Shown: positions 1-64,000 of the stretch, piece by piece
Layout of the letters: every line of letters starts with the position of its first letter
Numbering within the stretch: the stretch's first letter is position 1
From: Pelagibacterium flavum
GTDB taxonomy: Bacteria; Pseudomonadota; Alphaproteobacteria; Rhizobiales; Devosiaceae
DNA: 64,000 bases
Assembly: GCF_025854335.1 (NCBI RefSeq)
Contig: NZ_CP107716.1
Coordinates: forward strand, 2,659,001-2,723,000
Direction: 5' to 3'
Program-made: the position numbers and the translations under genes
Notes under the pieces: generated by a model
Told to the model about the DNA's origin: nothing
Seen by the model: the letters and a program-made list of their open reading frames with translations, nothing else
Databases searched by the model: none

Positions 1-648
1 CGGCTGCCGGTGACGGCCGCGCAACTGGCCGAAGATCAAAGCGTGTCGGTGCGCACGCTCTATCGCGATATCCAGACCCTGATCGGGCTTGGGGCACCCA
101 TCGAAGGGGAAGCCGGGATCGGCTATATGCTGCGCCCTGGGTTTTTTCTGCCACCGCTGATGTTTTCGGCCGATGAGCTCGAGGCGCTCGTCCTTGGGGC
201 GCGCTGGGTAGAGGCGCAGCCCGATACAGAGCTTTCGGCCGCCGCGCGCAACGCATTGGGAAAAATCGCCAATGCCAGCCCCGAAGACCTGCGCGACCGG
301 ATTTCCGACACCGGTCTGTGGCCGGTTCAGGTCCGGGAGGCCCGCGACCCACTGCCGCTTCTGGCGCTGGTGCGCAAAGCAATGCGCGCCGAACGCGCAC
401 TGCGCATCGATTATGAGGATGAAAAGGGCAATGCGTCGGCGCGTGAAATCTGGCCGGTGCAGATCGCTTTTTACGAGAACAAGCAGATCATCGCGGCCTG
501 GTGTACGCTACGCGAGGCCTTTCGGCACTTTCGCACCGAACGGATCGTGGGAGCACAACTGACCGAAGTGCGCTATGGCCGCCGCCGGGTTGCTCTGGCC
601 GATGACTGGCATGCCCAATGGCAGGAGGCGCAGAGGCACGGCGGGTAG
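1..648 (+). CDS. YafY-type WYL-domain transcriptional regulator (5' end outside window)
   Basis: The reading frame is open from base 1, where it reads R-L-P-V-T-A-A-Q-L-A, so the true start lies upstream and only the end of the helix-turn-helix (about residues 1-30, with the S-V-R-T-L-Y-R-D-I recognition helix) is visible. The middle segment (GYMLRPGFFLPPLMFS) and a C-terminal beta-rich WYL region ending in FRHFRTERI match the YafY/DeoR-like HTH plus WYL architecture. WYL domains usually bind a ligand and control nearby or DNA-damage genes. The target here cannot be told. It converges on the RNA ligase-like gene 9 bp downstream. Confidence 0.8.
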   Translation, partial: RLPVTAAQLAEDQSVSVRTLYRDIQTLIGLGAPIEGEAGIGYMLRPGFFLPPLMFSADELEALVLGARWVEAQPDTELSAAARNALGKIANASPEDLRDRISDTGLWPVQVREARDPLPLLALVRKAMRAERALRIDYEDEKGNASAREIWPVQIAFYENKQIIAAWCTLREAFRHFRTERIVGAQLTEVRYGRRRVALADDWHAQWQEAQRHGG

Positions 649-656
649 CACGGTCG

Positions 657-1223
657 TCAGGCACCAAGCCTCCAAGAGGCCAGATCGTTACTGGCCGAGC
701 CGCCCAGCCGGGCGAGAACGAAATCGCCTGCCTCCCATTCAACAGGTGTCTCCAGGACGCTTTCGGGCGTTTGCGCGGTCTGGCGGATTATCGTCAGATG
801 CGGAGCGCCTTCGCCGCCGGGAACGGTCAATCCGGCTGCGGTCAGACGGCGACGCAGCGCTGTGGCAAGGCGGTCGAGACCGGTGCATACCAAGTCGGAA
901 CGCAAGATCAGGCAGTGGCCACCCCTGCCCCGCACCGATGCTGTCTTGTCGAAGCGGACAGTAAAGCGCTCGGCAGCAATTTCAGCGGCGACCTCGATTG
1001 CCGCTCTGACCTCGCCCCGTTTGAGCCCATGCAAGCCGATGGGGCACAAGGACAGATGCAGGCGATCGGCAGGATAGACACGGCCGCCGATTTCGTCGCG
1101 CTTCTGGAAATTGCGCGCCAGCGTGCGGATTCTGGCGGCCGTTTCAACATCCGGGCGCAGGGCAAAATAGAACGGCGGGCGTGCCGCCAGAGGGAGTTGA
1201 GGGAACAAAAGAGGCGCGTCCAT
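657..1223 (-). CDS. 2'-5' RNA ligase / RNA 2',3'-cyclic phosphodiesterase family protein
   Basis: A 188-residue protein with the two H-x-[S/T] motifs of the 2H phosphoesterase superfamily: HLS near residue 56 (RLHLSLCPIG) and HLT near residue 140 (APHLTIIR). The spacing and length fit bacterial ThpR/LigT proteins, which hydrolyse 2',3'-cyclic phosphate ends of RNA and in vitro join tRNA halves by a 2'-5' bond. The N-terminus begins with a proline-rich lead (MDAPLLFPQLPLAARPPFYF), so a slightly later start cannot be excluded. It stands alone, convergent with the WYL regulator. Its biological substrate is unknown. Confidence 0.75.
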   Translation of the reverse strand: MDAPLLFPQLPLAARPPFYFALRPDVETAARIRTLARNFQKRDEIGGRVYPADRLHLSLCPIGLHGLKRGEVRAAIEVAAEIAAERFTVRFDKTASVRGRGGHCLILRSDLVCTGLDRLATALRRRLTAAGLTVPGGEGAPHLTIIRQTAQTPESVLETPVEWEAGDFVLARLGGSASNDLASWRLGA

Positions 1224-1277
1224 GCTTGCCGCCCTGGTTAATTGTTCCTGTTATGTTCTCATTAAGATATGCTGATG

Positions 1278-2183
1278 TCAAACCGTTTGATTCTGCAAAA
1301 TTTCGGCTTCGGCCAACAACCAGTCGCGAAAGGCCCGGATCTTGGGTAGCGTTCGGCGGGCGTGGGGATAAACGAGCCAATAGCTCAAGGCGTCGACACC
1401 GACAATGTCGAACGGTTGGATGAGGCGCCCGTCCCTCAACTCCTCACGATAAAAGGCAGGGGTCAGCATGGCGATGCCGCCACCCGAAATGGCCGCTGCC
1501 GCGTCAAGATACTGGCTGCCAAGACCTAGATTGGGGCCCCTGAGCACCTCAGTCGGGGGTAGTCCGGCGAGCTCGAGCCATTGGGCGTTCCAGGTGTCAC
1601 CGTCGTTGACAAAAGGCAGCTTGAGCAGGTCGGCAGGTGTTTTGACGCCACCAATGCTCGCCGCAAGCGCCGGACTGAGCATGGGGGTGTATTCGGCACG
1701 CAACAACAGATGGGAGACAAGCCCGGGATAATCGCCCATCCCGCCACGTATCCCCACATCGATATTATCATTGTCGAAATCGACAAGCGTGGTCGAGGTG
1801 TCCAGACGCACCGCGAATTCAGGATGGAGGACCTGAAATGCCCCCAGGCGGCGGGCCAACCACTGGGCCGACAGGGTGGGCAGGGCCGAAATGAGCAGAG
1901 TGCTGCCGACGTTCGATTTCGCGGCATCAAATGCGTTGGCAATCGAGCGAAAGGCACCACTCAAAGCCGGGGCCAGCGTACTGCCGACATCGGTCAGATC
2001 GATCTTGCGGCCGTGACGCACGAACAGCGTCGCGCCGATCCGTTCTTCGAGCAGTTTGATATGATAGCTGACCGCCGCCTGGGTCATGCCCAGTTCCTCA
2101 CCCGCCCGCGTGAAATTGAGATGGCGTGCCGCGGCTTCGAACACGCGCAGGGTCGGCAATGGAGGCAGGTTCTCGCTCATCAT
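1278..2183 (-). CDS. LysR-family transcriptional regulator, GcvA type
   Basis: This 301-residue protein opens with LPPLPTLRVFEAAARHLNF, the hallmark start of GcvA-like LysR regulators, followed by a winged helix with M-T-Q-A-A-V-S-Y-H-I-K-L-L-E-E-R and a periplasmic-binding-protein-like effector domain from about residue 90. The start is ATGATG, with GAGGG about 6 bases upstream. It is divergent from a small DUF1127-like gene, a pairing common in Rhizobiales genomes. The 91-bp gap carries a perfect inverted repeat suited to LysR binding. The inducer is unknown. Confidence 0.88.
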   Translation of the reverse strand: MMSENLPPLPTLRVFEAAARHLNFTRAGEELGMTQAAVSYHIKLLEERIGATLFVRHGRKIDLTDVGSTLAPALSGAFRSIANAFDAAKSNVGSTLLISALPTLSAQWLARRLGAFQVLHPEFAVRLDTSTTLVDFDNDNIDVGIRGGMGDYPGLVSHLLLRAEYTPMLSPALAASIGGVKTPADLLKLPFVNDGDTWNAQWLELAGLPPTEVLRGPNLGLGSQYLDAAAAISGGGIAMLTPAFYREELRDGRLIQPFDIVGVDALSYWLVYPHARRTLPKIRAFRDWLLAEAEILQNQTV

Positions 2184-2209
2184 AAGCCCTCTTTATCCAT
2201 CGTCATGAC

Positions 2210-2229
2210 GTTCGATTGGTCTTTCGAAC
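2210..2229. promoter_or_regulatory. Candidate LysR operator (GTTCGA-N8-TCGAAC)
   Basis: A perfect 6-bp inverted repeat with an 8-bp spacer lies between the LysR start and the small divergent gene. It contains a T-N11-A pattern within TTCGA-N8-TCGAA, as expected for LysR sites. No binding has been shown. Confidence 0.45.
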
Positions 2230-2274
2230 CATTTCCAGCCATGCTGTCTGCTCGATACTGGAAGGATAAATCCC

Positions 2275-2502
2275 ATGACGCGGTTTTCCAATCTCATAAA
2301 AGCAGTGTTCGAACGCCGGCACAACCAACCGGAATACCTGGATGTATCTGCGATCAACGAGCGGACGCGAGTCGATCTGGGGCTGTTGCCCATGAGGGAT
2401 GTGGAACGACGGGAGGCTGGACGAAACGCAGTCGCCTTCCCGCGTGAGCGGGTTGGACGTGACTGGCTTTCGATAAGCTCAGCCCGGCGTGGACTGATCT
2501 AG
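2275..2502 (+). CDS. Small DUF1127-like protein
   Basis: A 75-residue ORF with a good ribosome site (GGAAGGA, 7 bases before ATG). The segment I-N-E-R-T-R-V-D-L-G-L resembles the arginine-rich L..D-I-G-L core of DUF1127 proteins, which are short, often RNA-associated regulators. Such genes are frequently divergent from a GcvA-type LysR, as here. The tail beyond residue 50 looks unstructured, and the stop overlaps the stop region of the opposing glpD by four bases. Family membership is inferred from the short motif and context only. Confidence 0.5.
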   Translation: MTRFSNLIKAVFERRHNQPEYLDVSAINERTRVDLGLLPMRDVERREAGRNAVAFPRERVGRDWLSISSARRGLI

Positions 2503-4019
2503 GCGTTGGCGTGACCAGCGGCCGCAACGGCCTGCCGGACGAATGCATCCAGTGCCGGCCGGTCGATTTTTTCGGCATGCAGACCCAGTTTGGAGCGGCG
2601 CCAGAGGATGTCATCGGCACTGCGCGCCCATTCCCGCTCGATGAGATAACGCACTTCGGCGCCCGAAAGGCCACAACCGAAATCGGGGCCGATCTGGTCC
2701 GCGCTCCGCGCATCGCCCAGAATGGTGCGCGCCAGCGTGCCATAGGCCCGCACAAGCCTGCGCGCGTCACCCGGGGACAAAAAGGGGTAGCGCTTGTGCA
2801 GACTATCGACCTCGGCCTCGAAACCATCGACTGGAAAATCTCCGCCGGGCAGAGTTGAATGGGCCGTCCATCGAGATTTGCGACGACCAAGGGCAGTTTC
2901 GATATGCTCGAGCGCGGATTCGGCGAGGCGGCGGTAGGTGGTCAACTTGCCGCCGAACACGTTGAGAAGGGCTGGCGTGTCCTTGCCGCCGGCATACTTG
3001 AGGACATAATCGCGCGTTGCCTCCTGCGCCTTGGACGCGCCGTCATTATAGAGCGGGCGCACGCCGGAATAGGTCCAGACGATATCGTCCCTGCCGATGG
3101 CGTTGCGGAAATAGCCGTTTGCCGCTTCCAGCAAATAATCGATTTCGGCCGGAGAAATCGAAACGGAGGCCGGGTCGGCATCAAAATCCTGGTCGGTGGT
3201 GCCGATCAGGGTGAAGTCCTGCTGATAGGGAATGGAAAAGAAGATGCGGCCGTCGGCGTTCTGAAAGAAAAAGCAGCGCGGATCGTCATAGAGCTTGCGC
3301 ACCACGATATGGCTGCCCTTGACCAGCCGCACATCATGGCTCTCATTGCCGCCGATCAGTCCTGAAAGCACCTCGGACACCCATGGTCCGGCCGCGTTGA
3401 CCAGCATGCGGGCGCGCACGGTTCGGGTGTGGCCCGCTTCGTTTTCGGTAGCAATCTCCCAATGGTCGCCAGCCCGGTGGGCGGATGTCAGCCGCGTGCG
3501 TGTATGGATCTCGGCGCCGCGGTCGGCTGCGTCGCGGGCGGTCAGAACGACGAGACGCGCGTCATCGACCCAGCAGTCGGAGTATTCGAACGCCTTGCCG
3601 TGACCGGGCTTGAGCGCTTCCCCGAGGGGGTCTTTTCGCAGGTCGCGAACGGCGGTGGCTGGCAGGCGCTTGCGGCCGCCGATGTGATCATAAAGAAACA
3701 GGCCAAGCCGCAGGAGCCATGCGGGGCGCAGCCCCTTGTGGTGGGGCAGAACGAAGCGGAGCGGCCAGATGATGTGCGGTGCCATGGCCCAGAGCACTTC
3801 GCGCTCCTGGAGGGATTCGCGCACCAGCCGGAATTCGTAGTGCTCGAGATAACGCAGACCACCATGAATGAGTTTGGTAGAGGCAGAAGAAGTCCCCGAG
3901 GCCAGATCATTCATCTCGGCAAGGCAGACCGAATAGCCCCGTCCCGCCGCGTCACGCGCTATACCGCAGCCATTGATGCCGCCGCCGACGATGAAAATAT
4001 CGAATATCTGGTCGCTCAC
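2499..4019 (-). CDS. glpD: Aerobic glycerol-3-phosphate dehydrogenase
   Basis: A 506-residue flavoprotein that oxidises sn-glycerol 3-phosphate to dihydroxyacetone phosphate and feeds electrons to quinone at the inner membrane face. The N-terminal FAD fold is clear (FIVGGGINGCGIARDAAGRG, residues 9-28). It is followed by the GlpD signature region (ASGTSSASTKLIHGGLRYLE) and the C-terminal helical domain. Length and motifs are normal for the family. No glpK or glpF is adjacent, so it appears to be a single-gene unit and may serve glycerol or phospholipid-derived glycerophosphate. Confidence 0.93.
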   Translation of the reverse strand: MSDQIFDIFIVGGGINGCGIARDAAGRGYSVCLAEMNDLASGTSSASTKLIHGGLRYLEHYEFRLVRESLQEREVLWAMAPHIIWPLRFVLPHHKGLRPAWLLRLGLFLYDHIGGRKRLPATAVRDLRKDPLGEALKPGHGKAFEYSDCWVDDARLVVLTARDAADRGAEIHTRTRLTSAHRAGDHWEIATENEAGHTRTVRARMLVNAAGPWVSEVLSGLIGGNESHDVRLVKGSHIVVRKLYDDPRCFFFQNADGRIFFSIPYQQDFTLIGTTDQDFDADPASVSISPAEIDYLLEAANGYFRNAIGRDDIVWTYSGVRPLYNDGASKAQEATRDYVLKYAGGKDTPALLNVFGGKLTTYRRLAESALEHIETALGRRKSRWTAHSTLPGGDFPVDGFEAEVDSLHKRYPFLSPGDARRLVRAYGTLARTILGDARSADQIGPDFGCGLSGAEVRYLIEREWARSADDILWRRSKLGLHAEKIDRPALDAFVRQAVAAAGHANA

Positions 4020-4203
4020 CCGCGCCCCCGAGATTTCAAATCAATACCAAAGGCTCTCATACACCGGTAAATGCGCCGTTGGTTTAACAAAGATATCGAA
4101 CCCCGATAATGGACTTCGGGCGACGCTCATTGTACGGCCGCCCTGCAGGGCTCCAGCATGGCGGCGCGATAGAACCAGCCGCCATGCCCGGGTTCGCCGC
4201 AAA

Positions 4204-6219
4204 TCAACGGCGTCCGTCGCGCAGCCAGACGATATCGTCCGGCGTCAAGGTGATGTCCAGTGCCTCGAGGCTATCGTCGAGTTCGGCCAGGGTGCGCGGG
4301 CCGATGAGCGGGATCAGCGGGAATGGTTGATAGAGGCAATAGGCGAGGGCAACATGGATGGGCTTCTTGCCCAGCTTGTGCGCCAGTTCTACGGCGCGAT
4401 CGCGACGGGCGAAATTGGCCTCGGTGTACCAGGTTTCGACAAGCTCGGCATTTTCGGTCTTATCGCGCCCGGCCCGGTCGGTGAAAAAGCCCCTTCCCTG
4501 GCTCGACCAGGCAAAGTTCGTGACCTGACGGTCTGAAAGCCATGTGCGCCAGTCATCATCCGACGAAGCGACGCAGCCGGGCCAAAGGGGCTTTTGCATT
4601 TCCGCCAGTGAGAAATTGTTCGATAGCGCGCTCGGCGCTGTCTTGCCGGTACGATTGGCGTAGGCGACGGCCTCGTCGAAGCGCTCACGGGTCCAGTTGG
4701 AACCGCCGAACGGGCCCCGAATGCGGCCCCGCCGAACCTCGGCGTCCATGGCATCGACGAATTCATCGACAGGCACGTCGGTATTGTCGCGGTGCATGAA
4801 ATAGACGTCAACGTGGTCGGTTTTGAGCTTATTGAGGCTGACGTCGAGTTGCTTGGCGATCACGTCGGGATAGGTCAAAGGCGAGTGGGCGCCCTTGCCG
4901 ATCACCACCACATCGTCACGCACTCCGCGCGATGCTTGCCAGTCGCCGAATAGGGTTTCGGTGATGCCGTTGCCGTAGATGAACGCCGTGTCAAAGGCGT
5001 TACCGCCCTTTTCGTAAAAGGCATCGAGCAGGATCGCAACGCTTGAAAATGACCGGAAATCCTCGAATCCAAGGGCAAGTTGGGAGACGGGCTTGTCGAG
5101 ACCAGGAATGGAGACGCGGCCGATGCGGTCGCTGCGCTTTTCAAGGATTTCTCCCTTGAGCGTTCTGGTGCGCAGTGTCGGTTTTTCGATCTCGAATTCC
5201 AACCCTGCGGTCTGGCGCCATTTGTCGAGTGCGCGCAGATTGCCCAGGGTGTCGTCCCAACTCATGCCGGGAGCATCGAACTGGGTCTTTCCGGCAAGGA
5301 TGGCCAGGCTGGCCGCTTCGGCTTCGAAAGAATAGAGCCAACCGGCCTCGGCGATTTCGACGGGCTCGTGCTTGCCGTCGGGGCGAATGATGTCGATGAT
5401 CGCGGTTCCACCTTTATGGCCGGTGGCGAACCAGAAATCGCGTACCTCGATGCGGCCCTCGGTACCCAGGATGCGCAAGACATTGTCCTGCGCGAGCGAG
5501 ACCGAACAGGAAACTTCGGCGAGAATGCCACCAGGGAATTTAAGCACCGCGGCGGCCCATTCATCGACGCCGGATTGGCCCAGATGGGCGACACCGGAGA
5601 CGGTTTCGGGTTCGAGAAACGGTTTTCCGTTTGCCGCGCCGGCGATCAGGCGGGCCATGGAAACCGGATAACAGCCGACATCGAGGATGCCGCCGCCGGC
5701 GAGCTTATTGGCGTAGAGGCGATGTTCGGGATCAAAGCGCGGCATGGCAAAGCCGAAGCTCGACTTGATGGCGCGGACCTCGCCGATCTCGCCGGCTGCG
5801 ATGAGATCAATCAGTTTTTGCGTCATGGGGTGTACGCGGTACATGAAGGCCTCGCCCATGAAGGTCTTTGCCTTGCGCGCCGCGTGGAACATGGCATCGG
5901 CTTCGAACGCGGTCAGCCCCATGGGCTTTTCGCACAGCACGTGCTTGCCCGCTTCGGCGGCCTTGATGGCCCATTGGGCGTGCTGGGGATGCGGGGTGGC
6001 GATATAGACGGCATCGACATCAGGGTCGGCGAGCAGGGCGTCGTAGCCATTCAACACGCGCGCGCCCGGGAAGTGCTCGGCGTAGCCGGGCTTATCGGGA
6101 TTGCGCGCGCCGAGGGCCACCAGTTCACCGGACTGGGCGTGGGCGAGGCCAGCGGCAAAGGCACGGGCGATCGACCCCGGTCCGAGGATGCCCCAGCGGA
6201 CTTTTTGCTGTTGCGACAT
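4204..6219 (-). CDS. Fusion of Gfo/Idh/MocA oxidoreductase and aldo/keto reductase
   Basis: A single 671-residue frame without internal stop. Residues 1-345 form a Gfo/Idh/MocA NAD(P)-dependent sugar dehydrogenase with the dinucleotide motif GILGPGSIARAF (10-21) and the E-K-P motif (97-99). Residues 365-671 form an aldo/keto reductase with the full catalytic tetrad in context: Asp410 and Tyr415 (FDTAFIYG), Lys442 (VIGKG) and His476 (FMHRD). Both halves act on sugars or inositols, so the fusion could oxidise and reduce the same carbohydrate in sequence. It is the last gene of a sugar ABC transporter operon, 37 bp after the ATPase gene, which suggests it modifies the imported compound. The substrate is unknown. 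Confidence 0.85.
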   Translation of the reverse strand: MSQQQKVRWGILGPGSIARAFAAGLAHAQSGELVALGARNPDKPGYAEHFPGARVLNGYDALLADPDVDAVYIATPHPQHAQWAIKAAEAGKHVLCEKPMGLTAFEADAMFHAARKAKTFMGEAFMYRVHPMTQKLIDLIAAGEIGEVRAIKSSFGFAMPRFDPEHRLYANKLAGGGILDVGCYPVSMARLIAGAANGKPFLEPETVSGVAHLGQSGVDEWAAAVLKFPGGILAEVSCSVSLAQDNVLRILGTEGRIEVRDFWFATGHKGGTAIIDIIRPDGKHEPVEIAEAGWLYSFEAEAASLAILAGKTQFDAPGMSWDDTLGNLRALDKWRQTAGLEFEIEKPTLRTRTLKGEILEKRSDRIGRVSIPGLDKPVSQLALGFEDFRSFSSVAILLDAFYEKGGNAFDTAFIYGNGITETLFGDWQASRGVRDDVVVIGKGAHSPLTYPDVIAKQLDVSLNKLKTDHVDVYFMHRDNTDVPVDEFVDAMDAEVRRGRIRGPFGGSNWTRERFDEAVAYANRTGKTAPSALSNNFSLAEMQKPLWPGCVASSDDDWRTWLSDRQVTNFAWSSQGRGFFTDRAGRDKTENAELVETWYTEANFARRDRAVELAHKLGKKPIHVALAYCLYQPFPLIPLIGPRTLAELDDSLEALDITLTPDDIVWLRDGRR

Positions 6220-6256
6220 AGGAAGTGTCTCTTTCTAAGATGAGAGGTATTGGTTG

Positions 6257-7342
6257 TTAGCGGATGCGATCGCCCCGGCTATCGAAAAGATAGGCCCTGG
6301 CGGGAGGGATGGTGACGGTCAACTCGGTGCGGCCCATTTCAGATCGCGATTGTTCGCGCTCGATGATCAGCTGCTCACCGGTCTGCATATTGGCGTAAAC
6401 GAAACTGGTTGCGCCCAGATGTTCGGCGACATCGACCTTGACAGTCAATGGGGTGCCCTCCCCGTCGCTACCACCGAAATGCTCGGGGCGGATACCGAGG
6501 GTGACAGCATCACCACTCGCGAGCGCCTGATTGACCGGCAAGGTGAGCCTAGGCGAGCCGTGCTTTACGGTTTCGATGGTTACGCTGCCCGCGGTGGTTT
6601 CGACCACTTTGGCGGCCATGAAATTCATGCGCGGGGATCCGACAAATCCCGCTACGAAGCGGTTGGCCGGATCGTCATAGAGATCGAGCGGCGCTCCGAC
6701 CTGTTCGACACGGCCATCGCGCAGGACAACGATCTTGTCGGCCAGGGTCATGGCCTCTGTCTGGTCGTGGGTGACGTAGATCATCGTCGTGCCCAACTCC
6801 TTGTGCAGACGGGCGATCTCCACCCGCATCTGGACGCGCAGTTCGGCGTCGAGATTGGAGAGCGGTTCGTCAAACAAGAAGACATCGGGTTCACGCACAA
6901 TGGCCCGTCCGATCGCAACGCGCTGGCGCTGGCCGCCCGAGAGTTGCCTGGGGCGCCGGGCAAGGAGCGGTTCGATCTGGAGAATAGAGGCAGCGTTGGA
7001 GACGCGGCGGGCGATGTCATCCCTGGGGCGGCCATTCATGCGCAGGCCGAAGGAGAGGTTCTGTTCGACGGTCATGTGAGGATAAAGCGCATAGGACTGG
7101 AACACCATGGCGATGCCCCGATCGGCGGGCTCGACGTCGTTGACGGTGGTCCCGCCGATGGCAATTTCCCCGTCGGATATATCCTCAAGCCCGGCGATCA
7201 TGCGCAAAAGCGTTGACTTCCCACAGCCCGAAGGACCGACGAAGACGACGAACTCGCCATCGTCGACGGTGAGGTCGACGCCATGGATGACTTCGACGGC
7301 GCCGAAGCGCTTCTTGACGGAATTGAGTGTCACACCAGCCAT
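6257..7342 (-). CDS. Carbohydrate ABC transporter ATP-binding protein (UgpC/MalK type)
   Basis: A 361-residue ATPase with Walker [10 protein letters not shown] (about 36-44), Q-loop [10 protein letters not shown], signature [14 protein letters not shown], Walker B VFLFDEP and the switch histidine in YVTHDQ. A C-terminal TOBE/MalK-like regulatory domain follows (about 240-361). This type energises family-1 carbohydrate importers. It lies 8 bp after the second permease gene and is clearly co-transcribed with the binding protein and both permeases. UgpC/MalK-like ATPases in Rhizobiales can serve several importers, so specificity comes from the binding protein. Confidence 0.92.
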
Positions 7343-7350
7343 GGCTTTTC

Positions 7351-8187
7351 CTACTTAATTGCGCCGGCGGCAATGCCGGCGACGAAATGGCGTTGAAGCA
7401 CGACGAAGACGACGAGCATGGGGATGGTCAAAACAACGGCGCCGGTCATGATGCCGCCCCAGGAGACGCGGGTGAGCCCGATCAGCGATCCCAATGCCAC
7501 CGGCGCGGTCATCATGTCGGGGCGGTTGTTGATGAGCAGCGGCCAGAGGTAGTTGTTCCAACTCGCAAGGAACAGGATGATGCACAGCGCAGCAATGGTC
7601 GGGCGGGCCATCGGCAGGGCCACGCGCAGGAAGATCTGCCATTCCTTGACGCCTTCCACGCGGGCGGCATCGAAAAGCTCGGCCGGCATCATGGAAAACG
7701 ATTGGCGCATGAAGAGAACGCCAAGCGAATTGAACAGCGGCGGCACGATCAGCGCGAACCAGGTGTTGGCCAGACCGAAATCGCGGGCCACCATGATGAA
7801 CTGGGGGATGACGACGACGAAATATGGCAGGGTCAACGTGCCGAGAATAATGGCCAGAACCAGCCCCTTGCCGGCAAAATTGTAGCGCGCCAGCGCCCAG
7901 CCTGCCATGGAGGTCAACATGACCGACAGGACCGTATAGACCAGCGCCACCACAACCGAGACGAAGACCGTGCGCAGGAAGCCGGTATCGGCTTGAAGGC
8001 GGGAGAAGTTCTCGGCGAACTGATCTGACGGCAGCATGACGAGATTGGCCGAAAAGATCGCGTTTTCCGGTTGGGTCGAAAACACAACCATCATCCAGAT
8101 GGGAAACAGCCAGACGAGAGCCAGGGGAACCAGAACGGCGTGAAGCCCCACGGTTCGCAGCAACGTGGTTTGCGATTTCGATCTCAT
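7351..8187 (-). CDS. Carbohydrate ABC transporter permease (MalG type)
   Basis: An inner-membrane permease of 278 residues with about six hydrophobic segments and the EAA-type loop ([20 protein letters not shown]) that contacts the ATPase. I place the start at 8187 ([10 protein letters not shown]), where GGGAGGG precedes the ATG. The frame stays open 75 codons further upstream but that part is only the antisense-like overlap with the MalF gene. Its ATG overlaps the stop of the MalF-type gene (ATGA), so the two permeases are translationally coupled. Confidence 0.9.
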
Positions 8188-9044
8188 TTGGGGTCCCTCC
8201 CCAGCCAGAAATTGAGCGCCGAGATAACAATGGCGATGGCCGCGATGGTGTAGGCTATTGCCGAGGCGTAGCCGAAATTGAGAACCGTAAAGCCCTGCCG
8301 ATAGAGGAACAGGCCGAGCGTTTCGGTGGCTCCGCCGGGGCCGCCGCGATTGGTGATGAGGAAGGGTTCGGCGAACAGTTGCATGGTGCCGATGACCGAA
8401 AGGACCACGCAAACCAGAATGATGGGGCGCAGCAACGGCAGGGTGATGAAGAAGAACTGTTTTGTCTTTGAGACCTTGTCGAGCGTTGCAGCCTCATAGA
8501 CGTCCTCGGGGATCGATTGCAGGCCCGAGAGGATGATGATGGCGTTGTAGCCGACCCAGCGCCAGGTGACGGCCATGATGATGAGCGCCATGGCGGCAGT
8601 GGGGTTCGAGCTCCACGAGATCGGGGCGATGCCGACAAGGCCGAGCAATTTGTTGATGACGCCGAAATCGGCCTGGAACATCAGGCGGAAGACGGCGGCG
8701 TAGGCAACCTCGCCAACCACAACTGGCGCGAAAAAGGCAAACCGCATTATGCCGCGCGCCTTGAGCAGTTGGGAATTGAGCAGCACAGAAAGCAGCGTCG
8801 CCAGCGCAATCATCACTGGAACCTGGATGACGAGGATAAGCAGAGTGTTCTTGAGCGCGTTGGCGAAAGCGGGGTCGATGATCAACCGTCCCCAGTTGAA
8901 GGTGGGGTTGAAGGTCCAGGGCTGAACGCGTGTGGACATGAAGGAGAGGTAGAACGAATAGATGATCGGCCAGACCCAGAAGGCGGCAAAGATCAACAGA
9001 TAGGGCGTCAGAAATCCGTACGCCGTTCGCGTCGTTGCGCGCAT
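8184..9044 (-). CDS. Sugar ABC transporter permease (MalF type)
   Basis: A 286-residue membrane protein starting MRATTRTAYGFLTPYLLIFA, with six predicted membrane helices and the EAA motif (DVYEAATLDKVSKTKQFFFI). The start at 9044 is chosen because GAGGAGGAG lies just upstream; longer in-frame starts read through the preceding spacer and binding-protein gene. It pairs with the MalG-type permease in the membrane channel of the importer. Its stop overlaps the next start by four bases. Confidence 0.9.
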   Translation of the reverse strand: MRATTRTAYGFLTPYLLIFAAFWVWPIIYSFYLSFMSTRVQPWTFNPTFNWGRLIIDPAFANALKNTLLILVIQVPVMIALATLLSVLLNSQLLKARGIMRFAFFAPVVVGEVAYAAVFRLMFQADFGVINKLLGLVGIAPISWSSNPTAAMALIIMAVTWRWVGYNAIIILSGLQSIPEDVYEAATLDKVSKTKQFFFITLPLLRPIILVCVVLSVIGTMQLFAEPFLITNRGGPGGATETLGLFLYRQGFTVLNFGYASAIAYTIAAIAIVISALNFWLGRDPK

Positions 9045-9067
9045 GGCCTTGCTCCTCCTCCTTGATT

Positions 9068-9095
9068 GGCGCGCGGGCCAAAAGGTCCACGCGCC
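9068..9095 (-). terminator. Intercistronic stem-loop after binding-protein gene
   Basis: Twelve-base arms (9068-9079 and 9084-9095) flank an AAAA loop, with two non-Watson-Crick positions. It lies between the binding-protein stop and the permease start without a clear T tract. Such stem-loops usually protect the upstream mRNA and let the binding protein be made in excess. Confidence 0.5.
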
Positions 9096-9114
9096 GATTT
9101 GTCCCTTGGGGAGA

Positions 9115-10389
9115 TTATTCCGCGATCGGAAGGCCGGTGACCAGCGCGATCTGGCTGGCCGCATCATCGAGCGCGGCCTGAGCGTTTTCGTAACCGCCGT
9201 TGAGGTATTGGGTCTGGACCGCCTGGACGACGCCCTGTGCATCGCCGAAGAAGGGTGTGCCACGGCTGGGAACGACGCGATCGAGCGTTCCGAGAATATC
9301 GACCCAGATGGCCTGATCACCCCAGAAGGGCTGGCCCTCCTCGACATAGGGATCGTCGAGTGCTGAAAGCAGCGAGGGCACGAGGCCGTATTCGCGCAGC
9401 ATGGTCACCTGGCCCTCGTTTGTGCCGAGGGTGTAGTTGACATATGCCCAGGCGGCTTCCTTGTTGTCCGAGGCGTTGGTGATCGCGAGAGCCGAACCGC
9501 CAAGATTGGCGGCACGCGGCCCGTCTTCGGTCACCGATGGCATTTCGTAAACGCCCCAGAGGCCTTCCTGTTCGGGCGCGTTGGAGCGGATGGTGCCTTC
9601 ATACCAACCACCGAAGAGCTGGCTGGCGACGGTTTCGGCGCGGATGGCCTGAATGCGTTCGTCCCAGTTGCCAGCGACGAGGATGCCGGCGTCAGCCATG
9701 TCTTTTACAGCTTCGAGGGCGGCGACGCAGCCGGGCTGGTTGACCGCGATGGCATCGCCTTCGCCGGTAAAGAAGCCGCAGCCTTGCTCATTGGCGAGCA
9801 TGCGGAACCATTCGGTATCGCCGTTGAAATCGGCCTGGCCCATGACCACGCCCGGGTTGGCTTCGGCAACGGCCTGTCCGGCTTCGATGAAATCAGCCCA
9901 TGTGGTGATCGAGGCAGGATCAACGCCGGCGTTCTCATAAAAATCGCGGCGATAGAACATCGCCACGGGACCGGAATCCCAAGGCATGGCGTAAGCGACG
10001 TCGCCGACTTCAAGCTCAGTGCGTTTGAAGTCCGGGAAACCGGCGGCCACTTCCTCGGTGTAGCCCAGGTCGCGCAAATTGGCGAAGCAATCGGGGAACT
10101 GGTTCCAGAAGATTTCCGCTTCGCCGTTCTCGATGGAAATGACGTCGGGCAAGCCCGATCCGCCGGCGGCGCAGCCGGCCAGCGTGCGGTCGAACACCTG
10201 TTGGTTGCCAAGGTCTTCGACAGTGACCGTCACATCAGGATATTGGGCATTGAAACCCTCGATTGTCGATTGCAGCGACGCGGCCGCAACATCCCAGCTC
10301 CAGACGGTAATTTCGCCCGATTGAGCCAGGGCGCCGCCGGTCATGCCGAGGACAAGCGCAAGGGTTGCGCATCCTGTGGTAAGACGCAT
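9115..10389 (-). CDS. Carbohydrate ABC transporter substrate-binding protein (family 1)
   Basis: A 424-residue periplasmic solute-binding protein. The chosen start (MRLTTGCATLALVLGMTGGA) has GGGAGGAAT 5-6 bases upstream and gives a clean signal peptide with predicted cleavage after A-L-A before Q-S-G-E-I-T-V-W-S-W. The I-T-V-W-S-W opening and later W-A-D-F-I-E-A-G-Q and G-G-S-A-L-A-I-T segments are typical of family-1 sugar-binding proteins. It is the first gene of the five-gene operon and is divergent from an AraC regulator. The ligand cannot be read from the sequence. Confidence 0.9.
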   Translation of the reverse strand: MRLTTGCATLALVLGMTGGALAQSGEITVWSWDVAAASLQSTIEGFNAQYPDVTVTVEDLGNQQVFDRTLAGCAAGGSGLPDVISIENGEAEIFWNQFPDCFANLRDLGYTEEVAAGFPDFKRTELEVGDVAYAMPWDSGPVAMFYRRDFYENAGVDPASITTWADFIEAGQAVAEANPGVVMGQADFNGDTEWFRMLANEQGCGFFTGEGDAIAVNQPGCVAALEAVKDMADAGILVAGNWDERIQAIRAETVASQLFGGWYEGTIRSNAPEQEGLWGVYEMPSVTEDGPRAANLGGSALAITNASDNKEAAWAYVNYTLGTNEGQVTMLREYGLVPSLLSALDDPYVEEGQPFWGDQAIWVDILGTLDRVVPSRGTPFFGDAQGVVQAVQTQYLNGGYENAQAALDDAASQIALVTGLPIAE

Positions 10390-10483
10390 TGATATTCCTC
10401 CCATTTGTGTTGCCCGATGCACGGGCTGGTTTTACACTATCGTGTTCAGAGCCGGCGTCTCACGAAAAGGGAAGAGGGAGTCG
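10390..10483. promoter_or_regulatory. Divergent promoter region of sugar operon and AraC regulator
   Basis: This 94-bp gap separates the two start codons, so it must hold both promoters. It contains a GC-rich inverted repeat around GCCCGATGCACGGGC (10410-10424) that could be an AraC-type site. The assignment is positional. Confidence 0.4.
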
Positions 10484-11380
10484 TTGGAAAGTAAGATCGG
10501 TCAAAAACGCTACTGGAACCCGCTCAAGAGCACCGTCGAGAGCGTGCCCAACCAGCTTGTGATCAGCCATGAGCAGCCCGGCATCATGCCCACTGCCCAT
10601 TGGCATGCTCAGGTCGAAATTAATTACGTCTTTGCCGGATCGGTCGATTACCAGATGCAAGGCCATAGCGTGCACCTCGAAGCCGGCGATCTGTGCCTGT
10701 TCTGGGGCGGCCTGCCCCATCAGGTGTTCGATACGAGCGAGGACGCGATGTTCATCGCCATCCATTTGCCGCTGGTGCACTTTTTCAGGCTCCGGCTGCC
10801 GGCCGATATCCAGCAAAGGCTGATGCGCGGGGCGACCTTGCTTGCCGCCGAGCATGACGAGGGCGACGACCGGTCCTTTGCGCGCTGGTCCGATTATCTG
10901 CGCTCGGACGACCCGGTGAAGGTCAACCACGCCATCGACGAATTGCTGCTGAGGATCGAGCGCATTCAGTTTGATAGCTATAAGCTGCTCGATGCGGCAA
11001 CGACCGATACGGCGCCGTCCGAGGCGCCCGACCGGCAGAGTTTCCAGAATATCGGTGAGATCTGCTTTTATATTGCCGAGAATTTCCGGCACGATATCGA
11101 CTCGAGCGCAATTGCGTCCTCGGTCGATATCCACCCCAAATATGCCATGAGCGTTTTCAAGAAATCGACCGGCATGACACTCAATGAGTATGTGAGCCTT
11201 TTGCGTCTCTCCTATGCGCAGGCCCTGTTGTTGCGCGGCGATGTCAACGTGCTCCAGGTCGCCATGGATTCAGGCTTCGGATCGCTCTCGGCCTTCAATA
11301 CGAGCTTCCGCAAACTCGCAGGCATGAGCCCATCGGACTATCGTCGTTCCATACGGGATCGGCAGGGTACACAATGCTGA
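10484..11380 (+). CDS. AraC-family transcriptional regulator with cupin sensor domain
   Basis: A 298-residue regulator with an N-terminal cupin-like sugar-sensing domain (HWHAQVEINYVFAGSVDYQM) and a C-terminal double helix-turn-helix ending FNTSFRKLAGMSPSDYRRS. The best start is TTG at 10484, preceded by GGGAG; upstream in-frame codons run into the divergent promoter region. The layout resembles MelR/RhaR-like activators. Being divergent from the sugar transporter operon, it most likely activates that operon on binding the transported sugar or a product. Confidence 0.85.
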   Translation: MESKIGQKRYWNPLKSTVESVPNQLVISHEQPGIMPTAHWHAQVEINYVFAGSVDYQMQGHSVHLEAGDLCLFWGGLPHQVFDTSEDAMFIAIHLPLVHFFRLRLPADIQQRLMRGATLLAAEHDEGDDRSFARWSDYLRSDDPVKVNHAIDELLLRIERIQFDSYKLLDAATTDTAPSEAPDRQSFQNIGEICFYIAENFRHDIDSSAIASSVDIHPKYAMSVFKKSTGMTLNEYVSLLRLSYAQALLLRGDVNVLQVAMDSGFGSLSAFNTSFRKLAGMSPSDYRRSIRDRQGTQC

Positions 11381-11399
11381 GGCCCGTCTCGGACGGGCC
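11381..11399. terminator. Hairpin between convergent genes
   Basis: Perfect 8-bp arms (GGCCCGTC / GACGGGCC) with a three-base loop start right after the AraC stop codon and lie 17 bp from the stop of the opposing methyltransferase gene. No T tract is present, so termination may be weak or factor-assisted. Confidence 0.55.
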
Positions 11400-11416
11400 C
11401 CAGGGCAATCGGCACC

Positions 11417-12349
11417 TCAGATCGGCACGACGGCTTCGCTGATCGCAGCAAGATGCCGGTGATCGGTTCCGCAACATCCTCCAAGAACGCGCATCGACGG
11501 GAAATTGCGCGTCAGCGACTTGTAGTGCCCGCTGAGCCCCGCGATATCGCCGATATCGAGCGTATCGGAATCATCGAGTTCGGCGTGGCTCTTTGCGGAC
11601 GCGTTGGCGCGGACCCCGCGTATGCGTTTGACCCAATCCTCGTCTCGGGCGAGGGCTTGTTCGAAATGGGTCGGGTGGGCGCAATTGACCATGTAGTAGG
11701 CCGGTGAGGCGCCAGTTGCCTCCTCTGTCGCTTCAATGGCCGCGCGAAGCGAGGTGCCGTCGACAAGCTTGCCGTCGGTCTCGACGGTAAAGGACACCAC
11801 ACACGGCATGTCTGCCGCCCTGGCGGCCAAGGCGATGCCAACTGCCTCATTCACCGTGTTCATGGTGATGGCCGAGATCATATCGGCTTGTGTGCCGGCG
11901 AATATTTCGACCTGGAAGTCCTGTGCCTCGGCAACATCCATGCGACCGGCTTTGTAGCCGTCGCCGCGCGGGCCGATGGCACCATTGAGCACGATCGGCG
12001 TCTCGGGCGTCTCCCACCGGTCGCGCAGTCCGGCGACGAGGTCGATCGCAGCAACGTTGACCGCAGTCAGCCGGTCGGCATCGAACCCAAGTACTTCTCC
12101 CCAGTCGAGGCTCGCCCGCCATGTGGCGGTGTCGAGCACGAACCCGACATTCTTGCTGCGCGCGATTGGCAGGAACTTCTCGTAGTATTTGACCAGCTCG
12201 GCGCGCCCGCTCTCACTTTCGAGCAGAACAAACGAGGCAAACTGGGGCAAGTCGACCCCCTGCAGGAATATCAGCGCGGTTTCCATTCCACCGTCACTCA
12301 GGAAGAGCCGGCCATCGGCTTGTGGCAATGCTTGGCGGTATTTCGACAT
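11417..12349 (-). CDS. Homocysteine S-methyltransferase family protein
   Basis: A 310-residue enzyme with the zinc-thiolate set of this family: Cys in V-N-C-A-H-P and the C-C pair in V-L-G-G-C-C-G-T-D-H-R-H. The family transfers a methyl group from S-methylmethionine, betaine or a similar donor to homocysteine to make methionine. Start at 12349 (MSKYRQALPQ) follows GAGGAGAAA; a longer in-frame extension has no ribosome site. An IS5-family element lies about 80 bp upstream and separates the gene from part of its original 5' region, so its expression may be altered. Confidence 0.85.
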   Translation of the reverse strand: MSKYRQALPQADGRLFLSDGGMETALIFLQGVDLPQFASFVLLESESGRAELVKYYEKFLPIARSKNVGFVLDTATWRASLDWGEVLGFDADRLTAVNVAAIDLVAGLRDRWETPETPIVLNGAIGPRGDGYKAGRMDVAEAQDFQVEIFAGTQADMISAITMNTVNEAVGIALAARAADMPCVVSFTVETDGKLVDGTSLRAAIEATEEATGASPAYYMVNCAHPTHFEQALARDEDWVKRIRGVRANASAKSHAELDDSDTLDIGDIAGLSGHYKSLTRNFPSMRVLGGCCGTDHRHLAAISEAVVPI

Positions 12350-12428
12350 GGTAATTTCTCCTCGATCAACAATGGGCGGCAACACCGTCCCTCTGAGGGT
12401 GGCTTGTCCCAGATCGCATGCGGAAAAA

Positions 12429-12737
12429 CTAGGTCCTGTTGACAAAGTCTTTTAGCCACCTGCGGATGGCTGCAAGGTTGAGGAAGCTTGCGAATGACAG
12501 AGCCGTTTTCTCATACCGGGTGCCGATGCGACGCATGTGCTTGAGATACCCGAACATGCGCTCGATGCGGTTGCGGTCTCTGTAACGGGAGAAGTCGCAG
12601 GGAATATGAACCTTGCGATTGGCCTTTGGCGGGATGACTGGCAAGATGCCCTGTAGCAGCAGGGCTTCTCGAACAGCATCGCCGTCGTAGCCCTTATCGG
12701 CCAGAAGTGCCTTTGGCTTGTTGACCGGCAGGGCCAT
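12429..12737 (-). CDS. IS5-family transposase, C-terminal frame (orfB), copy 1
   Basis: The second frame carries the rest of the DDE catalytic core: Asp in L-L-A-D-K-G-Y-D-G and Glu in R-N-R-I-E-R-M-F-G-Y-L-K. The listed start is the first ATG (MALPVNKPKA); as an orfAB fusion it would be read from about 12880. Its stop codon TAG is formed with the flanking CTAG (12429-12431), outside the element proper. Confidence 0.8.
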   Translation of the reverse strand: MALPVNKPKALLADKGYDGDAVREALLLQGILPVIPPKANRKVHIPCDFSRYRDRNRIERMFGYLKHMRRIGTRYEKTALSFASFLNLAAIRRWLKDFVNRT

Positions 12738-13281
12738 GAGTTCGCCGACCGCGCCATAGTCCGAGGCTTGCCCGCCTGTCAGGACAAAGCCAAGAGGGCG
12801 TCCCTGATTGTCACAGCGGGCGTGGATTTTGCACGTAAAGCCGCCGCGTGATCGACCAAAAGCCTCCTTGTGAGTCCCCCTTTTGCGCCGGCTGCCGATA
12901 CATGGCCCCGAACTGTGGTGCTGTCGATCATATGCTGCCAGTCATCGGTCAGCCCCATCTGGACCAGCGTTTCAAGGATGGCATCCCAGACGCCCTGTTC
13001 GGCCCAGCGCCGGAACCGGACATAGACAGAGTTCCACTTGCCGTAGCGCTCATGCATGTCGCGCCAGGGGCAGCCAACCCGCAGCACATGCAGCATGCCG
13101 TTGAGAAAACGCCGATTATCATGAGCAGGGCGGGATTTCCGTCCGCGCTCTGTGGGCAAGAACCCTTCGATTACTGCCCACTCTTCATCGGTCAGATCGC
13201 CGCGTGCCATCATCGCTCCCCATAAAGAGGAGTGTTGAATCAGACTTCACCTGATTTGGGAATCCACTTTGTCAACACGAC
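12433..13281 (-). mobile_element. IS5-family insertion sequence, copy 1 (849 bp)
   Basis: Ends are GTCCTGTTGACAAAGT and, inverted, GTCGTGTTGACAAAGT, matching at 15 of 16 positions. CTAG flanks both sides (12429-12432 and 13282-13285), as a 4-bp target duplication or part of the ends. The element encodes a two-frame DDE transposase. Its encoded proteins and length are identical to the copy at 49220-50068, which is in the opposite orientation. It sits between the divergent methyltransferase and TetR genes. Confidence 0.9.
12779..13213 (-). CDS. IS5-family transposase, N-terminal frame (orfA), copy 1
   Basis: A 144-residue product starting MMARGDLTDEEWAVIEGFLP, with the DUF4096-like N-terminal domain and the first catalytic aspartate in H-M-I-D-S-T-T-V-R. 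After A-G-A-K-G-G the frame leaves the transposase similarity. A minus-one shift at the A4G5 run (12876-12884) continues into T-H-K-E-A-F-G-R-S-R-G-G-F and orfB. This is the usual two-frame layout of the IS427-like group, where ribosomal frameshifting makes the full transposase. Confidence 0.85.
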   Translation of the reverse strand: MMARGDLTDEEWAVIEGFLPTERGRKSRPAHDNRRFLNGMLHVLRVGCPWRDMHERYGKWNSVYVRFRRWAEQGVWDAILETLVQMGLTDDWQHMIDSTTVRGHVSAAGAKGGLTRRLLVDHAAALRAKSTPAVTIRDALLALS

Positions 13282-13431
13282 CTAGAAAACGCGTGGTACT
13301 GCGCACGACAGGCGCGATATTTCCCCACAACTCCAAGGGGTTACTTATTGTCTGGTGAAGTGCGAGCGAATTCGCCTATAATATTGTCTTCACGTTTCCG
13401 TACCGCAAGTACAGTTTTCGGGAGGCCGACC

Positions 13432-14085
13432 ATGCGCAAGGGTGAGGCAACACGCGAACGCATTCTGGAAGTGGCGGAGGCATCGGTGCTGGCCAAGGGG
13501 TTCGGCGCGACGTCAATCGAGGAAGTGATTGCCGAAGCCGGCATTACCAAGAGTGGGTTCTTTTATCATTTCAGGGACAAGAACGAACTCGCCCACCACT
13601 TGCTGCGTCGCTATGTGGCCGAAGACCAGCGCATCCTCGATGAGGTTTTCGGTCGCGCTGCCTAACTATCCGAAGATCCGCTGCAATCGTTCCTGATCGG
13701 TCTCAAGCTGCTGGCTGAGGTGATGTCTGATCTTCCGGGCGGTCATCCCGGCTGCATGATCGCCTCGATCTGCTATCAGGAGCGTCTGTTTGACCGCCGG
13801 GTCGTGGCACTCAACCGCGAAGCAATCGAAAGCGTCAATGAGCGTATCCGCGGTCATCTCGAGGCAATTGCCGCCATTTACCAGCCGCGCGAACCCGTCG
13901 CCATCGGTGTCATGGCGGAGATGCTTTCGTGCATCATCGATGGGGGTATCATCATGGCAAAGGTTACAGGAGATTCGCAGCGTCTGGTCCAGCAGATCCT
14001 GGCCTACAGGGCCTTTAACAAGATGCAGTTCTCAGACTTGAACGGCGCCGTCTCGTCGGGTCAGCATTCAACTGAAGCCGCGTAA
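13432..14085 (+). pseudogene. TetR-family regulator interrupted by an in-frame stop
   Basis: The frame starts at ATG 13432 (GGGAGG upstream), encodes a TetR DNA-binding domain (T-R-E-R-I-L-E-V-A-E and I-T-K-S-G-F-F-Y-H-F), then meets TAA at 13663-13665. The same frame continues without shift through L-S-E-D-P-L-Q-S-F-L-I-G-L and a complete ligand-binding domain to 14085. A single base change explains the defect. The 77-residue first part could still be made as a DNA-binding fragment. It is divergent from the homocysteine methyltransferase, with IS copy 1 inserted between them. A sequencing error is the alternative. Confidence 0.8.
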
Positions 14086-14130
14086 GCCATCGGTGACCCG
14101 ATGGGTAGAGCGGGAATATGTCGTCAGCCT

Positions 14131-14406
14131 TCAGGAGGCACCCTGATAGCGTTGCTTGGCGCGCTCGCGGGCCCTGGCCGCCACGACCTCCCGGTCCTTG
14201 GGCGGAGCCTTGGTTTCCAGAGCATGCAGGAGCTTTCGGACAGATCGCTCGATCTCCTCCACCGCCTCATGAAACGCGGCCTGGTTGGCTTGAGAAGGCC
14301 GGGTGGTTCCCGAAATCTTGCGCACAAACTGAAGCGCCGCGTCGTGCATCTCGTTTTTGCTGGCGGGCGGCTCGAAGTTGAACAGCGGTTTGATGTTGCG
14401 GCACAT
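14131..14406 (-). CDS. DUF2277 family protein
   Basis: A 91-residue protein starting MCRNIKPLFNFEPPASKNEM, the conserved opening of DUF2277. It continues with A-L-Q-F-V-R-K-I-S-G and a basic helical C-terminus (R-A-R-E-R-A-K-Q-R). The start at 14406 is preceded by GAGG; a 22-codon upstream extension is unlikely. The function of the family is unknown. It follows the frc transporter operon in the same direction with a 62-bp gap. Confidence 0.85.
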   Translation of the reverse strand: MCRNIKPLFNFEPPASKNEMHDAALQFVRKISGTTRPSQANQAAFHEAVEEIERSVRKLLHALETKAPPKDREVVAARARERAKQRYQGAS

Positions 14407-14468
14407 GGCATCCTCGCTTGCTGATGGTGCAGGGTTGCATCGCGCCAAGGGGCGATGCAACCCTACAT

Positions 14469-15236
14469 TCAAGCTGCGGCGTCCATGGCTCCCGTCATGA
14501 TGGCCACGGCATCCGACATCGAATAGTCTGAGGGGTTGATGAGCGCCGCCCGTCTGCCGAGCCGGTGGATATGGATGCGGTCGGCAACCTCGAAGACGTG
14601 CGGCATGTTGTGGCTAATCAGAACCACCGGAAGACCGCGTTCGCGCAGCCCGAGGATCAGATCGAGCACCTTGCGCGACTCCTTGACGCCCAGCGCGGCG
14701 GTTGGCTCATCGAGTATGACGACGCGCGACCCGAATGCCGCGGCCCGCGCCACGGCAACGCCCTGCCGCTGGCCACCCGATAGCGTTTCGACCGGCTGGC
14801 GGATGTTCTGGATCGTCATGAGGCCGAGCTCGCTCAGCTTGTCGCGCGCCCGGGCATCCATCGCCTTTTTGTCGAGCGATCGGAACACCCGGCCCATGAA
14901 GCCGGGCTTGCGCACTTCACGGCCCATGAACATGTTGTCGGCGATGGAAAGCGCCGGCGACAACGCGAGGTTCTGATAGACGGTTTCGATACCGGCCGCG
15001 CGCGCCGCCATGGGGGATGAAAAGTGGATCCGCTCGCCTTCGAGCAGGATTTCGCCTTCGTCGGGGATCATCGCGCCGGAGAGCGACTTGATGAGGGTCG
15101 ATTTGCCCGCACCATTGTCCCCGATGACCGCAAGGATTTCCCCGGCCCTCAGTTCGAAATCGGCGTGGTCCAAAGCCACCACGCGGCCAAACCGTTTGAC
15201 CAACCCCTTGGCCTCGAGAATGATGTCACCACTCAT
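14469..15236 (-). CDS. frcA: Fructose-type ABC transporter ATP-binding protein (FrcA-like)
   Basis: A single-domain sugar ATPase of 255 residues: Walker A GDNGAGKST, signature LSGGQRQGVAVARA, Walker B VVILDEP, switch ISHNM. FrcA-type proteins have one nucleotide-binding domain, unlike the double RbsA, and this one fits that length. Start at 15236 (MSGDIILEAKG) follows AGGAGG, and ATGA overlap couples it to the permease. The order binding protein, permease, ATPase with a ROK regulator beside it matches the Sinorhizobium frcBCA locus, so fructose (or mannose/ribose) is the likely substrate by analogy. Confidence 0.85.
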   Translation of the reverse strand: MSGDIILEAKGLVKRFGRVVALDHADFELRAGEILAVIGDNGAGKSTLIKSLSGAMIPDEGEILLEGERIHFSSPMAARAAGIETVYQNLALSPALSIADNMFMGREVRKPGFMGRVFRSLDKKAMDARARDKLSELGLMTIQNIRQPVETLSGGQRQGVAVARAAAFGSRVVILDEPTAALGVKESRKVLDLILGLRERGLPVVLISHNMPHVFEVADRIHIHRLGRRAALINPSDYSMSDAVAIMTGAMDAAA

Positions 15237-16306
15237 GTGGAAATCCTCCTGATCCACTGGTCAAGCGCTACAGCTGCGATGATGAGGACACCGATCAACA
15301 GGTAGGTCCATTGGGGATCTGTCCCCATAAGTCTCAGCCCCAGACCAAATACACCAACGATCAGCGCGCCAAACAGCGTGCCCAGAATAGAGCCCCGCCC
15401 GCCAAAAAGCGAAATGCCGCCGATCACAACAGCGGTGATCGATTCAATGTTTGTGAACTGTCCGGCCGTCGGTGATACCGAACCGATCCGCCCGATCAGG
15501 ACCCAGCCGGCCAGCGCGCAGATCAGGCCGCTGAGCACGTAAACCGAAATCAGGGTTTTCTTGACGCGCACGCCAGCAAGCTGCGCTGCATCGGCGTCAT
15601 CGCCTACGGCATAAACGTGCCGGCCCCAGGCCGTATTGTTGAGCACGTAGTTGAGCACAAAAACGAGAACCACCATGGCGATAACGCCAAAGGTGAGGAC
15701 CGCTCCGCCAAACCGGAGGCTTTGGCCGAAAAATTGCAGCAGTGGCGCGGCTGCCTCGATGTCCTGGGAACGAATGGTCTCATTGCGCGAATACAGGAAG
15801 TTCGACGCAAGAACGATCTGCCACATCCCCAGAGTGACGATAAAGGGTGGCAATTTGACCAGGGCCACGAGGATGCCATTCATGAGACCGCACAACGCAC
15901 CGACGGCAAATCCGCACAAAATGGCCAGTTCGACGGGAAAGCCGTAGCGGAAGGTAAACTGGCCCATCACGACCGAGCTGAGCACCATGATCGCCCCGAC
16001 CGAGAGGTCGATGCCCTTGGTCAGGATGACCAATGTCTGCGCCGTCGCCACCACACCCACAATCGCAACCTGCTGCAGGATAAGCGTCAGCGAGAAGGGC
16101 GAGAAAAAGCGGTCGCCCAGGATTATTCCAAATCCCGCTACCGACAGCACCAGAATAAAAAGCGGAATGAGCGCCGGATTGACGTGAAGCGCGTGCTGCA
16201 CAGACTTCAGAAACGACCGGTGCTCATTAGAAAACGTCGCGACCTCGGCACTACTGCCCTGAAGGCCGCTTTCATAGCTGGTAGATGTATTGTCGGTCTT
16301 GCTCAT
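15233..16306 (-). CDS. frcC: Fructose-type ABC transporter permease (FrcC-like)
   Basis: A 357-residue RbsC-family permease with roughly ten hydrophobic segments and the family motifs VILTKGIDLSVGAIMVLSS and G-R-H-V-Y-A-V-G-D-D-A-D-A-A-Q-L-A-G-V. The start is ATG 16306 (GAGGATCC upstream); the codon before it is GTG. A hydrophilic N-terminal tail of about 45 residues precedes the first membrane helix. It lies between the binding-protein and ATPase genes and would form the homodimeric channel. Confidence 0.88.
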   Translation of the reverse strand: MSKTDNTSTSYESGLQGSSAEVATFSNEHRSFLKSVQHALHVNPALIPLFILVLSVAGFGIILGDRFFSPFSLTLILQQVAIVGVVATAQTLVILTKGIDLSVGAIMVLSSVVMGQFTFRYGFPVELAILCGFAVGALCGLMNGILVALVKLPPFIVTLGMWQIVLASNFLYSRNETIRSQDIEAAAPLLQFFGQSLRFGGAVLTFGVIAMVVLVFVLNYVLNNTAWGRHVYAVGDDADAAQLAGVRVKKTLISVYVLSGLICALAGWVLIGRIGSVSPTAGQFTNIESITAVVIGGISLFGGRGSILGTLFGALIVGVFGLGLRLMGTDPQWTYLLIGVLIIAAVALDQWIRRIST

Positions 16307-16335
16307 CACAGGATCCTCGACCAGAACCTAAGGTT

Positions 16336-16361
16336 GGGCCGGGAACCCACGTTCCCGGCCC
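16336..16361 (-). terminator. Intercistronic stem-loop after frcB
   Basis: Perfect 11-bp arms (GGGCCGGGAAC / GTTCCCGGCCC) with a four-base loop lie between the frcB stop and the frcC start, with no T tract following. It likely stabilises frcB mRNA and sets a higher level of the binding protein. Confidence 0.6.
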
Positions 16362-16378
16362 ATTTTGCTAAAGGCGCT

Positions 16379-17407
16379 TTAGCCCCAGCAAAACTCCAAG
16401 CCCTCTTCCGTCCCGATGGAGGGAACGCCGGAGACAGGCGCATCGGTGACCAGCTGCACGCCGGTGTCGAAGAAATCCTTGCCGGGGGTCGGTTCGGGAA
16501 GTGTGCCATTTTCCGCGTATTCGGCAATGGCTTCGATGCCAAGCGCGGCCATTTGCAGAGGATATTGCTGCGATGTCGCTCCGATAACGCCGTCGATGAC
16601 GTTCTGGACACCCGGGCACCCGCCATCGACCGAAACGACAAGCACGTCGTTTTCCCGGCCGAGCGCCCTGAGGGCTTCATAGGCACCAGCGGCCGCCGGC
16701 TCGTTGATGGTGTGAACAACGTTGATGGTAGGATCCTGCTGAAGCAGGTTCTCCATCGCCGTGCGTCCGCCTTCCTCATTGCCGTTGGTGATGTCGTGAC
16801 CAACGATGCGCGGATCGGATTCATCGCCGATGACGTTGGGGTCGGCAAGGTCGATCCCGAACCCGCTCATGAAGCCCTGATTGCGCAAGACGTCGACGGT
16901 CGGCTGCGCTGGCGTGAGATTGAGGAAGGCTATACGGGCATCTCCCGCCTCTTCACCCAGAGTTGCCAGGGCCCACTGGCCGATCAACTCGCCCGCCCGG
17001 AAGTTATCGGTCGCGAAGGTGGCGTCGGCTGCATCGACGGGATCGAGCGGCGTATCGAGGGCGATGACCAGAATTCCGGCGTCCCGCGCCTGCTGAACCG
17101 AGGAAACGATGCTGGACGTGTCCGATGCGGTGATCAGGATACCATCGGCATTGTCGGCGATGCACGATTCTATGGCTTGCACCTGGCTTTCGTGGTCTCC
17201 ATCAATGCGCCCGGCATAGGAGCGAAGCTCAACGCCAAGTTCCTGGGCCTTGGCTTCGGCGCCTTCTTTCATCTTTACGAAGAACGGGTTCGTATCGGTC
17301 TTGGTAATCAGGCAGGCAAGAACGTTTTCCTGGGCCTGAACGCCTTCCACAGAAAGCATGCCGACAAGTGCCGCGCCGCAAGCGGACGCCATAAGTTTGG
17401 TCTTCAT
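16379..17407 (-). CDS. frcB: Fructose-type ABC transporter substrate-binding protein (FrcB-like)
   Basis: A 342-residue periplasmic binding protein of the RbsB type. Start at 17407 ([20 protein letters not shown]) has GGAGGAATT upstream and gives a signal peptide cleaved near V-Q-A/Q-E. Motifs include [18 protein letters not shown] and the two-lobe fold. A Cys-containing E-S-C-I-A-D segment is also visible. It heads the transporter operon, divergent from the ROK regulator, and is followed by a stem-loop. Confidence 0.88.
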
Positions 17408-17509
17408 ATCAATTCCTCCCAAGGCGCTCCGATGGCGCCCCTCTCCAGATGTTCGGGCCGCTCTCTCCCGATAGGCCCTGCCCCAAATCAAACACCAAGC
17501 TCGGCGGCT

Positions 17510-17544
17510 GTCAATAAATTAATCCAATGGATTTATTTATTGAC
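17510..17544. promoter_or_regulatory. 35-bp palindromic operator candidate for the ROK regulator
   Basis: Arms of 17 bases (17510-17526 and 17528-17544) around one central base match with a single mismatch, reading GTCAATAAATTAATCCA and its complement. The AT-rich palindrome in a GC-rich genome lies between frcB and the ROK gene. ROK repressors such as NagC and Mlc bind A/T-rich palindromes, so this is a strong candidate site controlling both directions. Confidence 0.65.
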
Positions 17545-17632
17545 GACAGACCGGAAATTCGTTCAGTTGATGAACGGCGCAACCTGGGATAGGAGCGCCG
17601 GGCCGGATCAAATCCGGCAAGGGAGCGAGACA

Positions 17633-18871
17633 ATGAGCGACGCCGAAACACGGCCGGACCGAACTGGCCGGACCGCAGGCGAATTCACCGACCTCAGCCG
17701 CGGCACCAATCAGGCTGGCCTGCGCCTATATAATGAGCGACTTGTACTGTCGCTCATCCGGCGCAACGTGTCGCTGTCCAAAGCAGCCATAGCAAGGCAG
17801 ACGGGCCTGTCCCCGCAAACCATTTCAACAATCACCAATGGCCTTGAACGCGATGGACTGCTCGTACGGCAGGCGCCATTGCGCGGCCGGGTCGGGCAAC
17901 CCTCAGTGCCCTATTCCCTGGCGCCCGACGGCGCTCTCGCCTTTGGCCTCAAGATCGGCCGCCGCAGTGTGGATCTGCTCGTCATGGATTTGCTGGGCAC
18001 CGTGCGCGGCAAGCTTCACCACCCCTACCCTTATCCCGATCCCGCGCAATTGTTCACTTTTCTCGAGGACGGCATCGGCAAGCTTTCGCGCGAGCTCACG
18101 CCCGAGCAGCGCCAGCGAATTGTCGGGATCGGTATTGCCTCCCCGTTTGAACTCTGGAACTGGGAACATCAGGTCGGCGCACCCAAGGAGGTGCTGGCCG
18201 CATGGGAGACTTTGGATATTCGCGCCGAGGTTGAAAATATCAGCCCCTGGCCCGTCTATTTTTACAATGATGCCACCGCCGCCTGCGCAGCCGAGCTGTT
18301 GCTTGGCAATCCCCGCCAGCATCTCGATTTCCTTTACATCTTTATCGGGTCGTTCATCGGCGGTGGCGTGGTGCTCAACGGATCGCTTTTCCCCGGACGT
18401 AGCGGTTATGCCGGTGCCATCGCCCCGCTTCCCGTCCGGCGAGAAGATGGCCAGGGATATGAGCAGGTACTTAGGCGCACGTCCCTTTATGCTTTGGCGG
18501 AAAAAATGCGCGAGGCGGGACTGGATCCCGAAATGCTCTGGCGTGAGGACGGCGACTGGAAAACGATAGGCCCGATCCTGGACGATTGGCTCGAGGTTCT
18601 GTGCGAAAGCCTCGCGGTGATCATCCTTTCGGCGACCGCCATAATCGATTTCGAGGCCATTGTCATCGACGGCGGCTTCCCCCCCGAGATGCGGGAGGTC
18701 GTCGTTGCGCGAGTCATGGAAGATCTCGAAAAATTCGACCGGCAGGGCCTCACCGCACCCGCCATCGTTCAGGGCCAGTTCGGCGCCGATGCGCGCGCGA
18801 TGGGTGGGGCGTGCCTGCCCCTGATCTCCAACTTCACGCTCGATCGCGAAGTTCTGTTCAAAGACGCCTAA
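17633..18871 (+). CDS. frcR: ROK-family transcriptional regulator (FrcR-like)
   Basis: A 412-residue ROK repressor with an N-terminal winged helix (about 30-85; S-K-A-A-I-A-R-Q-T-G-L-S-P-Q-T-I-S) and a C-terminal ROK sugar-binding fold (G-I-G-I-A-S-P-F, Y-N-D-A-T-A-A). The start ATG 17633 follows GGGAGCGAG. The Cys-x-Cys-Gly-x2-Gly-Cys zinc motif of many ROK proteins is absent (the region reads G-Y-A-G-A-I-A-P-L-P-V-R-R-E-D). Divergence from frcBCA supports a FrcR role. An open frame extends upstream to 15617 but is antisense to the transporter and has no gene character. Confidence 0.87.
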   Translation: MSDAETRPDRTGRTAGEFTDLSRGTNQAGLRLYNERLVLSLIRRNVSLSKAAIARQTGLSPQTISTITNGLERDGLLVRQAPLRGRVGQPSVPYSLAPDGALAFGLKIGRRSVDLLVMDLLGTVRGKLHHPYPYPDPAQLFTFLEDGIGKLSRELTPEQRQRIVGIGIASPFELWNWEHQVGAPKEVLAAWETLDIRAEVENISPWPVYFYNDATAACAAELLLGNPRQHLDFLYIFIGSFIGGGVVLNGSLFPGRSGYAGAIAPLPVRREDGQGYEQVLRRTSLYALAEKMREAGLDPEMLWREDGDWKTIGPILDDWLEVLCESLAVIILSATAIIDFEAIVIDGGFPPEMREVVVARVMEDLEKFDRQGLTAPAIVQGQFGADARAMGGACLPLISNFTLDREVLFKDA

Positions 18872-18881
18872 AGCGTTTGCG

Positions 18882-19541
18882 CTAGTCTTCGATGGTCAAA
18901 TCGGCCGCCAGGCTGCGGGTGACCACAAGCTCGGCATTGAGAAGATCGTTGCCGGCGACCTTTTCCTGGGCCTCATCGGCACTATAGTCGTGGTTGAGCC
19001 ACCTCTGGACCAGCCGGCGCTGGAGTTCCGCCAAAGGCGCCGTCACCATTATCGTGTGGTCGAACAGAGCGGCGATGTCGCGCCAGACCGGCTCGTCCAG
19101 CAGCAGGTAATTGCCTTCAACGATTACCACGCGATGCTCAGGGCCAACCTTATCGGCGGCCGCACGCGAACTCTCCGTCGCGCGGTCGAAAACCGGATAG
19201 AACACATCCGAGGCGGTTTCAGAGCGGAGCCGTTCGAGCAGAACCTTCAAGCCCGCGACATCATAGGTTTTCGGAGCGCCCTTGCGGGGCCGCAAGCCAC
19301 GCTCGACAAGTATTGCATCGTCGAGATGGAAACCGTCCATCGGAACGACCTGGGTCTGTATATTCTCGGCGCTCAATGCCTTTTTCAGCGAATCGGCCAA
19401 TGTCGACTTGCCGGCCCCCGGCGGACCGGCAAGGGCTACCAGTATCCGCCGCTCACGCGCATGATGTTTAATGAGTTCGGACAATCTCTGGATTGAGGCG
19501 TCCATCTCCCCGGTCCCCCGATATGTACTGGCATCGCTCAT
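18882..19541 (-). CDS. P-loop kinase, uridine kinase / FrcK-like
   Basis: A P-loop NTPase of about 219 residues with Walker A A-G-P-P-G-A-G-K-S-T and the M-D-G-F-H-L-D-D motif of the uridine/pantothenate kinase-like family. Sinorhizobium FrcK, encoded with frcBCA, is of this type, so it may phosphorylate a sugar or related metabolite. Here it is the last gene after uxaA (63-bp gap) and converges on frcR with 10 bp between stops. Starts at 19541 (MSDASTYRGT) or 19505 (MDASIQRLSE) are both possible. It could belong functionally to either neighbouring sugar system. Confidence 0.75.
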   Translation of the reverse strand: MSDASTYRGTGEMDASIQRLSELIKHHARERRILVALAGPPGAGKSTLADSLKKALSAENIQTQVVPMDGFHLDDAILVERGLRPRKGAPKTYDVAGLKVLLERLRSETASDVFYPVFDRATESSRAAADKVGPEHRVVIVEGNYLLLDEPVWRDIAALFDHTIMVTAPLAELQRRLVQRWLNHDYSADEAQEKVAGNDLLNAELVVTRSLAADLTIED

Positions 19542-19604
19542 GCCCCTGTTTGGCATGTTCGGCGCGTGGCGCACAGTCCTGTTTTTTCCGACATAGGCTG
19601 CCGG

Positions 19605-21146
19605 CTACATAACCGCGCCAACTTGCCAGGGGGCAAACTCGTTGTCGCCGTAACCCAGATCTTCAGATTTTGTGGTCCTGCCCGACGCGACATCGAGAAT
19701 GTGCTGGAAAATCTCGGCGCCCTTTTGTTCGAGCGTCACGCCTTCGAGAATGTCCCCGCAATTGATGTCCATATCCTCGGTCATCCGGGCGTAGAGATCG
19801 GAGTTGGTCGCCAGCTTGATTGATGGGACGGGCTTGCAGCCGAACGCCGAGCCCCGGCCGGTGGTGAAACACAAGACATTTGCGCCGCCGGCGACCTGGC
19901 CGGTGGCTGATACCGGGTCGAAGCCTGGCGTATCCATGAAGACAAAGCCGCGCTCGGTTACCGGTTCGGCATATTCATAAACCGCCATGAGCGGGGTGGT
20001 GCCCCCCTTGGCCGCAGCACCCAGGGATTTCTCAAGGATCGTGGTCAGTCCACCCGCCTTGTTGCCCGGCGAGGGATTGTTGTTCATCTCGCCGCCATTG
20101 CGATCGCAGTAGTCTTCCCACCAATGGATGCGCTCGATGAGCTTTTCGCCTATTGCACGATCGGCGGCGCGGCGGGTGAGCAGATGCTCGGCGCCATAGA
20201 TTTCCGAGGTTTCCGAAAGTATGGCCGTTCCGCCCTGCCGCACCAGCATATCGACGGCCACGCCGAGGGCCGGGTTGGCTGTGATGCCCGAATAGCCATC
20301 CGACCCGCCGCATTGGAGGGCCAGGATCAATTCGGAGGCCGGGATCGTTTCGCGCTCTGCGCGGGCGGCAATCGGGAGCATGGCGCGCACGCGCTCGACC
20401 CCCTGCTCTATCGCCTTGCGGGTACCCCCCTCCCCCTGGATCGTCAGCGTCTGGAAGGTCTCGTCCTCGGCGATGCCGTACTTCTGCTTCATGCGCCCGA
20501 TCTGGAAGACTTCGCAACCCAGGCCAACCATCAGGGCAGCGCCGAGGTTGGGATTGGCTGCATAACCCCATTGGGTGCGCGAAAGAATATCGAAACCCTC
20601 GCCCTTGCCCGACATGCCGCAGCCTGTGGAGTGCACGAAGGAGACGATGCCGTCGATGGTGGGATAGTCGTCGAGCATGCCCGAACGCTCCACCGCTTCG
20701 GCTATGTAGCGGGCGACGGTCGCCGAGCAGTTCACCGAGGTGAGGATGCCGATATAGTTGCGGGTGCCGACCTTGCCGTTCGAGCGACGGAAACCCTGGA
20801 AGGTCGCGCGCTCGGGTTCGGGCACGAATTCGACCGGCTCGACACCGGCGCCGAATTGGTAGTCGCGGGCGAACGCTCCCCCTTCCGCTCCCATTCCACA
20901 ATTGTGCTCGTGCACCCATTCGCCGCCCGAAATCGGCTTGCTTGCAAAGCCGATGATCTGGCCGAATTTGCGAACCGGTTCGCCCTCGGCCATTGGCGCA
21001 ATTGCGATCTTGTGCCCGCGCGAGATTCGCTGGGTGGAAAAGAGGCCCGGTTGCACCTCGGCCCTGGCCGGCACGTTCTCGAGCAGCACCGCGACGTTGT
21101 CGGTGGGGTTGAGGACAAGGGCGGGAAATGTGTTGGAGCTGTTCAT
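19605..21146 (-). CDS. uxaA: Altronate dehydratase family protein (UxaA-type, full length)
   Basis: A 513-residue protein with an N-terminal SAF domain (about 1-100) and the galactarate/altronate dehydratase domain, including the T-R-N-Y-I-G-I-L-T-S-V-N-C-S-A-T segment, G-C-G-M-S-G-K-G-E-G and Cys-rich metal-binding positions. UxaA removes water from D-altronate to give 2-keto-3-deoxy-D-gluconate. UxaA-type proteins also serve in the Campylobacter jejuni L-fucose locus, so fuconate dehydration is possible. Its start shares a base with the stop of the upstream aldo/keto reductase gene (TAATG), showing tight coupling to the pathway genes. Confidence 0.88.
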   Translation of the reverse strand: MNSSNTFPALVLNPTDNVAVLLENVPARAEVQPGLFSTQRISRGHKIAIAPMAEGEPVRKFGQIIGFASKPISGGEWVHEHNCGMGAEGGAFARDYQFGAGVEPVEFVPEPERATFQGFRRSNGKVGTRNYIGILTSVNCSATVARYIAEAVERSGMLDDYPTIDGIVSFVHSTGCGMSGKGEGFDILSRTQWGYAANPNLGAALMVGLGCEVFQIGRMKQKYGIAEDETFQTLTIQGEGGTRKAIEQGVERVRAMLPIAARAERETIPASELILALQCGGSDGYSGITANPALGVAVDMLVRQGGTAILSETSEIYGAEHLLTRRAADRAIGEKLIERIHWWEDYCDRNGGEMNNNPSPGNKAGGLTTILEKSLGAAAKGGTTPLMAVYEYAEPVTERGFVFMDTPGFDPVSATGQVAGGANVLCFTTGRGSAFGCKPVPSIKLATNSDLYARMTEDMDINCGDILEGVTLEQKGAEIFQHILDVASGRTTKSEDLGYGDNEFAPWQVGAVM

Positions 21147-22156
21147 TATCGATCGCGATCGGTTGCGGATGCCGCGGGCACGGGAACATCCGCGCCGATG
21201 ATACCTTCATCGGCCAGGGCCTGCCAGAACGCTGCGGGAATGGGTTCTTTGAGATAGGCCAGCGTCTGCTCGACATTCTGCGGACGAGTCATGCCAAACA
21301 CCACCGAAGCGATGGCCGGATGGCCGAGTGAAAACTGAGCTGCGGCGGCCGGCATGGTGATGCCGAATGAGCCGCAGACCCGTTCGACCGACCTGACCTT
21401 TTCGATCACCGCTTGCGGTACGGCGCCATAATCATAGGTAGCGCTCGATACGCCCTTGGCAAGAACGCCGGAATTGAAAACCCCGACATTAACGATCCCG
21501 ACGCCCTTTTTCTCTGCCATCGGCAGGCAATCCGCCAGCGCGGGCTGTTCGATCAGCGTGTAGCGGCCAGCCAGCATGACCAGATCGAGATCGGTTTCGG
21601 CCATGAAGTCCGCGGCCACATCGGATTCATTGATCCCGATGCCGATCGCCTTGACGAAACCCTGGCTGCGAAGCTCGTCGAGCGCACGATAAGCACCCTC
21701 GATCGCGGCGCGGTAATGGCGGTCGAAATCGGCTCCGAGATTGCGGCGGTCGACGTCGTGGATATAGACGATATCGATGTCGGCCAGACCGAGCCGGGCG
21801 TGGGACTGTTCGAGCGAGCGCATGGTCGCATCGTAGGAATAATCGTGAACCGGCATCAGATCGAGAGGGGCCGTCCACATGCCGCGGTCATAGGAACGTC
21901 CGCGCGGCGGGACCATGTACCGTCCCACTTTCGTGGAAAGCACGTACTCGGCACGCGGTTGGCGACGCAGAAAACTGCCGACGCGCAATTCGCTCAGGCC
22001 AAAGCCATAGAGCGGGGAGGTATCGAAATAGCGCAGGCCGCCGTCCCATGCCGCCTGGAGCGTCCGATGAGCTTCGTCGTCGCTGACCTCCCGCGAAAGA
22101 TTGCCCAGACCGGCACCACCGAATCCGAAGCGCGGGATATCGATTGGCTTATTCAT
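21146..22156 (-). CDS. Aldo/keto reductase, L-fucose / L-galactose dehydrogenase-like
   Basis: A 336-residue aldo/keto reductase with the catalytic Asp and Tyr in Y-F-D-T-S-P-L-Y-G, Lys in S-T-K-V-G-R and His in V-Y-I-H-D-V. It resembles the D-threo-aldose 1-dehydrogenase / L-fucose dehydrogenase group, which oxidises L-fucose or L-galactose to the 1,5-lactone with NAD(P). The next gene upstream encodes a matching lactonase, with four-base overlap. This makes it the likely entry enzyme of the pathway. Pyridoxal 4-dehydrogenase is a related alternative, less supported by context. Confidence 0.8.
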   Translation of the reverse strand: MNKPIDIPRFGFGGAGLGNLSREVSDDEAHRTLQAAWDGGLRYFDTSPLYGFGLSELRVGSFLRRQPRAEYVLSTKVGRYMVPPRGRSYDRGMWTAPLDLMPVHDYSYDATMRSLEQSHARLGLADIDIVYIHDVDRRNLGADFDRHYRAAIEGAYRALDELRSQGFVKAIGIGINESDVAADFMAETDLDLVMLAGRYTLIEQPALADCLPMAEKKGVGIVNVGVFNSGVLAKGVSSATYDYGAVPQAVIEKVRSVERVCGSFGITMPAAAAQFSLGHPAIASVVFGMTRPQNVEQTLAYLKEPIPAAFWQALADEGIIGADVPVPAASATDRDR

Positions 22157-22995
22157 GGATGATCGATCCTATAGAAACTCTGGCAGGTGCGCCCGAGTAT
22201 GAAGTCTGCTTCCTGGGGCGAAAGCGTATTGGCCCATTCGATGACGATACCCATGGCGGCGGTATAGTCGGTAGCGCAGAGCGCTACCGGCCAGTCCGAG
22301 CCGATCATCAGGCGCCTGGCGCCAAAGTGTTCAAGAACGAAATCGAGATAGCGGGTATAGGGAGCATCCCGCCAATGCGTCCAATCGGCCTCGGTGACCA
22401 TGCCCGAGAGTTTGCACCAGACGTTCTGGCGCTGGGCGATGGCCGCCATGCCTTGGGCCCATTCCTCGTCCCAGCCGTCAGCAAGCCGCGGCTTGGCGAT
22501 GTGATCGATGACAAAGCGCGTTTCGGGCAACGCATCGACCAGTGCCGTCGCCGAAGGCAGATGCGGCGGCTTGAGCAAAAGGTCATAGCTCAGCCCGTAT
22601 TTCTCGAGGAGCGCGACGCCGCGCCGATGAGGATCGGAATTGGCGAAATCGGGGTCGGTGTGATCGTGGATGAGCATGCGCACGCCCTTGAAAACGTCCC
22701 GGCCGGCATAGTGCGCGATGCGTGTTTCGACGGCCGGATCGCAAAGATCGAGCCACCCGACCACGGCCTTGACGAGATCGCTCCGATCCGCGTGAGCCAA
22801 AAGAGCGTCGTTTTCGGCCTCGCTTTCACGAGCCTGAACAGCCACCGAGCCTGAAAAGCCGATCTCGGCGAGCAGTGGCGCGAGTTCTGCGGGCCCGAAA
22901 TCGCGATGCAGGACATCCATCTCCTGGCCCATCCAGCCGTAATCGGCAGCATCCTTCGAATAGGTCCAGAAGTGCTGATGGGCATCAATCCGCAT
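22153..22995 (-). CDS. Amidohydrolase, COG3618 L-fucono-/L-galactono-1,5-lactonase-like
   Basis: A 280-residue amidohydrolase starting MRIDAHQHFWTYS, with the H-x-H metal motif, Y-G-W-M, V-I-D-H-I-A-K-P and the late aspartate in M-I-G-S-D-W-P-V. These are hallmarks of the COG3618 lactonases that open L-fucono-, L-galactono- or L-rhamnono-lactones. The start 22995 is chosen for the conserved opening and the GGAG upstream. It sits between the tagaturonate reductase and aldo/keto reductase genes, so it should hydrolyse the lactone made by the latter. Confidence 0.82.
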   Translation of the reverse strand: MRIDAHQHFWTYSKDAADYGWMGQEMDVLHRDFGPAELAPLLAEIGFSGSVAVQARESEAENDALLAHADRSDLVKAVVGWLDLCDPAVETRIAHYAGRDVFKGVRMLIHDHTDPDFANSDPHRRGVALLEKYGLSYDLLLKPPHLPSATALVDALPETRFVIDHIAKPRLADGWDEEWAQGMAAIAQRQNVWCKLSGMVTEADWTHWRDAPYTRYLDFVLEHFGARRLMIGSDWPVALCATDYTAAMGIVIEWANTLSPQEADFILGRTCQSFYRIDHP

Positions 22996-22999
22996 AGCG

Positions 23000-24112
23000 C
23001 TACTCCATTCCGGCATTTATGGCCGAGCCAAACGCCGCCCGCAGGTGGGGGCAGCTAGCGCGGCCATTACTTACTCCGACCCAGTCGAGGAAGCCCTTCG
23101 CCCGCCGCTCGATCTTTGCGCCGTGGTTGCTGGCAATATCGGCTAGTCGGTGATTGAGAAAGGGATTATCGAACCGGTCCCGGCACTGGGCCCAATAGCC
23201 GGGTGCGTCGTCACCGCTCGGAAAGGTGGGGAGAATATCGGCGGTGACTATGGTGTCCAGCCACGTTCGCGTTTCCTGATCGGCCATCGCCTCGCGGACC
23301 GTAAGGCCGTCCGGAGCGCCATTGTCGAGCCAGTGTTGTGCCAGCAAGGTGTGGCTGAGATTGAGAATAAAAAGCTTCTTGCGCTCGACGGGTCCGAGAT
23401 CGGGCACTACCACCATTTGCTCATGGGTGCATGGCGGCTCGAATCCGGGCTGGGCCTCAAGCGCCCAGAGCGCATAGGGCTCGGCAACGGCGCCAATGGG
23501 GTCCAGCGGCTCGGATACGATACGATCGACAAGAGCATTGACGAAAATGCATCTCTCTTCGATCCAGCGCACGAAGGCTTCGCTCCCCTGCCCTTCTCGC
23601 GCCAGTTCGATAACGATGGCACGCAAGGTGTCGCCGTTGCGCGAGATGAGTTCACACGGCAAGAGCGTCAAGGCAGCGCCGGTCGCTTCGAAGCGCTCCC
23701 GCAGCAGCGCCGTCAGCAGTTCGGGAAAACCGGTCCAATCGTCGAGCGTCGGCATGGGGCGTTCGGGCACGGCGTAGCCGCTATCACCGGTATTGCTCAA
23801 CACATAGCGCGCCTTGATGACAGCATCGCGCAGCGCCTCGGCGTTTTCGCGCGCCGACAATCCACCAGCAATCCCGCTCACTTCATGGCGCTCATCGCGC
23901 ATCTGCCCGTTGTGCAGGCCGCGGATGTGGACCGGAAACGACTTTGCTTGCGCAAAAGCGGCCACGCGCGCGCGGCTGGCGGGGGAGCCCGTCGTTTCGA
24001 CCACCGTGATGGGGCCGACACTCTGGCCTGCGTCACGCGCCTGGGACAGCATCAGGTCGGCGTGGGCCTGAAGGAAACGGCTGGTCCCGAACTGGACGAT
24101 TTCGCCCGTCAT
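23000..24112 (-). CDS. Tagaturonate reductase-like, mannitol dehydrogenase family (UxaB-like)
   Basis: A 370-residue oxidoreductase starting I-V-Q-F-G-T-S-R-F-L-Q-A-H-A-D, the N-terminal Rossmann signature of UxaB/UxuB proteins. The active-site segment is E-R-K-K-L-F-I-L-N-L-S-H-T, close to the K-x4-N-x2-H set of polyol-specific long-chain dehydrogenases. It is shorter than E. coli UxaB (about 480 residues). UxaB reduces D-tagaturonate to D-altronate with NADH. With uxaA and a galactonate dehydrogenase beside it, that role fits well; fructuronate reduction is the alternative. ATG overlaps the stop of the upstream Zn-dehydrogenase gene. Confidence 0.78.
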   Translation of the reverse strand: MTGEIVQFGTSRFLQAHADLMLSQARDAGQSVGPITVVETTGSPASRARVAAFAQAKSFPVHIRGLHNGQMRDERHEVSGIAGGLSARENAEALRDAVIKARYVLSNTGDSGYAVPERPMPTLDDWTGFPELLTALLRERFEATGAALTLLPCELISRNGDTLRAIVIELAREGQGSEAFVRWIEERCIFVNALVDRIVSEPLDPIGAVAEPYALWALEAQPGFEPPCTHEQMVVVPDLGPVERKKLFILNLSHTLLAQHWLDNGAPDGLTVREAMADQETRTWLDTIVTADILPTFPSGDDAPGYWAQCRDRFDNPFLNHRLADIASNHGAKIERRAKGFLDWVGVSNGRASCPHLRAAFGSAINAGME

Positions 24113-25116
24113 AGAACCTCCACGATGGCCTTGATTACCGTATCGCGGTTTTTAAGCAGGTCGTTGAACTGATCGGGCAAGGTTTCGAGCCGCGCGCTGT
24201 GGGTGCGGATGGCGCGGGTATCGATATCGCCCTTCTTGATGGCCGCGACCACTGTTTCAAAATCCTCGCGCGTCGCATTGCGGCTGCCGACCAGCTTCAT
24301 CTCACGTTTGTGGAATTCGGGATCGGCAAAGGAGATGGTGTCGGTTACGACGCTGACGAGAACGTAAGTGCCGCCATGGGCGACATAGGCAAAACCAGCT
24401 CCTATGGCGCCTGCATTGCCGGTAGCGTCGAACACGGCGTCGTAGCCTTCTCCGTCCGTGGGCGCCATGATCGCGTCGGCACCGCCTTCGATATCAATGG
24501 TGCTTTCAAAGCCGAACTTGTTGGCGATCATTTCCAGCCGCCTGGGGCTGGCGTCGAGCAAGTGCACCTCGGCACCACGCAAGCGCGCAAAAAGCGCAAC
24601 GCCCAGCCCGATGGGACCAACACCAACGACCAGCACCCTGTCATTGGCTGCAAGCTCGGAGCGCCGGACGGCATGCGCGCCTATGGCGAGAAACTCGACC
24701 ATCGCCGCCTCGAACGGCTCGAGCCCTTCGGCGGGGTAGAGATTTTCGGCCGGGACATAGATGCGTTCGCACATTCCACCGTCGCGATGCACTCCCAGGA
24801 CACCGATATTGTAGCAGCAGTTGGGCTTGCCCTTGCGGCAGGCCCGGCATGTTCCGCAGGCGATGTAGGGATTGACGATAACCAGGTCGCCTTTGACGAA
24901 GGAATCGCCGGTTTCGGCCACGCGCCCTGACAGCTCATGGCCCATGACCCGAGGATATTGAAGGTAGGGATGTTTGCCTTCGAAGATGTGGTAATCGGTG
25001 CCGCAGATGCCGACATGGCCGATATCGATGGGCACCCAGCCTGCTCCGGGGTTTTGGGGCAAGTCACGGTCTTCGATGCGCAATGTTCCGGGCTGCTCGC
25101 AGACGAGAGCTTTCAT
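24109..25116 (-). CDS. Zinc-dependent dehydrogenase, L-galactonate/L-gulonate 5-dehydrogenase-like
   Basis: A 335-residue medium-chain dehydrogenase with catalytic zinc ligands in G-I-C-G-T-D-Y-H and G-H-E-L-S-G-R-V, the four-cysteine structural zinc loop C-G-T-C-R-A-C-R-K-G-K-P-N-C-C, and the Rossmann motif V-V-G-V-G-P-I-G-L-G. The closest functional type I recognise is E. coli YjjN/LgoD, which oxidises L-galactonate to D-tagaturonate. Its position directly before the tagaturonate reductase gene, with a four-base overlap, supports that. Other polyol substrates are possible. Confidence 0.78.
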   Translation of the reverse strand: MKALVCEQPGTLRIEDRDLPQNPGAGWVPIDIGHVGICGTDYHIFEGKHPYLQYPRVMGHELSGRVAETGDSFVKGDLVIVNPYIACGTCRACRKGKPNCCYNIGVLGVHRDGGMCERIYVPAENLYPAEGLEPFEAAMVEFLAIGAHAVRRSELAANDRVLVVGVGPIGLGVALFARLRGAEVHLLDASPRRLEMIANKFGFESTIDIEGGADAIMAPTDGEGYDAVFDATGNAGAIGAGFAYVAHGGTYVLVSVVTDTISFADPEFHKREMKLVGSRNATREDFETVVAAIKKGDIDTRAIRTHSARLETLPDQFNDLLKNRDTVIKAIVEVL

Positions 25117-25138
25117 AACGTATTCCTAGGTGTCCGGT

Positions 25139-25924
25139 TCAGGCCGTGGCGCCGCGCGGACGCCAGCCTTCGGGAAGCGATCCCTTGATGATGAGACTGA
25201 GGATGTCGTCCTGGGTGACATCGGAAACAGAGTAAGAGCCGACGTTGCGGCCATTGTTCATGACCATCACCCGGTCGCAGAGCCGGAAGACGTCGTGCAT
25301 GTCATGGCTGACGAGAAAGATGCCGATTCCTTCATCGCGCAACTTCTGAACCAGTTCAGCCACCATCTCGGTCTCGGAAGGGCCAAGCGCGGCAGTGGGT
25401 TCGTCCATGATCAGTGCGCGGACGTTGAAGTGAATGGCGCGCGCGATGGCGATCACCTGGCGCTGTCCACCCGACATCTGCACCACCGGGTCGCTCAGAT
25501 TCTTAAAATTGGGGTTGAGCCGCTGAAGCACGTCCTTGGCTTCGCGGTACATGCGCTTGTCATCGAGATTGCCAAAGCGCGTCTTGATCTCGCGGCCGAG
25601 GAAGAGATTGGCCGGCGCATCGAGATGATTGGCGAGAGCGAGGTTCTGATAGATGGTTTCAATGCCGTGCTCGCGCGCCGCAGTCGGGGTCGCGATCTGG
25701 ATCTTTTCGCCATCGAGAAAAATCTCGCCCGAGCTGGGCGTCATGGCTCCCGACAGCATGCGCATCAGGCACGATTTGCCCGCGCCGTTGTGTCCCAGAA
25801 TGCCCACGACTTCGCCTGGAAACAGATTGATGGAGACATCGCGAACAGCCTCTATCCCTCCGAAGTGCTTGCAGATGTTGCGCATCTCGACGAGAGGTGT
25901 TGCGCCGGAGGTGGGGTCTTTCAT
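25139..25924 (-). CDS. Sugar ABC transporter ATP-binding protein (single-domain RbsA/FrcA type)
   Basis: A 261-residue ATPase with Walker [10 protein letters not shown], where the usual final Thr/Ser of G-K-S-[T/S] is Cys. It has signature [13 protein letters not shown], Walker B A-L-I-M-D-E-P and switch V-S-H-D-M. It is encoded after the binding protein and before the catabolic enzymes, 22 bp upstream of the Zn-dehydrogenase. It powers uptake of the sugar degraded by the downstream enzymes, presumably L-galactose, L-fucose or a related sugar. Confidence 0.88.
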
Positions 25925-25952
25925 CTCATGCCTTCCCGATCAGATGGCGAGA

Positions 25953-25981
25953 CAGGGGGCAGGCTATTTGCCCACCCCCTG
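25953..25981 (-). terminator. Intercistronic stem-loop after binding-protein gene
   Basis: Arms of 12 bases (25953-25964 and 25970-25981) with two mismatched positions surround a five-base loop. It lies just after the binding-protein stop and lacks a clear T tract, the same arrangement as in the two other transporter operons in this window. Confidence 0.5.
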
Positions 25982-25993
25982 AACTCCGATTTG

Positions 25994-26941
25994 CTAGTAG
26001 AGAACGTTCTGGGCTTCGTCGGAGTCGATGTTATCGGCGGTAACGACCACAACACCTGTGTTGATGAACTCCTCGACCTCTTCGCCGGCCAAAAGGTCGA
26101 CAACGGTCTGGACGCCCATTTCACCCATCTGGAACGAGCCCTGGACGGCGATCGCTTCAAGGACACCGTCGCGGACGAACTGCTGGAGGTCCTCGTTGCC
26201 ATCAAAGCCCAACGCGGTCAGCGAGCCTTGGCGCCCCGCCTGAACGATGGCGCGCCCCATACCGACGGCAGTCGGCTCGTTAGCACCGAAGATGCCGTCG
26301 AGCTCGGGATACGCGGACAGCATATCGGTGGTCTGGTTGAGGGCCGTTGCCATCTGCGATTGCGAATAGAGCGTGTTGACGATCTCGATATCGGAATTGG
26401 CTTCGATATAGTCGGTGAACCCGCCGACACGACCGATTTCCGAGCCCACGCCGGGCACATAGGACATGATGGCAATCTGGCCTTCGGTGCCGATGGCGTC
26501 GATCATGGTTTGAGCCATCAACTCGCCGGCGGCCTGATTATCGGTCGAAAGGAATGCCTGATAATACTCTTCGGCGCCTTCAGCGAGCATCGAGTCGATG
26601 ATCACCACGGGAATGCCGCTTTCGTAAGCGCGCTGGACCGAAGGCACCAGGGCCTCGGGATCGGACGGAGCGAGGACGATGCCGGCGACGCCCCGGTTGA
26701 TGGCGTTGTCGACCATGTTGACCTGAGCGGCGATGTCGGATTCGGATGCCGGACCGTCAAAGCTCATGGTGTATCCATCGAGCCCCTCCATGCCAGCCTG
26801 GGCACCGCGATTGACGTTCTGCCAGAAATTGGAGCTGGTCGTCTTAACTATAACCGCAATCTCCTGGGCCACGACCGCGGCAGGCATTGCAGCCAACGTT
26901 ACAGCGCCGACGAGCGCCATTGAGCGAAATAGGGACTTCAT
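25994..26941 (-). CDS. Sugar ABC transporter substrate-binding protein (RbsB type)
   Basis: A 315-residue periplasmic binding protein. The start MKSLFRSMALVGAVTLAAMP has AGGAGG upstream and gives a signal peptide cleaved near V-V-A/Q-E-I-A-V-I-V. Core motifs include the ribose-type ligand segments A-G-I-V-L-A-P-S-D-P-E-A-L, G-I-F-G-A-N-E-P-T-A and L-G-F-D-G-N-E-D. It is encoded between the permease and ATPase genes, an unusual order. The following stem-loop suggests higher expression than the ATPase. Confidence 0.88.
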   Translation of the reverse strand: MKSLFRSMALVGAVTLAAMPAAVVAQEIAVIVKTTSSNFWQNVNRGAQAGMEGLDGYTMSFDGPASESDIAAQVNMVDNAINRGVAGIVLAPSDPEALVPSVQRAYESGIPVVIIDSMLAEGAEEYYQAFLSTDNQAAGELMAQTMIDAIGTEGQIAIMSYVPGVGSEIGRVGGFTDYIEANSDIEIVNTLYSQSQMATALNQTTDMLSAYPELDGIFGANEPTAVGMGRAIVQAGRQGSLTALGFDGNEDLQQFVRDGVLEAIAVQGSFQMGEMGVQTVVDLLAGEEVEEFINTGVVVVTADNIDSDEAQNVLY

Positions 26942-26981
26942 TGTTTCCTCCTGATTAAAGTCCAAGGCGAAGTGGCGCGCC

Positions 26982-28022
26982 TCAGCGCCTGTTGCGCAAC
27001 TGATCGATATAGACGGCGCCGATCACCACGCAGCCGATAACGATCTGCTGGATGAAGGCCGACACGCCCGCCATGTTGAGTCCGTTGCGCAAAATTCCGA
27101 TAATGAAGGCGCCGATCATGGTGCCTGAAATCGAGCCCACTCCACCCATGAGCGAAGCGCCGCCAATGACCGCCGCTGCGATGGCGTCAAGCTCGTACAT
27201 CACGCCTTCATTGGGCTGGGCAGTGACGAGGCGGGACATCAACACGATGCCGGCAAGCCCCGCCAGAAAGCCTGACACAGCATAGGCAGCCATTTTGGTG
27301 TGCTCGACATTGACGCCCGAAAGACGTGCCGCCTCCTCGTTGGAGCCAACGGCATAGACGTGACGCCCGAACTGGCGCCGCTTGAGCACATAGGCGGCAA
27401 TGAGGGCGACAACCAGCAGCAGGATTGCCGGGAACGGGATGCCCGGAAACACCATGCGCGGCAATCCATTGGTCTGGGTTTCAACGATCCTGAACAGGGC
27501 ACCGTTGCCCAGAACGCCGAACGCTTGTCCCAGTTGAGAGACGGGCGAGGCACCGGTCAGTTGAAGAGCGACGCCGCGCGCAATCATCATCATGCCAAGC
27601 GTGGCGATAAAGGGCGCAATCCGCAGCCGGGTAATCACGAACCCGTTGAACATGCCGCACAGCGTACCGACCAACAGCCCGCCGCCCATGCCGATCGGCA
27701 CAGGGAGCCCCGCCTTGACCAACAGGCCCGCCACCGTGCCCGACAACGCTAGAACAGAACCAACGCTGAGGTCGATGCCGCCGGTGAGAATAACGACAGT
27801 CAAACCGATCCCGAGAAGGCCGATAACCGCTGTCTGGAGAAGCACCGTCATGGCGTTGTTGACGCTCAGAAAGGCACCGTTGAGAAACGCAAAGGCGATG
27901 ATGAGGCCAAAGAGCGTGATCAGAGCGGAAATGCGGTGCAGCATGTCTGCCCGGATCGGCAAGCCAAAGCCGCCGCCAAGCATTGCTCCAGTCGCGTCGT
28001 TGCCCGCACCAAATACTCGCAT
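26982..28022 (-). CDS. Sugar ABC transporter permease (RbsC type)
   Basis: A 346-residue permease of about ten hydrophobic helices with V-V-I-L-T-G-G-I-D-L-S-V-G-S-V and G-R-H-V-Y-A-V-G-S-N-E-E-A-A-R-L-S-G-V. I prefer ATG 28022 (MRVFGAGNDATG), which follows GAGAGGA, over 28040. It is the first gene of the operon that runs through the transporter and the catabolic genes to about 18882. The GntR-type regulator is divergent from it. Confidence 0.87.
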   Translation of the reverse strand: MRVFGAGNDATGAMLGGGFGLPIRADMLHRISALITLFGLIIAFAFLNGAFLSVNNAMTVLLQTAVIGLLGIGLTVVILTGGIDLSVGSVLALSGTVAGLLVKAGLPVPIGMGGGLLVGTLCGMFNGFVITRLRIAPFIATLGMMMIARGVALQLTGASPVSQLGQAFGVLGNGALFRIVETQTNGLPRMVFPGIPFPAILLLVVALIAAYVLKRRQFGRHVYAVGSNEEAARLSGVNVEHTKMAAYAVSGFLAGLAGIVLMSRLVTAQPNEGVMYELDAIAAAVIGGASLMGGVGSISGTMIGAFIIGILRNGLNMAGVSAFIQQIVIGCVVIGAVYIDQLRNRR

Positions 28023-28171
28023 CAAGTGTGTCCTCTCCATCCTCCGAGCGGATCGACAGCAATTTGCATGCCGTCCCCACCCACCTGGCCCGGCGCGGTT
28101 CTCCGCGCTCGTCCTTGGTTGGCGTGATCAAGCCATGTGCAAACACGTCCGGTCAACTGTTTTTAATTTTT

Positions 28172-28207
28172 TATGTACATAACTTCGATTTTCTGTTTAT
28201 GTACATA
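28172..28207. promoter_or_regulatory. Two TATGTACATA palindromes (candidate GntR operator)
   Basis: Identical 10-bp palindromes at 28172-28181 and 28198-28207 are spaced 26 bp centre to centre, about two and a half helical turns. They lie between the divergent permease and GntR genes, the second ending 27 bp before the regulator's start. FCD-type GntR proteins bind sites with a G-T-x-A-C core, so this is a good candidate for autoregulation and control of the operon. Confidence 0.6.
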
Positions 28208-28234
28208 TACTTGTGACAAGAACGGTATCTTAAG

Positions 28235-29143
28235 ATGGCCCGCACCAACGACCGCTACAAGTCTGCATACAATCAGATGCTTGCGCGTCTTAAGACCTTG
28301 GAAGCCAATTTCGAGTTGCCGTCGGAAACCGTTCTCGCGTCCGAACTCGGTGTCAGCCGGACGATAATCCGCTCGATACTCGGACAATTGCATGCGGCGC
28401 GCATCATCTCCTGGCGCGGTCGCCGGAAGCGCTTGCTGCGGCAGCCAGTAGCCGCCGACCGCTTCCCCGATAGCGAGGCCGAAAGCATAGCCGAGCGGCT
28501 TGAAGACAAGTTCCTGGAGTGGATTTTGCGTACCGACGTCGCCCCTGAGACACGGCTCAATATCTCGCTGTTGTCTCGGCAATTCGGCACGACCACTCAC
28601 GCGCTGCAGGAGTTTCTCGTGCGCTTCTCGCGGTTTGGCATCGTGGAACGATTACAGACCGGGGGGTGGGTGTTGCGCGGATTTACAGCGCAATATGCGA
28701 TCGAGTTGTCAGAGTTTCGCGAAATGATCGAACTGGCGTCGGTGCGAAAACTGGTCGCGCTGGATCCCGGTCATCCCATCTGGGGCCAACTCGATGAGTT
28801 GGAGCGCGACCATCGCGCCCTGCTGGAACAGGTCGAGACCCGCTACCGCGACTTCTCGGCGCTCGACGACAGGCTGCACACCACGATCAACAGCGTTCAG
28901 AACAACCGTTTCGCGCGTGAGTTCCAGGCGCTGATCTCGATGATCTTCCACTACCATTATCAGTGGAACAAGCGCTGGGAAAAGCAGCGCAATACCGTCG
29001 CGATCAGCGAGCACCTGGCCTATATCGGCGCGCTGCGCAAGCGAGACTGGAACCAGGCTCGCGCAGCGGCACTCGCGCATTTGGCGACTGCGCGCCAGAC
29101 GCTTCTGGCCTCGACGGGGGACAATGACGCCCCCATCGAATGA
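28235..29143 (+). CDS. GntR-family regulator with two winged-helix domains and FCD-like domain
   Basis: A 302-residue regulator. A first winged helix lies at about residues 15-75 (P-S-E-T-V-L-A-S-E-L-G-V-S-R-T-I-I-R). A second region at about 90-150 looks like another winged helix (L-N-I-S-L-L-S-R-Q-F-G-T-T-T-H-A-L-Q-E-F-L). A helical FCD-type effector domain follows, with metal-like residues in D-D-R-L-H-T-T-I-N and F-H-Y-H-Y-Q-W and in I-S-E-H-L-A-Y. It is divergent from the transporter operon and convergent with the FAH gene, so it probably controls sugar catabolism here. Confidence 0.82.
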   Translation: MARTNDRYKSAYNQMLARLKTLEANFELPSETVLASELGVSRTIIRSILGQLHAARIISWRGRRKRLLRQPVAADRFPDSEAESIAERLEDKFLEWILRTDVAPETRLNISLLSRQFGTTTHALQEFLVRFSRFGIVERLQTGGWVLRGFTAQYAIELSEFREMIELASVRKLVALDPGHPIWGQLDELERDHRALLEQVETRYRDFSALDDRLHTTINSVQNNRFAREFQALISMIFHYHYQWNKRWEKQRNTVAISEHLAYIGALRKRDWNQARAAALAHLATARQTLLASTGDNDAPIE

Positions 29144-29150
29144 CCGGCAC

Positions 29151-29999
29151 TCAGGCCCAGGCTTTGGCCTTTTGCGTTTGCTCGCCCAGCCCTTCGATGC
29201 CGAGCCGCATGGTCTGGCCGGGTTTGAGATAAACGGGCTCTGGCTTGATCCCCATGCCAACGCCCGGCGGGGTGCCGGTGGAGATGATGTCGCCCGGCTG
29301 CAGGCTCATGAACTGGGAGATATAGCTCACCACATGCGCTACGCCGAACACCATCGTTTTGGTTGACCCGTTCTGGTAGCGGTGCCCGTCGACCTCGAGC
29401 CACATGGCAAGATCCTGGGGATCGTCCACCTCGTCGCGGGTCACCAGCCACGGCCCGATGGGGCCGAAGGTATCGGCCGACTTGCCCTTGACCCACTGTC
29501 CCGAGCGCTCGATCTGGAATTCGCGTTCAGAGAGATCGTTGGCCACGCAATAGCCGGCGACATGATCGAGGGCGTCGGCCTCGTCCACATAGCGCGCCTC
29601 TTTTCCGATCACCACGCCCAGTTCAACCTCCCAGTCGGTTTTCTTCGAATTGCGCGGAATGATGACATCGTCATTGGGTCCGCAAATGGCGCTGGTCGCC
29701 TTCATGAAGATGACCGGCTCCTTGGGCACGTTCAGCCCGCTTTCGGCAGCATGGTCGGCATAGTTGAGCCCCACGCAGATGAACTTGCCGACCCGTCCGA
29801 CACACGGCCCGATGCGCTGGCTTTTGTCCAGCTGAGGCAATTCTGCCAGGTCGGCCTTGCCGATCGCCGCCAGCCCGTCGGGGGTCAGAACCTCGCCGGC
29901 GATATCGTCAACGACCCCACTGAGATCACGTATCGTTCCGTCCGAATGCAGAACAGCGGGCTTTTCGGCGCCCTTGTTGCCAATGCGCATGAGTTTCAT
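29151..29999 (-). CDS. Fumarylacetoacetate hydrolase family protein, 2,4-diketo-3-deoxy-L-fuconate hydrolase-like
   Basis: A 282-residue FAH-fold enzyme with I-C-V-G-L-N-Y-A-D-H-A-A-E-S, the metal-binding E-x-E in D-W-E-V-E-L-G-V-V-I-G and G-D-I-I-S-T-G-T-P-P-G-V-G. In the non-phosphorylative L-fucose pathway such an enzyme cleaves 2,4-diketo-3-deoxy-L-fuconate to pyruvate and L-lactate. The neighbouring SDR gene (31 bp upstream in the same operon) and the nearby mutarotase support that. Other FAH substrates cannot be ruled out. Confidence 0.83.
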   Translation of the reverse strand: MKLMRIGNKGAEKPAVLHSDGTIRDLSGVVDDIAGEVLTPDGLAAIGKADLAELPQLDKSQRIGPCVGRVGKFICVGLNYADHAAESGLNVPKEPVIFMKATSAICGPNDDVIIPRNSKKTDWEVELGVVIGKEARYVDEADALDHVAGYCVANDLSEREFQIERSGQWVKGKSADTFGPIGPWLVTRDEVDDPQDLAMWLEVDGHRYQNGSTKTMVFGVAHVVSYISQFMSLQPGDIISTGTPPGVGMGIKPEPVYLKPGQTMRLGIEGLGEQTQKAKAWA

Positions 30000-30029
30000 G
30001 GGTAAAATCCTCGACCTAGAAAAGAGAAA

Positions 30030-30761
30030 TCAGGTGGTCCAGCCGCCATCTATCGTGTGAATCTGACCCGTCGTATAGGTCGCGCCGGCCAGATAAACGG
30101 CAAGGTCAGCCACCTCCTGGGGCGTACCGATCCGCCCGATGGGCTGACGGGCGATGAAGGCTGCCCGCGCAGCCTCATAGTCGCCGGTAGCGCGCAGCCG
30201 GTCCTGCAGCGAGGGGCTGTCGACGGTGCCGGGGCAAATGGCGTTGCAGCGAATACCCTTTGCAACATAATCGGCGGCAACCGATTTGGTCAGACCGATC
30301 ACAGCGGCCTTGCTGGCCGAATAGGCGAAGCGATTGGGCACGCCGGTTACCGAAGAGGCCACGGAAGACATGTTGATGATCGTGCCATCGCCGCGATCGA
30401 GCATGCCCGGCAACACAGCCTTGATGGTTCGGACCTGCGCCTTGAAATTGAGATTGAGCGCCAAATCGATATCTTCGTCGCTGGCTTCGAGAATGGTGCC
30501 GTTGTGAACGATGCCGGCGCAGTTGAACAGAATGTCGATCGGCCCGGCTTCGGCAACCACGGCACCTACGGCGGAGTCGGAAAGGACATCGAGCACGCGC
30601 GTTTCGATCCCCTTTATTCCTTTGAGCGCTTCGAGCTTTTCGCCATTTATGTCTGTCGCGATCACCCTTGCTCCGGCAAGGGCAAAGGCCAGCGCCGAAG
30701 CATGGCCAATCCCCTGAGCCGCAGCCGTCAGGAGGCAGGTCTTCCCGCTGATGTCGGCCAT
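30030..30761 (-). CDS. Short-chain dehydrogenase, 2-keto-3-deoxy-L-fuconate dehydrogenase-like
   Basis: A 243-residue classical SDR with cofactor motif T-A-A-A-Q-G-I-G, N-C-A-G and the active site Ser-Tyr-x3-Lys (Y-S-A-S-K-A-A-V). The close pairing with an FAH hydrolase matches 2-keto-3-deoxy-L-fuconate (or L-rhamnonate) 4-dehydrogenases. The T-A-A-A-Q-G-I-G opening is common in that group. It begins the two-gene operon SDR-FAH and is divergent from the IclR regulator. Confidence 0.82.
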   Translation of the reverse strand: MADISGKTCLLTAAAQGIGHASALAFALAGARVIATDINGEKLEALKGIKGIETRVLDVLSDSAVGAVVAEAGPIDILFNCAGIVHNGTILEASDEDIDLALNLNFKAQVRTIKAVLPGMLDRGDGTIINMSSVASSVTGVPNRFAYSASKAAVIGLTKSVAADYVAKGIRCNAICPGTVDSPSLQDRLRATGDYEAARAAFIARQPIGRIGTPQEVADLAVYLAGATYTTGQIHTIDGGWTT

Positions 30762-30801
30762 AATTTTTTCTCTCCCCGATGCCGTTGATCACGGCTTGAA
30801 T

Positions 30802-30832
30802 GCGTATATAAATAGATTATTCTTATGTAAAC
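30802..30832. promoter_or_regulatory. AT-rich imperfect palindrome between SDR and IclR genes
   Basis: The stretch holds half-sites GTATATAA and TTATGTAA facing each other in an AT-rich segment midway between two divergent starts. It could be the IclR operator or promoter core. The match is imperfect and the call rests mainly on position. Confidence 0.3.
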
Positions 30833-30890
30833 ACAAGTGGCGCGCGCGGATCAACGTTTCGTTCGCGCGCCCGACAGGCAGGTTCAGCTC

Positions 30891-31682
30891 ATGGCAGAGG
30901 AAATCGATCGCTATCGCGCCCCTGCGCTTGACAAGGGCCTCGACATACTCGAAGTGCTTGCCGCCGCCGAGGACAGTCTGAGCCAGGCCGAAATCTGCCG
31001 GGCACTCGGGCGGAGTCCCAATGAGATCTACCGCATGCTCGATCGTCTGGTTCGGCGCAACTATGTGCGTCGCACCCCCGAGGATAGGTACGCGCTGACC
31101 CTCAAGCTGTTCGAGTTGGCGCATGCACGCGAGCCGCTCAAGCGGCTCATCAATCAGGCCCTGCCCCTTATGCGTCAGTTCGCCATGACGTCCGAGCAGG
31201 CCTGCCACATCGTTGTTTACGATCGGAACGCCCTGGTGGTCGTGGCTCAGGTGGATTCTCCGAGTTACTGGAATGTGTCGCTGCGGGTCGGATCGCGCAT
31301 GGACTTGGTCAATACCGGATCAGGCCACGTTTTTCTTGCTTATGCCGAACCCGGTGAGCGCGCGTTGATGCTCGCCAAACGAGACTCTGTATCCGAAAGT
31401 GACGTTCCTGCAGATTTCGATGCGCGGCTTGATCGCGTACGCAAGCAAGGATTTGAGAACATGGAGAGCGCCCAGGTGGTCGCGGTCTCCAATCTCTCCG
31501 CGCCAATTTTCGGGCCGCTCGGCAGCGTAATCGCCGTGATGACCTGCCCCTACGCCGCAAGGCTCGATCGGCCTGACGCCCCCTCTCCCGATCAGACGCT
31601 TGAGTTGCTTCTTGAAACCGCGCGTACGTTGTCGGCCAACTTGTCCGCCTCGCCAACGTCCCCAAGAAAGGATTCCGAATGA
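30891..31682 (+). CDS. IclR-family transcriptional regulator
   Basis: A 263-residue regulator with an N-terminal winged helix (D-K-G-L-D-I-L-E-V-L, then S-Q-A-E-I-C-R-A-L-G-R-S-P-N-E-I-Y-R-M) and a GAF-like IclR effector domain. The start ATG 30891 (MAEEIDRYRAPALDKG) is preferred over the GTG at 30837 because it matches the usual family N-terminus. It is divergent from SDR-FAH and overlaps the mutarotase gene by four bases. An IclR regulator also controls the L-fucose locus of Campylobacter, so a fucose-type inducer is plausible. Confidence 0.85.
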   Translation: MAEEIDRYRAPALDKGLDILEVLAAAEDSLSQAEICRALGRSPNEIYRMLDRLVRRNYVRRTPEDRYALTLKLFELAHAREPLKRLINQALPLMRQFAMTSEQACHIVVYDRNALVVVAQVDSPSYWNVSLRVGSRMDLVNTGSGHVFLAYAEPGERALMLAKRDSVSESDVPADFDARLDRVRKQGFENMESAQVVAVSNLSAPIFGPLGSVIAVMTCPYAARLDRPDAPSPDQTLELLLETARTLSANLSASPTSPRKDSE

Positions 31683-32008
31683 AACGCTATGGTTCGGTTC
31701 TCGGGCTCAAGCCCGACCAGATCGCCCAGTACAAGCGCATCCATGCCGATGTTTGGCCCGAGGTGCTCGAACAGATCAAGAAGAGCAACATCACCAATTA
31801 CTCGATCTTCCTCAAAGAGCCCGAAAACCTTCTGTTTTCCTACTACGAGTATGTCGGGGACGATCATGAGGCAGATATGGCGGCCATGGCCGCCGACCCG
31901 CGCACGCAAGACTGGTGGGCCATTTGCGAGCCCATGCAGGCGCCCCTGGATACCCGCAGGGAGGGCGAGTGGTGGGCAGGGATGGAAGAGGTCTTTCACA
32001 CGCCCTGA
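31679..32008 (+). CDS. L-rhamnose mutarotase family protein (L-fucose mutarotase-like)
   Basis: A 109-residue protein starting MKRYGSVLGLKPDQIAQYKR, with the family's R-I-H-A-D-V-W-P-E-V segment and W-W-A-G-M near the end. The DUF718/RhaM family interconverts alpha and beta anomers of L-rhamnose or L-fucose, speeding supply to an anomer-specific dehydrogenase. Its ATG overlaps the IclR stop (ATGA). In this setting L-fucose or L-galactose is more likely than rhamnose, as no RhaB/RhaD homologues are seen. Confidence 0.88.
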   Translation: MKRYGSVLGLKPDQIAQYKRIHADVWPEVLEQIKKSNITNYSIFLKEPENLLFSYYEYVGDDHEADMAAMAADPRTQDWWAICEPMQAPLDTRREGEWWAGMEEVFHTP

Positions 32009-32081
32009 AAGATTTTCCGGCGCCAAAAGCAACAGGACCTGCCCACCGGCCGCTCGAAGTCGGACTGAGGGTTCAACGTCC

Positions 32082-33245
32082 TCAGCGCCCGAGCGCGGCG
32101 AGCCAGTCGCTGAAATTCTTCGTGTCTTCTGAAGTGTTCGTGCCAAGATAGGCGGCGTGTTCAGCGGCGGCGTGCTCGCGTGCTTCGCGTGGGCTGTAGC
32201 CGAATTCCAGCTTGAATGCGCGGCTGAAGTTGGCCGGGGAATCAAAGCCGGTCGCTTCTGCGATTTCCGAAATAAGCTTCTGGTTGGCCGGATCGCAGAG
32301 TGCGGCATGGGAGGCCAATAGCCGCTTTCGCCTAATATAGTGCAGGACACCACCGCTGGACTCAAACAGTTGGTATAGCCGCGTACGGGAGGTGGCGAGC
32401 TCCTGGCACAGGCTCTCGGGCGTGAGATCGGGTGAGTCCAGGTTCTGTCTGATATAGCGGCGCGCCCGCTCCATCAGACCCACGCCATGGTGCTCCGCAG
32501 TATGCTTGTGCTCGACCGAGGACAGGCTTGTGATCACCATGTCGCGCAGCATGCCGACAATTCCGGGGAGATCTTCCGCAACAAGGCTGGGCAATGAGGC
32601 TTCCAGGCTGCTGACATAGTCGATCAACAGACGGGACAGATTGTCTGACAGGACTACATTATTGGCATCGTCGAGAACCGTTGCCGAGTCCCCGAAGAGA
32701 TCGCGGGGAAGATAAATCAAAACAGCTTCCGCATCGGTCATGCGCCCCCGGGACGGATGCCCCAGTGTCCTGAACTCCACCTTTCCGGGTTCGTTCTGCG
32801 CAACATGTCCATCGACCTCGGTCCAACTCCGTCCGCTACGCAGTATGGCCATGCGCCAATGGTCTATCGGACTGGCCCGCAGTTTCGCTGTCGACCGCCA
32901 GTAGCTGTGCGCGGCGACGCGGAGTTGCACAATGAGCGCCCCGCCCAAATTCCATGCGACGTGTTCGGCTGGAAATCCGTCCGCTGGTGCCTTGCCGTCC
33001 GGCAGCCGGTATTCGGCGACCGCCTCCATATAGGATTGCCATGCGCCGAATTGCTGCTCGTTGGGCATGTCCCGCGTGGAAAACTCGAGCGGCTTGAGAA
33101 CCGGGGGGCCGCGCATCGCGACTGCGTCGCCGTCGGAGTTTTCTTTTCGTTCCCAGCGCCGCCGCTCCAGCCTCGGCTTTGCCGTGGCCGATCCGCCTTC
33201 ATCGGTTTTCGACATGAGGCCTGGATGGTTCGGCCGGCCGTTCAT
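32082..33245 (-). CDS. AraC-family transcriptional regulator
   Basis: A 387-residue protein. The C-terminal 110 residues hold the AraC double helix-turn-helix (L-C-Q-E-L-A-T-S-R-T-R-L-Y-Q-L-F and D-S-P-A-N-F-S-R-A-F-K-L-E-F-G-Y-S-P). The N-terminal part resembles the AraC-binding-like domain of ActR/FeaR-type regulators. The start has a strong GGAGGGAGA site. The first 60 residues are polar and probably disordered. It sits alone between the fucose-type genes and the polysaccharide operon and may regulate neither. Confidence 0.82.
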   Translation of the reverse strand: MNGRPNHPGLMSKTDEGGSATAKPRLERRRWERKENSDGDAVAMRGPPVLKPLEFSTRDMPNEQQFGAWQSYMEAVAEYRLPDGKAPADGFPAEHVAWNLGGALIVQLRVAAHSYWRSTAKLRASPIDHWRMAILRSGRSWTEVDGHVAQNEPGKVEFRTLGHPSRGRMTDAEAVLIYLPRDLFGDSATVLDDANNVVLSDNLSRLLIDYVSSLEASLPSLVAEDLPGIVGMLRDMVITSLSSVEHKHTAEHHGVGLMERARRYIRQNLDSPDLTPESLCQELATSRTRLYQLFESSGGVLHYIRRKRLLASHAALCDPANQKLISEIAEATGFDSPANFSRAFKLEFGYSPREAREHAAAEHAAYLGTNTSEDTKNFSDWLAALGR

Positions 33246-33591
33246 CTGCTGTCTCCCTCCCCCTCTTGGCTGTCGTCTCGGGATACCGAATATAGCTTAC
33301 CACAGTGATCGACGGTGGAGTTGTTCCAGATCAAAGGACGTCCGAACGAGACATCGAACGCCATTCTCAGCTGCGAGAAAAAATGTACGGCGAGATAAGT
33401 TCGTGGATTCTGTGGTAATGACAGACCTCCCCAAAAGACCCTATCTTGCATGAACGGCATAACTGCGTACGGGTCCAATAGACATTAGACCCAGAATTGT
33501 TACCGCCGAGATAACTTCAAACACGACCAGTATCTTCATTCTGGATGGCGCCATTGTTACGCTGTTCACGGGACTTTTATTGGGTAAAGAC
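33246..33591. other. Non-coding gap upstream of the polysaccharide operon
   Basis: This 346-bp stretch has no convincing ORF. It should hold the promoters of the AraC gene and of the polysaccharide operon. Composition is more AT-rich than the flanks toward 33470-33590. I see no clear palindrome or riboswitch-like structure. Confidence 0.4.
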
Positions 33592-34575
33592 ATGACCGTA
33601 AAAACAGTACCGCAGCGAATTCTTGTTACTGGCGGCGCGGGTTTCCTCGGCTCACATTTGTGTGAAGCACTACTGCGCTCCGGCCATCACGTGACCTGCC
33701 TCGACAATTTTTCCACTGGCCTGCGCCGGAACGTGCGGCATCTGGAACATACCGATCGCTTCAACCTCATCGAGCACGACATCGTCACGCCGCTCAACCT
33801 GGAAGTCGATCAGATCTTCAACCTTGCCTGCCCGGCCTCACCTCCGCACTACCAGGCAGACCCGGTGCATACGACGTTAACCTGCGTTCTGGGTTCGATG
33901 AATCTTCTTGAACTCGCGCAGCGCCACGGCGCCCGCATTTTCCAGGCCTCCACCTCCGAAGTCTATGGCGACCCTTCGGTGCATCCCCAGGTCGAGAGCT
34001 ATTGGGGCAATGTCAATTCGTTCGGCCCCCGGGCCTGTTATGATGAAGGCAAGCGGTGCGCCGAGACATTGTTCTTTGATTATCACAAGAGCCATGGCGT
34101 CTCGATAAAGATCGCGCGCATTTTCAACACTTATGGGCCGCGCATGCGGCCCGACGACGGTCGTGTCGTTTCCAACTTCATCGTTCAGGCGCTCAAGGGC
34201 GACGACATCACCATCTACGGCGACGGCAGCCAGACGCGCTCCTTCTGTTTCGTGGACGACCTGATTGACGGCTTCCTGCGCCTCATGGCCTCTCCGGACA
34301 CGCTTACCGGACCGGTCAACCTCGGCAATCCTTGCGAATTCACCGTTGGCGAGTTGGCCAGACACGTGATCGAGCTCACCGGATCATCCTCGAAGATGGT
34401 GCATTGCCCACTGCCAACCGACGATCCCAGGCAGCGCCGCCCGAACATATCGCTCGCAATGCGCGAACTCGATTGGCAGCCGCGCACGACGCTCCTGGCC
34501 GGCCTCAAGAGAACCATCCGCCATTTCGATCGCCTTCTGGCGAACCCTGACCACGAATTCGCCGAGGTCGCATGA
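33592..34575 (+). CDS. UDP-glucuronate decarboxylase (UDP-xylose synthase)-like
   Basis: A 327-residue extended SDR with G-G-A-G-F-L-G-S-H, the strongly diagnostic [11 protein letters not shown] segment, S-T-S-E-V-Y-G-D-P and the catalytic Y-x3-K in A-C-Y-D-E-G-K-R. These mark UXS, which decarboxylates UDP-glucuronate to UDP-xylose. The start is ATG 33592, after GGGTAAAGA; an in-frame TTG lies at 33580. It is the first gene of the polysaccharide operon. UDP-glucuronate would come from the dehydrogenase encoded downstream. Confidence 0.88.
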
Positions 34576-35564
34576 TGTCGCCTGAGCGGATCCTTGTTAC
34601 CGGCGGCGCCGGCTTCATCGGAAGCCATACCGCAAAGCTGCTGAATGCCAGCGGTATCGAGCCCATTGTCTTCGACAACCTGTCGACCGGCAACCGCTCG
34701 TCGGTGCGCTGGGGTCCGTTCGTCCAGGGCGACATCCTGGACACCCCCCTGCTCGCCCACACAATCGCGCGCTACAAGCCAGCGGCCGTCATCCATTTCG
34801 CCGCCAGTGCCTATGTCGGCGAATCCGTCACGGATCCGGCGAAATACTACCGCAACAACCTTTCTGGCACGTACTCGCTGCTCGACGCCTGCCTCCAGAA
34901 CCGGCTCACCAACATCATCTTCTCTTCAAGCTGTGCGACCTACGGCGTGCCGACGCAGCTTCCGATCGGCGAAGACACGCCGCAGATGCCGATCAACCCC
35001 TATGGGCGCACAAAGCTGATTGCCGAGTACATGCTGCGCGATTATGCGGCCGCCTACGGCCTGCGATACGTAGCGCTGCGCTATTTCAACGCCTGCGGCG
35101 CCGACCCCGAAGGCGAAATCGGGGAATGGCACACGCCTGAAACACACCTGATCCCCCGCGCGCTGATGGCCACGGCCGGTATCATCCCGTTCCTTGAGGT
35201 CTTTGGAGACGACTACGAAACCGCTGACGGAACCTGCGTTCGCGACTATGTCCATGTCGCGGACCTAGCACGAGCCCACGTCCTTGCCTACAAACACCTG
35301 GCGGCAGGAGGCGCCGATCTGGCGATCAATGTGGGCACCGGTCGCGGCACCTCGATTCGCGAGATTCTTACAGCAATCCATAGCGTTACCGGGATCGAAG
35401 TGCCGGTTCGCATGCATCCGAGGCGTGCCGGCGATCCGCCTGCGCTCTATGCCGACCCCAGTCTGGCGCGCGAAACAATCGGCTTTTCAGCCAAACATTC
35501 CGACCTGGGAACCATCCTGCGCACGGCCGCTCCCTTCTTTGGGCTGGAGGTGTCGCCACAATGA
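34572..35564 (+). CDS. galE: UDP-glucose 4-epimerase
   Basis: A 330-residue epimerase with [17 protein letters not shown] and Y-x3-K in N-P-Y-G-R-T-K-L. It shows R-Y-F-N-A-C-G-A and the C-terminal sugar-binding region R-R-A-G-D-P-P. It interconverts UDP-glucose and UDP-galactose (or the pentose/uronate pair UDP-Xyl/UDP-Ara, or UDP-GlcA/GalA). It overlaps the UXS gene by four bases and the synthase gene by four, so it is devoted to this polysaccharide. Exact specificity among UDP-sugars is unclear. Confidence 0.88.
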
Positions 35565-37414
35565 AAACCGTCGTCAAAAAGCACATCGAGCCGGCAAAAA
35601 CAGGCAGCGAGCCGCTCCTGGTTTCCGTTTTCACCGAGTCCCAGAAGATCGAATATGTGGTCGGCAGCGCAATATGGTTTGCGGCCCTCGTCTATTTCTG
35701 GTCATGGTGGCTGAAGCCCGAGCACCACATCAGCGTGACCGGCTCGATCCTGGTTACCGCGACGCTTGCCTGGGTAACGCTTCTACCAGCCTATTTTCTG
35801 GTGGTCTTTTATCGCGGCCGGAAGCCGAACGGCCCGTTGCGGCTCCCTGAGGGCAGCCGGATCGCTATGGTCGTCACCAAGGCTCCGGCCGAACCATTCC
35901 CTGTGGTAGCCGAGACCCTCAAGGCGATGCTCGCCCAGGATCTGCCGCACGACACATGGCTGGCGGATGAAGATCCCTCCCCCGAGACGCTCGCCTGGTG
36001 CCGCGCGCATGGCGTATTCGTGAGCACCCGCAAGGGACGCGCCGATTACCATCGCACCACCTGGCCGCGGCGCACGCGCTGCAAGGAGGGCAATCTCGCC
36101 TTCTTTTACGATCATTACGGCTACGAGCGCTACGACTTCGTTGCGCAGCTCGACGCCGACCATGTTCCAGAACCCGGCTATCTCTTCGAAATGCTGCGGC
36201 CCTTTGCCGACCCCGCCATAGGCTATGTCTCGGCGCCCAGCATATGCGACCGCAATGCACATGAAAGCTGGTCGGCGCGCGGCAGGCTCTATGCGGAAGC
36301 AAGCATGCATGGCTCGCTCCAGGCCGGGTACAATGGCGGGCTCGCACCACTGTGTATCGGCTCACACTATGCCGTGCGCACCGAGGCGCTGAAGCAGATC
36401 GGCGGGCTGGGCCCCGAGCTTGCCGAAGATCATTCGACGACCCTGATGATGAACGCCCATGGCTGGCGCGGTGTGCACGCGCTGGACGCGATCGCCCATG
36501 GCGACGGGCCGCGCACCTTTGCCGACCTCGTGACCCAGGAATTCCAATGGTCGCGCAGCCTTGTCACGCTGTTGCTGCAGTATTCGCCTTCGCTGATCGG
36601 CAAGCTGCCGCCGCGCCTGAAGTTTCAGTTCCTGTTTTCACAGCTCTGGTATCCGCTGTTCGCTCTTTTTGCGGCGCTGATGTTCGCGATGCCGATCATC
36701 GCTCTGCTGCGCGGCGAAAATTTTGTCGCTGTCACTTATCCCGTTTTCCTCGCCCATTCCGCGCCTTTGTCCATCATCCTGATTGTGCTGGCCTATCGCT
36801 GGCGCGCCGGCGGCACCTTCCGCCCGGTTGACGCCAAGGTGCTGAGCTGGGAGGCAGCTCTGTTTCTGCTGGCACGGTGGCCCTGGGCGCTTGCGGGTTG
36901 CGCGGCTGCCGTCCGCGACTGGCTCACGGGGTCTTTCGTCGATTTCCGCGTCACGCCCAAAGGAACCTCCGAGGTCGATGCCCTGCCTATGCGCGTACTG
37001 GCGCCCTATGGCGTGCTCTCACTGGCCTCGATATTGCCCGTTCTGGCTGTGGCGGATGCCGGTGAAACGCGCGGCTTTTATCTTTTTGCCATCATAAACG
37101 CCACGCTCTACGCGGTCCTCCTGCTTGTGATCGTCGCCCAGCACGCTCGCGAAAATCTGGTCCGCGTGTGGGGCCGCCTCTATCGGCCCACCTTAACGGC
37201 AACCCTTTTGGCGCTCGTGGTACTGCCGGGCTTCGCCACCGTCGAGCGCGGAAAAGACGGGCTCGAGGCGCTCTCCTGGGGCGCGGGAAATTTCCGCATG
37301 TTCGAAGAAAGCTATTCGGTCGCCGGCGCCGGTATGGGCAGCCCGGGGCTCGTCAGAACCACCTTCAACCCGAGCTGGCGGCCAGACAATCCGTCGCACA
37401 ATGGCTTGCAATAA
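35561..37414 (+). CDS. Membrane glycosyltransferase family 2 polysaccharide synthase (BcsA-like)
   Basis: A 617-residue processive GT2. Two N-terminal membrane helices (about 35-50 and 60-85) precede the catalytic domain with L-D-A-D-H-V-P-E-P-G-Y (DxD, about 198-208) and L-A-E-D-H-S-T (ED motif). It has Q-E-F-Q-W in place of the usual Q-x-x-R-W, then several C-terminal membrane helices. The F-R-V-T-P-K-G segment is typical of cellulose-synthase-like enzymes, but no PilZ domain follows. It would polymerise and extrude a polysaccharide through the inner membrane using the UDP-sugars made by its neighbours. Confidence 0.85.
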   Translation: MKTVVKKHIEPAKTGSEPLLVSVFTESQKIEYVVGSAIWFAALVYFWSWWLKPEHHISVTGSILVTATLAWVTLLPAYFLVVFYRGRKPNGPLRLPEGSRIAMVVTKAPAEPFPVVAETLKAMLAQDLPHDTWLADEDPSPETLAWCRAHGVFVSTRKGRADYHRTTWPRRTRCKEGNLAFFYDHYGYERYDFVAQLDADHVPEPGYLFEMLRPFADPAIGYVSAPSICDRNAHESWSARGRLYAEASMHGSLQAGYNGGLAPLCIGSHYAVRTEALKQIGGLGPELAEDHSTTLMMNAHGWRGVHALDAIAHGDGPRTFADLVTQEFQWSRSLVTLLLQYSPSLIGKLPPRLKFQFLFSQLWYPLFALFAALMFAMPIIALLRGENFVAVTYPVFLAHSAPLSIILIVLAYRWRAGGTFRPVDAKVLSWEAALFLLARWPWALAGCAAAVRDWLTGSFVDFRVTPKGTSEVDALPMRVLAPYGVLSLASILPVLAVADAGETRGFYLFAIINATLYAVLLLVIVAQHARENLVRVWGRLYRPTLTATLLALVVLPGFATVERGKDGLEALSWGAGNFRMFEESYSVAGAGMGSPGLVRTTFNPSWRPDNPSHNGLQ

Positions 37415-37440
37415 CGAAAGGGCGCTTTGCGTACAAACCC

Positions 37441-38901
37441 ATGAAAATAGCAGTTATCGGAACCGGATATGTCGGCCTTGTCAGCGGCTGCTGCTTTGCC
37501 GAATGGGGACATGAGGTGGTCTGCGTCGACAAGAATGCAGAAAAGATTTCGGGTCTGCGACAAGGCAGACTGCCCATCTATGAGCCGGGTCTGGACGAGC
37601 TGCTGGAGCGGAACGCCGCCGCCGGCCGGCTGTCCTTTACCTGCGACGTCGCCGAAGCGGTGAAGGACGCCGCGGCCGTGTTCATTGCGGTGGGCACGCC
37701 CCCGCGACCCGGTCACGGGGACGCAGATCTTTCCTTCGTCTATATGGCGGCCAAGGAAATCGCGCCGCTCCTTGCGGACAATGCTGTGGTCGTCGTGAAA
37801 TCCACTGTCCCTGTCGGGACCGGCGATGCCGTCGAGAAAATCATCGTTACAGAGCGGGGTCGCGGCACCTTCTCAGTGGCATCCAATCCGGAATTTCTCA
37901 GGGAAGGCGTCGCCATTCGCGACTTCCTCGAACCCGACCGTGTCGTCATCGGGGTTGTTGACGAGCGTGCCCGCGAGGTTCTCACGACAATCTACGGCGA
38001 GCCGCTGGCAAAGACCAATTCGCCTATTGTCGTAACAGAGCGGCGCACGTCCGAACTCATCAAGTATGCCGCCAATGCTTTCCTGGCAACCAAGATCACC
38101 TTCATCAACGAGTTGGCGGATCTTTGCGAGCAGGTCGGCTCTGACGTGGAAGAGCTTGCGTTGGGCGTGGGGCTCGACAAGCGTATCGGTGCGAGCTTTC
38201 TCAATGCCGGTCCGGGTTACGGCGGCTCCTGCTTTCCCAAGGATACGCTGGCACTCTTGAGGACCGCACAGGATCACGGGGTGGCACTGCGCATCGTCGA
38301 GGAAGCGGTAAGTGTCAACGATGCACGCAAGCGCAAGATGGCGCTCAAGGTAATGGATGCCGTTGGCGGTGACATCGACGGACTCACCGTCGCCGTCTTT
38401 GGCCTGACCTTCAAGCCGGACACCGACGATATGCGCGAAGCCCCCTCGGTGCCGCTGATCGAAACGTTGCAGCGCTTCGGCGCCGTCATGCGCGCCCATG
38501 ATCCGATCGGCATGAAGAATGCCGCGCAGATGCTGGAAAATGTGGAATTTTTTGAAGATCCCTATGAGTGCGCGCGCGACGCCGATGCCATTGTCATCGT
38601 TACAGAGTGGGACAGCATCCAGCGCCTCGATCTTGTGCGCCTGCGCCGGATGATGCGCTCCCCCAACCTGGTCGATCTGCGCGGCGTGTTCAAAGCCGGC
38701 CGAGCGGAAGCCGCGGGTTTCCACTTCAGCGCTGTCGGCCGTCCCACAACGCGTCCAGCCGAACCCGTACCGAACCTTTCGGGCACCAGATTCCATCCGC
38801 CCAGAGCGGGAGCGGCAAGCGGGGAGCTCGTTCTTGGGGAGCGACATGATCGCCGGGCAAACCATCACCAACGTCGAGAGACAAATGGAGAATTGATATG
38901 A
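37441..38901 (+). CDS. ugd: UDP-glucose 6-dehydrogenase
   Basis: A 486-residue enzyme with G-T-G-Y-V-G-L-V-S-G, the E-P-G-L motif, P-E-F-L-R-E-G and the catalytic cysteine in G-Y-G-G-S-C-F-P-K-D. It oxidises UDP-glucose to UDP-glucuronate. The ATG at 37441 is at the conserved N-terminus. The normal family length is about 440, and the last 45-50 residues (from about T-T-R-P-A-E-P-V-P) are polar, arginine-rich and look like an added tail. The stop overlaps the glycanase start. It supplies precursor to the UXS and perhaps directly to the synthase. Confidence 0.92.
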   Translation: MKIAVIGTGYVGLVSGCCFAEWGHEVVCVDKNAEKISGLRQGRLPIYEPGLDELLERNAAAGRLSFTCDVAEAVKDAAAVFIAVGTPPRPGHGDADLSFVYMAAKEIAPLLADNAVVVVKSTVPVGTGDAVEKIIVTERGRGTFSVASNPEFLREGVAIRDFLEPDRVVIGVVDERAREVLTTIYGEPLAKTNSPIVVTERRTSELIKYAANAFLATKITFINELADLCEQVGSDVEELALGVGLDKRIGASFLNAGPGYGGSCFPKDTLALLRTAQDHGVALRIVEEAVSVNDARKRKMALKVMDAVGGDIDGLTVAVFGLTFKPDTDDMREAPSVPLIETLQRFGAVMRAHDPIGMKNAAQMLENVEFFEDPYECARDADAIVIVTEWDSIQRLDLVRLRRMMRSPNLVDLRGVFKAGRAEAAGFHFSAVGRPTTRPAEPVPNLSGTRFHPPRAGAASGELVLGERHDRRANHHQRRETNGELI

Positions 38902-39851
38902 ACAGGAAAACCAAATCCGCAGCCCTGGTGACTGCGATCACACTGGCGTCGGGAGCCGTGCTTGCGGATAACCTTCCCCGCGGCATTCCCGATCCAAGCT
39001 CGACCACGGCCGGCACCCTGTCCGACAAGCGGCCGGACATGGCTCCGCCTTCGATCATCTTCGGGGCCTACGATCCTCATGGGGATTTTGGCGACGATCC
39101 CAATTCGTCCATCGAGCATCTCTTCCTGCCTTGGGAGGACGTGGATCTTTCCACGCTTTCCCTGGCCGACGACTATGCTCTGCAGCGTGGCCGCTCGCTG
39201 CTCATCAGCGTGGAACCGTGGTCGTGGGACCGCGACTGGCGCGTATCCTCCCAAGAACTCCTTAACGGCATCCTGAGTGGCAGCTACGATGCCAACGTGG
39301 CGGCGGTGTGCTCAGAGGTGGCCGGGCTCACCAGTCCTGTTACCATCCGGTTCGCACAGGAAATGGACGAGGAGGACAACCAGTTCTCCTGGGCGCAGTG
39401 GTCCGGCCCCGAATACATCGAGGTTTATCGACGCTTCGTAACCGAGTGCCGCAACTACCTGCCGAACGCCCAGTTCATGTGGTCGCCGAAGGGCAATGCG
39501 AACCTGCAGGACTATTATCCCGGTGATGATGTCGTGGATGTCATCGGCCTGTCGGTCTTCGGCTATCAGCCATATGATCAGGCGATAGCCGGGAGCGACC
39601 AGACTTTTGCCGAGCGTCTGATGCCCGGCTACACGCTGGTCGACGACTACGGGAAACCGATCATGGTCGCAGAGCTCGGCTATGAAGGTGACCAGACCTA
39701 TGTCCGTCAATGGGCGCAGTCCGTAACCAGGCGTCACGCAGAGTTCCCTGACCTCACAGCCGTTGTCTATTTCAATGATGGCGAGGTCTATCCGTGGCCG
39801 GACAATTTCGGATTTCCCAACTGGCGCGTTGTCCAGGAAACGACGAACTGA
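38898..39851 (+). CDS. Secreted glycoside hydrolase, GH26-like
   Basis: A 317-residue protein with an N-terminal signal peptide (MNRKTKSAALVTAITLASGA, cleavage near L-A-D). The region R-F-A-Q-E-M-D-E-E carries a likely acid/base glutamate and V-A-E-L-G-Y-E-G a likely nucleophile, in the order of GH26 (clan A) enzymes. GH26 members cut mannans, xylans and related beta-glycans. Encoded last in the polysaccharide operon with ATGA overlap and GGAGAA upstream, it probably trims or releases the polymer made by the synthase. The specificity is not readable. Confidence 0.78.
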   Translation: MNRKTKSAALVTAITLASGAVLADNLPRGIPDPSSTTAGTLSDKRPDMAPPSIIFGAYDPHGDFGDDPNSSIEHLFLPWEDVDLSTLSLADDYALQRGRSLLISVEPWSWDRDWRVSSQELLNGILSGSYDANVAAVCSEVAGLTSPVTIRFAQEMDEEDNQFSWAQWSGPEYIEVYRRFVTECRNYLPNAQFMWSPKGNANLQDYYPGDDVVDVIGLSVFGYQPYDQAIAGSDQTFAERLMPGYTLVDDYGKPIMVAELGYEGDQTYVRQWAQSVTRRHAEFPDLTAVVYFNDGEVYPWPDNFGFPNWRVVQETTN

Positions 39852-39954
39852 CGGGCAAAGTAGCGCGTGGCGGCCATGTCACCACGCGCACACCATCAAT
39901 CGCGGAAAGACCTGACGACGGGAACGACGCTTCGCAGCGCCCTTTTTTATCGCT

Positions 39955-40224
39955 TTATCGCCGGGCAGAGCGCTCGAAACACGTGGATGTCCGTCCAAAG
40001 CCGCTCGGCGAGCAGATATAGTCCGCCTTGCCGAGGTACTGACTGCTTGCCACCGTTACCACGGGCTTCTCGACTGTCGCCGGGTCCATATATGCACTGA
40101 CGGCATTGAGCGATGAAACCGTCGCGTTGCTGCCCGTCTGGAAGCACCCCGCTATTGGGACGAGCAGGAAAGCCGCCCCGGCAATAGCGAGTATGCGCTG
40201 GGAAATGGCAGTGAAACTCTGCAT
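39955..40224 (-). CDS. Small lipoprotein of unknown function
   Basis: An 89-residue protein, MQSFTAISQRILAIAGAAFL followed by a lipobox-like V-P-I-A-G-C. Lipid attachment at Cys near residue 27 is expected. The mature part ends with Y-I-C-S-P-S-G-F-G-R-T-S-T-C, whose two cysteines may pair. Similar short proteins with a C-S-P-S-G-F-G tail occur in Rhizobiales, but no function is known to me. It is convergent with the glycanase gene. Confidence 0.65.
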   Translation of the reverse strand: MQSFTAISQRILAIAGAAFLLVPIAGCFQTGSNATVSSLNAVSAYMDPATVEKPVVTVASSQYLGKADYICSPSGFGRTSTCFERSARR

Positions 40225-40504
40225 TGCGTGTTCCATCAAAAATCCGTGCCCTCTTTCGACGCCATCCCGAATCGTTACCCCCTAGCCGTTAACTTGCGGT
40301 GTAAGAAACCGTCGAAAATGCGGCATTTCCTCCGAAAGGAGTCGTTAACCACATCAACACCGGTCGTCCCCCGACGCCTGCACGGCTCGTTTGCCTGACC
40401 ATCGGGCATCGTGCTATGCTCATCGAGCTGCTGGTTTCAGCGTGTTGTGAGTAATCCAGCCTTTTCGACAGGCCGCTTTACTCTGCGGCAGTGGGAGAGG
40501 CGGA

Positions 40505-42226
40505 ATGTCATCGCGTTCGTTGAGTGAATCCCGGCTCAAAGACCTTCTAGCGAATACACTTGACATTGCTTCGCTCTACGATCGACGTCTTCGGCTCACC
40601 CATTTCGGGGCCCAATTCAAGAAACAATATGGTGGCGTTGCTGAAATCGGCTCACCGATCTGGGATATCTACCCGATCTTTCGAGATCCGGTATTGCTCC
40701 AGGAGCTTGAGCGGATAAGCGGAGGCGGAGCGGCAATTGAATTGACGTTGCCGCCGTCTTCAACCTCTTCGGCAAGTTCGGCGAGAATATTTGCTGCGGC
40801 CGACGGGATTGGCGTAATTGAAGTTGCGGAGTCGGTGGCACTTGGCTCGATGGACGCCAAAACGGATGTGGACCATCATACACTCCTCCATCAGGCCACC
40901 CACGACATACTGACCGGGCTGCAGAACCGTCGGCAGTTTGGCGACCGGTTGCAGGCGGCCCTTTCCGATGCCCGCGGCAGCGACGACAAGGTGGCCCTGC
41001 TGCAGATCGACCTTGATGGCTTCAAGGCCGTCAACGACACGCTTGGTCACGACGTCGGCGACGCCCTGCTCCAGCTTGTGGCAAACCGCATTCAGATTGC
41101 ACTGGGCGATGGAGAGACCGCCTTTAGAAATGCGGGCGACGAGTTCACGGTCATTCAGACTGGGCGAGAGCAGCCAGCCGCCGCCGATCGTCTTGCAAAG
41201 GCAATCCTCGATCTTGTGAAGGCCAGGTATATCATCAGCGATGTTCCGGTCTTCGTTGGCGCGAGTATTGGAATATCAGTGGCACCCGATCACGGCGCCA
41301 GCACGGACGAGATGATAAAGGCCGCCGACGTCGCCCTCTACGCCGCCAAAAAAGACGGAAGAGGCTGCTCGCGGGTTTACGACCGATCGATGATGCTCCT
41401 GCTCGAGGAACGCGAAAATCTCCGGCGCGACCTCGCAATGGCCCTCCAGAGAGGGCAATTCCATCTCCAGTATCAGCCTATCGTACACCCATCGCTTGCG
41501 TTGACCGGGTTTGAAGCGTTGCTGAGCTGGCGGCATCCCAAACTCGGTCTCATTCCGCCCCGCGTGTTTATTCCCGTCGCAGAGGCTGACGGCCACATGG
41601 ATCAGATCGGGAAATGGGTCCTTGAAGAAGCCTGCAAACAAGCGCTGACCTGGCCCCCGAACCTCTCGGTGGCCGTCAATCTGTCACCGGCGCAGTTTCT
41701 CAGCGGCACCATCACTGACACGGTTGCGCAAATACTGGACAGAACCGGCATTCAGGCCGAACGGTTGGACCTCGAGATAACCGAGACGATCCTGCTCGAA
41801 ACAACAGTCGACAACATCGATACACTTAACACCCTGAACGTATTGGGCGTGAAAGTATCACTCGACGATTTCGGAACGTACTATTCTTCTTTGAGTTATC
41901 TGAAGACATTCCCTTTCGATATCATGAAAATAGACAAGTATTTCATAGAGGATGTCGAGACCAGCTCAAAATCCAAGGCGATCGTTCGCAACATTATCAA
42001 TCTGGCGCATAGCCTGGGGATAAGCGTAACAGCCGAAGGCGTGGAAACCGCGGGGCAAGCCGAGTGGTTGCGGGAACAAGGGTGCGATCGTCTTCAGGGC
42101 TACTTTATCGCAAGACCAATGGCACCAAGGGCTGCGCACGCCTTTATTGAGCGCGCTACGAGGAACCGCACTTCCAATACAGAAGAAGTCAATCTGGACG
42201 TCCGGACACAAGGGGCGCAAATGTGA
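40505..42226 (+). CDS. Diguanylate cyclase/phosphodiesterase-like protein (GGDEF-EAL)
   Basis: A 573-residue cytoplasmic protein with a PAS-like N-terminus (about 1-115), a GGDEF domain (about 130-295) and an EAL domain (about 305-560). The GGDEF signature reads A-G-D-E-F (210-214), with Ala for the first Gly, and the RxxD inhibitory site upstream is absent. The EAL part keeps E-A-L (337-339), D-D-F-G-T (454-458) and E-G-V-E, but Y replaces G after D-D-F-G-T. It may therefore be mainly a c-di-GMP phosphodiesterase or sensor. The start follows GGGAGAGGCGG. It heads the six-gene signalling operon. Confidence 0.9.
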   Translation: MSSRSLSESRLKDLLANTLDIASLYDRRLRLTHFGAQFKKQYGGVAEIGSPIWDIYPIFRDPVLLQELERISGGGAAIELTLPPSSTSSASSARIFAAADGIGVIEVAESVALGSMDAKTDVDHHTLLHQATHDILTGLQNRRQFGDRLQAALSDARGSDDKVALLQIDLDGFKAVNDTLGHDVGDALLQLVANRIQIALGDGETAFRNAGDEFTVIQTGREQPAAADRLAKAILDLVKARYIISDVPVFVGASIGISVAPDHGASTDEMIKAADVALYAAKKDGRGCSRVYDRSMMLLLEERENLRRDLAMALQRGQFHLQYQPIVHPSLALTGFEALLSWRHPKLGLIPPRVFIPVAEADGHMDQIGKWVLEEACKQALTWPPNLSVAVNLSPAQFLSGTITDTVAQILDRTGIQAERLDLEITETILLETTVDNIDTLNTLNVLGVKVSLDDFGTYYSSLSYLKTFPFDIMKIDKYFIEDVETSSKSKAIVRNIINLAHSLGISVTAEGVETAGQAEWLREQGCDRLQGYFIARPMAPRAAHAFIERATRNRTSNTEEVNLDVRTQGAQM

Positions 42227-42744
42227 TGCAGGGCGAAAGCGGCAAGCCACATTTACCGGATGCCTACGAACCCATGGTCGAGATCGCGCTGCCCCGAGGC
42301 GATTTCTATTCGTTCTGGCAGAACTGCGATCTCATATCAACGTACCTCGCACGGATGATCAGCCACAATCGGTCGGATCTGGTTCGTTACACCAATCTGT
42401 TCTCATCGGCCGTCAATGAGCTTTTGGAGATGGTGTTTCGTACGCATCAATCTGAAGGAAAGTTCACCTGCCGTGTATCCCGGCGGGGCGACCTTGAGAG
42501 AGTTTACATAGAATTTCCGTGCTCGCATGGAGAGCGCCTCTACTACGAAGAAGCCTTAAGTCAGGCAACGGAAAGCAGCAGGCTCGAGCGATACCTGGCT
42601 TCTATGTCCGGCAAGGAGGGACCTGGCGGAGAAACCGCGCTGCTCGAACTTGCCCTTGACTATGGCGCCACCCTCCAGCTCGAGCATCCGGACGACAATA
42701 CGCTGGCGATCATTGTGGATCTTCCCCTGGAGACCTTGCCATGA
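42226..42744 (+). CDS. Degenerate HATPase-like protein of the slr1658/SiaB type
   Basis: A 172-residue soluble protein. The segment L-F-S-S-A-V-N-E-L-L-E-M-V-F (about 58-71) looks like the N-box of GHKL kinases related to slr1658/SiaB, but the second Asn expected in N-E-L-x-E-N is Met. The glycine-rich lid (G-x-G-L) is replaced by E-T-A-L-L-E-L-A. The C-terminal L-A-L-D-Y-G-A-T-L aligns in place with the D-Y-G segment of the second HATPase protein in the operon. It may bind a partner without kinase activity. The start overlaps the upstream stop (TGATG). The family call is inference from motifs and context. Confidence 0.6.
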   Translation: MQGESGKPHLPDAYEPMVEIALPRGDFYSFWQNCDLISTYLARMISHNRSDLVRYTNLFSSAVNELLEMVFRTHQSEGKFTCRVSRRGDLERVYIEFPCSHGERLYYEEALSQATESSRLERYLASMSGKEGPGGETALLELALDYGATLQLEHPDDNTLAIIVDLPLETLP

Positions 42745-43919
42745 ACCGCCACGACGCTTCGACGCGTTATGGAACGCAGTACGATCCCAACAATCAGCAG
42801 TTCCTGATCTCGGGCGTGATGCGACCGCAGATTGCCGACGAACTCGCTCCCAGCCTCGCTCTGCTCAATGAAGCAATTGAGCATGTTCGCGGGGTTCTCT
42901 ATCTCGATGTCAAACGCCTCGTGCAGATGAACAACACTGCCTTTCATGCCTTTGCGCGCGTGATCCTCGAGGCCTGCCGTTCGCGACCCGACCTGCGGTT
43001 TGTGATTGTTACCTCAAGCGTTGTCGGCTGGACGACGCGGAAGTTCGGCCATCTGGCCCGTATTGAACCCAGCGTCGACGTCCAGGAATACGACAGTGAT
43101 TTCTATCCGGGGCAAGGCTTTCTGGAAGGCGGCGGGTTCATTCCCATCCTGCGCACGCAAACGAAGCTGACCTGGCATCATGAGCGGACGATCCTGCCAA
43201 GGCACGGGATGGCGCATGGCATCGCCATAGCAGATATCTGTTGTGGCATCGGCGATTTCGCCGTGCTCGTTCAAAAGGAATTCAAGCCGTCACGGATTGT
43301 CGCGCTCGATCACTCTCGGCCAAGTCTCGCCTACGCGCGCAAAGTGGCCGCCGAATTTGACATTCGCGGGATTGAGTACACCTACGGCGATGCTTCAGAA
43401 ATGCTGCTCGAGGCGGATCAGTTCGATCTCGTTACCTGCCGCCACTCTCTTCAGATATTCAATCGGCCGGAGCTCATACTCAAAGAGCTCTATCGCATCT
43501 GCAAACCCGGTGGACGGGTCTATGTCACCAACGAAAAAAACTCGCACTGCCTCGGCGAGCCGCGTGCCGAAAGCATTCAGTGGACCTACAACGAGGTTGC
43601 GAGACTTTTCAGCTTTTTCGACATGGATGTGGAGCTCGGCCCCAAGAGCCGACGGTATCTGATCGACGCGGGCTTCGACGACGTTCGCGTCGAATCGTTC
43701 ATGGTTACCAACCTCGATGGGGACCCGCAGGCATTCGCCGACATCATCGCCGCCTGGGAGGAGGTCTATGCGGGGGAGATGGCCGAAAAGCGCGGCGACT
43801 CCGCAGAATTTATCGAACGCTTTCGTCAGGGTTTCCAGGACCACATCTTCGCAGCACTCCATCCCAAGGGTTACGCCGGCTGGCCCATCTGGGTGGCATC
43901 GGGGCAAAAACCGCAATGA
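42741..43919 (+). CDS. Fusion of slr1659/STAS-like domain and SAM-dependent methyltransferase
   Basis: A 392-residue protein. Residues about 10-150 look like an anti-sigma-antagonist/STAS-type domain (G-V-L-Y-L-D-V-K-R-L-V-Q-M-N-N-T-A-F), where the usual phospho-acceptor S-S-G is N-N-T (64-66). Residues 160-390 form a class I methyltransferase with motif I A-D-I-C-C-G-I-G-D-F (164-173), an acidic end of beta-2 (L-D-H-S), G-D-A-S and F-D-L-V-T-C-R-H-S-L. The methyl acceptor is unknown. Four-base overlaps join it to both neighbours. A partner-switch input controlling a methyltransferase is the natural reading. Confidence 0.7.
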   Translation: MNRHDASTRYGTQYDPNNQQFLISGVMRPQIADELAPSLALLNEAIEHVRGVLYLDVKRLVQMNNTAFHAFARVILEACRSRPDLRFVIVTSSVVGWTTRKFGHLARIEPSVDVQEYDSDFYPGQGFLEGGGFIPILRTQTKLTWHHERTILPRHGMAHGIAIADICCGIGDFAVLVQKEFKPSRIVALDHSRPSLAYARKVAAEFDIRGIEYTYGDASEMLLEADQFDLVTCRHSLQIFNRPELILKELYRICKPGGRVYVTNEKNSHCLGEPRAESIQWTYNEVARLFSFFDMDVELGPKSRRYLIDAGFDDVRVESFMVTNLDGDPQAFADIIAAWEEVYAGEMAEKRGDSAEFIERFRQGFQDHIFAALHPKGYAGWPIWVASGQKPQ

Positions 43920-46279
43920 ACGTAGAAAAGAAGACCTCGCGCTTCGGGCTGCGATCGTTCCGGGCCAAGTTCCTGCTCGTGGTCGGCGGTGCCGTGCTTT
44001 TTGACCTTACGGTGATCGGGGGCCTGGCGTTGTGGAACGTGACGAACCTGTCACGAAACGCAACCGCGGAGGTCGGCGAAGGGCTTACTGCCGCAACCGA
44101 GGAATACATTCTCTCTTACGCGGAGACGACGGCGGCGCAGGCCAACCTTCTGATCAGCCGGGTACACGCTGATGTGGTCGCCCTGGCCGGCGTGCTGCAA
44201 GACCAGATCGATAATCCCAACGAGCAAAATGCGATTGGGTCTACCGTCTCCGTCGTATCTCCGCAATCGACGACCGTATCTTATAATCCTGAGGGAGACT
44301 GGGCGCAAAACGAGCCCGGAGCACCCTCGGTTGTAAGCGTTTGGGGATATCTGCTGGACGAGCAAAATCAGCCATTCCCGAGCGTCCGGGACGAAATCCG
44401 CGACAGCGCAATACTAGACCTTGTCGCCCCCAGCATTCTGCGCAGCGGTGCAGACAAGCTGCAGATGTATTATATCGGGCCCACGGAACGGCCGATTTTC
44501 AGAACCGTTCCCTATACCGACCAGGCCCAGACCTTTGATCGGCTCTATCCGGGGCACAACGAGGCTGAATTCTGGGAGTTTTTCTTCCCGGGCATCTACC
44601 CCTCCTGGCAGCAATGGATCGAGACCCCCTCCGCTCGTCCGGTCGCCACCGATATAACGCAAACGGCGCCATACACCGACGCCATTACCGGCGAACTCAT
44701 CGTCAGCTTTTTTCATCCGTTGTGGACGCGTGATCGAACCGGAATTGCCGGCGTCGCCGGGGCCGATATCACGCTCGATCAACTGGCCGAAATCGTTGAA
44801 AGCATCGAAATCGCCGATGTGGGATTCGGCTTTCTGGCCATGTCGAATGGAAACGTTGTGGCCATCAATCCCGAAGGCGAGTCGATCATTGGCCTGCGTT
44901 CCTCGAGTGGCGAGCAGGCCCAGGGGGTCACCGGCCTGGAGCGGTCCCTGCGCGGTAGCGTCCAGCCGGCAATTGCCTCAATGTCACTCGATCAAGACGC
45001 CGAGGGGGAAATCGAGCACATCACGCTCAATCAGAATGGCGAGGCCGTCCCCTATATGACTGTTCTTACAAGATTGGCCCCGACAAATCTCTGGAGCGCC
45101 GGGCCGATCACGCGCGAGGCAATGCTGATCGGCGTCGTGGTTCCCGAACAGGCGATATATGCCTCACTCTATAGCGCGCAGGCCAGCATCGCGCGCGCGA
45201 CCAACCAGACGCTCATCTATCAGCTCGGAGCCATCGGTCTGGCTCTTATGGTTGTGTTTGCGGCGGTTTTCGGCATTTCCAAGAGGATAACAGCCGGTCT
45301 GAGCGAACTTGCAAGCGCGGCCCAGCGCATCCAGTCGAAAGATTACAGTATTCGGGTATCCATTCCCACGCGCGACGAAGTCGGTGAAGCCGGAGTTGCC
45401 TTCAACCGGATGGCCGAGGAAATCAGCTTTCACACCGAAAACCTTGAGCAAATCGTTGACGATCGGACAAAGGAGCTCGGCAAGGCCCACCAGGAGATCC
45501 TGGCGCTCAACACCAAGCTGAAAAGCGAAAATATCCGGCTGGGGGCCGAACTTGAGGTTGCACGCCAAATCCAGATGATGGTCTTGCCCAGGGCCCTGGA
45601 ACTGCAGGCAATCCCCGACGTCGATATCGCAGCCTACATGCAGCCTGCCGACGAGGTTGGTGGCGACTACTATGATGTCCTGCAAGATGGACCCCGCGTA
45701 AAGATCGGGATCGGCGACGTGACCGGGCACGGCCTGGAAAGCGGCGTGCTCATGATGATGGTACAATCTGTGACGCGCGCCCTGCAGGAGACAGGAAAGT
45801 CCGATCCACGCCAATTCCTGAGCTGGCTCAACCGGGCGATCTACAAGAACCTAGAGCGCACCGACTGGGACAAGCACCTGTCGCTGGCGTTTATCGACTA
45901 CGAGGACGAGCGCCTCACCTTGTATGGCCAACATGAAGACGTGATTGTCATGCGAGCCGGCGGAGAGATTGAAACCATCGATACAATGGATCTTGGCTTT
46001 CCCATCGGCCTGGAACTGGACATCGCGCCGTTTATCACTACACGCGACATCCCCTTCGGCGCGGGCGATGCCATCATCCTCCACACCGATGGGGTAACCG
46101 AGGCCGAGGATACAAATGGCCGCATGTTCGGACTGGAACGCCTCCGCCAAAGCGCCTTCCAACATCACAAATGCAGTGCCGAAGAAATCAAATCCAAGGT
46201 TCTTGAAGATCTTATGGCCTTCATCGGAACGCAGAAGATATACGACGACATAACTCTTATAGTTATGAAGCACAGGTGA
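43916..46279 (+). CDS. Membrane SpoIIE/PP2C-type phosphatase with periplasmic sensor and HAMP domain (SiaA-like)
   Basis: A 787-residue protein. A membrane helix (about 18-42), a large periplasmic Cache-like sensor (about 45-425) and a second helix (about 433-455) lead to a HAMP domain (456-510), a coiled coil (510-550) and a PP2C/SpoIIE domain. Metal-binding aspartates are visible: G-G-D-Y-Y-D (584), G-D-V-T-G-H-G (601), H-T-D-G-V-T-E (725) and D-D-I-T (777-778). This is the layout of Pseudomonas SiaA and of RsbU-like phosphatases, which dephosphorylate a STAS protein on Ser/Thr. The start ATG 43916 overlaps the upstream stop. Confidence 0.9.
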   Translation: MNVEKKTSRFGLRSFRAKFLLVVGGAVLFDLTVIGGLALWNVTNLSRNATAEVGEGLTAATEEYILSYAETTAAQANLLISRVHADVVALAGVLQDQIDNPNEQNAIGSTVSVVSPQSTTVSYNPEGDWAQNEPGAPSVVSVWGYLLDEQNQPFPSVRDEIRDSAILDLVAPSILRSGADKLQMYYIGPTERPIFRTVPYTDQAQTFDRLYPGHNEAEFWEFFFPGIYPSWQQWIETPSARPVATDITQTAPYTDAITGELIVSFFHPLWTRDRTGIAGVAGADITLDQLAEIVESIEIADVGFGFLAMSNGNVVAINPEGESIIGLRSSSGEQAQGVTGLERSLRGSVQPAIASMSLDQDAEGEIEHITLNQNGEAVPYMTVLTRLAPTNLWSAGPITREAMLIGVVVPEQAIYASLYSAQASIARATNQTLIYQLGAIGLALMVVFAAVFGISKRITAGLSELASAAQRIQSKDYSIRVSIPTRDEVGEAGVAFNRMAEEISFHTENLEQIVDDRTKELGKAHQEILALNTKLKSENIRLGAELEVARQIQMMVLPRALELQAIPDVDIAAYMQPADEVGGDYYDVLQDGPRVKIGIGDVTGHGLESGVLMMMVQSVTRALQETGKSDPRQFLSWLNRAIYKNLERTDWDKHLSLAFIDYEDERLTLYGQHEDVIVMRAGGEIETIDTMDLGFPIGLELDIAPFITTRDIPFGAGDAIILHTDGVTEAEDTNGRMFGLERLRQSAFQHHKCSAEEIKSKVLEDLMAFIGTQKIYDDITLIVMKHR

Positions 46280-46283
46280 AGCA

Positions 46284-46844
46284 ATGAAGGTACAGTTTGG
46301 AATACCGGAAATCGCTTTTCATTCCAGTGATAGCAGAATTACGGTCAAAATTCTTGATGGCCCGCTGGATATCGGCTGGCATCATTGCGCCATAACATCA
46401 GGCTTCATAGCCGATTTTTACGCACAGCAATTCCAATCCCTTCACAATGAATACAAATACATAAAACATAACATTGAATATCTCGCGAACGAGCTTATCG
46501 AGAACGCGATAAAGTTTCGCTTCCGCGGCGACATTACTATCGAATCGATAATTGACTCGGACAGTTTCATAATAAAAGTATCGAATGAAATCGATGAACG
46601 AACATCCAGCGACTTCGAGACCTATCTCGCAGGCATAACCTCTGGCGATCCGGAAGATCTTCTTATCCAGAAGATCGAGCACAATGCCGAAAACCCCAAC
46701 TCGAACGCGTCGGGACTTGGGCTGCTGACCTTGATGAGCGATTACGGCTCCCGCCTGGCCTGGCGATTTGATCGTCCCGAAGAAAGGATGCGGATGCGCG
46801 TGGAAACTTTCGGGTCGATACCCATCTTCACCAACCAACTGTAA
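46284..46844 (+). CDS. HATPase-like protein kinase, slr1658/SiaB type
   Basis: A 186-residue protein with a preserved N-box Y-L-A-N-E-L-I-E-N-A-I-K-F (67-79) and a lid/G2 motif A-S-G-L-G-L-L-T-L-M-S-D-Y-G (about 142-155), consistent with a GHKL ATPase. In SiaB-like systems this protein phosphorylates the STAS partner and is opposed by the PP2C phosphatase. It starts 4 bp after the phosphatase gene with AGGTGA upstream. Its 5' half is richer in A and T than the neighbours (e.g. around 46440-46480), hinting at separate ancestry. Confidence 0.72.
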   Translation: MKVQFGIPEIAFHSSDSRITVKILDGPLDIGWHHCAITSGFIADFYAQQFQSLHNEYKYIKHNIEYLANELIENAIKFRFRGDITIESIIDSDSFIIKVSNEIDERTSSDFETYLAGITSGDPEDLLIQKIEHNAENPNSNASGLGLLTLMSDYGSRLAWRFDRPEERMRMRVETFGSIPIFTNQL

Positions 46845-46855
46845 GGCTACATATC

Positions 46856-47194
46856 ATGCAGATCAAAGCAGAAACTTACAGCGTATGGACGGAAGGAAGC
46901 GACGTCTATTTTGACGGCACAATGAGGCTGTCGGGGACCCAGGCCTATCAGCCGATACTCGAGCTCTTGCAGGAAGTGCTTGCCGAAAAGCCTCCATCAA
47001 TGACCCTGGATCTGACGAACCTTGAGTTTCTCAACTCTTCGGGAATCAACCTGCTAGCGAAGTTCACCATCGAGTTGCGAAAGCACTCCGATACAAGGCT
47101 CGTTGTGCGGGCGACATCCGAAATTCCGTGGCAAGCCAAGTCCATACGGAATCTGCAGAAGCTGCATCCGGGCCTGACGCTGATCATGACCTGA
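46856..47194 (+). CDS. STAS-domain protein, slr1659/SiaC-like
   Basis: A 112-residue single-domain protein with the STAS core T-L-D-L-T-N-L-E-F-L-N-S-S-G-I-N-L-L (50-67). Ser61 or Ser62 before Gly63 is the expected phosphorylation site. It would be phosphorylated by the HATPase encoded just upstream and dephosphorylated by the PP2C protein. It would then bind an effector such as the GGDEF-EAL protein or the fused methyltransferase. It ends the six-gene operon and converges on guaA. Confidence 0.8.
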   Translation: MQIKAETYSVWTEGSDVYFDGTMRLSGTQAYQPILELLQEVLAEKPPSMTLDLTNLEFLNSSGINLLAKFTIELRKHSDTRLVVRATSEIPWQAKSIRNLQKLHPGLTLIMT

Positions 47195-47244
47195 CGACGC
47201 ACCCCGTAAAGTGCCCCGTGCAACCACAGCCTAATGAGTTTCCC

Positions 47245-48807
47245 CTACTCCCACTCGATGGTTCCGGGAGGCTTGGAGGTCACATCATAAACGACGCGGT
47301 TGATGCCCTTGACCTCGTTGATGATCCGGGTCGCGGCGCGGCCGAGGAAATTCATGTCGAAAGGGTAGAAATCGGCGGTCATGCCGTCGACCGAAGTGAC
47401 GGCGCGCAAGGCGCAGACGCTTTCATAGGTGCGGCCATCGCCCATCACGCCCACGGTCTGCACCGGGAGCAGCACGGCGAAAGCCTGCCAGATGGTATCG
47501 TAAAGCCCCGCCTTGCGGATCTCGTCGAGATAGATCGCATCGGCCTGACGCAGGATATCGAGCTTTTCGCGTGTCACGCCGCCCGGCAGGCGGATGGCAA
47601 GACCGGGTCCTGGGAACGGATGGCGGCCCACGAAATGTTCGGGCAGGCCCAGTTCGCGGCCCAGTTTGCGCACTTCGTCCTTGAAAAGCTCGCGAAGGGG
47701 TTCGACGAGCTTCATGTTCATGCGCTCGGGCAACCCGCCAACATTGTGATGGCTCTTGATGGTGACCGAGGGGCCGCCGGTAAACGAAACGGATTCAATG
47801 ACATCCGGATAGAGCGTGCCCTGGGCGAGAAACTCTACGCCGCCGATCTTGTGGGCTTCCTTTTCGAACGTCTCGATGAACAGCCGACCGATGATCTTGC
47901 GCTTGGCCTCGGGCTCAACGACGCCTTCGAGCTCCCCGATGAATTCTTTCGAGGCATCAACGTGGACGAGCGGGATATTGTACTGATGCCTGAACATCGA
48001 GACCACTTCATCGGCCTCGTTCTTGCGCAACAGACCGTGGTCGACGAAAATGCAGGTCAACTGGTCGCCAATAGCCTCATGGATCAGGATGGCGGCTACC
48101 GAGGAGTCCACGCCGCCTGAAAGGCCGCAGATGACCTTCTTGTCGCCCACCTGCTCGCGGATGGCGGCAACGGCCTGTTCGCGATAGGCCGCCATGGTCC
48201 AATTGGCGTCGCAGCCGCAAATGTGATGCACGAAATTGGCGTAGAGCCTGGCGCCGTCGGGGGTGTGATAGACCTCGGGATGAAACTGGACGCCGAAGAA
48301 TTTGCGCTCCTCATTGGCGATCATCGCAAAAGGCGCGCCGGGAGAGGTGCCGACGACCTCGAAGCCCTCGGGGATTTCGGAAACCTTGTCGCCGTGGCTC
48401 ATCCAAACCTGATAGGAGTGATCGAGCTCCCAAACGCCGTCATAGAGCGAGCAATCCTTTTCGATGCGCACTTCGGCGCGGCCGAACTCTCGCACATAGC
48501 CGGGTTCCACGACACCGCCAAGCGCCACGCACATGGCCTGCTGGCCATAGCAGATGCCAAGCACCGGCACGCCATAATCGAGGAGCTTGTGATCGACCTG
48601 GGGCGAACCGTCCTCGATGACGCTGGCCGGGCCGCCCGAAAGGATTATGCCCTTGGGCTGGAGCGCGTCGAGCCTGTCGGCCGCCGTACTGAACGGGTGG
48701 ATTTCGCAATAGACCCCGGTTTCACGGACCCGGCGCGCGATGAGCTGGGTGACCTGTGAACCGAAATCGACAATGAGGATGGTATCTGTGGGCGCGTCGT
48801 TCTGCAT
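47245..48807 (-). CDS. guaA: GMP synthase (glutamine-hydrolysing)
   Basis: A 520-residue enzyme making GMP from XMP, glutamine and ATP in the cytoplasm. The N-terminal glutamine amidotransferase shows G-I-C-Y-G-Q-Q (nucleophile Cys) and F-H-P-E-V. The ATP pyrophosphatase domain has the loop L-S-G-G-V-D-S-S, and the C-terminal dimerisation domain ends K-P-P-G-T-I-E-W-E. Length is normal. It is a core housekeeping gene, and guaB lies about 8 kb away. Confidence 0.97.
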
Positions 48808-49068
48808 GGCGAGCCTTTAATTGGAATCGAGCGGTCAGGCAATGGGGAGAACGGCCTGAAACGCGACAATCCCGATGGACGCAAATAATGCAACCCCTTT
48901 TGCAACCCAGCGCGCGCTTTGGCGTTGTTAGGGCAAGTGGCAGGCACGCGAGCATTCCAATGTGCCTCGTCGAGAAAACGGGCTGAGCGCGGTCCCCCAA
49001 AGCGTCCCACTCCGCGCAATCCCGGTCAAAAGGCCAGTTGCGGTCCCATGCCCTCAGGCCTTTTGCAG

Positions 49069-49108
49069 CCACCCCGGATGTCCCTCGCATCCGGGGTGGT
49101 TCATTTTT
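49069..49108 (+). terminator. Strong rho-independent terminator on the + strand
   Basis: Perfect 12-bp arms (CCACCCCGGATG / CATCCGGGGTGG, 49069-49080 and 49088-49099) with a seven-base loop are followed by TTCATTTTT. It faces away from guaA, yet no + strand gene precedes it, so it implies an unannotated transcript starting within 48810-49060. Confidence 0.75.
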
Positions 49109-49146
49109 GGGCTGTTCGGCTGCTTAATCGAATTCCAGACAACGAA

Positions 49147-49177
49147 AATCCGCGCATTTGGGGGAAATGCGCGGATT
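49147..49177. terminator. Perfect 13-bp hairpin near IS copy 2
   Basis: Arms AATCCGCGCATTT / AAATGCGCGGATT surround a five-G loop. A-rich sequence on the left and CTTTC on the right make it usable on either strand. It may originally have terminated the glycine-rich gene, whose stop codon lay about 40 bp to the right before IS copy 2 inserted. Confidence 0.6.
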
Positions 49178-49219
49178 CTTTCGTCAACGAGTGGCCTCTT
49201 GATCGTTAGAGCCGCCTAG

Positions 49220-50068
49220 GTCGTGTTGACAAAGTGGATTCCCAAATCAGGTGAAGTCTGATTCAACACTCCTCTTTATGGGGAGCGATGATGGCACGCG
49301 GCGATCTGACCGATGAAGAGTGGGCAGTAATCGAAGGGTTCTTGCCCACAGAGCGCGGACGGAAATCCCGCCCTGCTCATGATAATCGGCGTTTTCTCAA
49401 CGGCATGCTGCATGTGCTGCGGGTTGGCTGCCCCTGGCGCGACATGCATGAGCGCTACGGCAAGTGGAACTCTGTCTATGTCCGGTTCCGGCGCTGGGCC
49501 GAACAGGGCGTCTGGGATGCCATCCTTGAAACGCTGGTCCAGATGGGGCTGACCGATGACTGGCAGCATATGATCGACAGCACCACAGTTCGGGGCCATG
49601 TATCGGCAGCCGGCGCAAAAGGGGGACTCACAAGGAGGCTTTTGGTCGATCACGCGGCGGCTTTACGTGCAAAATCCACGCCCGCTGTGACAATCAGGGA
49701 CGCCCTCTTGGCTTTGTCCTGACAGGCGGGCAAGCCTCGGACTATGGCGCGGTCGGCGAACTCATGGCCCTGCCGGTCAACAAGCCAAAGGCACTTCTGG
49801 CCGATAAGGGCTACGACGGCGATGCTGTTCGAGAAGCCCTGCTGCTACAGGGCATCTTGCCAGTCATCCCGCCAAAGGCCAATCGCAAGGTTCATATTCC
49901 CTGCGACTTCTCCCGTTACAGAGACCGCAACCGCATCGAGCGCATGTTCGGGTATCTCAAGCACATGCGTCGCATCGGCACCCGGTATGAGAAAACGGCT
50001 CTGTCATTCGCAAGCTTCCTCAACCTTGCAGCCATCCGCAGGTGGCTAAAAGACTTTGTCAACAGGAC
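49220..50068 (+). mobile_element. IS5-family insertion sequence, copy 2 (849 bp)
   Basis: Same length, ends and encoded proteins as copy 1 at 12433-13281, in the opposite orientation. It is flanked by CTAG at 49216-49219 and 50069-50072. Removing the element and one CTAG restores a continuous sequence in which TAG is the stop codon of the glycine-rich gene. The insertion therefore hit exactly at that stop. Confidence 0.9.
49288..49722 (+). CDS. IS5-family transposase, N-terminal frame (orfA), copy 2
   Basis: Identical at protein level to orfA of copy 1 (144 residues, first catalytic Asp in M-I-D-S-T-T-V-R). The A4G5 run where a minus-one shift would join orfB is at 49617-49625. Confidence 0.85.
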   Translation: MMARGDLTDEEWAVIEGFLPTERGRKSRPAHDNRRFLNGMLHVLRVGCPWRDMHERYGKWNSVYVRFRRWAEQGVWDAILETLVQMGLTDDWQHMIDSTTVRGHVSAAGAKGGLTRRLLVDHAAALRAKSTPAVTIRDALLALS

Positions 50069-50072
50069 CTAG
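49764..50072 (+). CDS. IS5-family transposase, C-terminal frame (orfB), copy 2
   Basis: Identical at protein level to orfB of copy 1, with the second Asp in A-D-K-G-Y-D and Glu in R-I-E-R-M-F-G. The TAG stop again borrows the flanking CTAG (50069-50072). As a fusion with orfA it would be read from about 49625. Confidence 0.8.
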   Translation: MALPVNKPKALLADKGYDGDAVREALLLQGILPVIPPKANRKVHIPCDFSRYRDRNRIERMFGYLKHMRRIGTRYEKTALSFASFLNLAAIRRWLKDFVNRT

Positions 50073-50389
50073 AAGACGAAGACCGTCAGGCTGGACGACT
50101 GCCGGGTCACGCCAAGCACCCGACCCGCATCGTAGTTCGAGCGGCTCAGAGAGGCTGCAACCAGCGGATCGGACCGCACGAGGCCCTGCAGCTGACTGTA
50201 TTTGCCGCTGGCCGCAAAGTAGTTGGCCATATACTCGCGGATATCGGGGCAGACGCGCAGCGCCTGTATCTGGATATTGCTTGCGTTTTCCCAGCCCGAC
50301 AGTGTCGACTGTTCGAACATCTGGATCAGGGTGTTGGGATCGACGCCCATGCAGGAAGGGTCCGAACTGGCGAATTGTGTGCCACCGGA

Positions 50390-50510
50390 ACCACCGCCGC
50401 CGTTGACACCGCCATTGCCGCCGCCGTTCACGCCGCCATTGCCGCCGTTCCCACCATTGCCGCCGTTGCCACCATTACCGCCGTTGCCACCGTTTCCGCC
50501 GTTGCCGATA
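50390..50510. repeat. GGN-rich 9-nt repeat encoding Asn-Gly-Gly triplets
   Basis: On the minus strand the sequence encodes seven consecutive N-G-G units followed by V-N-G-G-G variants and a G-G-G-G-S-G-G end. Synonymous codons vary, so it is not a recent slippage product. It forms a flexible linker between the two halves of the glycine-rich protein. Confidence 0.7.
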
Positions 50511-50836
50511 CCAACATCTACATCGAGGATGTCGTCGCCGCCGACGTTCACATCGGCAGTCACGGTGTCATCAAGCAGGCCGACGTCCGCATCGAGAAGC
50601 CTGTCGCCACCGGCGCCGACATTGGCATTGGCAAGCGAGCCGCCATCACCGTCGTCGAGCACCTTGACGTCCAGAACGTCGTTATCTCCGCCGCCAAGCC
50701 TTACTTTGGCCGTATCGTCGAGAAGATTGATCTCGAGTCCGTCGTCAGTGTCGATATCAAGGAGACCACCAAGCTGGGCCTGAGCCCCTTGCGTCACACC
50801 GAAAGACAGGAGAACGGCGATTGACGCCGTCGCTAG

Positions 50837-51680
50837 GGTCGAGACTCGTTCATAGCCAGTATGCGACTGCCGCTGCGAGCATGACGGCAGATAGATAGTT
50901 TCGGGCAAGCTTGTCGTATCGGGTGGCAACGCGGCGGAAATCCTTGAGCCGGCAGAACATGGCCTCGACACGCCAGCGGTCTTTGTAGCGTTTCTCGTCG
51001 TATTTGATTTTGCGCTTCCGGTTCTTGCGGCCAGGGATGACCGGGATTGTCTTCTGGTTGCGCAGAGTGGAACGAAGGCGGTTGGCATCATAGCCGCGGT
51101 CAGCAATAACTCTCTTCATGCCCATCGTGTGGGCGATGAGCAGATCGGCCCCCTTCATGTCCGAGGCATTGCCGGGCGTCAGGATGAGGCGGATCGGTCT
51201 GCCGATAACGTCGACGAGCGCATGGATCTTGGTGGTCCGGCCACCACGCGAGATGCCAATGGCATTGGTTCGCGCCCCCCTTTTCCCCCGCCTGCACAGC
51301 GATGGGCTTTGATATAGCTGCTGTCGATCTGGGCGGTTTCCGCAATCCAGCCTTGTTCGGTCAGAGCCGCGAGAATGCGTGCCCATACGCCGCGGCGACT
51401 CCAGCGGTTCCAGCGATTGTAGACTGTTGTCGAGGGGCCATACTCGGCAGGGCAATCAGCCCAGCGTCCGCCGCACTTGAGCATATGAACGATCCCCGAA
51501 ATTACCCGCCGGTCATCCACTCGACGTGCTCCAGGCTGGTTCTTGGGGAGATGTGGCTCAATGGCCGCCCAAGCTGCATCACTCAACCAAAATAGTCTGC
51601 TCATCGATACCTCCGAACTCATCTAAAGCCAGAGAATCTGATTTGCAGCGTCTATTCAACAAACTGATTGGGTATGGACC
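50837..51680 (-). mobile_element. Second type of IS5-family insertion sequence (844 bp)
   Basis: Flanked by CTAG on both sides (50833-50836 and 51681-51684). Ends begin GGTCGAGACTC and, inverted, GGTCCATACCC, an imperfect inverted repeat. It encodes a two-frame DDE transposase unrelated in detail to the first IS. It interrupts the glycine-rich gene after codon 5, and precise removal with one CTAG restores that gene. Confidence 0.85.
50850..51604 (-). CDS. IS5-family transposase in two frames (second IS type)
   Basis: The first frame starts at 51604 (MSRLFWLSDAAWAAIEPHLP, GGAGG upstream) and carries Asp in A-Q-I-D-S-S-Y-I-K-A-H. After G-G-G-K-G-G a minus-one shift at the A4G6 run (51275-51284 region) leads to the second frame with T-K-I-H-A-L-V-D, Asp in V-I-A-D-R-G-Y-D and Glu in W-R-V-E-A-M-F-C-R-L-K. 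The second frame ends at TGA 50850. Listed as one gene because neither frame alone has the full catalytic triad. Confidence 0.8.
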
Positions 51681-51835
51681 CTAGAAACTTTTTCATAGTC
51701 GCCTCCAAATTGCCCCCAAACCAAAAAGGGGGAGAAGTAATTGCGCGAGTCGACTATGGCGCAGGATCAAACTTGACGTTTGCTCGCAGTTGATATGGGC
51801 GGCAATTTTTACCTGATTTTAATATGGGTTTAACC

Positions 51836-52675
51836 CTACTCAACTGCATATAGCAGCGTCGTTTCTCCGCTTCCCACTTCATCATACAATTCCATTGCCG
51901 GATCTTCGGTCACCGCGAGCGAACGGCGGAAAAACAGACTGTCCCCCACATCGACATAGGCCTGCCGGCGTTCATAGGATTGGGCTGGAAAACGGTATCC
52001 GGCATATTGGCGCTCCCGACTGAGCACCAGATGCAGGCCTTCGGGCGGATTGTTTATGTCCACGGCATCGGTGTTGCCGACGACGACGCAGCAATCATAG
52101 CGCACAAGGTTATCGGGATCGGCCCGCCAGTCATTATAGATCAGGCCAACGCGCCTCAATGGCGTCGAATAGCGATCTATGGCACTTCCAAATCGGGTGA
52201 AAAAATCTCGCCAGAAATCGTCGATATCTTCGGTGTACCCGCGATACCGCTTGGCGAGCAGCAACAACGGCCTGCCATCATCCACCTGAATGAACTGAGC
52301 GCGTTCAATGGGAGGCACCGACAGGCGCGCCTGTCCGTATCGTGTTCGGTAACGCCCCGGCAGAATCCCGAAAAAGCGGTCGAAAACTCGTGTGAAGGCA
52401 GCCTGACTGGCATAGCCCACAGCGTACCCGATGCGGCCGATCGGTTCATGGGACCATTGCAGCCGCAGGGCCGCCGCATGCATGCTCACCCGTCGGCGGT
52501 ATGCTCCGGGGGGCTCGCCGACAGCGACGGCAAATGTGCGATGAAGGTGGTGATGGGAAATGTCGAGTTGGCGCGCGATGGCGCGAATATATTCGACAGC
52601 GCCGTCGTCGATGCCAGATTCTATCGATCTGACAGCCCTTTCGACCAGAACTTGGGTTTCGAATCCAGGTAGCAT
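51836..52675 (-). CDS. AraC-type regulator with GyrI-like effector domain (paralogue 1)
   Basis: A 279-residue protein with an N-terminal AraC helix-turn-helix (L-D-I-S-H-H-H-L-H-R-T-F and G-Y-A-S-Q-A-A-F-T-R-V-F-D-R-F-F-G) and a C-terminal GyrI-like small-molecule-binding domain from about residue 125. This is the Rob/SoxS-like order, typical of multidrug or stress regulators. The next gene upstream is a close paralogue of the same length, and flanking non-coding sequence is also similar. The target and ligand are unknown. Confidence 0.82.
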   Translation of the reverse strand: MLPGFETQVLVERAVRSIESGIDDGAVEYIRAIARQLDISHHHLHRTFAVAVGEPPGAYRRRVSMHAAALRLQWSHEPIGRIGYAVGYASQAAFTRVFDRFFGILPGRYRTRYGQARLSVPPIERAQFIQVDDGRPLLLLAKRYRGYTEDIDDFWRDFFTRFGSAIDRYSTPLRRVGLIYNDWRADPDNLVRYDCCVVVGNTDAVDINNPPEGLHLVLSRERQYAGYRFPAQSYERRQAYVDVGDSLFFRRSLAVTEDPAMELYDEVGSGETTLLYAVE

Positions 52676-52762
52676 CCGCCCAAGATGCTCAACCTTGAAG
52701 AGGGCGTTTGCTCAAGGTTGATATGGGACCGATATTTTTAACTGACGTTAGTGTGATGCCCG

Positions 52763-53602
52763 TTACTCAACGGCATAGAGCAGCGTTGTTTCCCCAGGCC
52801 GGGCCTCGTCGTGGAGTTCCATTACGGGATCTTCGGTGACTGCCAGGGAGCGCCGGAAAAACAAGCTGTCTCCAATCTCGGCATAGGCCCTTTGGCGGTC
52901 AAAGGTCCCAGACGGAAAGCAATACCCGGCATATTCGCGCTCGCGACTTAGCACCGCGTGCAAACCTGGGGGCGGGTTGCGCAAATCAACCGAATCTCTG
53001 GGCTCAACCACGACGCAGCAATCATAGCGCACGAGATTGTCCGGATCGGCGCGCCAGTCGTTATAGATCAATCCAACCCGCCGCAACGGCCGCGAATACT
53101 GGCCGATCACGGCGCGATAGCGTTGCAGGAAATCGTCCCAGAAGCCATCGATGTCTGTGGGGTGCCCCCGATAGCGCTTGGCCAGCAACAACAGCGGGAT
53201 GCCGTCATGCACCCTGACGAAGGTCGCACTTTCTACGGGCGGGACGGTCGTTCGCGCCCGCCCATAGGCCGTTCTGTAGCGTCCCGGCAGGGTGCCGAAA
53301 AATCGATCAAAGACGCGTGTGAACGCCGCCTGGCTGGCATAGCCCACCGCATACCCGATACGACCGATCGGTTCATGGGACCATTGCAGCCGCAGGGCCG
53401 CCGCATGCATGCTCACCAACCGGCGATAGGCCCCCGGCGGCGCCCCGACCGCTGCAGCGAAGGTCCGATGAAGGTGATGATGGGAGATGTTGAGCTGATT
53501 TGCGATCCCGCGAACGTACTCAACCGCTCCATCGTCGACGCCAGATTCAATAGATCTGACCGCCTTCTCAACCAGAAATAATGTTTGGCTTTCATGTAGC
53601 AT
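52763..53602 (-). CDS. AraC-type regulator with GyrI-like effector domain (paralogue 2)
   Basis: A 279-residue tandem copy of the preceding regulator, nearly identical through the second helix-turn-helix (S-M-H-A-A-A-L-R-L-Q-W-S-H-E-P-I-G-R) and more divergent in the ligand domain (V-H-D-G-I-P-L-L-L-L versus V-D-D-G-R-P-L-L-L-L). That pattern suggests duplication followed by change of ligand specificity while keeping the DNA target. The 87-bp spacer carries a GTTGATATGGG segment also found downstream of paralogue 1. Confidence 0.82.
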   Translation of the reverse strand: MLHESQTLFLVEKAVRSIESGVDDGAVEYVRGIANQLNISHHHLHRTFAAAVGAPPGAYRRLVSMHAAALRLQWSHEPIGRIGYAVGYASQAAFTRVFDRFFGTLPGRYRTAYGRARTTVPPVESATFVRVHDGIPLLLLAKRYRGHPTDIDGFWDDFLQRYRAVIGQYSRPLRRVGLIYNDWRADPDNLVRYDCCVVVEPRDSVDLRNPPPGLHAVLSREREYAGYCFPSGTFDRQRAYAEIGDSLFFRRSLAVTEDPVMELHDEARPGETTLLYAVE

Positions 53603-53714
53603 CCTTTGAGGATGCCGATATCAAATTTGAGTATTCATAAGCTCGGAGGGCGCTTTTGAATCAAATTTTAGGCAATACTCTACCTTCTATACACTTTACT
53701 CGAAGGAAAAGTAC

Positions 53715-54206
53715 TTACGTATTAAGCACCAGCAGGGACAAGTTCAAAACAGTAGCGAAGCTCACCCACGCCGCATAAGGCACAAACAGCACGGCCGACA
53801 CCCTGTCCCGGGGCCATACGTTAACAATAAAGGCAAGGATGGCGGCCAGCATCGGAACGATGATAATCATTGCAAGCCACAGATTTTCGGCGGCAAAAAA
53901 CGCTGGTGACCAGACCCAATTGAGCACCATCTGGCCCGCCCATAGTGCCATGGCGACACTGGCCGGTGCTGCAATGAAAGTTCGCCAGCCGGCAATGGCA
54001 ATCATTACGTAAAGGATGAACCAGACCGGTCCGAAGACCCAGTTGGGTGGATTGAAGGGGGGCTTTTCAAGCCCGGCATACCAGGCGCCGGGAGCGGTCT
54101 GCGTCCCGATCAAGGCGCCAGTGCCGATGACTGCGATCAAGAATACCGCAAGCCAAACAAGTGTGCGTGGCTGCCTGATGTCGATATTGTAAGATGCTTG
54201 GGTCAT
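53715..54206 (-). CDS. tspO: TspO/MBR family tryptophan-rich membrane protein
   Basis: A 163-residue protein of five membrane helices with the family signature W-Y-A-G-L-E-K-P-P-F-N-P-P-N-W-V-F-G and a conserved Trp/Asn-rich second half (V-L-N-W-V-W-S-P-A-F-F). TspO binds porphyrins and sterol-like ligands and affects stress and tetrapyrrole metabolism in alphaproteobacteria. Starts at 54206 (MTQASYN) or 54227 (MDRVKTG) are both possible. It lies just beyond the accessory pocket, beside the rsmB unit. Confidence 0.87.
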   Translation of the reverse strand: MTQASYNIDIRQPRTLVWLAVFLIAVIGTGALIGTQTAPGAWYAGLEKPPFNPPNWVFGPVWFILYVMIAIAGWRTFIAAPASVAMALWAGQMVLNWVWSPAFFAAENLWLAMIIIVPMLAAILAFIVNVWPRDRVSAVLFVPYAAWVSFATVLNLSLLVLNT

Positions 54207-54264
54207 GCCCGTTTTAACGCGATCCATCCGATTTTGGTTCACCCAGCCCTTAAACTTTGGACGT

Positions 54265-54657
54265 TCATGCGTTGCAGTCGCGGTCAAAGTCGATGGAAAT
54301 CGAGCGTTCCGCGCCGCCGGCGCCGGCAAAGGCGATGAGCACACCACTCTCGTCGGATACCCATTGGATATCGAGGGACACGAAAACAGGGTCCAACGCC
54401 TCGATATCCAGGCCGCAGCGAACCTGTATCGGTTCGCCTTCGAGCCCCGGCCTTTCGATCACGGCCTGATGGGTGCACCCTTCTCGCTCGCATGTCTCGA
54501 TCAGATACAGATCGACGCGGCCAGACGGCGAAACGAAATCGTAGCGGATGTCATTGCCGGGCCCGGCAATCGTGAAAAGGGCCGCAATTCCGATTATGGC
54601 GGCAACGGCGAGCAGCAGCGCGGATCCGAAGACAATCGCGATCCAACGGCTTGCCAT
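54265..54657 (-). CDS. Hypothetical membrane-anchored protein
   Basis: A 130-residue protein with one N-terminal membrane helix (about 5-30, I-V-F-G-S-A-L-L-L-A-V-A-A-I) and an exported domain with four cysteines (E-T-C-E-R-E-G-C, V-R-C-G-L, D-R-D-C), which may form disulfides. It begins 4 bp after the rsmB stop, so it is co-transcribed. I do not recognise a family. Confidence 0.7.
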   Translation of the reverse strand: MASRWIAIVFGSALLLAVAAIIGIAALFTIAGPGNDIRYDFVSPSGRVDLYLIETCEREGCTHQAVIERPGLEGEPIQVRCGLDIEALDPVFVSLDIQWVSDESGVLIAFAGAGGAERSISIDFDRDCNA

Positions 54658-54661
54658 GGCC

Positions 54662-55951
54662 CTATCCCCTCGTCAGCACCGCGCAGAAAAAGCCGTCGGT
54701 ATCGGTTGCGGCAGGCGTGAGTGTAATCGTATTTCCGTTCGTGCTCAAAGGTTTCGGGGCGCCGGGGAAAAGCGCATCCCAACGCTCGGGCAGCGAAACC
54801 AGCGTAAAGCCTTCGTGGCGCTCAAGAAACGCCTTGATCTGGTCGTCATTCTCCTCGGGCAGGATCGAGCAGGTGATATAGACCAATTGGCCGCCCGGCT
54901 TTAAAAACCGGACCGCTTCATCGAGCACCTGAACCTGATCGGCCAAACGCGCTTCGAGCTGGGCGGGGGTGAGTTTCCATTTGGTGTCCGGACGGCGGCG
55001 CCACGTGCCCGTGCCGGTACATGGTGCGTCGATCACCACACGGTCCATCTTGCCGACAAGGTCGTCCAGCGCTCCGTCATCGGGGTTGCGAACCTGTGCG
55101 TTGCGCACGCCATTGCGCTTCAAGCGCTCATGGATCGGGGCGAGTCGCGTCCGCTGCGTGTCATAAGCGAAAATCTGCCCGGTATTGCCCATGGCGGCAG
55201 CCAGAGCCAGGGTCTTGCCCCCTGCCCCGGCGCACAGATCAAGCACCTGCTCGCCCATTTGCGCGCCGGCCAGCAGCGCCACAATCTGGCTGCCCTCGTC
55301 CTGAATCTCGAACCAGCCCTTCTGATAGCCCTCGTCGGCCTGCACATTGGCGGTGCGGGCATCGTTGGGGCCGGACGGCAGGCGCAGCCCATCAGGGGCG
55401 ATAGCTGTTGGTTGCGGCGCGAAGCGGGAAAGGGATTTTTCCACACGGGCCCGGTCGGCTTTGAGGCGGTTGACGCGCATGTCGAGCGGCGGGCGCGTCG
55501 TCATCCCCCTGCCCTGTTCGATCCAATCGGCACCAAAATTGCGCTCGAGCGGCCCGGCCAGCCATTCAGGCACATCGGCCTTCACATGGTCGGGCGCATC
55601 GTCAAAAGCTGAATCGGAAGAAAGCTTTAGCGCCTCGGCCTCGGAAATTGATTCCGGCGCGAACCTGTCGGTGCTGAAGTCCTGATTGAGGGCGTTAATG
55701 TCTTGATTCCAGTCGTTGACCGCAACAGAGAGGACCAGGGCGCGGGGCGTATCCTCACCCATGCGCCAGGCATGGCTGGCCCGCTTGCGCAGCGCGTCGT
55801 AAACCAGATTGCCGATGGCGGCACGATCGCCCGCCCCGGCGAAACGGTGGTCGAGCGCCCAGCCCTTGAGGGCTTCGGACGCCGGGCGCTTGCGCGCTTC
55901 CATATCGGCCAGCACTTCGATGGCCGCTGCCATTCGTCCGGGAAGGCGCAT
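54662..55951 (-). CDS. rsmB: RsmB/NOL1/NSUN-type rRNA (cytosine-C5) methyltransferase
   Basis: A 429-residue enzyme with an N-terminal NusB-like RNA-binding domain and a SAM-binding domain: D-L-C-A-G-A-G-G-K-T-L (motif I), D-A-P-C-T-G-T-G-T-W (motif IV Cys) and I-T-C-S-I-L-P-E-E-N (motif VI catalytic Cys). RsmB methylates C967 of 16S rRNA. Its start codon shares base 55951 with the stop of the upstream VOC gene. Its place near guaB is typical for Rhizobiales. Confidence 0.88.
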   Translation of the reverse strand: MRLPGRMAAAIEVLADMEARKRPASEALKGWALDHRFAGAGDRAAIGNLVYDALRKRASHAWRMGEDTPRALVLSVAVNDWNQDINALNQDFSTDRFAPESISEAEALKLSSDSAFDDAPDHVKADVPEWLAGPLERNFGADWIEQGRGMTTRPPLDMRVNRLKADRARVEKSLSRFAPQPTAIAPDGLRLPSGPNDARTANVQADEGYQKGWFEIQDEGSQIVALLAGAQMGEQVLDLCAGAGGKTLALAAAMGNTGQIFAYDTQRTRLAPIHERLKRNGVRNAQVRNPDDGALDDLVGKMDRVVIDAPCTGTGTWRRRPDTKWKLTPAQLEARLADQVQVLDEAVRFLKPGGQLVYITCSILPEENDDQIKAFLERHEGFTLVSLPERWDALFPGAPKPLSTNGNTITLTPAATDTDGFFCAVLTRG

Positions 55952-56316
55952 CAGTTTGCCTCGCCAAACGAACAGACATTGACGCGAACGCCGGAGATAT
56001 CGACAAAATCGAACCAGCGCATGGACGGGACGTCATGGATTTCGGTCACCTCCCGGCCATCGGCAATGAGCGCGTTTCGGAGCGCCTCCGGATCGGGGCT
56101 GAACAGATTGAAAGCGACATAAGTGTTGCTGATCGTATCGGCCGGAATCAGCGTCAAAGCTGTTGCCTTTGCTTCACTCTCATCGAACCGCAGGCCGATA
56201 TAGCCGCCCGAGCGAAATATCTCGGTCATTGAAAACATGCGGGCGTACCATTTGGCGGCACTGTCGGTATCCAGGGCGGGAACGAAAATGGTGTCGATAC
56301 GCGTTGCCAGAGCCAT
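55951..56316 (-). CDS. VOC (glyoxalase/bleomycin-resistance) superfamily protein
   Basis: A 121-residue single VOC module (T-R-I-D-T-I-F-V-P-A-L-D-T-D-S-A-A-K-W-Y) with a C-terminal F-V-D-I-S-G-V-R-V-N-V segment. The family includes metal-dependent lyases, dioxygenases and resistance proteins; the substrate is unknown. It lies between the MAPEG and rsmB genes in one operon. Confidence 0.78.
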   Translation of the reverse strand: MALATRIDTIFVPALDTDSAAKWYARMFSMTEIFRSGGYIGLRFDESEAKATALTLIPADTISNTYVAFNLFSPDPEALRNALIADGREVTEIHDVPSMRWFDFVDISGVRVNVCSFGEAN

Positions 56317-56319
56317 AGG

Positions 56320-56754
56320 TCAGACCGTTTGAAATACGAGGACGAGACGCACAAGGATCGCAATCCAGAGTGCAGTGAGAACACCAAAGCCCACGACATA
56401 AGCGGAAAAGCGCCTATAGACGTGATTGGTGGTGACGTGGATTGCCGCGTGAACGATGCGCGACAACACAAACACCCAGGCCAACACCGCTTCCGGCCAG
56501 CCCGCGCCGAGATAGATCGCAATCGCGATGCCGATAGCAAACAGCACCGGAAGCTGGAACTGGTTGTCAAAGGCATTCGACGCCTTCTGGGCGTCTTCGG
56601 GCCAGGGCCCGGTGTCGAGCGCGATATCGCGCACCGCGATCTTTTTCTCCATGACCAGCGGCAGGCGTCGCCGGCCCAGGATGACAAGCAGTGCCAGGGT
56701 CAGCGCACCCTGCGTCCAAAGCGCAAGCAGGATCAGCAGGGTAGCGAGACTCAT
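56320..56754 (-). CDS. MAPEG family membrane protein
   Basis: A 144-residue protein with four membrane helices and the MAPEG-type A-F-D-N-Q-F-Q-L-P-V-L-F segment followed by a V-L-S-R-I-V-H-A-A-I-H helix. Family members are membrane glutathione-dependent or eicosanoid enzymes in animals; the bacterial role is unclear. It lies 4 bp downstream of guaB, a conserved neighbour in Rhizobiales. Confidence 0.82.
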   Translation of the reverse strand: MSLATLLILLALWTQGALTLALLVILGRRRLPLVMEKKIAVRDIALDTGPWPEDAQKASNAFDNQFQLPVLFAIGIAIAIYLGAGWPEAVLAWVFVLSRIVHAAIHVTTNHVYRRFSAYVVGFGVLTALWIAILVRLVLVFQTV

Positions 56755-56758
56755 GGAG

Positions 56759-58258
<1,500 letters not shown>

Positions 58259-58552
58259 GGCCAGCCCCTTTCGTGCCCTTCATCATGGAACAGATGAATG
58301 TCGATGGTTTAGCGTGCCACGCCGTCGGCTTTATGACCGATCCGCCGTGCCCGCATTGTCCGCTTGGCCGGTGCAGGAGTCAGACTCACACCGGCTTTGG
58401 GTTGGCGAGGGTCATTAACACCGAGTCAGGAGTTTGGGAAGTGGTGATGCAAGCTGATCTCGATTCCTGCCCCCAACAGGTGTTAGAGTGCCGGTCGAAC
58501 CAAAGGACCACCATGATTTGTTGTCCTCCACGCGAGCCGGTCGGCTGGCGGC

Positions 58553-59926
58553 ATGACTGAACAGTTCGACGCAATCGTTGTCGGCGCGGGCCAGGCCGGC
58601 CCCTCGCTTGCCGCCCGGCTGGCGGGACAAGGCAACAAGGTCGCGCTGATCGAGCGCAAGCTCCTGGGCGGCACGTGCGTCAACACTGGCTGCACACCGA
58701 CCAAGACCATGGTCGCGAGCGCTTACGTCGCCCATATGGCCGGCAGGGCGGCAGACTATGGCGTCACGCTTGGCGGCCCCGTAGGCGTTGATATGGCGGC
58801 CGTAAAAAGCCGCAAGGACGGGATTGTCGAAGCCTCCCGTTCGGGCCTGCACGACTGGCTGACCGGAACCGATAATCTTACGCTGATTGAAGGCCATGCG
58901 CGCTTTATTGCCGACCATACAATCACGGTCGACGGCCGCACGCTCGAGGCGCCGCGTATTTTCCTCAATGTCGGCGGGCGAGCCGTTATTCCCGATTATC
59001 CGGGGATCGACGAGATCGAGATTCTCACCAACAGCAGCATCCTGGAATTGACGGACGTCCCACGCCATCTCGTTGTTGTCGGCGGAGGCTATATCGGGCT
59101 GGAATTTGCCCAGATGTTTGCCCGGTTCGGCAGCAAGGTCACAATCGTCGAGCGTGGCGATCGGTTGCTCAAACGCGAGGATGAAGACGCCTCGCAGACT
59201 GCCACCGAGATTCTGGCCGGTGAAGGGATCGACATAAGACTCAATGCCGATTGCATAGCCTTTTCGCGATCCGAGCACGGGCCGGTGGTCAAAGTCGATT
59301 GTTCGGAAGGCGCTCCGGCGATCACCGGCTCGCACGTGCTTGTTGCCATCGGGCGCCAACCCAATACCGACGATCTCGGCCTCGAAGCAACGGGCATTGC
59401 CACAGATGACCGCGGCCACATTCTCACCAACGAACGCCTTGAAACATCGGTGAAAGGCGTCTGGGCCGTGGGCGATTGCAACGGACGGGGCGCCTTCACG
59501 CACACGGCCTATAATGATTACGAGATCGTCTCGGATAATCTCGAGGGCGCGGATCGCTCGGTCGAGGCGCGGACCGATGCTTATGCGCTATATACCGACC
59601 CGCCTCTGGGACGCGCAGGGATGACAGTGACCGAGGCCAAAAAGCGCGACCACCGGGTGCTGGTCGGCAAGCGCCCCATGACGCGGGTATCGCGCGCCAA
59701 GGAAAAGGGAGAAAGCGCCGGCTATATGAAGGTGGTCGTCGATGCCGACACCAGCAGGATAATCGGGGGCGCGATTTTCGGCGTTGGCGGCGATGAGGCC
59801 ATTCATGTGCTCATCGATGCCATTCAGTCTGGCATGGCCTATACCGATCTGAAGAACACCATGCACATTCACCCCACCGTCAGCGAACTGATCCCGACAA
59901 TCCTGGGGGAACTGAAGGAGGCGTAG
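58553..59926 (+). CDS. FAD-dependent pyridine nucleotide-disulfide oxidoreductase (mercuric reductase-like)
   Basis: A 457-residue class I flavoprotein with the FAD motif V-V-G-A-G-Q-A-G-P, redox-active Cys42/Cys47 in G-T-C-V-N-T-G-C-T-P-T-K, the NAD(P) motif V-V-G-G-G-Y-I-G-L-E and the C-terminal H-I-H-P-T-V-S-E. It looks like MerA or dihydrolipoamide dehydrogenase but lacks the N-terminal heavy-metal domain and the C-terminal Cys-Cys of MerA. There is no mer gene nearby. Annotation as mercuric reductase would be unsafe; the substrate is unknown. Confidence 0.85.
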   Translation: MTEQFDAIVVGAGQAGPSLAARLAGQGNKVALIERKLLGGTCVNTGCTPTKTMVASAYVAHMAGRAADYGVTLGGPVGVDMAAVKSRKDGIVEASRSGLHDWLTGTDNLTLIEGHARFIADHTITVDGRTLEAPRIFLNVGGRAVIPDYPGIDEIEILTNSSILELTDVPRHLVVVGGGYIGLEFAQMFARFGSKVTIVERGDRLLKREDEDASQTATEILAGEGIDIRLNADCIAFSRSEHGPVVKVDCSEGAPAITGSHVLVAIGRQPNTDDLGLEATGIATDDRGHILTNERLETSVKGVWAVGDCNGRGAFTHTAYNDYEIVSDNLEGADRSVEARTDAYALYTDPPLGRAGMTVTEAKKRDHRVLVGKRPMTRVSRAKEKGESAGYMKVVVDADTSRIIGGAIFGVGGDEAIHVLIDAIQSGMAYTDLKNTMHIHPTVSELIPTILGELKEA

Positions 59927-59962
59927 CGGCTTTGCCACTCGCCGCCTCCCGATTGGCGAGCG

Positions 59963-60517
59963 CTATGCGGCGGCGCCCATAATCGTTTCCTCGGGCCGCG
60001 AGAGCGCAATTTCGGGCGTTTTGAATCCCATGGCGATCCAAGCGCCGAGAAGCCGCGCGTAAAATCCCGCTGTGTGACGCCAACTTGCCGGGACGTTTCC
60101 GTCCAGCTCGGGCAATCCCTGGCGATCGGAAACCACAGTCCGAATCTCGGGCGGCGGCAGGGTCCCCTCAAGCCAAAGACTGCTGTAAAGGCTTAGCCAA
60201 TGCCCGTGCTGAAATTCGAGGAACACCGGGGTGTTGCAGCACGAAGCAATGACTCGGCGTGTCGGGGAATCAGGTTTGAGCCGGTAGGCGGTCAGCAGAT
60301 CGAGCCCCCTGCTGAAGGCGACCCGATCCTTGCGATAGATAACGAAATGTGTCCCTCCGCTCGGGTTCAGCATCGGCCGGGCGAGTGGCAGCGCTTGAAG
60401 GGCGTCGCCCGCTGTGCGGCAACTGGTGCAGTGGCATTCGGTGCTGATGATCGGGGCACGCTCAAGGGCCAGGCCTACCTGGCCGCAAGTGCAGCTTATT
60501 TCAACGGCGTCGGTCAC
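59963..60517 (-). CDS. GFA-like zinc-binding protein (DUF6151-type)
   Basis: A 184-residue protein with the metal-binding cysteines of the GFA fold: S-C-T-C-G-Q-V at the N-terminus, C-H-C-T-S-C-R, and A-S-C-C-N-T-P-V-F later. GFA proteins were linked to glutathione-dependent formaldehyde activation, but most members are uncharacterised. It is followed in the same direction and is 12 bp from a VOC gene. Confidence 0.75.
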   Translation of the reverse strand: MTDAVEISCTCGQVGLALERAPIISTECHCTSCRTAGDALQALPLARPMLNPSGGTHFVIYRKDRVAFSRGLDLLTAYRLKPDSPTRRVIASCCNTPVFLEFQHGHWLSLYSSLWLEGTLPPPEIRTVVSDRQGLPELDGNVPASWRHTAGFYARLLGAWIAMGFKTPEIALSRPEETIMGAAA

Positions 60518-60529
60518 GATGGCTGCTCC

Positions 60530-60943
60530 TCATCCCGCGTTTGCTGCGCCTTCCATGTTCATCCAGACCGGCTCGAAGATGTTGCCATCGGGGTCTTCGA
60601 ACGCACGACCGTACATGAAGCCCAGGTCCTGTGGTTCGCGGACATCGGGTTTGCCGCCCGCCTTTCCGGCCGCCTCGGTGATCGCATCCACCGCTTCACG
60701 ACTGTCGCAGGACAGCGCGATCAATGCGCCGGCCGCCGCATGGGCATCGGCGATCGGCTTGGTGGTGAATGTGGAGAAATACTCGTGCGTGAGCAACATG
60801 AAGGTGATCGCATCCGACCACATCATCGAGGAGGCGTCGTCGCTGGAAAAATCGGCGTTCTTTGTGCAGCCGATCGCCTCGTAAAAGCGGGTGGCGGCAG
60901 CAAGATCGCGCACGGGCAGGTTCACGAAAATCATCTTGGTCAT
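60530..60943 (-). CDS. VOC (glyoxalase) superfamily protein
   Basis: A 137-residue protein starting MTKMIFVNLPVRDLAAATRF, with F-E-D-P-D-G-N-I-F-E-P-V-W at the end. This is the YrpB/PhnB-like glyoxalase type common in proteobacteria. No substrate is known. Probably in one transcript with the GFA-like gene. Confidence 0.83.
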   Translation of the reverse strand: MTKMIFVNLPVRDLAAATRFYEAIGCTKNADFSSDDASSMMWSDAITFMLLTHEYFSTFTTKPIADAHAAAGALIALSCDSREAVDAITEAAGKAGGKPDVREPQDLGFMYGRAFEDPDGNIFEPVWMNMEGAANAG

Positions 60944-61049
60944 TGTGTCGTCCTCAAATGTACCGGCGGGGCATTTTTCGCCCCCACAGCATTAAGACGG
61001 ATCAGCATCGCCGATCCCGACACACGGGTACAGATTTTTCTGGTGCGCC

Positions 61050-61790
61050 CTATTCGCGAATATCGCGATAGTCGACGGTTGCCGGCTTGCCACGGAAGGT
61101 CATGGAGAAGAAGTTCTTGGCATAGACCAGACCGGTGTGGATGATGCCTTCCTTCTCGATCCGGCGGCCCGAGGTGTTCATGCGCAGCTTGTGGGTCCAT
61201 TTGACCGGACCGATCTTGGACAGCCGCACGGCGACGTCGGTATCCTCGCCGTAAAAGGCAATCGAGCGGTCATAGCCGCCGGTCTGCTCCCACGCCTCGC
61301 GGCGGAAGACAAAATTGCCACCGTGGATCACCGAGCCGACGCGCAGGATGAACCGGCTCAGGATATAGGTGAAATAGGTAAAGGCGTAGAACACCTCAAC
61401 CAGCGCCAATTGCCGGCGATTGAGGTCGTAGTAGTGATAGGGACCGGACACGCAGACGAGTTCAGGATGTTTGTCGAATTCGTCAAAAACCGTGGTCAGC
61501 CAGCCTTCGGGCACCATGGTATCGGCATCGATATTGGCGACAAGATCATAGCCCTCGGACGCCACGAAGCCGGCGTGGCGGGCATGAACCAGGCCTTTGT
61601 TGGTTTCCTTGACCACCCGCACACCGGGATAGCTCGCTGCGATTTCGCCGGTCCTATCGGTCGAGGCATTGTCGACCACAATCACGTCTGCAGGGTGCCC
61701 GCTGCGCTTGATTTCAGCCATCACCGCTTCAAGGCACTGACCGATCATTGCCTCTTCATTGTAGGCGGGGATTACAAAAACGAGCCGCAT
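61050..61790 (-). CDS. Glycosyltransferase family 2
   Basis: A 246-residue soluble GT-A protein starting MRLVFVIPAYNEEAMIGQCL, with V-V-D-N-A-S-T-D-R-T, the DxD motif N-I-D-A-D-T-M-V-P and the catalytic-base region Y-G-E-D-T-D-V-A. Start at 61790 follows GAGAGG; the 16 residues before it are poorly supported. The acceptor is unknown; lipid or envelope glycan synthesis is likely. It is separated from the metallophosphoesterase gene by 187 bp. Confidence 0.85.
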   Translation of the reverse strand: MRLVFVIPAYNEEAMIGQCLEAVMAEIKRSGHPADVIVVDNASTDRTGEIAASYPGVRVVKETNKGLVHARHAGFVASEGYDLVANIDADTMVPEGWLTTVFDEFDKHPELVCVSGPYHYYDLNRRQLALVEVFYAFTYFTYILSRFILRVGSVIHGGNFVFRREAWEQTGGYDRSIAFYGEDTDVAVRLSKIGPVKWTHKLRMNTSGRRIEKEGIIHTGLVYAKNFFSMTFRGKPATVDYRDIRE

Positions 61791-61977
61791 GCAGCCTCTC
61801 GGAATGATTGTGAATGCTGCCCGATAAACGGGGAACACCGGCAGTTGTCAACGCGATAAAAGCTCTTTTAAGGCGTTTCCCCCGACCGGACGGACCGCAT
61901 TTGAACAAAAAGTGCCGCGGTGTGGCGCTCCGGCCATGCCGGCGACAGCCTCGATCCTTGATGATCGGCCATCCGCA

Positions 61978-62808
61978 TCAGGCCGCTTCCTGCGCCTTCT
62001 CACGTGTTGTCCAGCCTTCGCCCAGCCATTCGCGGACGTTGATGGTGATCTCGTGTCCCTCGATATCGATGAGATTATAGGCATTGGGTTCGCCCCGCAG
62101 CCGGGTCGAGGTGGTGGACGCCGCCTGTGCAACAAGGATATGGCCCTCGCTGCTCTCGCGCGGCCCTGTGGGCACTGCCTTGCGCACCTCTCCCGCATGG
62201 GCGTGGCGGCGGACATAGGACATGTGGAAATGCCCCGAGAGCACCAGCCGCACCCCTATCCGCGAGAAAACCTTGAGCGCCTTGTCGGCGCGGCGCACGC
62301 GGTTCTGGTGCCGGGCCATGGGCTGTTCGGGATGAAGCAGCGGGTGGTGGGCGATCACGACCTTGACCGTGTCGGACGGCACTTGCGCAAACCGGCTCTC
62401 CAGTCGCTCGAGCTGATCCTTGCTGATCGCGCCGTCAGACCAGTTGAGAGAATGCAGATTGGCGCGCCGGGACGTCTTCAGCCCAGCCAGCGCAACCCCG
62501 TCATCATGCAGAAACGGTTCAAGCTCGGCGCTGATGTGCCTGCGATAGTGCCCGTAGGGATTGATGAAGCGCTTGATGAGATTGCGTTCGGGCACGTCAT
62601 GATTGCCGGGGACGGCTATGAATGGCGCCGGCAATTTATCGAGAAAGTCGCGCGCCCGGACAAACTCGCTGGCGCTGCCGATCTGGGTGAAATCACCGGA
62701 AACTACGATCAGATCGGGGTTCTGAAACGCGATTTCGGCAGCGAGCGAGGCCACGACGTTATCGTCGTGACGGCCGAAATGAAGGTCGGAGAGGTGGACA
62801 AGTCGCAT
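61978..62808 (-). CDS. Calcineurin-like metallophosphoesterase
   Basis: A 276-residue phosphoesterase with the complete metal set: L-S-D-L-H-F-G (7-13), S-G-D-F-T, G-N-H-D, A-H-H-P and S-G-H-F-H. It may cleave cyclic nucleotides, lipid phosphates or UDP-lipids. Its start overlaps the stop of the lipid kinase gene (TGATG), so the two are coupled and may act on related phospholipids. Confidence 0.87.
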   Translation of the reverse strand: MRLVHLSDLHFGRHDDNVVASLAAEIAFQNPDLIVVSGDFTQIGSASEFVRARDFLDKLPAPFIAVPGNHDVPERNLIKRFINPYGHYRRHISAELEPFLHDDGVALAGLKTSRRANLHSLNWSDGAISKDQLERLESRFAQVPSDTVKVVIAHHPLLHPEQPMARHQNRVRRADKALKVFSRIGVRLVLSGHFHMSYVRRHAHAGEVRKAVPTGPRESSEGHILVAQAASTTSTRLRGEPNAYNLIDIEGHEITINVREWLGEGWTTREKAQEAA

Positions 62809-63773
62809 CAGGCCGGCTGCCCCTGTGCTCCTGTTGTTTCCGACTGCTCATCGGCGATCTCTTTCTTGACCGCCTGGAGCGGGGCCAGAACCGAGAGGGC
62901 GCGGGGATAGATCTTGAACCGCAAGGGCGCCTCCATGGATTGGACTTCACCATCTATCATAAGCTGAAGCCTGGGTTTCTTGGATCGAATTGTAACAGAA
63001 CGCGCCGTCGATATATCGAGCGCGTCATAATCGCGCCAATGACCGGCCAGCATGCCGGTCGCGAGCCTGAACACGTCTCCGGCCCGCAGATGACGCAGCA
63101 CGTATATGGTCAAAAGCCCAGTATCGAGCTTGTCGCGATGGAAAAATCGGCCCAACCCTTCATCATAGGCATTGGACGCCACTGCGATGGCCTGTACCCG
63201 TTCGATCCGCGACCTGCCCTCGCCCGTCGTGATTTCCAACGCCAAACGGCGGGCACGTGAAATGCGGCGGAAGAAATAACGGATAAAGCCGATCTTGGCG
63301 CTAAAGCCTTGCCCCCGGATATATTCCCGGCCGGCAGCCAGTTCGGGAATTACCCCGATAACCGCCTTGTGCAGAAAGATGGTCCCATTTACCTCGGAGA
63401 CGTCGATGGCGAGCGGTTCCATGTCACGCAGTGCCCCGATGGCTTCATCGAGATCGAGAGGCATGCCCAGGTCGCGCGCCAGCAAATTGGCGGTGCCGAG
63501 CGGCAGGATGGCAAGATTCTTGTCGGAATGGATGATTGCGGTCGCAAGGGCCGTCACCGTGCCATCACCCCCGGCGGCAATGATTGTGTCTGCGTCGCTG
63601 TCGACCGCGTTGCGGATGCGATCGGACAGTGGGGTATGGGGGTCTGCATCAATGGTCACCTCCAGCCCGTGCGCGGCAAACATTGCCTTAAGGGTGTCCG
63701 ACGTCACCCCCAGCGCCTGCACGGTGCCGGAATTGACGTTAAGAACCAGATGGAAGCGGCGTTGAGACATCAT
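62808..63773 (-). CDS. Diacylglycerol kinase family lipid kinase (DagK/YegS-like)
   Basis: A 321-residue kinase with the ATP-binding A-A-G-G-D-G-T-V-T-A-L-A-T motif and P-L-G-T-A-N-L-L-A-R-D-L. The C-terminal beta domain ends with M-I-D-G-E-V-Q-S. The family phosphorylates diacylglycerol, sphingosine-like or phosphatidylglycerol lipids at the membrane. It is followed immediately by the metallophosphoesterase, which suggests lipid turnover. Confidence 0.88.
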   Translation of the reverse strand: MMSQRRFHLVLNVNSGTVQALGVTSDTLKAMFAAHGLEVTIDADPHTPLSDRIRNAVDSDADTIIAAGGDGTVTALATAIIHSDKNLAILPLGTANLLARDLGMPLDLDEAIGALRDMEPLAIDVSEVNGTIFLHKAVIGVIPELAAGREYIRGQGFSAKIGFIRYFFRRISRARRLALEITTGEGRSRIERVQAIAVASNAYDEGLGRFFHRDKLDTGLLTIYVLRHLRAGDVFRLATGMLAGHWRDYDALDISTARSVTIRSKKPRLQLMIDGEVQSMEAPLRFKIYPRALSVLAPLQAVKKEIADEQSETTGAQGQPA

Positions 63774-63922
63774 GTTGCCCGATCGGTGAAACCCGATGCG
63801 TCAACGCGTTGGGTGGGTGAAAGGTTCGCAGGGTGGAAATTATCCTGTCGGCGCATTGTCAGGCCGCGCCTAAACAGCAATGATACGCCCAACAACAAGA
63901 CTATCCATTCCGGTTCGGTTTA

Positions 63923-64000
63923 TTGTCCCGCCTCATCCCCCTTATTCTGGCGGTCGCCCTGTTCATGGAAAACATGGACGCGACAGTCATTGCCACCTCG
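63923..64000 (+). CDS. MFS transporter, DHA2/EmrB-like (3' end outside window)
   Basis: Only the first 26 codons are present. They read L-S-R-L-I-P-L-I-L-A-V-A-L-F-M-E-N-M-D-A-T-V-I-A-T-S, the first membrane helix and the M-D-x-T-V-I-A-T-S motif of 14-helix DHA2 drug exporters. TTG 63923 is the first plausible start after an in-frame TGA; ATG 63965 is an alternative. Confidence 0.7.
   Translation, partial: MSRLIPLILAVALFMENMDATVIATS

What the first reader, a model, noticed from the sequence alone, without database searches (positions are those of the whole stretch)
40505..47194. Six-gene partner-switch cassette joined to c-di-GMP signalling and a methyltransferase
Six genes overlap or are spaced by at most 11 bp: GGDEF-EAL, degenerate HATPase, STAS-like/methyltransferase fusion, periplasmic-sensing SpoIIE/PP2C phosphatase, intact HATPase, STAS. 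Established knowledge: Pseudomonas SiaA (PP2C), SiaB (kinase), SiaC (STAS-like) and SiaD (diguanylate cyclase) form a partner switch controlling c-di-GMP. Here the same four roles are present, plus a second kinase-like and a second STAS-like partner, the latter fused to a methyltransferase. The inference is a two-output switch driving c-di-GMP turnover and a methylation reaction. It lies next to a synthase-type polysaccharide operon, a plausible c-di-GMP target.
Basis: partly seen in the sequence, partly recalled or inferred. Interest (0 to 1): 0.85.

Follow-up and report, generated by a model that had tools for sequence, protein, structure and literature searches.

The report
Bgr-type partner switch with fused methyltransferase
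This six-gene cassette is a relative of a known rhizobial switch (Bgr) that tunes the signal molecule c-di-GMP and surface sugars, and its most conserved but least understood part is a methyltransferase carried with a second, apparently dead copy of the switch.

Summary
In detail: six co-directional genes at 40505-47194, with the stated overlaps and gaps. It is not a new system. The order is conserved in 79 of 80 named loci (the 80 closest of 274 found). A CuxR orthologue and an arabinose-polysaccharide (APS)-type operon lie next to it. The small proteins do match: slr1658/slr1659 superfamilies for the active pair, a SiaB/SpoIIAB/RsbW-like fold for the degenerate kinase. The 'two-output phospho-switch' is not supported as written. 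In 101 of 101 readable cassettes the second kinase lacks the ATP-box Asn; in 99 of 102 the methyltransferase's STAS domain lacks the acceptor Ser. The second pair looks like a pseudokinase and pseudosubstrate. Yet the STAS-methyltransferase is the best conserved of the six. In two genome samples (289 and 297) it occurs in exactly the genomes with the intact kinase, while the GGDEF-EAL gene is missing beside 13 of the 102 cassettes read. Bold reading left open: in Alphaproteobacteria the methyltransferase is the primary output and c-di-GMP control an accessory. Its substrate is unknown.

The parts
40505..42226 (+). GGDEF-EAL protein with a fast-evolving N-terminal domain (BgrR orthologue)
   Evidence: Pfam EAL/GGDEF. 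AGDEF motif and Mg-binding Asp 87/87, EAL catalytic positions 86-87/87. No RxxD I-site in the window copy. N-terminal 125 residues 41% mean pairwise identity against 73-79% for the two enzyme domains.
42223..42744 (+). Degenerate slr1658-type kinase (pseudokinase; BgrS position); start probably ATG 42226
42741..43919 (+). STAS domain (about 8-114) fused to a class I SAM methyltransferase (about 150-392); BgrT position
   Evidence: NF047705 40.3 bits over 8-113, Methyltransf_25 63.7 bits. hhalign to STAS 94.3%, E 1e-7. Acceptor position N65 in 96/102; motif I and D190 essentially invariant. 979 proteins at E<=1e-3, best 120 listed, those all near full length.
43916..46279 (+). Membrane SpoIIE/PP2C phosphatase with a Cache-like periplasmic part and HAMP (BgrU orthologue)
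   Evidence: Pfam SpoIIE 128 bits, HAMP 48 bits, dCache_1 26 bits below its cut-off. PP2C metal-site Asp residues invariant 102/102. Only SpoIIE match in the genome at E<=1e-3.
46284..46844 (+). Intact slr1658-superfamily kinase (BgrW orthologue)
   Evidence: NF047703 179.5 bits, over cut-off. N-box Asn 102/102; SGLGL box 100-102 of 102 at each place.
46856..47194 (+). STAS phosphoprotein, slr1659 superfamily (BgrV orthologue), predicted acceptor Ser61
   Evidence: NF047705 143 bits, over cut-off. N-S-S-G 102/102.
32082..33245 (-). AraC-type CuxR orthologue (c-di-GMP-binding activator of the APS operon in S. meliloti)
   Evidence: 385 bits, residues 25-383, to PDB 5nla, which PMC7499043 names CuxR (passage). 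HTH_18.
33580..34575 (+). uxs-like NAD-dependent epimerase/dehydratase (APS-type operon)
   Evidence: Pfam Epimerase. 76% to the S. meliloti 1021 copy beside cuxR.
34572..35564 (+). uxe/galE-like UDP-sugar 4-epimerase
   Evidence: TIGR01179 399 bits.
35561..37414 (+). Membrane glycosyltransferase, ApsS-like synthase
   Evidence: Glyco_trans_2_3. 77% to the S. meliloti 1021 copy.
38898..39851 (+). Glycoside hydrolase family 26 protein of the same operon
   Evidence: PF02156 27 bits, over cut-off. 64% to the S. meliloti 1021 copy.

Best explanation
The cassette is a Bgr-type partner switch. A membrane phosphatase with a periplasmic sensor (BgrU-like) and an intact kinase (BgrW-like) set the phosphorylation of Ser61 of the STAS protein (BgrV-like). 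That state controls the adjacent GGDEF-EAL enzyme (BgrR-like), and the c-di-GMP made is read, in this genome, most likely by the neighbouring CuxR orthologue, which switches on the APS-type polysaccharide operon between them. The second pair is a pseudokinase (BgrS-like) and a pseudosubstrate STAS domain fused to a SAM methyltransferase (BgrT-like). It probably cannot run the phosphorylation cycle, so it most likely forms a standing complex that free, unphosphorylated BgrV-like STAS, or the kinase, breaks or makes by competition, thereby gating the methyltransferase. Shown: gene content, order, predicted fold of the pseudokinase, residues kept and lost, orthology, CuxR/APS linkage. Reported by others for S. 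meliloti: BgrU/BgrW act on BgrV and so on BgrR. Inferred: the roles in this organism, the CuxR/APS output, the dead-pair complex, and methyltransferase activity and substrate.
For: Six genes collinear in 79 of 80 named loci, S. meliloti included. The S. meliloti genome searched has one SpoIIE match and one intact slr1658 kinase, both in this cassette, so this must be the Bgr system described in PMC8457831 and PMC7647112 (passages); 'BgrSTUWV' matches the gene order. Own genome: one SpoIIE, two slr1658, two slr1659 matches, all here. Active pair intact in 102 rows, second pair degenerate. CuxR orthologue; a cuxR homologue lies beside 50 of 80 cassettes in two layouts. The own genome's best BgsA match is 40% and stops at residue 565 of 671; only 28 of 140 residues of the c-di-GMP-binding tail of S. 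meliloti BgsA are identical in it, so the glucan synthase that Bgr serves in S. meliloti is not clearly present.
Against: The primary Bgr paper could not be read, so the assignment of S and T to the degenerate kinase and the methyltransferase fusion rests on gene order. 27 of 80 loci show neither cuxR nor bgsA within the stretch read. No interaction or phosphorylation data for the second pair. The GGDEF-EAL enzyme keeps both catalytic sites, so the net sign of its effect is not known here. Three of 102 fusions do have Ser at the acceptor place.
Confidence: 0.75

Rival explanations
1. The methyltransferase is the original and obligatory output of this switch in Alphaproteobacteria, and the GGDEF-EAL gene is a later add-on in one set of lineages.
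For: Order sample: STAS-methyltransferase in 13 of 297 genomes, intact kinase in the same 13. Class sample: the same 3 of 289. GGDEF-EAL absent beside the cassette in all 7 genomes of genus g63 and in 6 of the 13. STAS-MT is the most conserved member: median 77% to the window against 47-68%, mean pairwise 75% against 53-71%.
Against: One genome labelled only 'same phylum', G664, has GGDEF, kinase, STAS and phosphatase with no STAS-MT or pseudokinase on its 16 kb contig; an unfused FkbM-type methyltransferase ORF lies on that contig on the other strand. So c-di-GMP coupling also exists without the fusion and may be older. Loci were fetched with the fusion as query, which favours high identity of the fusion. 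No rooted tree was made.
Confidence: 0.35
2. One reading: two parallel phospho-switches, the second STAS phosphorylated to control methylation.
For: Both pairs are encoded together and the second pair's genes overlap. Thr follows the acceptor position in 54 of 102 rows, and 3 of 102 have Ser at the acceptor position.
Against: Acceptor position is Asn in 96 of 102, Met in 2, Ala in 1. The following residue is Ala, Val, Met, Leu or Ile in 48, and Val or Ile in all 13 cassettes without GGDEF-EAL. The kinase partner lacks the N-box Asn 101/101.
Confidence: 0.07
3. The STAS-methyltransferase is a catalytically idle scaffold or decoy that titrates the kinase or the STAS protein.
For: Pseudosubstrate STAS domain; precedents for STAS scaffolds are recalled, not tested.
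Against: The methyltransferase half is more conserved (81% mean pairwise) than the STAS half (61%), and the SAM-binding motif is essentially invariant: the opposite of what a decoy predicts.
Confidence: 0.1
4. It is a member of the SiaABCD family.
For: Same four roles. SiaA model 123.5 bits and SiaD model 106.7 bits partial matches. A chain of the SiaB-SiaC complex is the top structural match of the pseudokinase.
Against: All Sia models far below cut-off: SiaA 123.5/700, SiaB 17.3/85, SiaC 13.1/150, SiaD 106.7/290.
Confidence: 0.03

Closest known systems
Bgr partner-switching system of Sinorhizobium meliloti (BgrR with BgrS-T-U-W-V), controlling mixed-linkage beta-glucan via c-di-GMP (Baena et al. 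2019; seen only through passages of citing papers PMC8457831, PMC7647112, PMC11619594)
   Same: Same six genes in the same order; the S. meliloti 4H41 and 1021 loci match at 76-77% (methyltransferase), 67% (phosphatase), 46% (kinase), 57% (STAS) and 53% (GGDEF-EAL).
   Different: In the window the cassette abuts a CuxR/APS-type operon and no clear BgsA orthologue was found in the genome. The GGDEF-EAL gene overlaps the next gene, where the median over 82 loci is a 138 bp gap.
SiaABCD of Pseudomonas aeruginosa
   Same: PP2C phosphatase, partner-switch kinase and STAS-like protein control a diguanylate cyclase; the pseudokinase model has the fold of partner-switch kinases.
   Different: Different families by curated models. 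Has a second, degenerate pair and a methyltransferase; GGDEF-EAL instead of GGDEF. Reported sign differs: unphosphorylated SiaC activates SiaD, whereas a citing paper says the phosphorylated S. meliloti STAS protein promotes cyclase activation.
CuxR / APS operon of S. meliloti (uxs1-uxe-apsS-apsH1-apsE-apsH2)
   Same: CuxR orthologue next to uxs, uxe, glycosyltransferase and GH26 genes in the same order.
   Different: The window's operon has a UDP-glucose dehydrogenase (about 37432-38901) between the glycosyltransferase and the GH26 gene, where S. medicae has a DUF995 gene.
slr1658/slr1659 pair (NCBIfam NF047703, NF047705)
   Same: The intact kinase and the STAS protein score over cut-off.
   Different: The second pair scores far below cut-off, and its STAS is fused to a methyltransferase.

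Membership tests
Bgr partner switch (S. meliloti) | Six genes R-S-T-U-W-V: GGDEF protein, two further genes, phosphatase, kinase, STAS, in this order | tested here: met
   79 of 80 named loci collinear with the window, S. meliloti included. The S. meliloti genome searched has no other SpoIIE match or intact slr1658 kinase. Gene names from PMC8457831 and PMC7647112 passages.
Bgr partner switch (S. meliloti) | STAS protein with phosphorylatable Ser, kinase with intact ATP box, PP2C with metal-binding Asp | tested here: met
   102 of 102 for STAS Ser61, kinase Asn74 and PP2C Asp positions.
Bgr partner switch (S. meliloti) | Output is mixed-linkage beta-glucan through the BgsA c-di-GMP domain | tested here: inconclusive
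   Best own-genome match 40% over residues 12-565 of 671, with only a short weak BgsB-like stretch beside it and 28 of 140 tail residues identical to S. meliloti BgsA. S. meliloti against Mesorhizobium BgsA is 66%.
Bgr partner switch (S. meliloti) | Phosphorylation of BgrV controls cyclase activity of BgrR | not testable with these tools
   Needs biochemistry; reported for S. meliloti in citing papers only.
SiaABCD | Proteins score over the SiaA, SiaB, SiaC and SiaD curated cut-offs | tested here: not met
   123.5/700, 17.3/85, 13.1/150, 106.7/290 bits.
SiaABCD | Coiled-coil stalk on the cyclase that binds the STAS-like protein | tested here: inconclusive
   The N-terminal domain of the GGDEF-EAL protein looks PAS-like by eye and is variable; a stalk-like motif written from other loci was found in 0 of 87. 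The SiaD motif itself was not searched and the domain was not modelled.
slr1658/slr1659 superfamilies | Over NCBIfam cut-off | tested here: met
   Intact kinase 179.5 and STAS 143 against 100. The second pair is below cut-off (39.5, 40.3).
CuxR | Full-length similarity to the solved CuxR and adjacency to a uxs-uxe-synthase operon | tested here: met
   385 bits over residues 25-383 to 5nla; operon 33580 onward.
CuxR | Binds c-di-GMP | not testable with these tools
   Needs a binding assay.

The most novel reading that the evidence does not exclude
In Alphaproteobacteria this is first of all a partner switch for a methyltransferase. An active kinase/STAS/phosphatase cycle is wired to a dead duplicate pair (pseudokinase plus pseudosubstrate STAS) that carries the enzyme, with phosphorylation state passed between the two pairs by partner exchange. 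The c-di-GMP branch (BgrR), the only output described for S. meliloti in the passages I could read, is an accessory output present in some lineages only.
Probability: 0.35. Interest if true: 0.75.

Novelty: new member of a known kind. Interest (0 to 1): 0.48.

Why it matters
The system itself is known in S. meliloti. The survey shifts attention to the part least explained: a very conserved STAS-methyltransferase that follows the intact kinase genome by genome in two samples, even where the c-di-GMP enzyme is missing. If the methyltransferase is a regulated output, partner switching would directly control a methylation reaction, and a pseudokinase/pseudosubstrate pair would be the relay; both can be tested in a standard laboratory rhizobium. 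The shared neighbourhood with cuxR (50 of 80 loci) and with a BgsA gene (16 of 80) suggests one switch serving two c-di-GMP-activated polysaccharides.

Tried and rejected
SiaABCD membership: rejected on curated cut-offs. A new, undescribed cassette: rejected once the citing passages on Bgr were found. Phosphorylation of the fused STAS: disfavoured by residue counts. I first took the Thr/Ala/Val position as the acceptor (my note says so); following SiaC N67-T68-S69 (passages), and SpoIIAA/RsbV from recall, the acceptor is the residue before it, where Asn stands in 96 of 102. Neither position has a conserved acceptor.

Literature: slr1658 or slr1659 gave 4 papers, listing only, none opened. SMb20447-SMb20452 gave none. 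'partner switch' + methyltransferase + STAS + c-di-GMP gave 2, neither opened. The six Bgr names gave 528 papers, 25 listed, mostly unrelated uses of the letters; a search for papers citing the Bgr title gave 7, of which I saw passages of four. Two searches combining STAS domain, methyltransferase and partner switching or SpoIIE gave 0. The primary papers on Bgr, CuxR and S. meliloti c-di-GMP are not held, so 'not described' for the second pair means not found in these searches.

Rows and bias: the 80 named loci are the best 80 of 274 relatives, found with the fusion as query. The 102-row tables are not 102 independent lineages (99 distinct fusion sequences): L036 is 99% identical to the window in the fusion, and L155 and L157 lie on contigs of the same length as those of L052 and L060. 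Dropped by script filters: the pseudokinase of L133 and the GGDEF-EAL proteins of L092 and L100; the L061 GGDEF-EAL gene is split over two frames and only one piece of it is in the table. The class search listed 232 of 289 genomes with some match; three (over 570 bits) cover the fusion, and the others listed score at most 60 bits and match mainly the methyltransferase domain. Five of the ten phylum-sample genomes are the same as genomes of the order sample (same contig numbers and coordinates).


Full report
WHAT IS THERE. The six ORFs lie at the stated coordinates on the + strand and overlap or abut as described. Pfam and NCBIfam place them as a GGDEF-EAL protein; a weak slr1658-superfamily protein; a weak slr1659-superfamily STAS domain fused to a class I methyltransferase; a SpoIIE phosphatase with HAMP and a weak Cache-like periplasmic part; a full slr1658-superfamily kinase (179.5 bits, cut-off 100); and a full slr1659-superfamily STAS protein (143 bits, cut-off 100). 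In the whole 3.93 Mb genome these are the only SpoIIE match, the only two slr1658 matches and the only two slr1659 matches at E<=1e-3. The set is therefore self-contained.

WHAT IT IS. Related loci were fetched from named genomes with the fusion as query: the best 80 of 274 relatives, matching it at 73% identity or more. The six genes are collinear in 79; in L100 the GGDEF-EAL gene is inverted. S. meliloti 4H41 is among them (L087), and S. meliloti 1021 pSymB carries it too (L116). The S. meliloti genome behind L087 holds one SpoIIE match and two slr1658 matches, one strong and one weak, all within this cassette. Papers state that in S. [quoted passage not shown] The cassette is therefore the Bgr system or its orthologue; letters S and T for the degenerate kinase and the fusion are inferred from gene order. 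The primary paper (Baena et al. 2019) could not be read.

NEIGHBOURHOOD. Upstream in the window stands an AraC-type gene (32082-33245, - strand) that matches the solved CuxR protein over nearly its full length (385 bits; 5NLA named as CuxR in a PMC7499043 passage), divergent from a uxs-uxe-glycosyltransferase-UDP-glucose dehydrogenase-GH26 operon. In S. [quoted passage not shown] Of 80 loci, 50 have a cuxR homologue at 40% identity or more within the stretch held, 18 a uxs gene and 16 a BgsA synthase gene; 27 have neither cuxR nor BgsA. Among the 69 loci with a full 8 kb on both sides, 43 have cuxR. The 50 fall into two layouts, 25 upstream on the same strand and 25 downstream on the opposite strand. 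No random expectation was computed. The BgsA query came from the Mesorhizobium locus L046; its S. meliloti counterpart (66%) carries all five residues that PMC5567048 numbers in the BgsA tail, at one constant offset (passages). In the window's genome the best match is 40% identical and ends at residue 565 of 671, and 28 of 140 residues of the S. meliloti tail are identical, so the CuxR/APS branch is the likelier output here. This is an inference.

DISTRIBUTION, AND A RESULT THAT CUTS BOTH WAYS. A class-wide sample of 289 genomes had the full fusion in 3 and the intact kinase (E<=1e-20) in the same 3. An order-wide sample of 297 genomes had the fusion (E<=1e-60) in 13 and the intact kinase in the same 13. 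The GGDEF-EAL gene does not follow: it is absent beside the cassette in all 7 carriers found in genus g63, out of 28 genomes of that order searched, and in 6 of those 13 (the thirteenth, L108, has it). Eleven of these 13 GGDEF-less loci have a divergent soluble SpoIIE phosphatase nearby. The fusion is also the most conserved cassette protein (median identity to the window over the 80 loci 77.3%; phosphatase 67.5, STAS 61.4, GGDEF-EAL 59.0, intact kinase 51.9, degenerate kinase 47.5); choosing loci by the fusion favours this, but the ranking also holds between the window and the 13 GGDEF-less loci (64% against 33-58%). Within the Alphaproteobacteria sampled the methyltransferase is thus the constant partner and the c-di-GMP enzyme the variable one. 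Against this as the ancestral state: in a phylum sample of 397 genomes, 10 have the intact kinase at E<=1e-12. Nine of them, the own genome included, carry the fusion, and all nine the GGDEF-EAL gene. The tenth, G664, labelled only 'same phylum', has GGDEF, kinase, STAS, a periplasmic binding protein and phosphatase without fusion or pseudokinase on its 16 kb contig; an unfused FkbM-type methyltransferase ORF lies on that contig on the other strand (30 bits, cut-off 23). Its kinase scores as the cyanobacterial type (253 bits, cut-off 200). Samples are small and relatives are not independent.

MECHANISM, WITH DEGREE OF PROOF. Reported by others in S. meliloti: phosphatase and kinase act on the STAS protein, which controls the cyclase. 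One citing paper says the phosphorylated form promotes activation (PMC11619594 passage), the opposite of SiaC, where the unphosphorylated form does. Shown here: conservation of the catalytic positions checked for that cycle, and loss of the N-box Asn and of the acceptor Ser in the second pair. Inferred: the second pair forms a standing complex whose partner exchange with the active pair gates the methyltransferase. The SiaC stalk mechanism may not apply unchanged, because the GGDEF-EAL protein has a variable N-terminus that looks PAS-like by eye, and 0 of 87 contain the stalk-like motif seen in other loci (the same pattern hits 1 of 102 fusions, so it is short). Substrate of the methyltransferase: unknown; the best solved-structure matches are SAM methyltransferases of varied substrates.

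VERDICT. Real, well observed, and already known in kind. What deserves follow-up is the conserved pseudokinase/STAS-methyltransferase pair.

Noticed in passing
L122:5613-6578, L123:3195-4160, L152, L154, L156 (soluble SpoIIE) and L175:8322-9140 (GGDEF): The soluble SpoIIE phosphatases beside GGDEF-less cassettes and the GGDEF protein of the G664 cassette share a short helical-looking motif (in several of the phosphatases L-Y-[EQ]-A-T-I-x-H-G-E-A-V-E-D-Q-L); the GGDEF protein seems by eye to have it twice, recalling the two SiaC-binding motifs on the SiaD stalk. Possibly a STAS docking motif.
   Followed up: partly
L175:4485-9140: A single-pair slr1658/slr1659 cassette with GGDEF, periplasmic binding protein and phosphatase, in a genome labelled same phylum only; its kinase is of the cyanobacterial slr1658 type.
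   Followed up: partly
window 49288-50072: Two ORFs on the + strand match the two parts of an IS4/5-family transposase (DUF4096 98 bits; DDE_Tnp_1_2 45 bits), just past guaA.
   Followed up: partly
L117:13486-14004, L118:7459-7974: Public annotation names the degenerate kinase 'ubiquinone biosynthesis methyltransferase UbiE', apparently carried over from the neighbouring fusion.
   Followed up: yes
L122:4065-5285 and L150:1561-6096: Two GGDEF-less cassettes lie near ABC-transporter genes that look like spermidine/putrescine importers (Pfam ABC_tran plus TOBE_2 for L122; by eye for L150).
   Followed up: no
G000:C1:1070558-1072216: A second cellulose/curdlan-synthase-like glycosyltransferase in the window's genome, 40% to BgsA but with a tail barely alike to the c-di-GMP-binding part.
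   Followed up: partly
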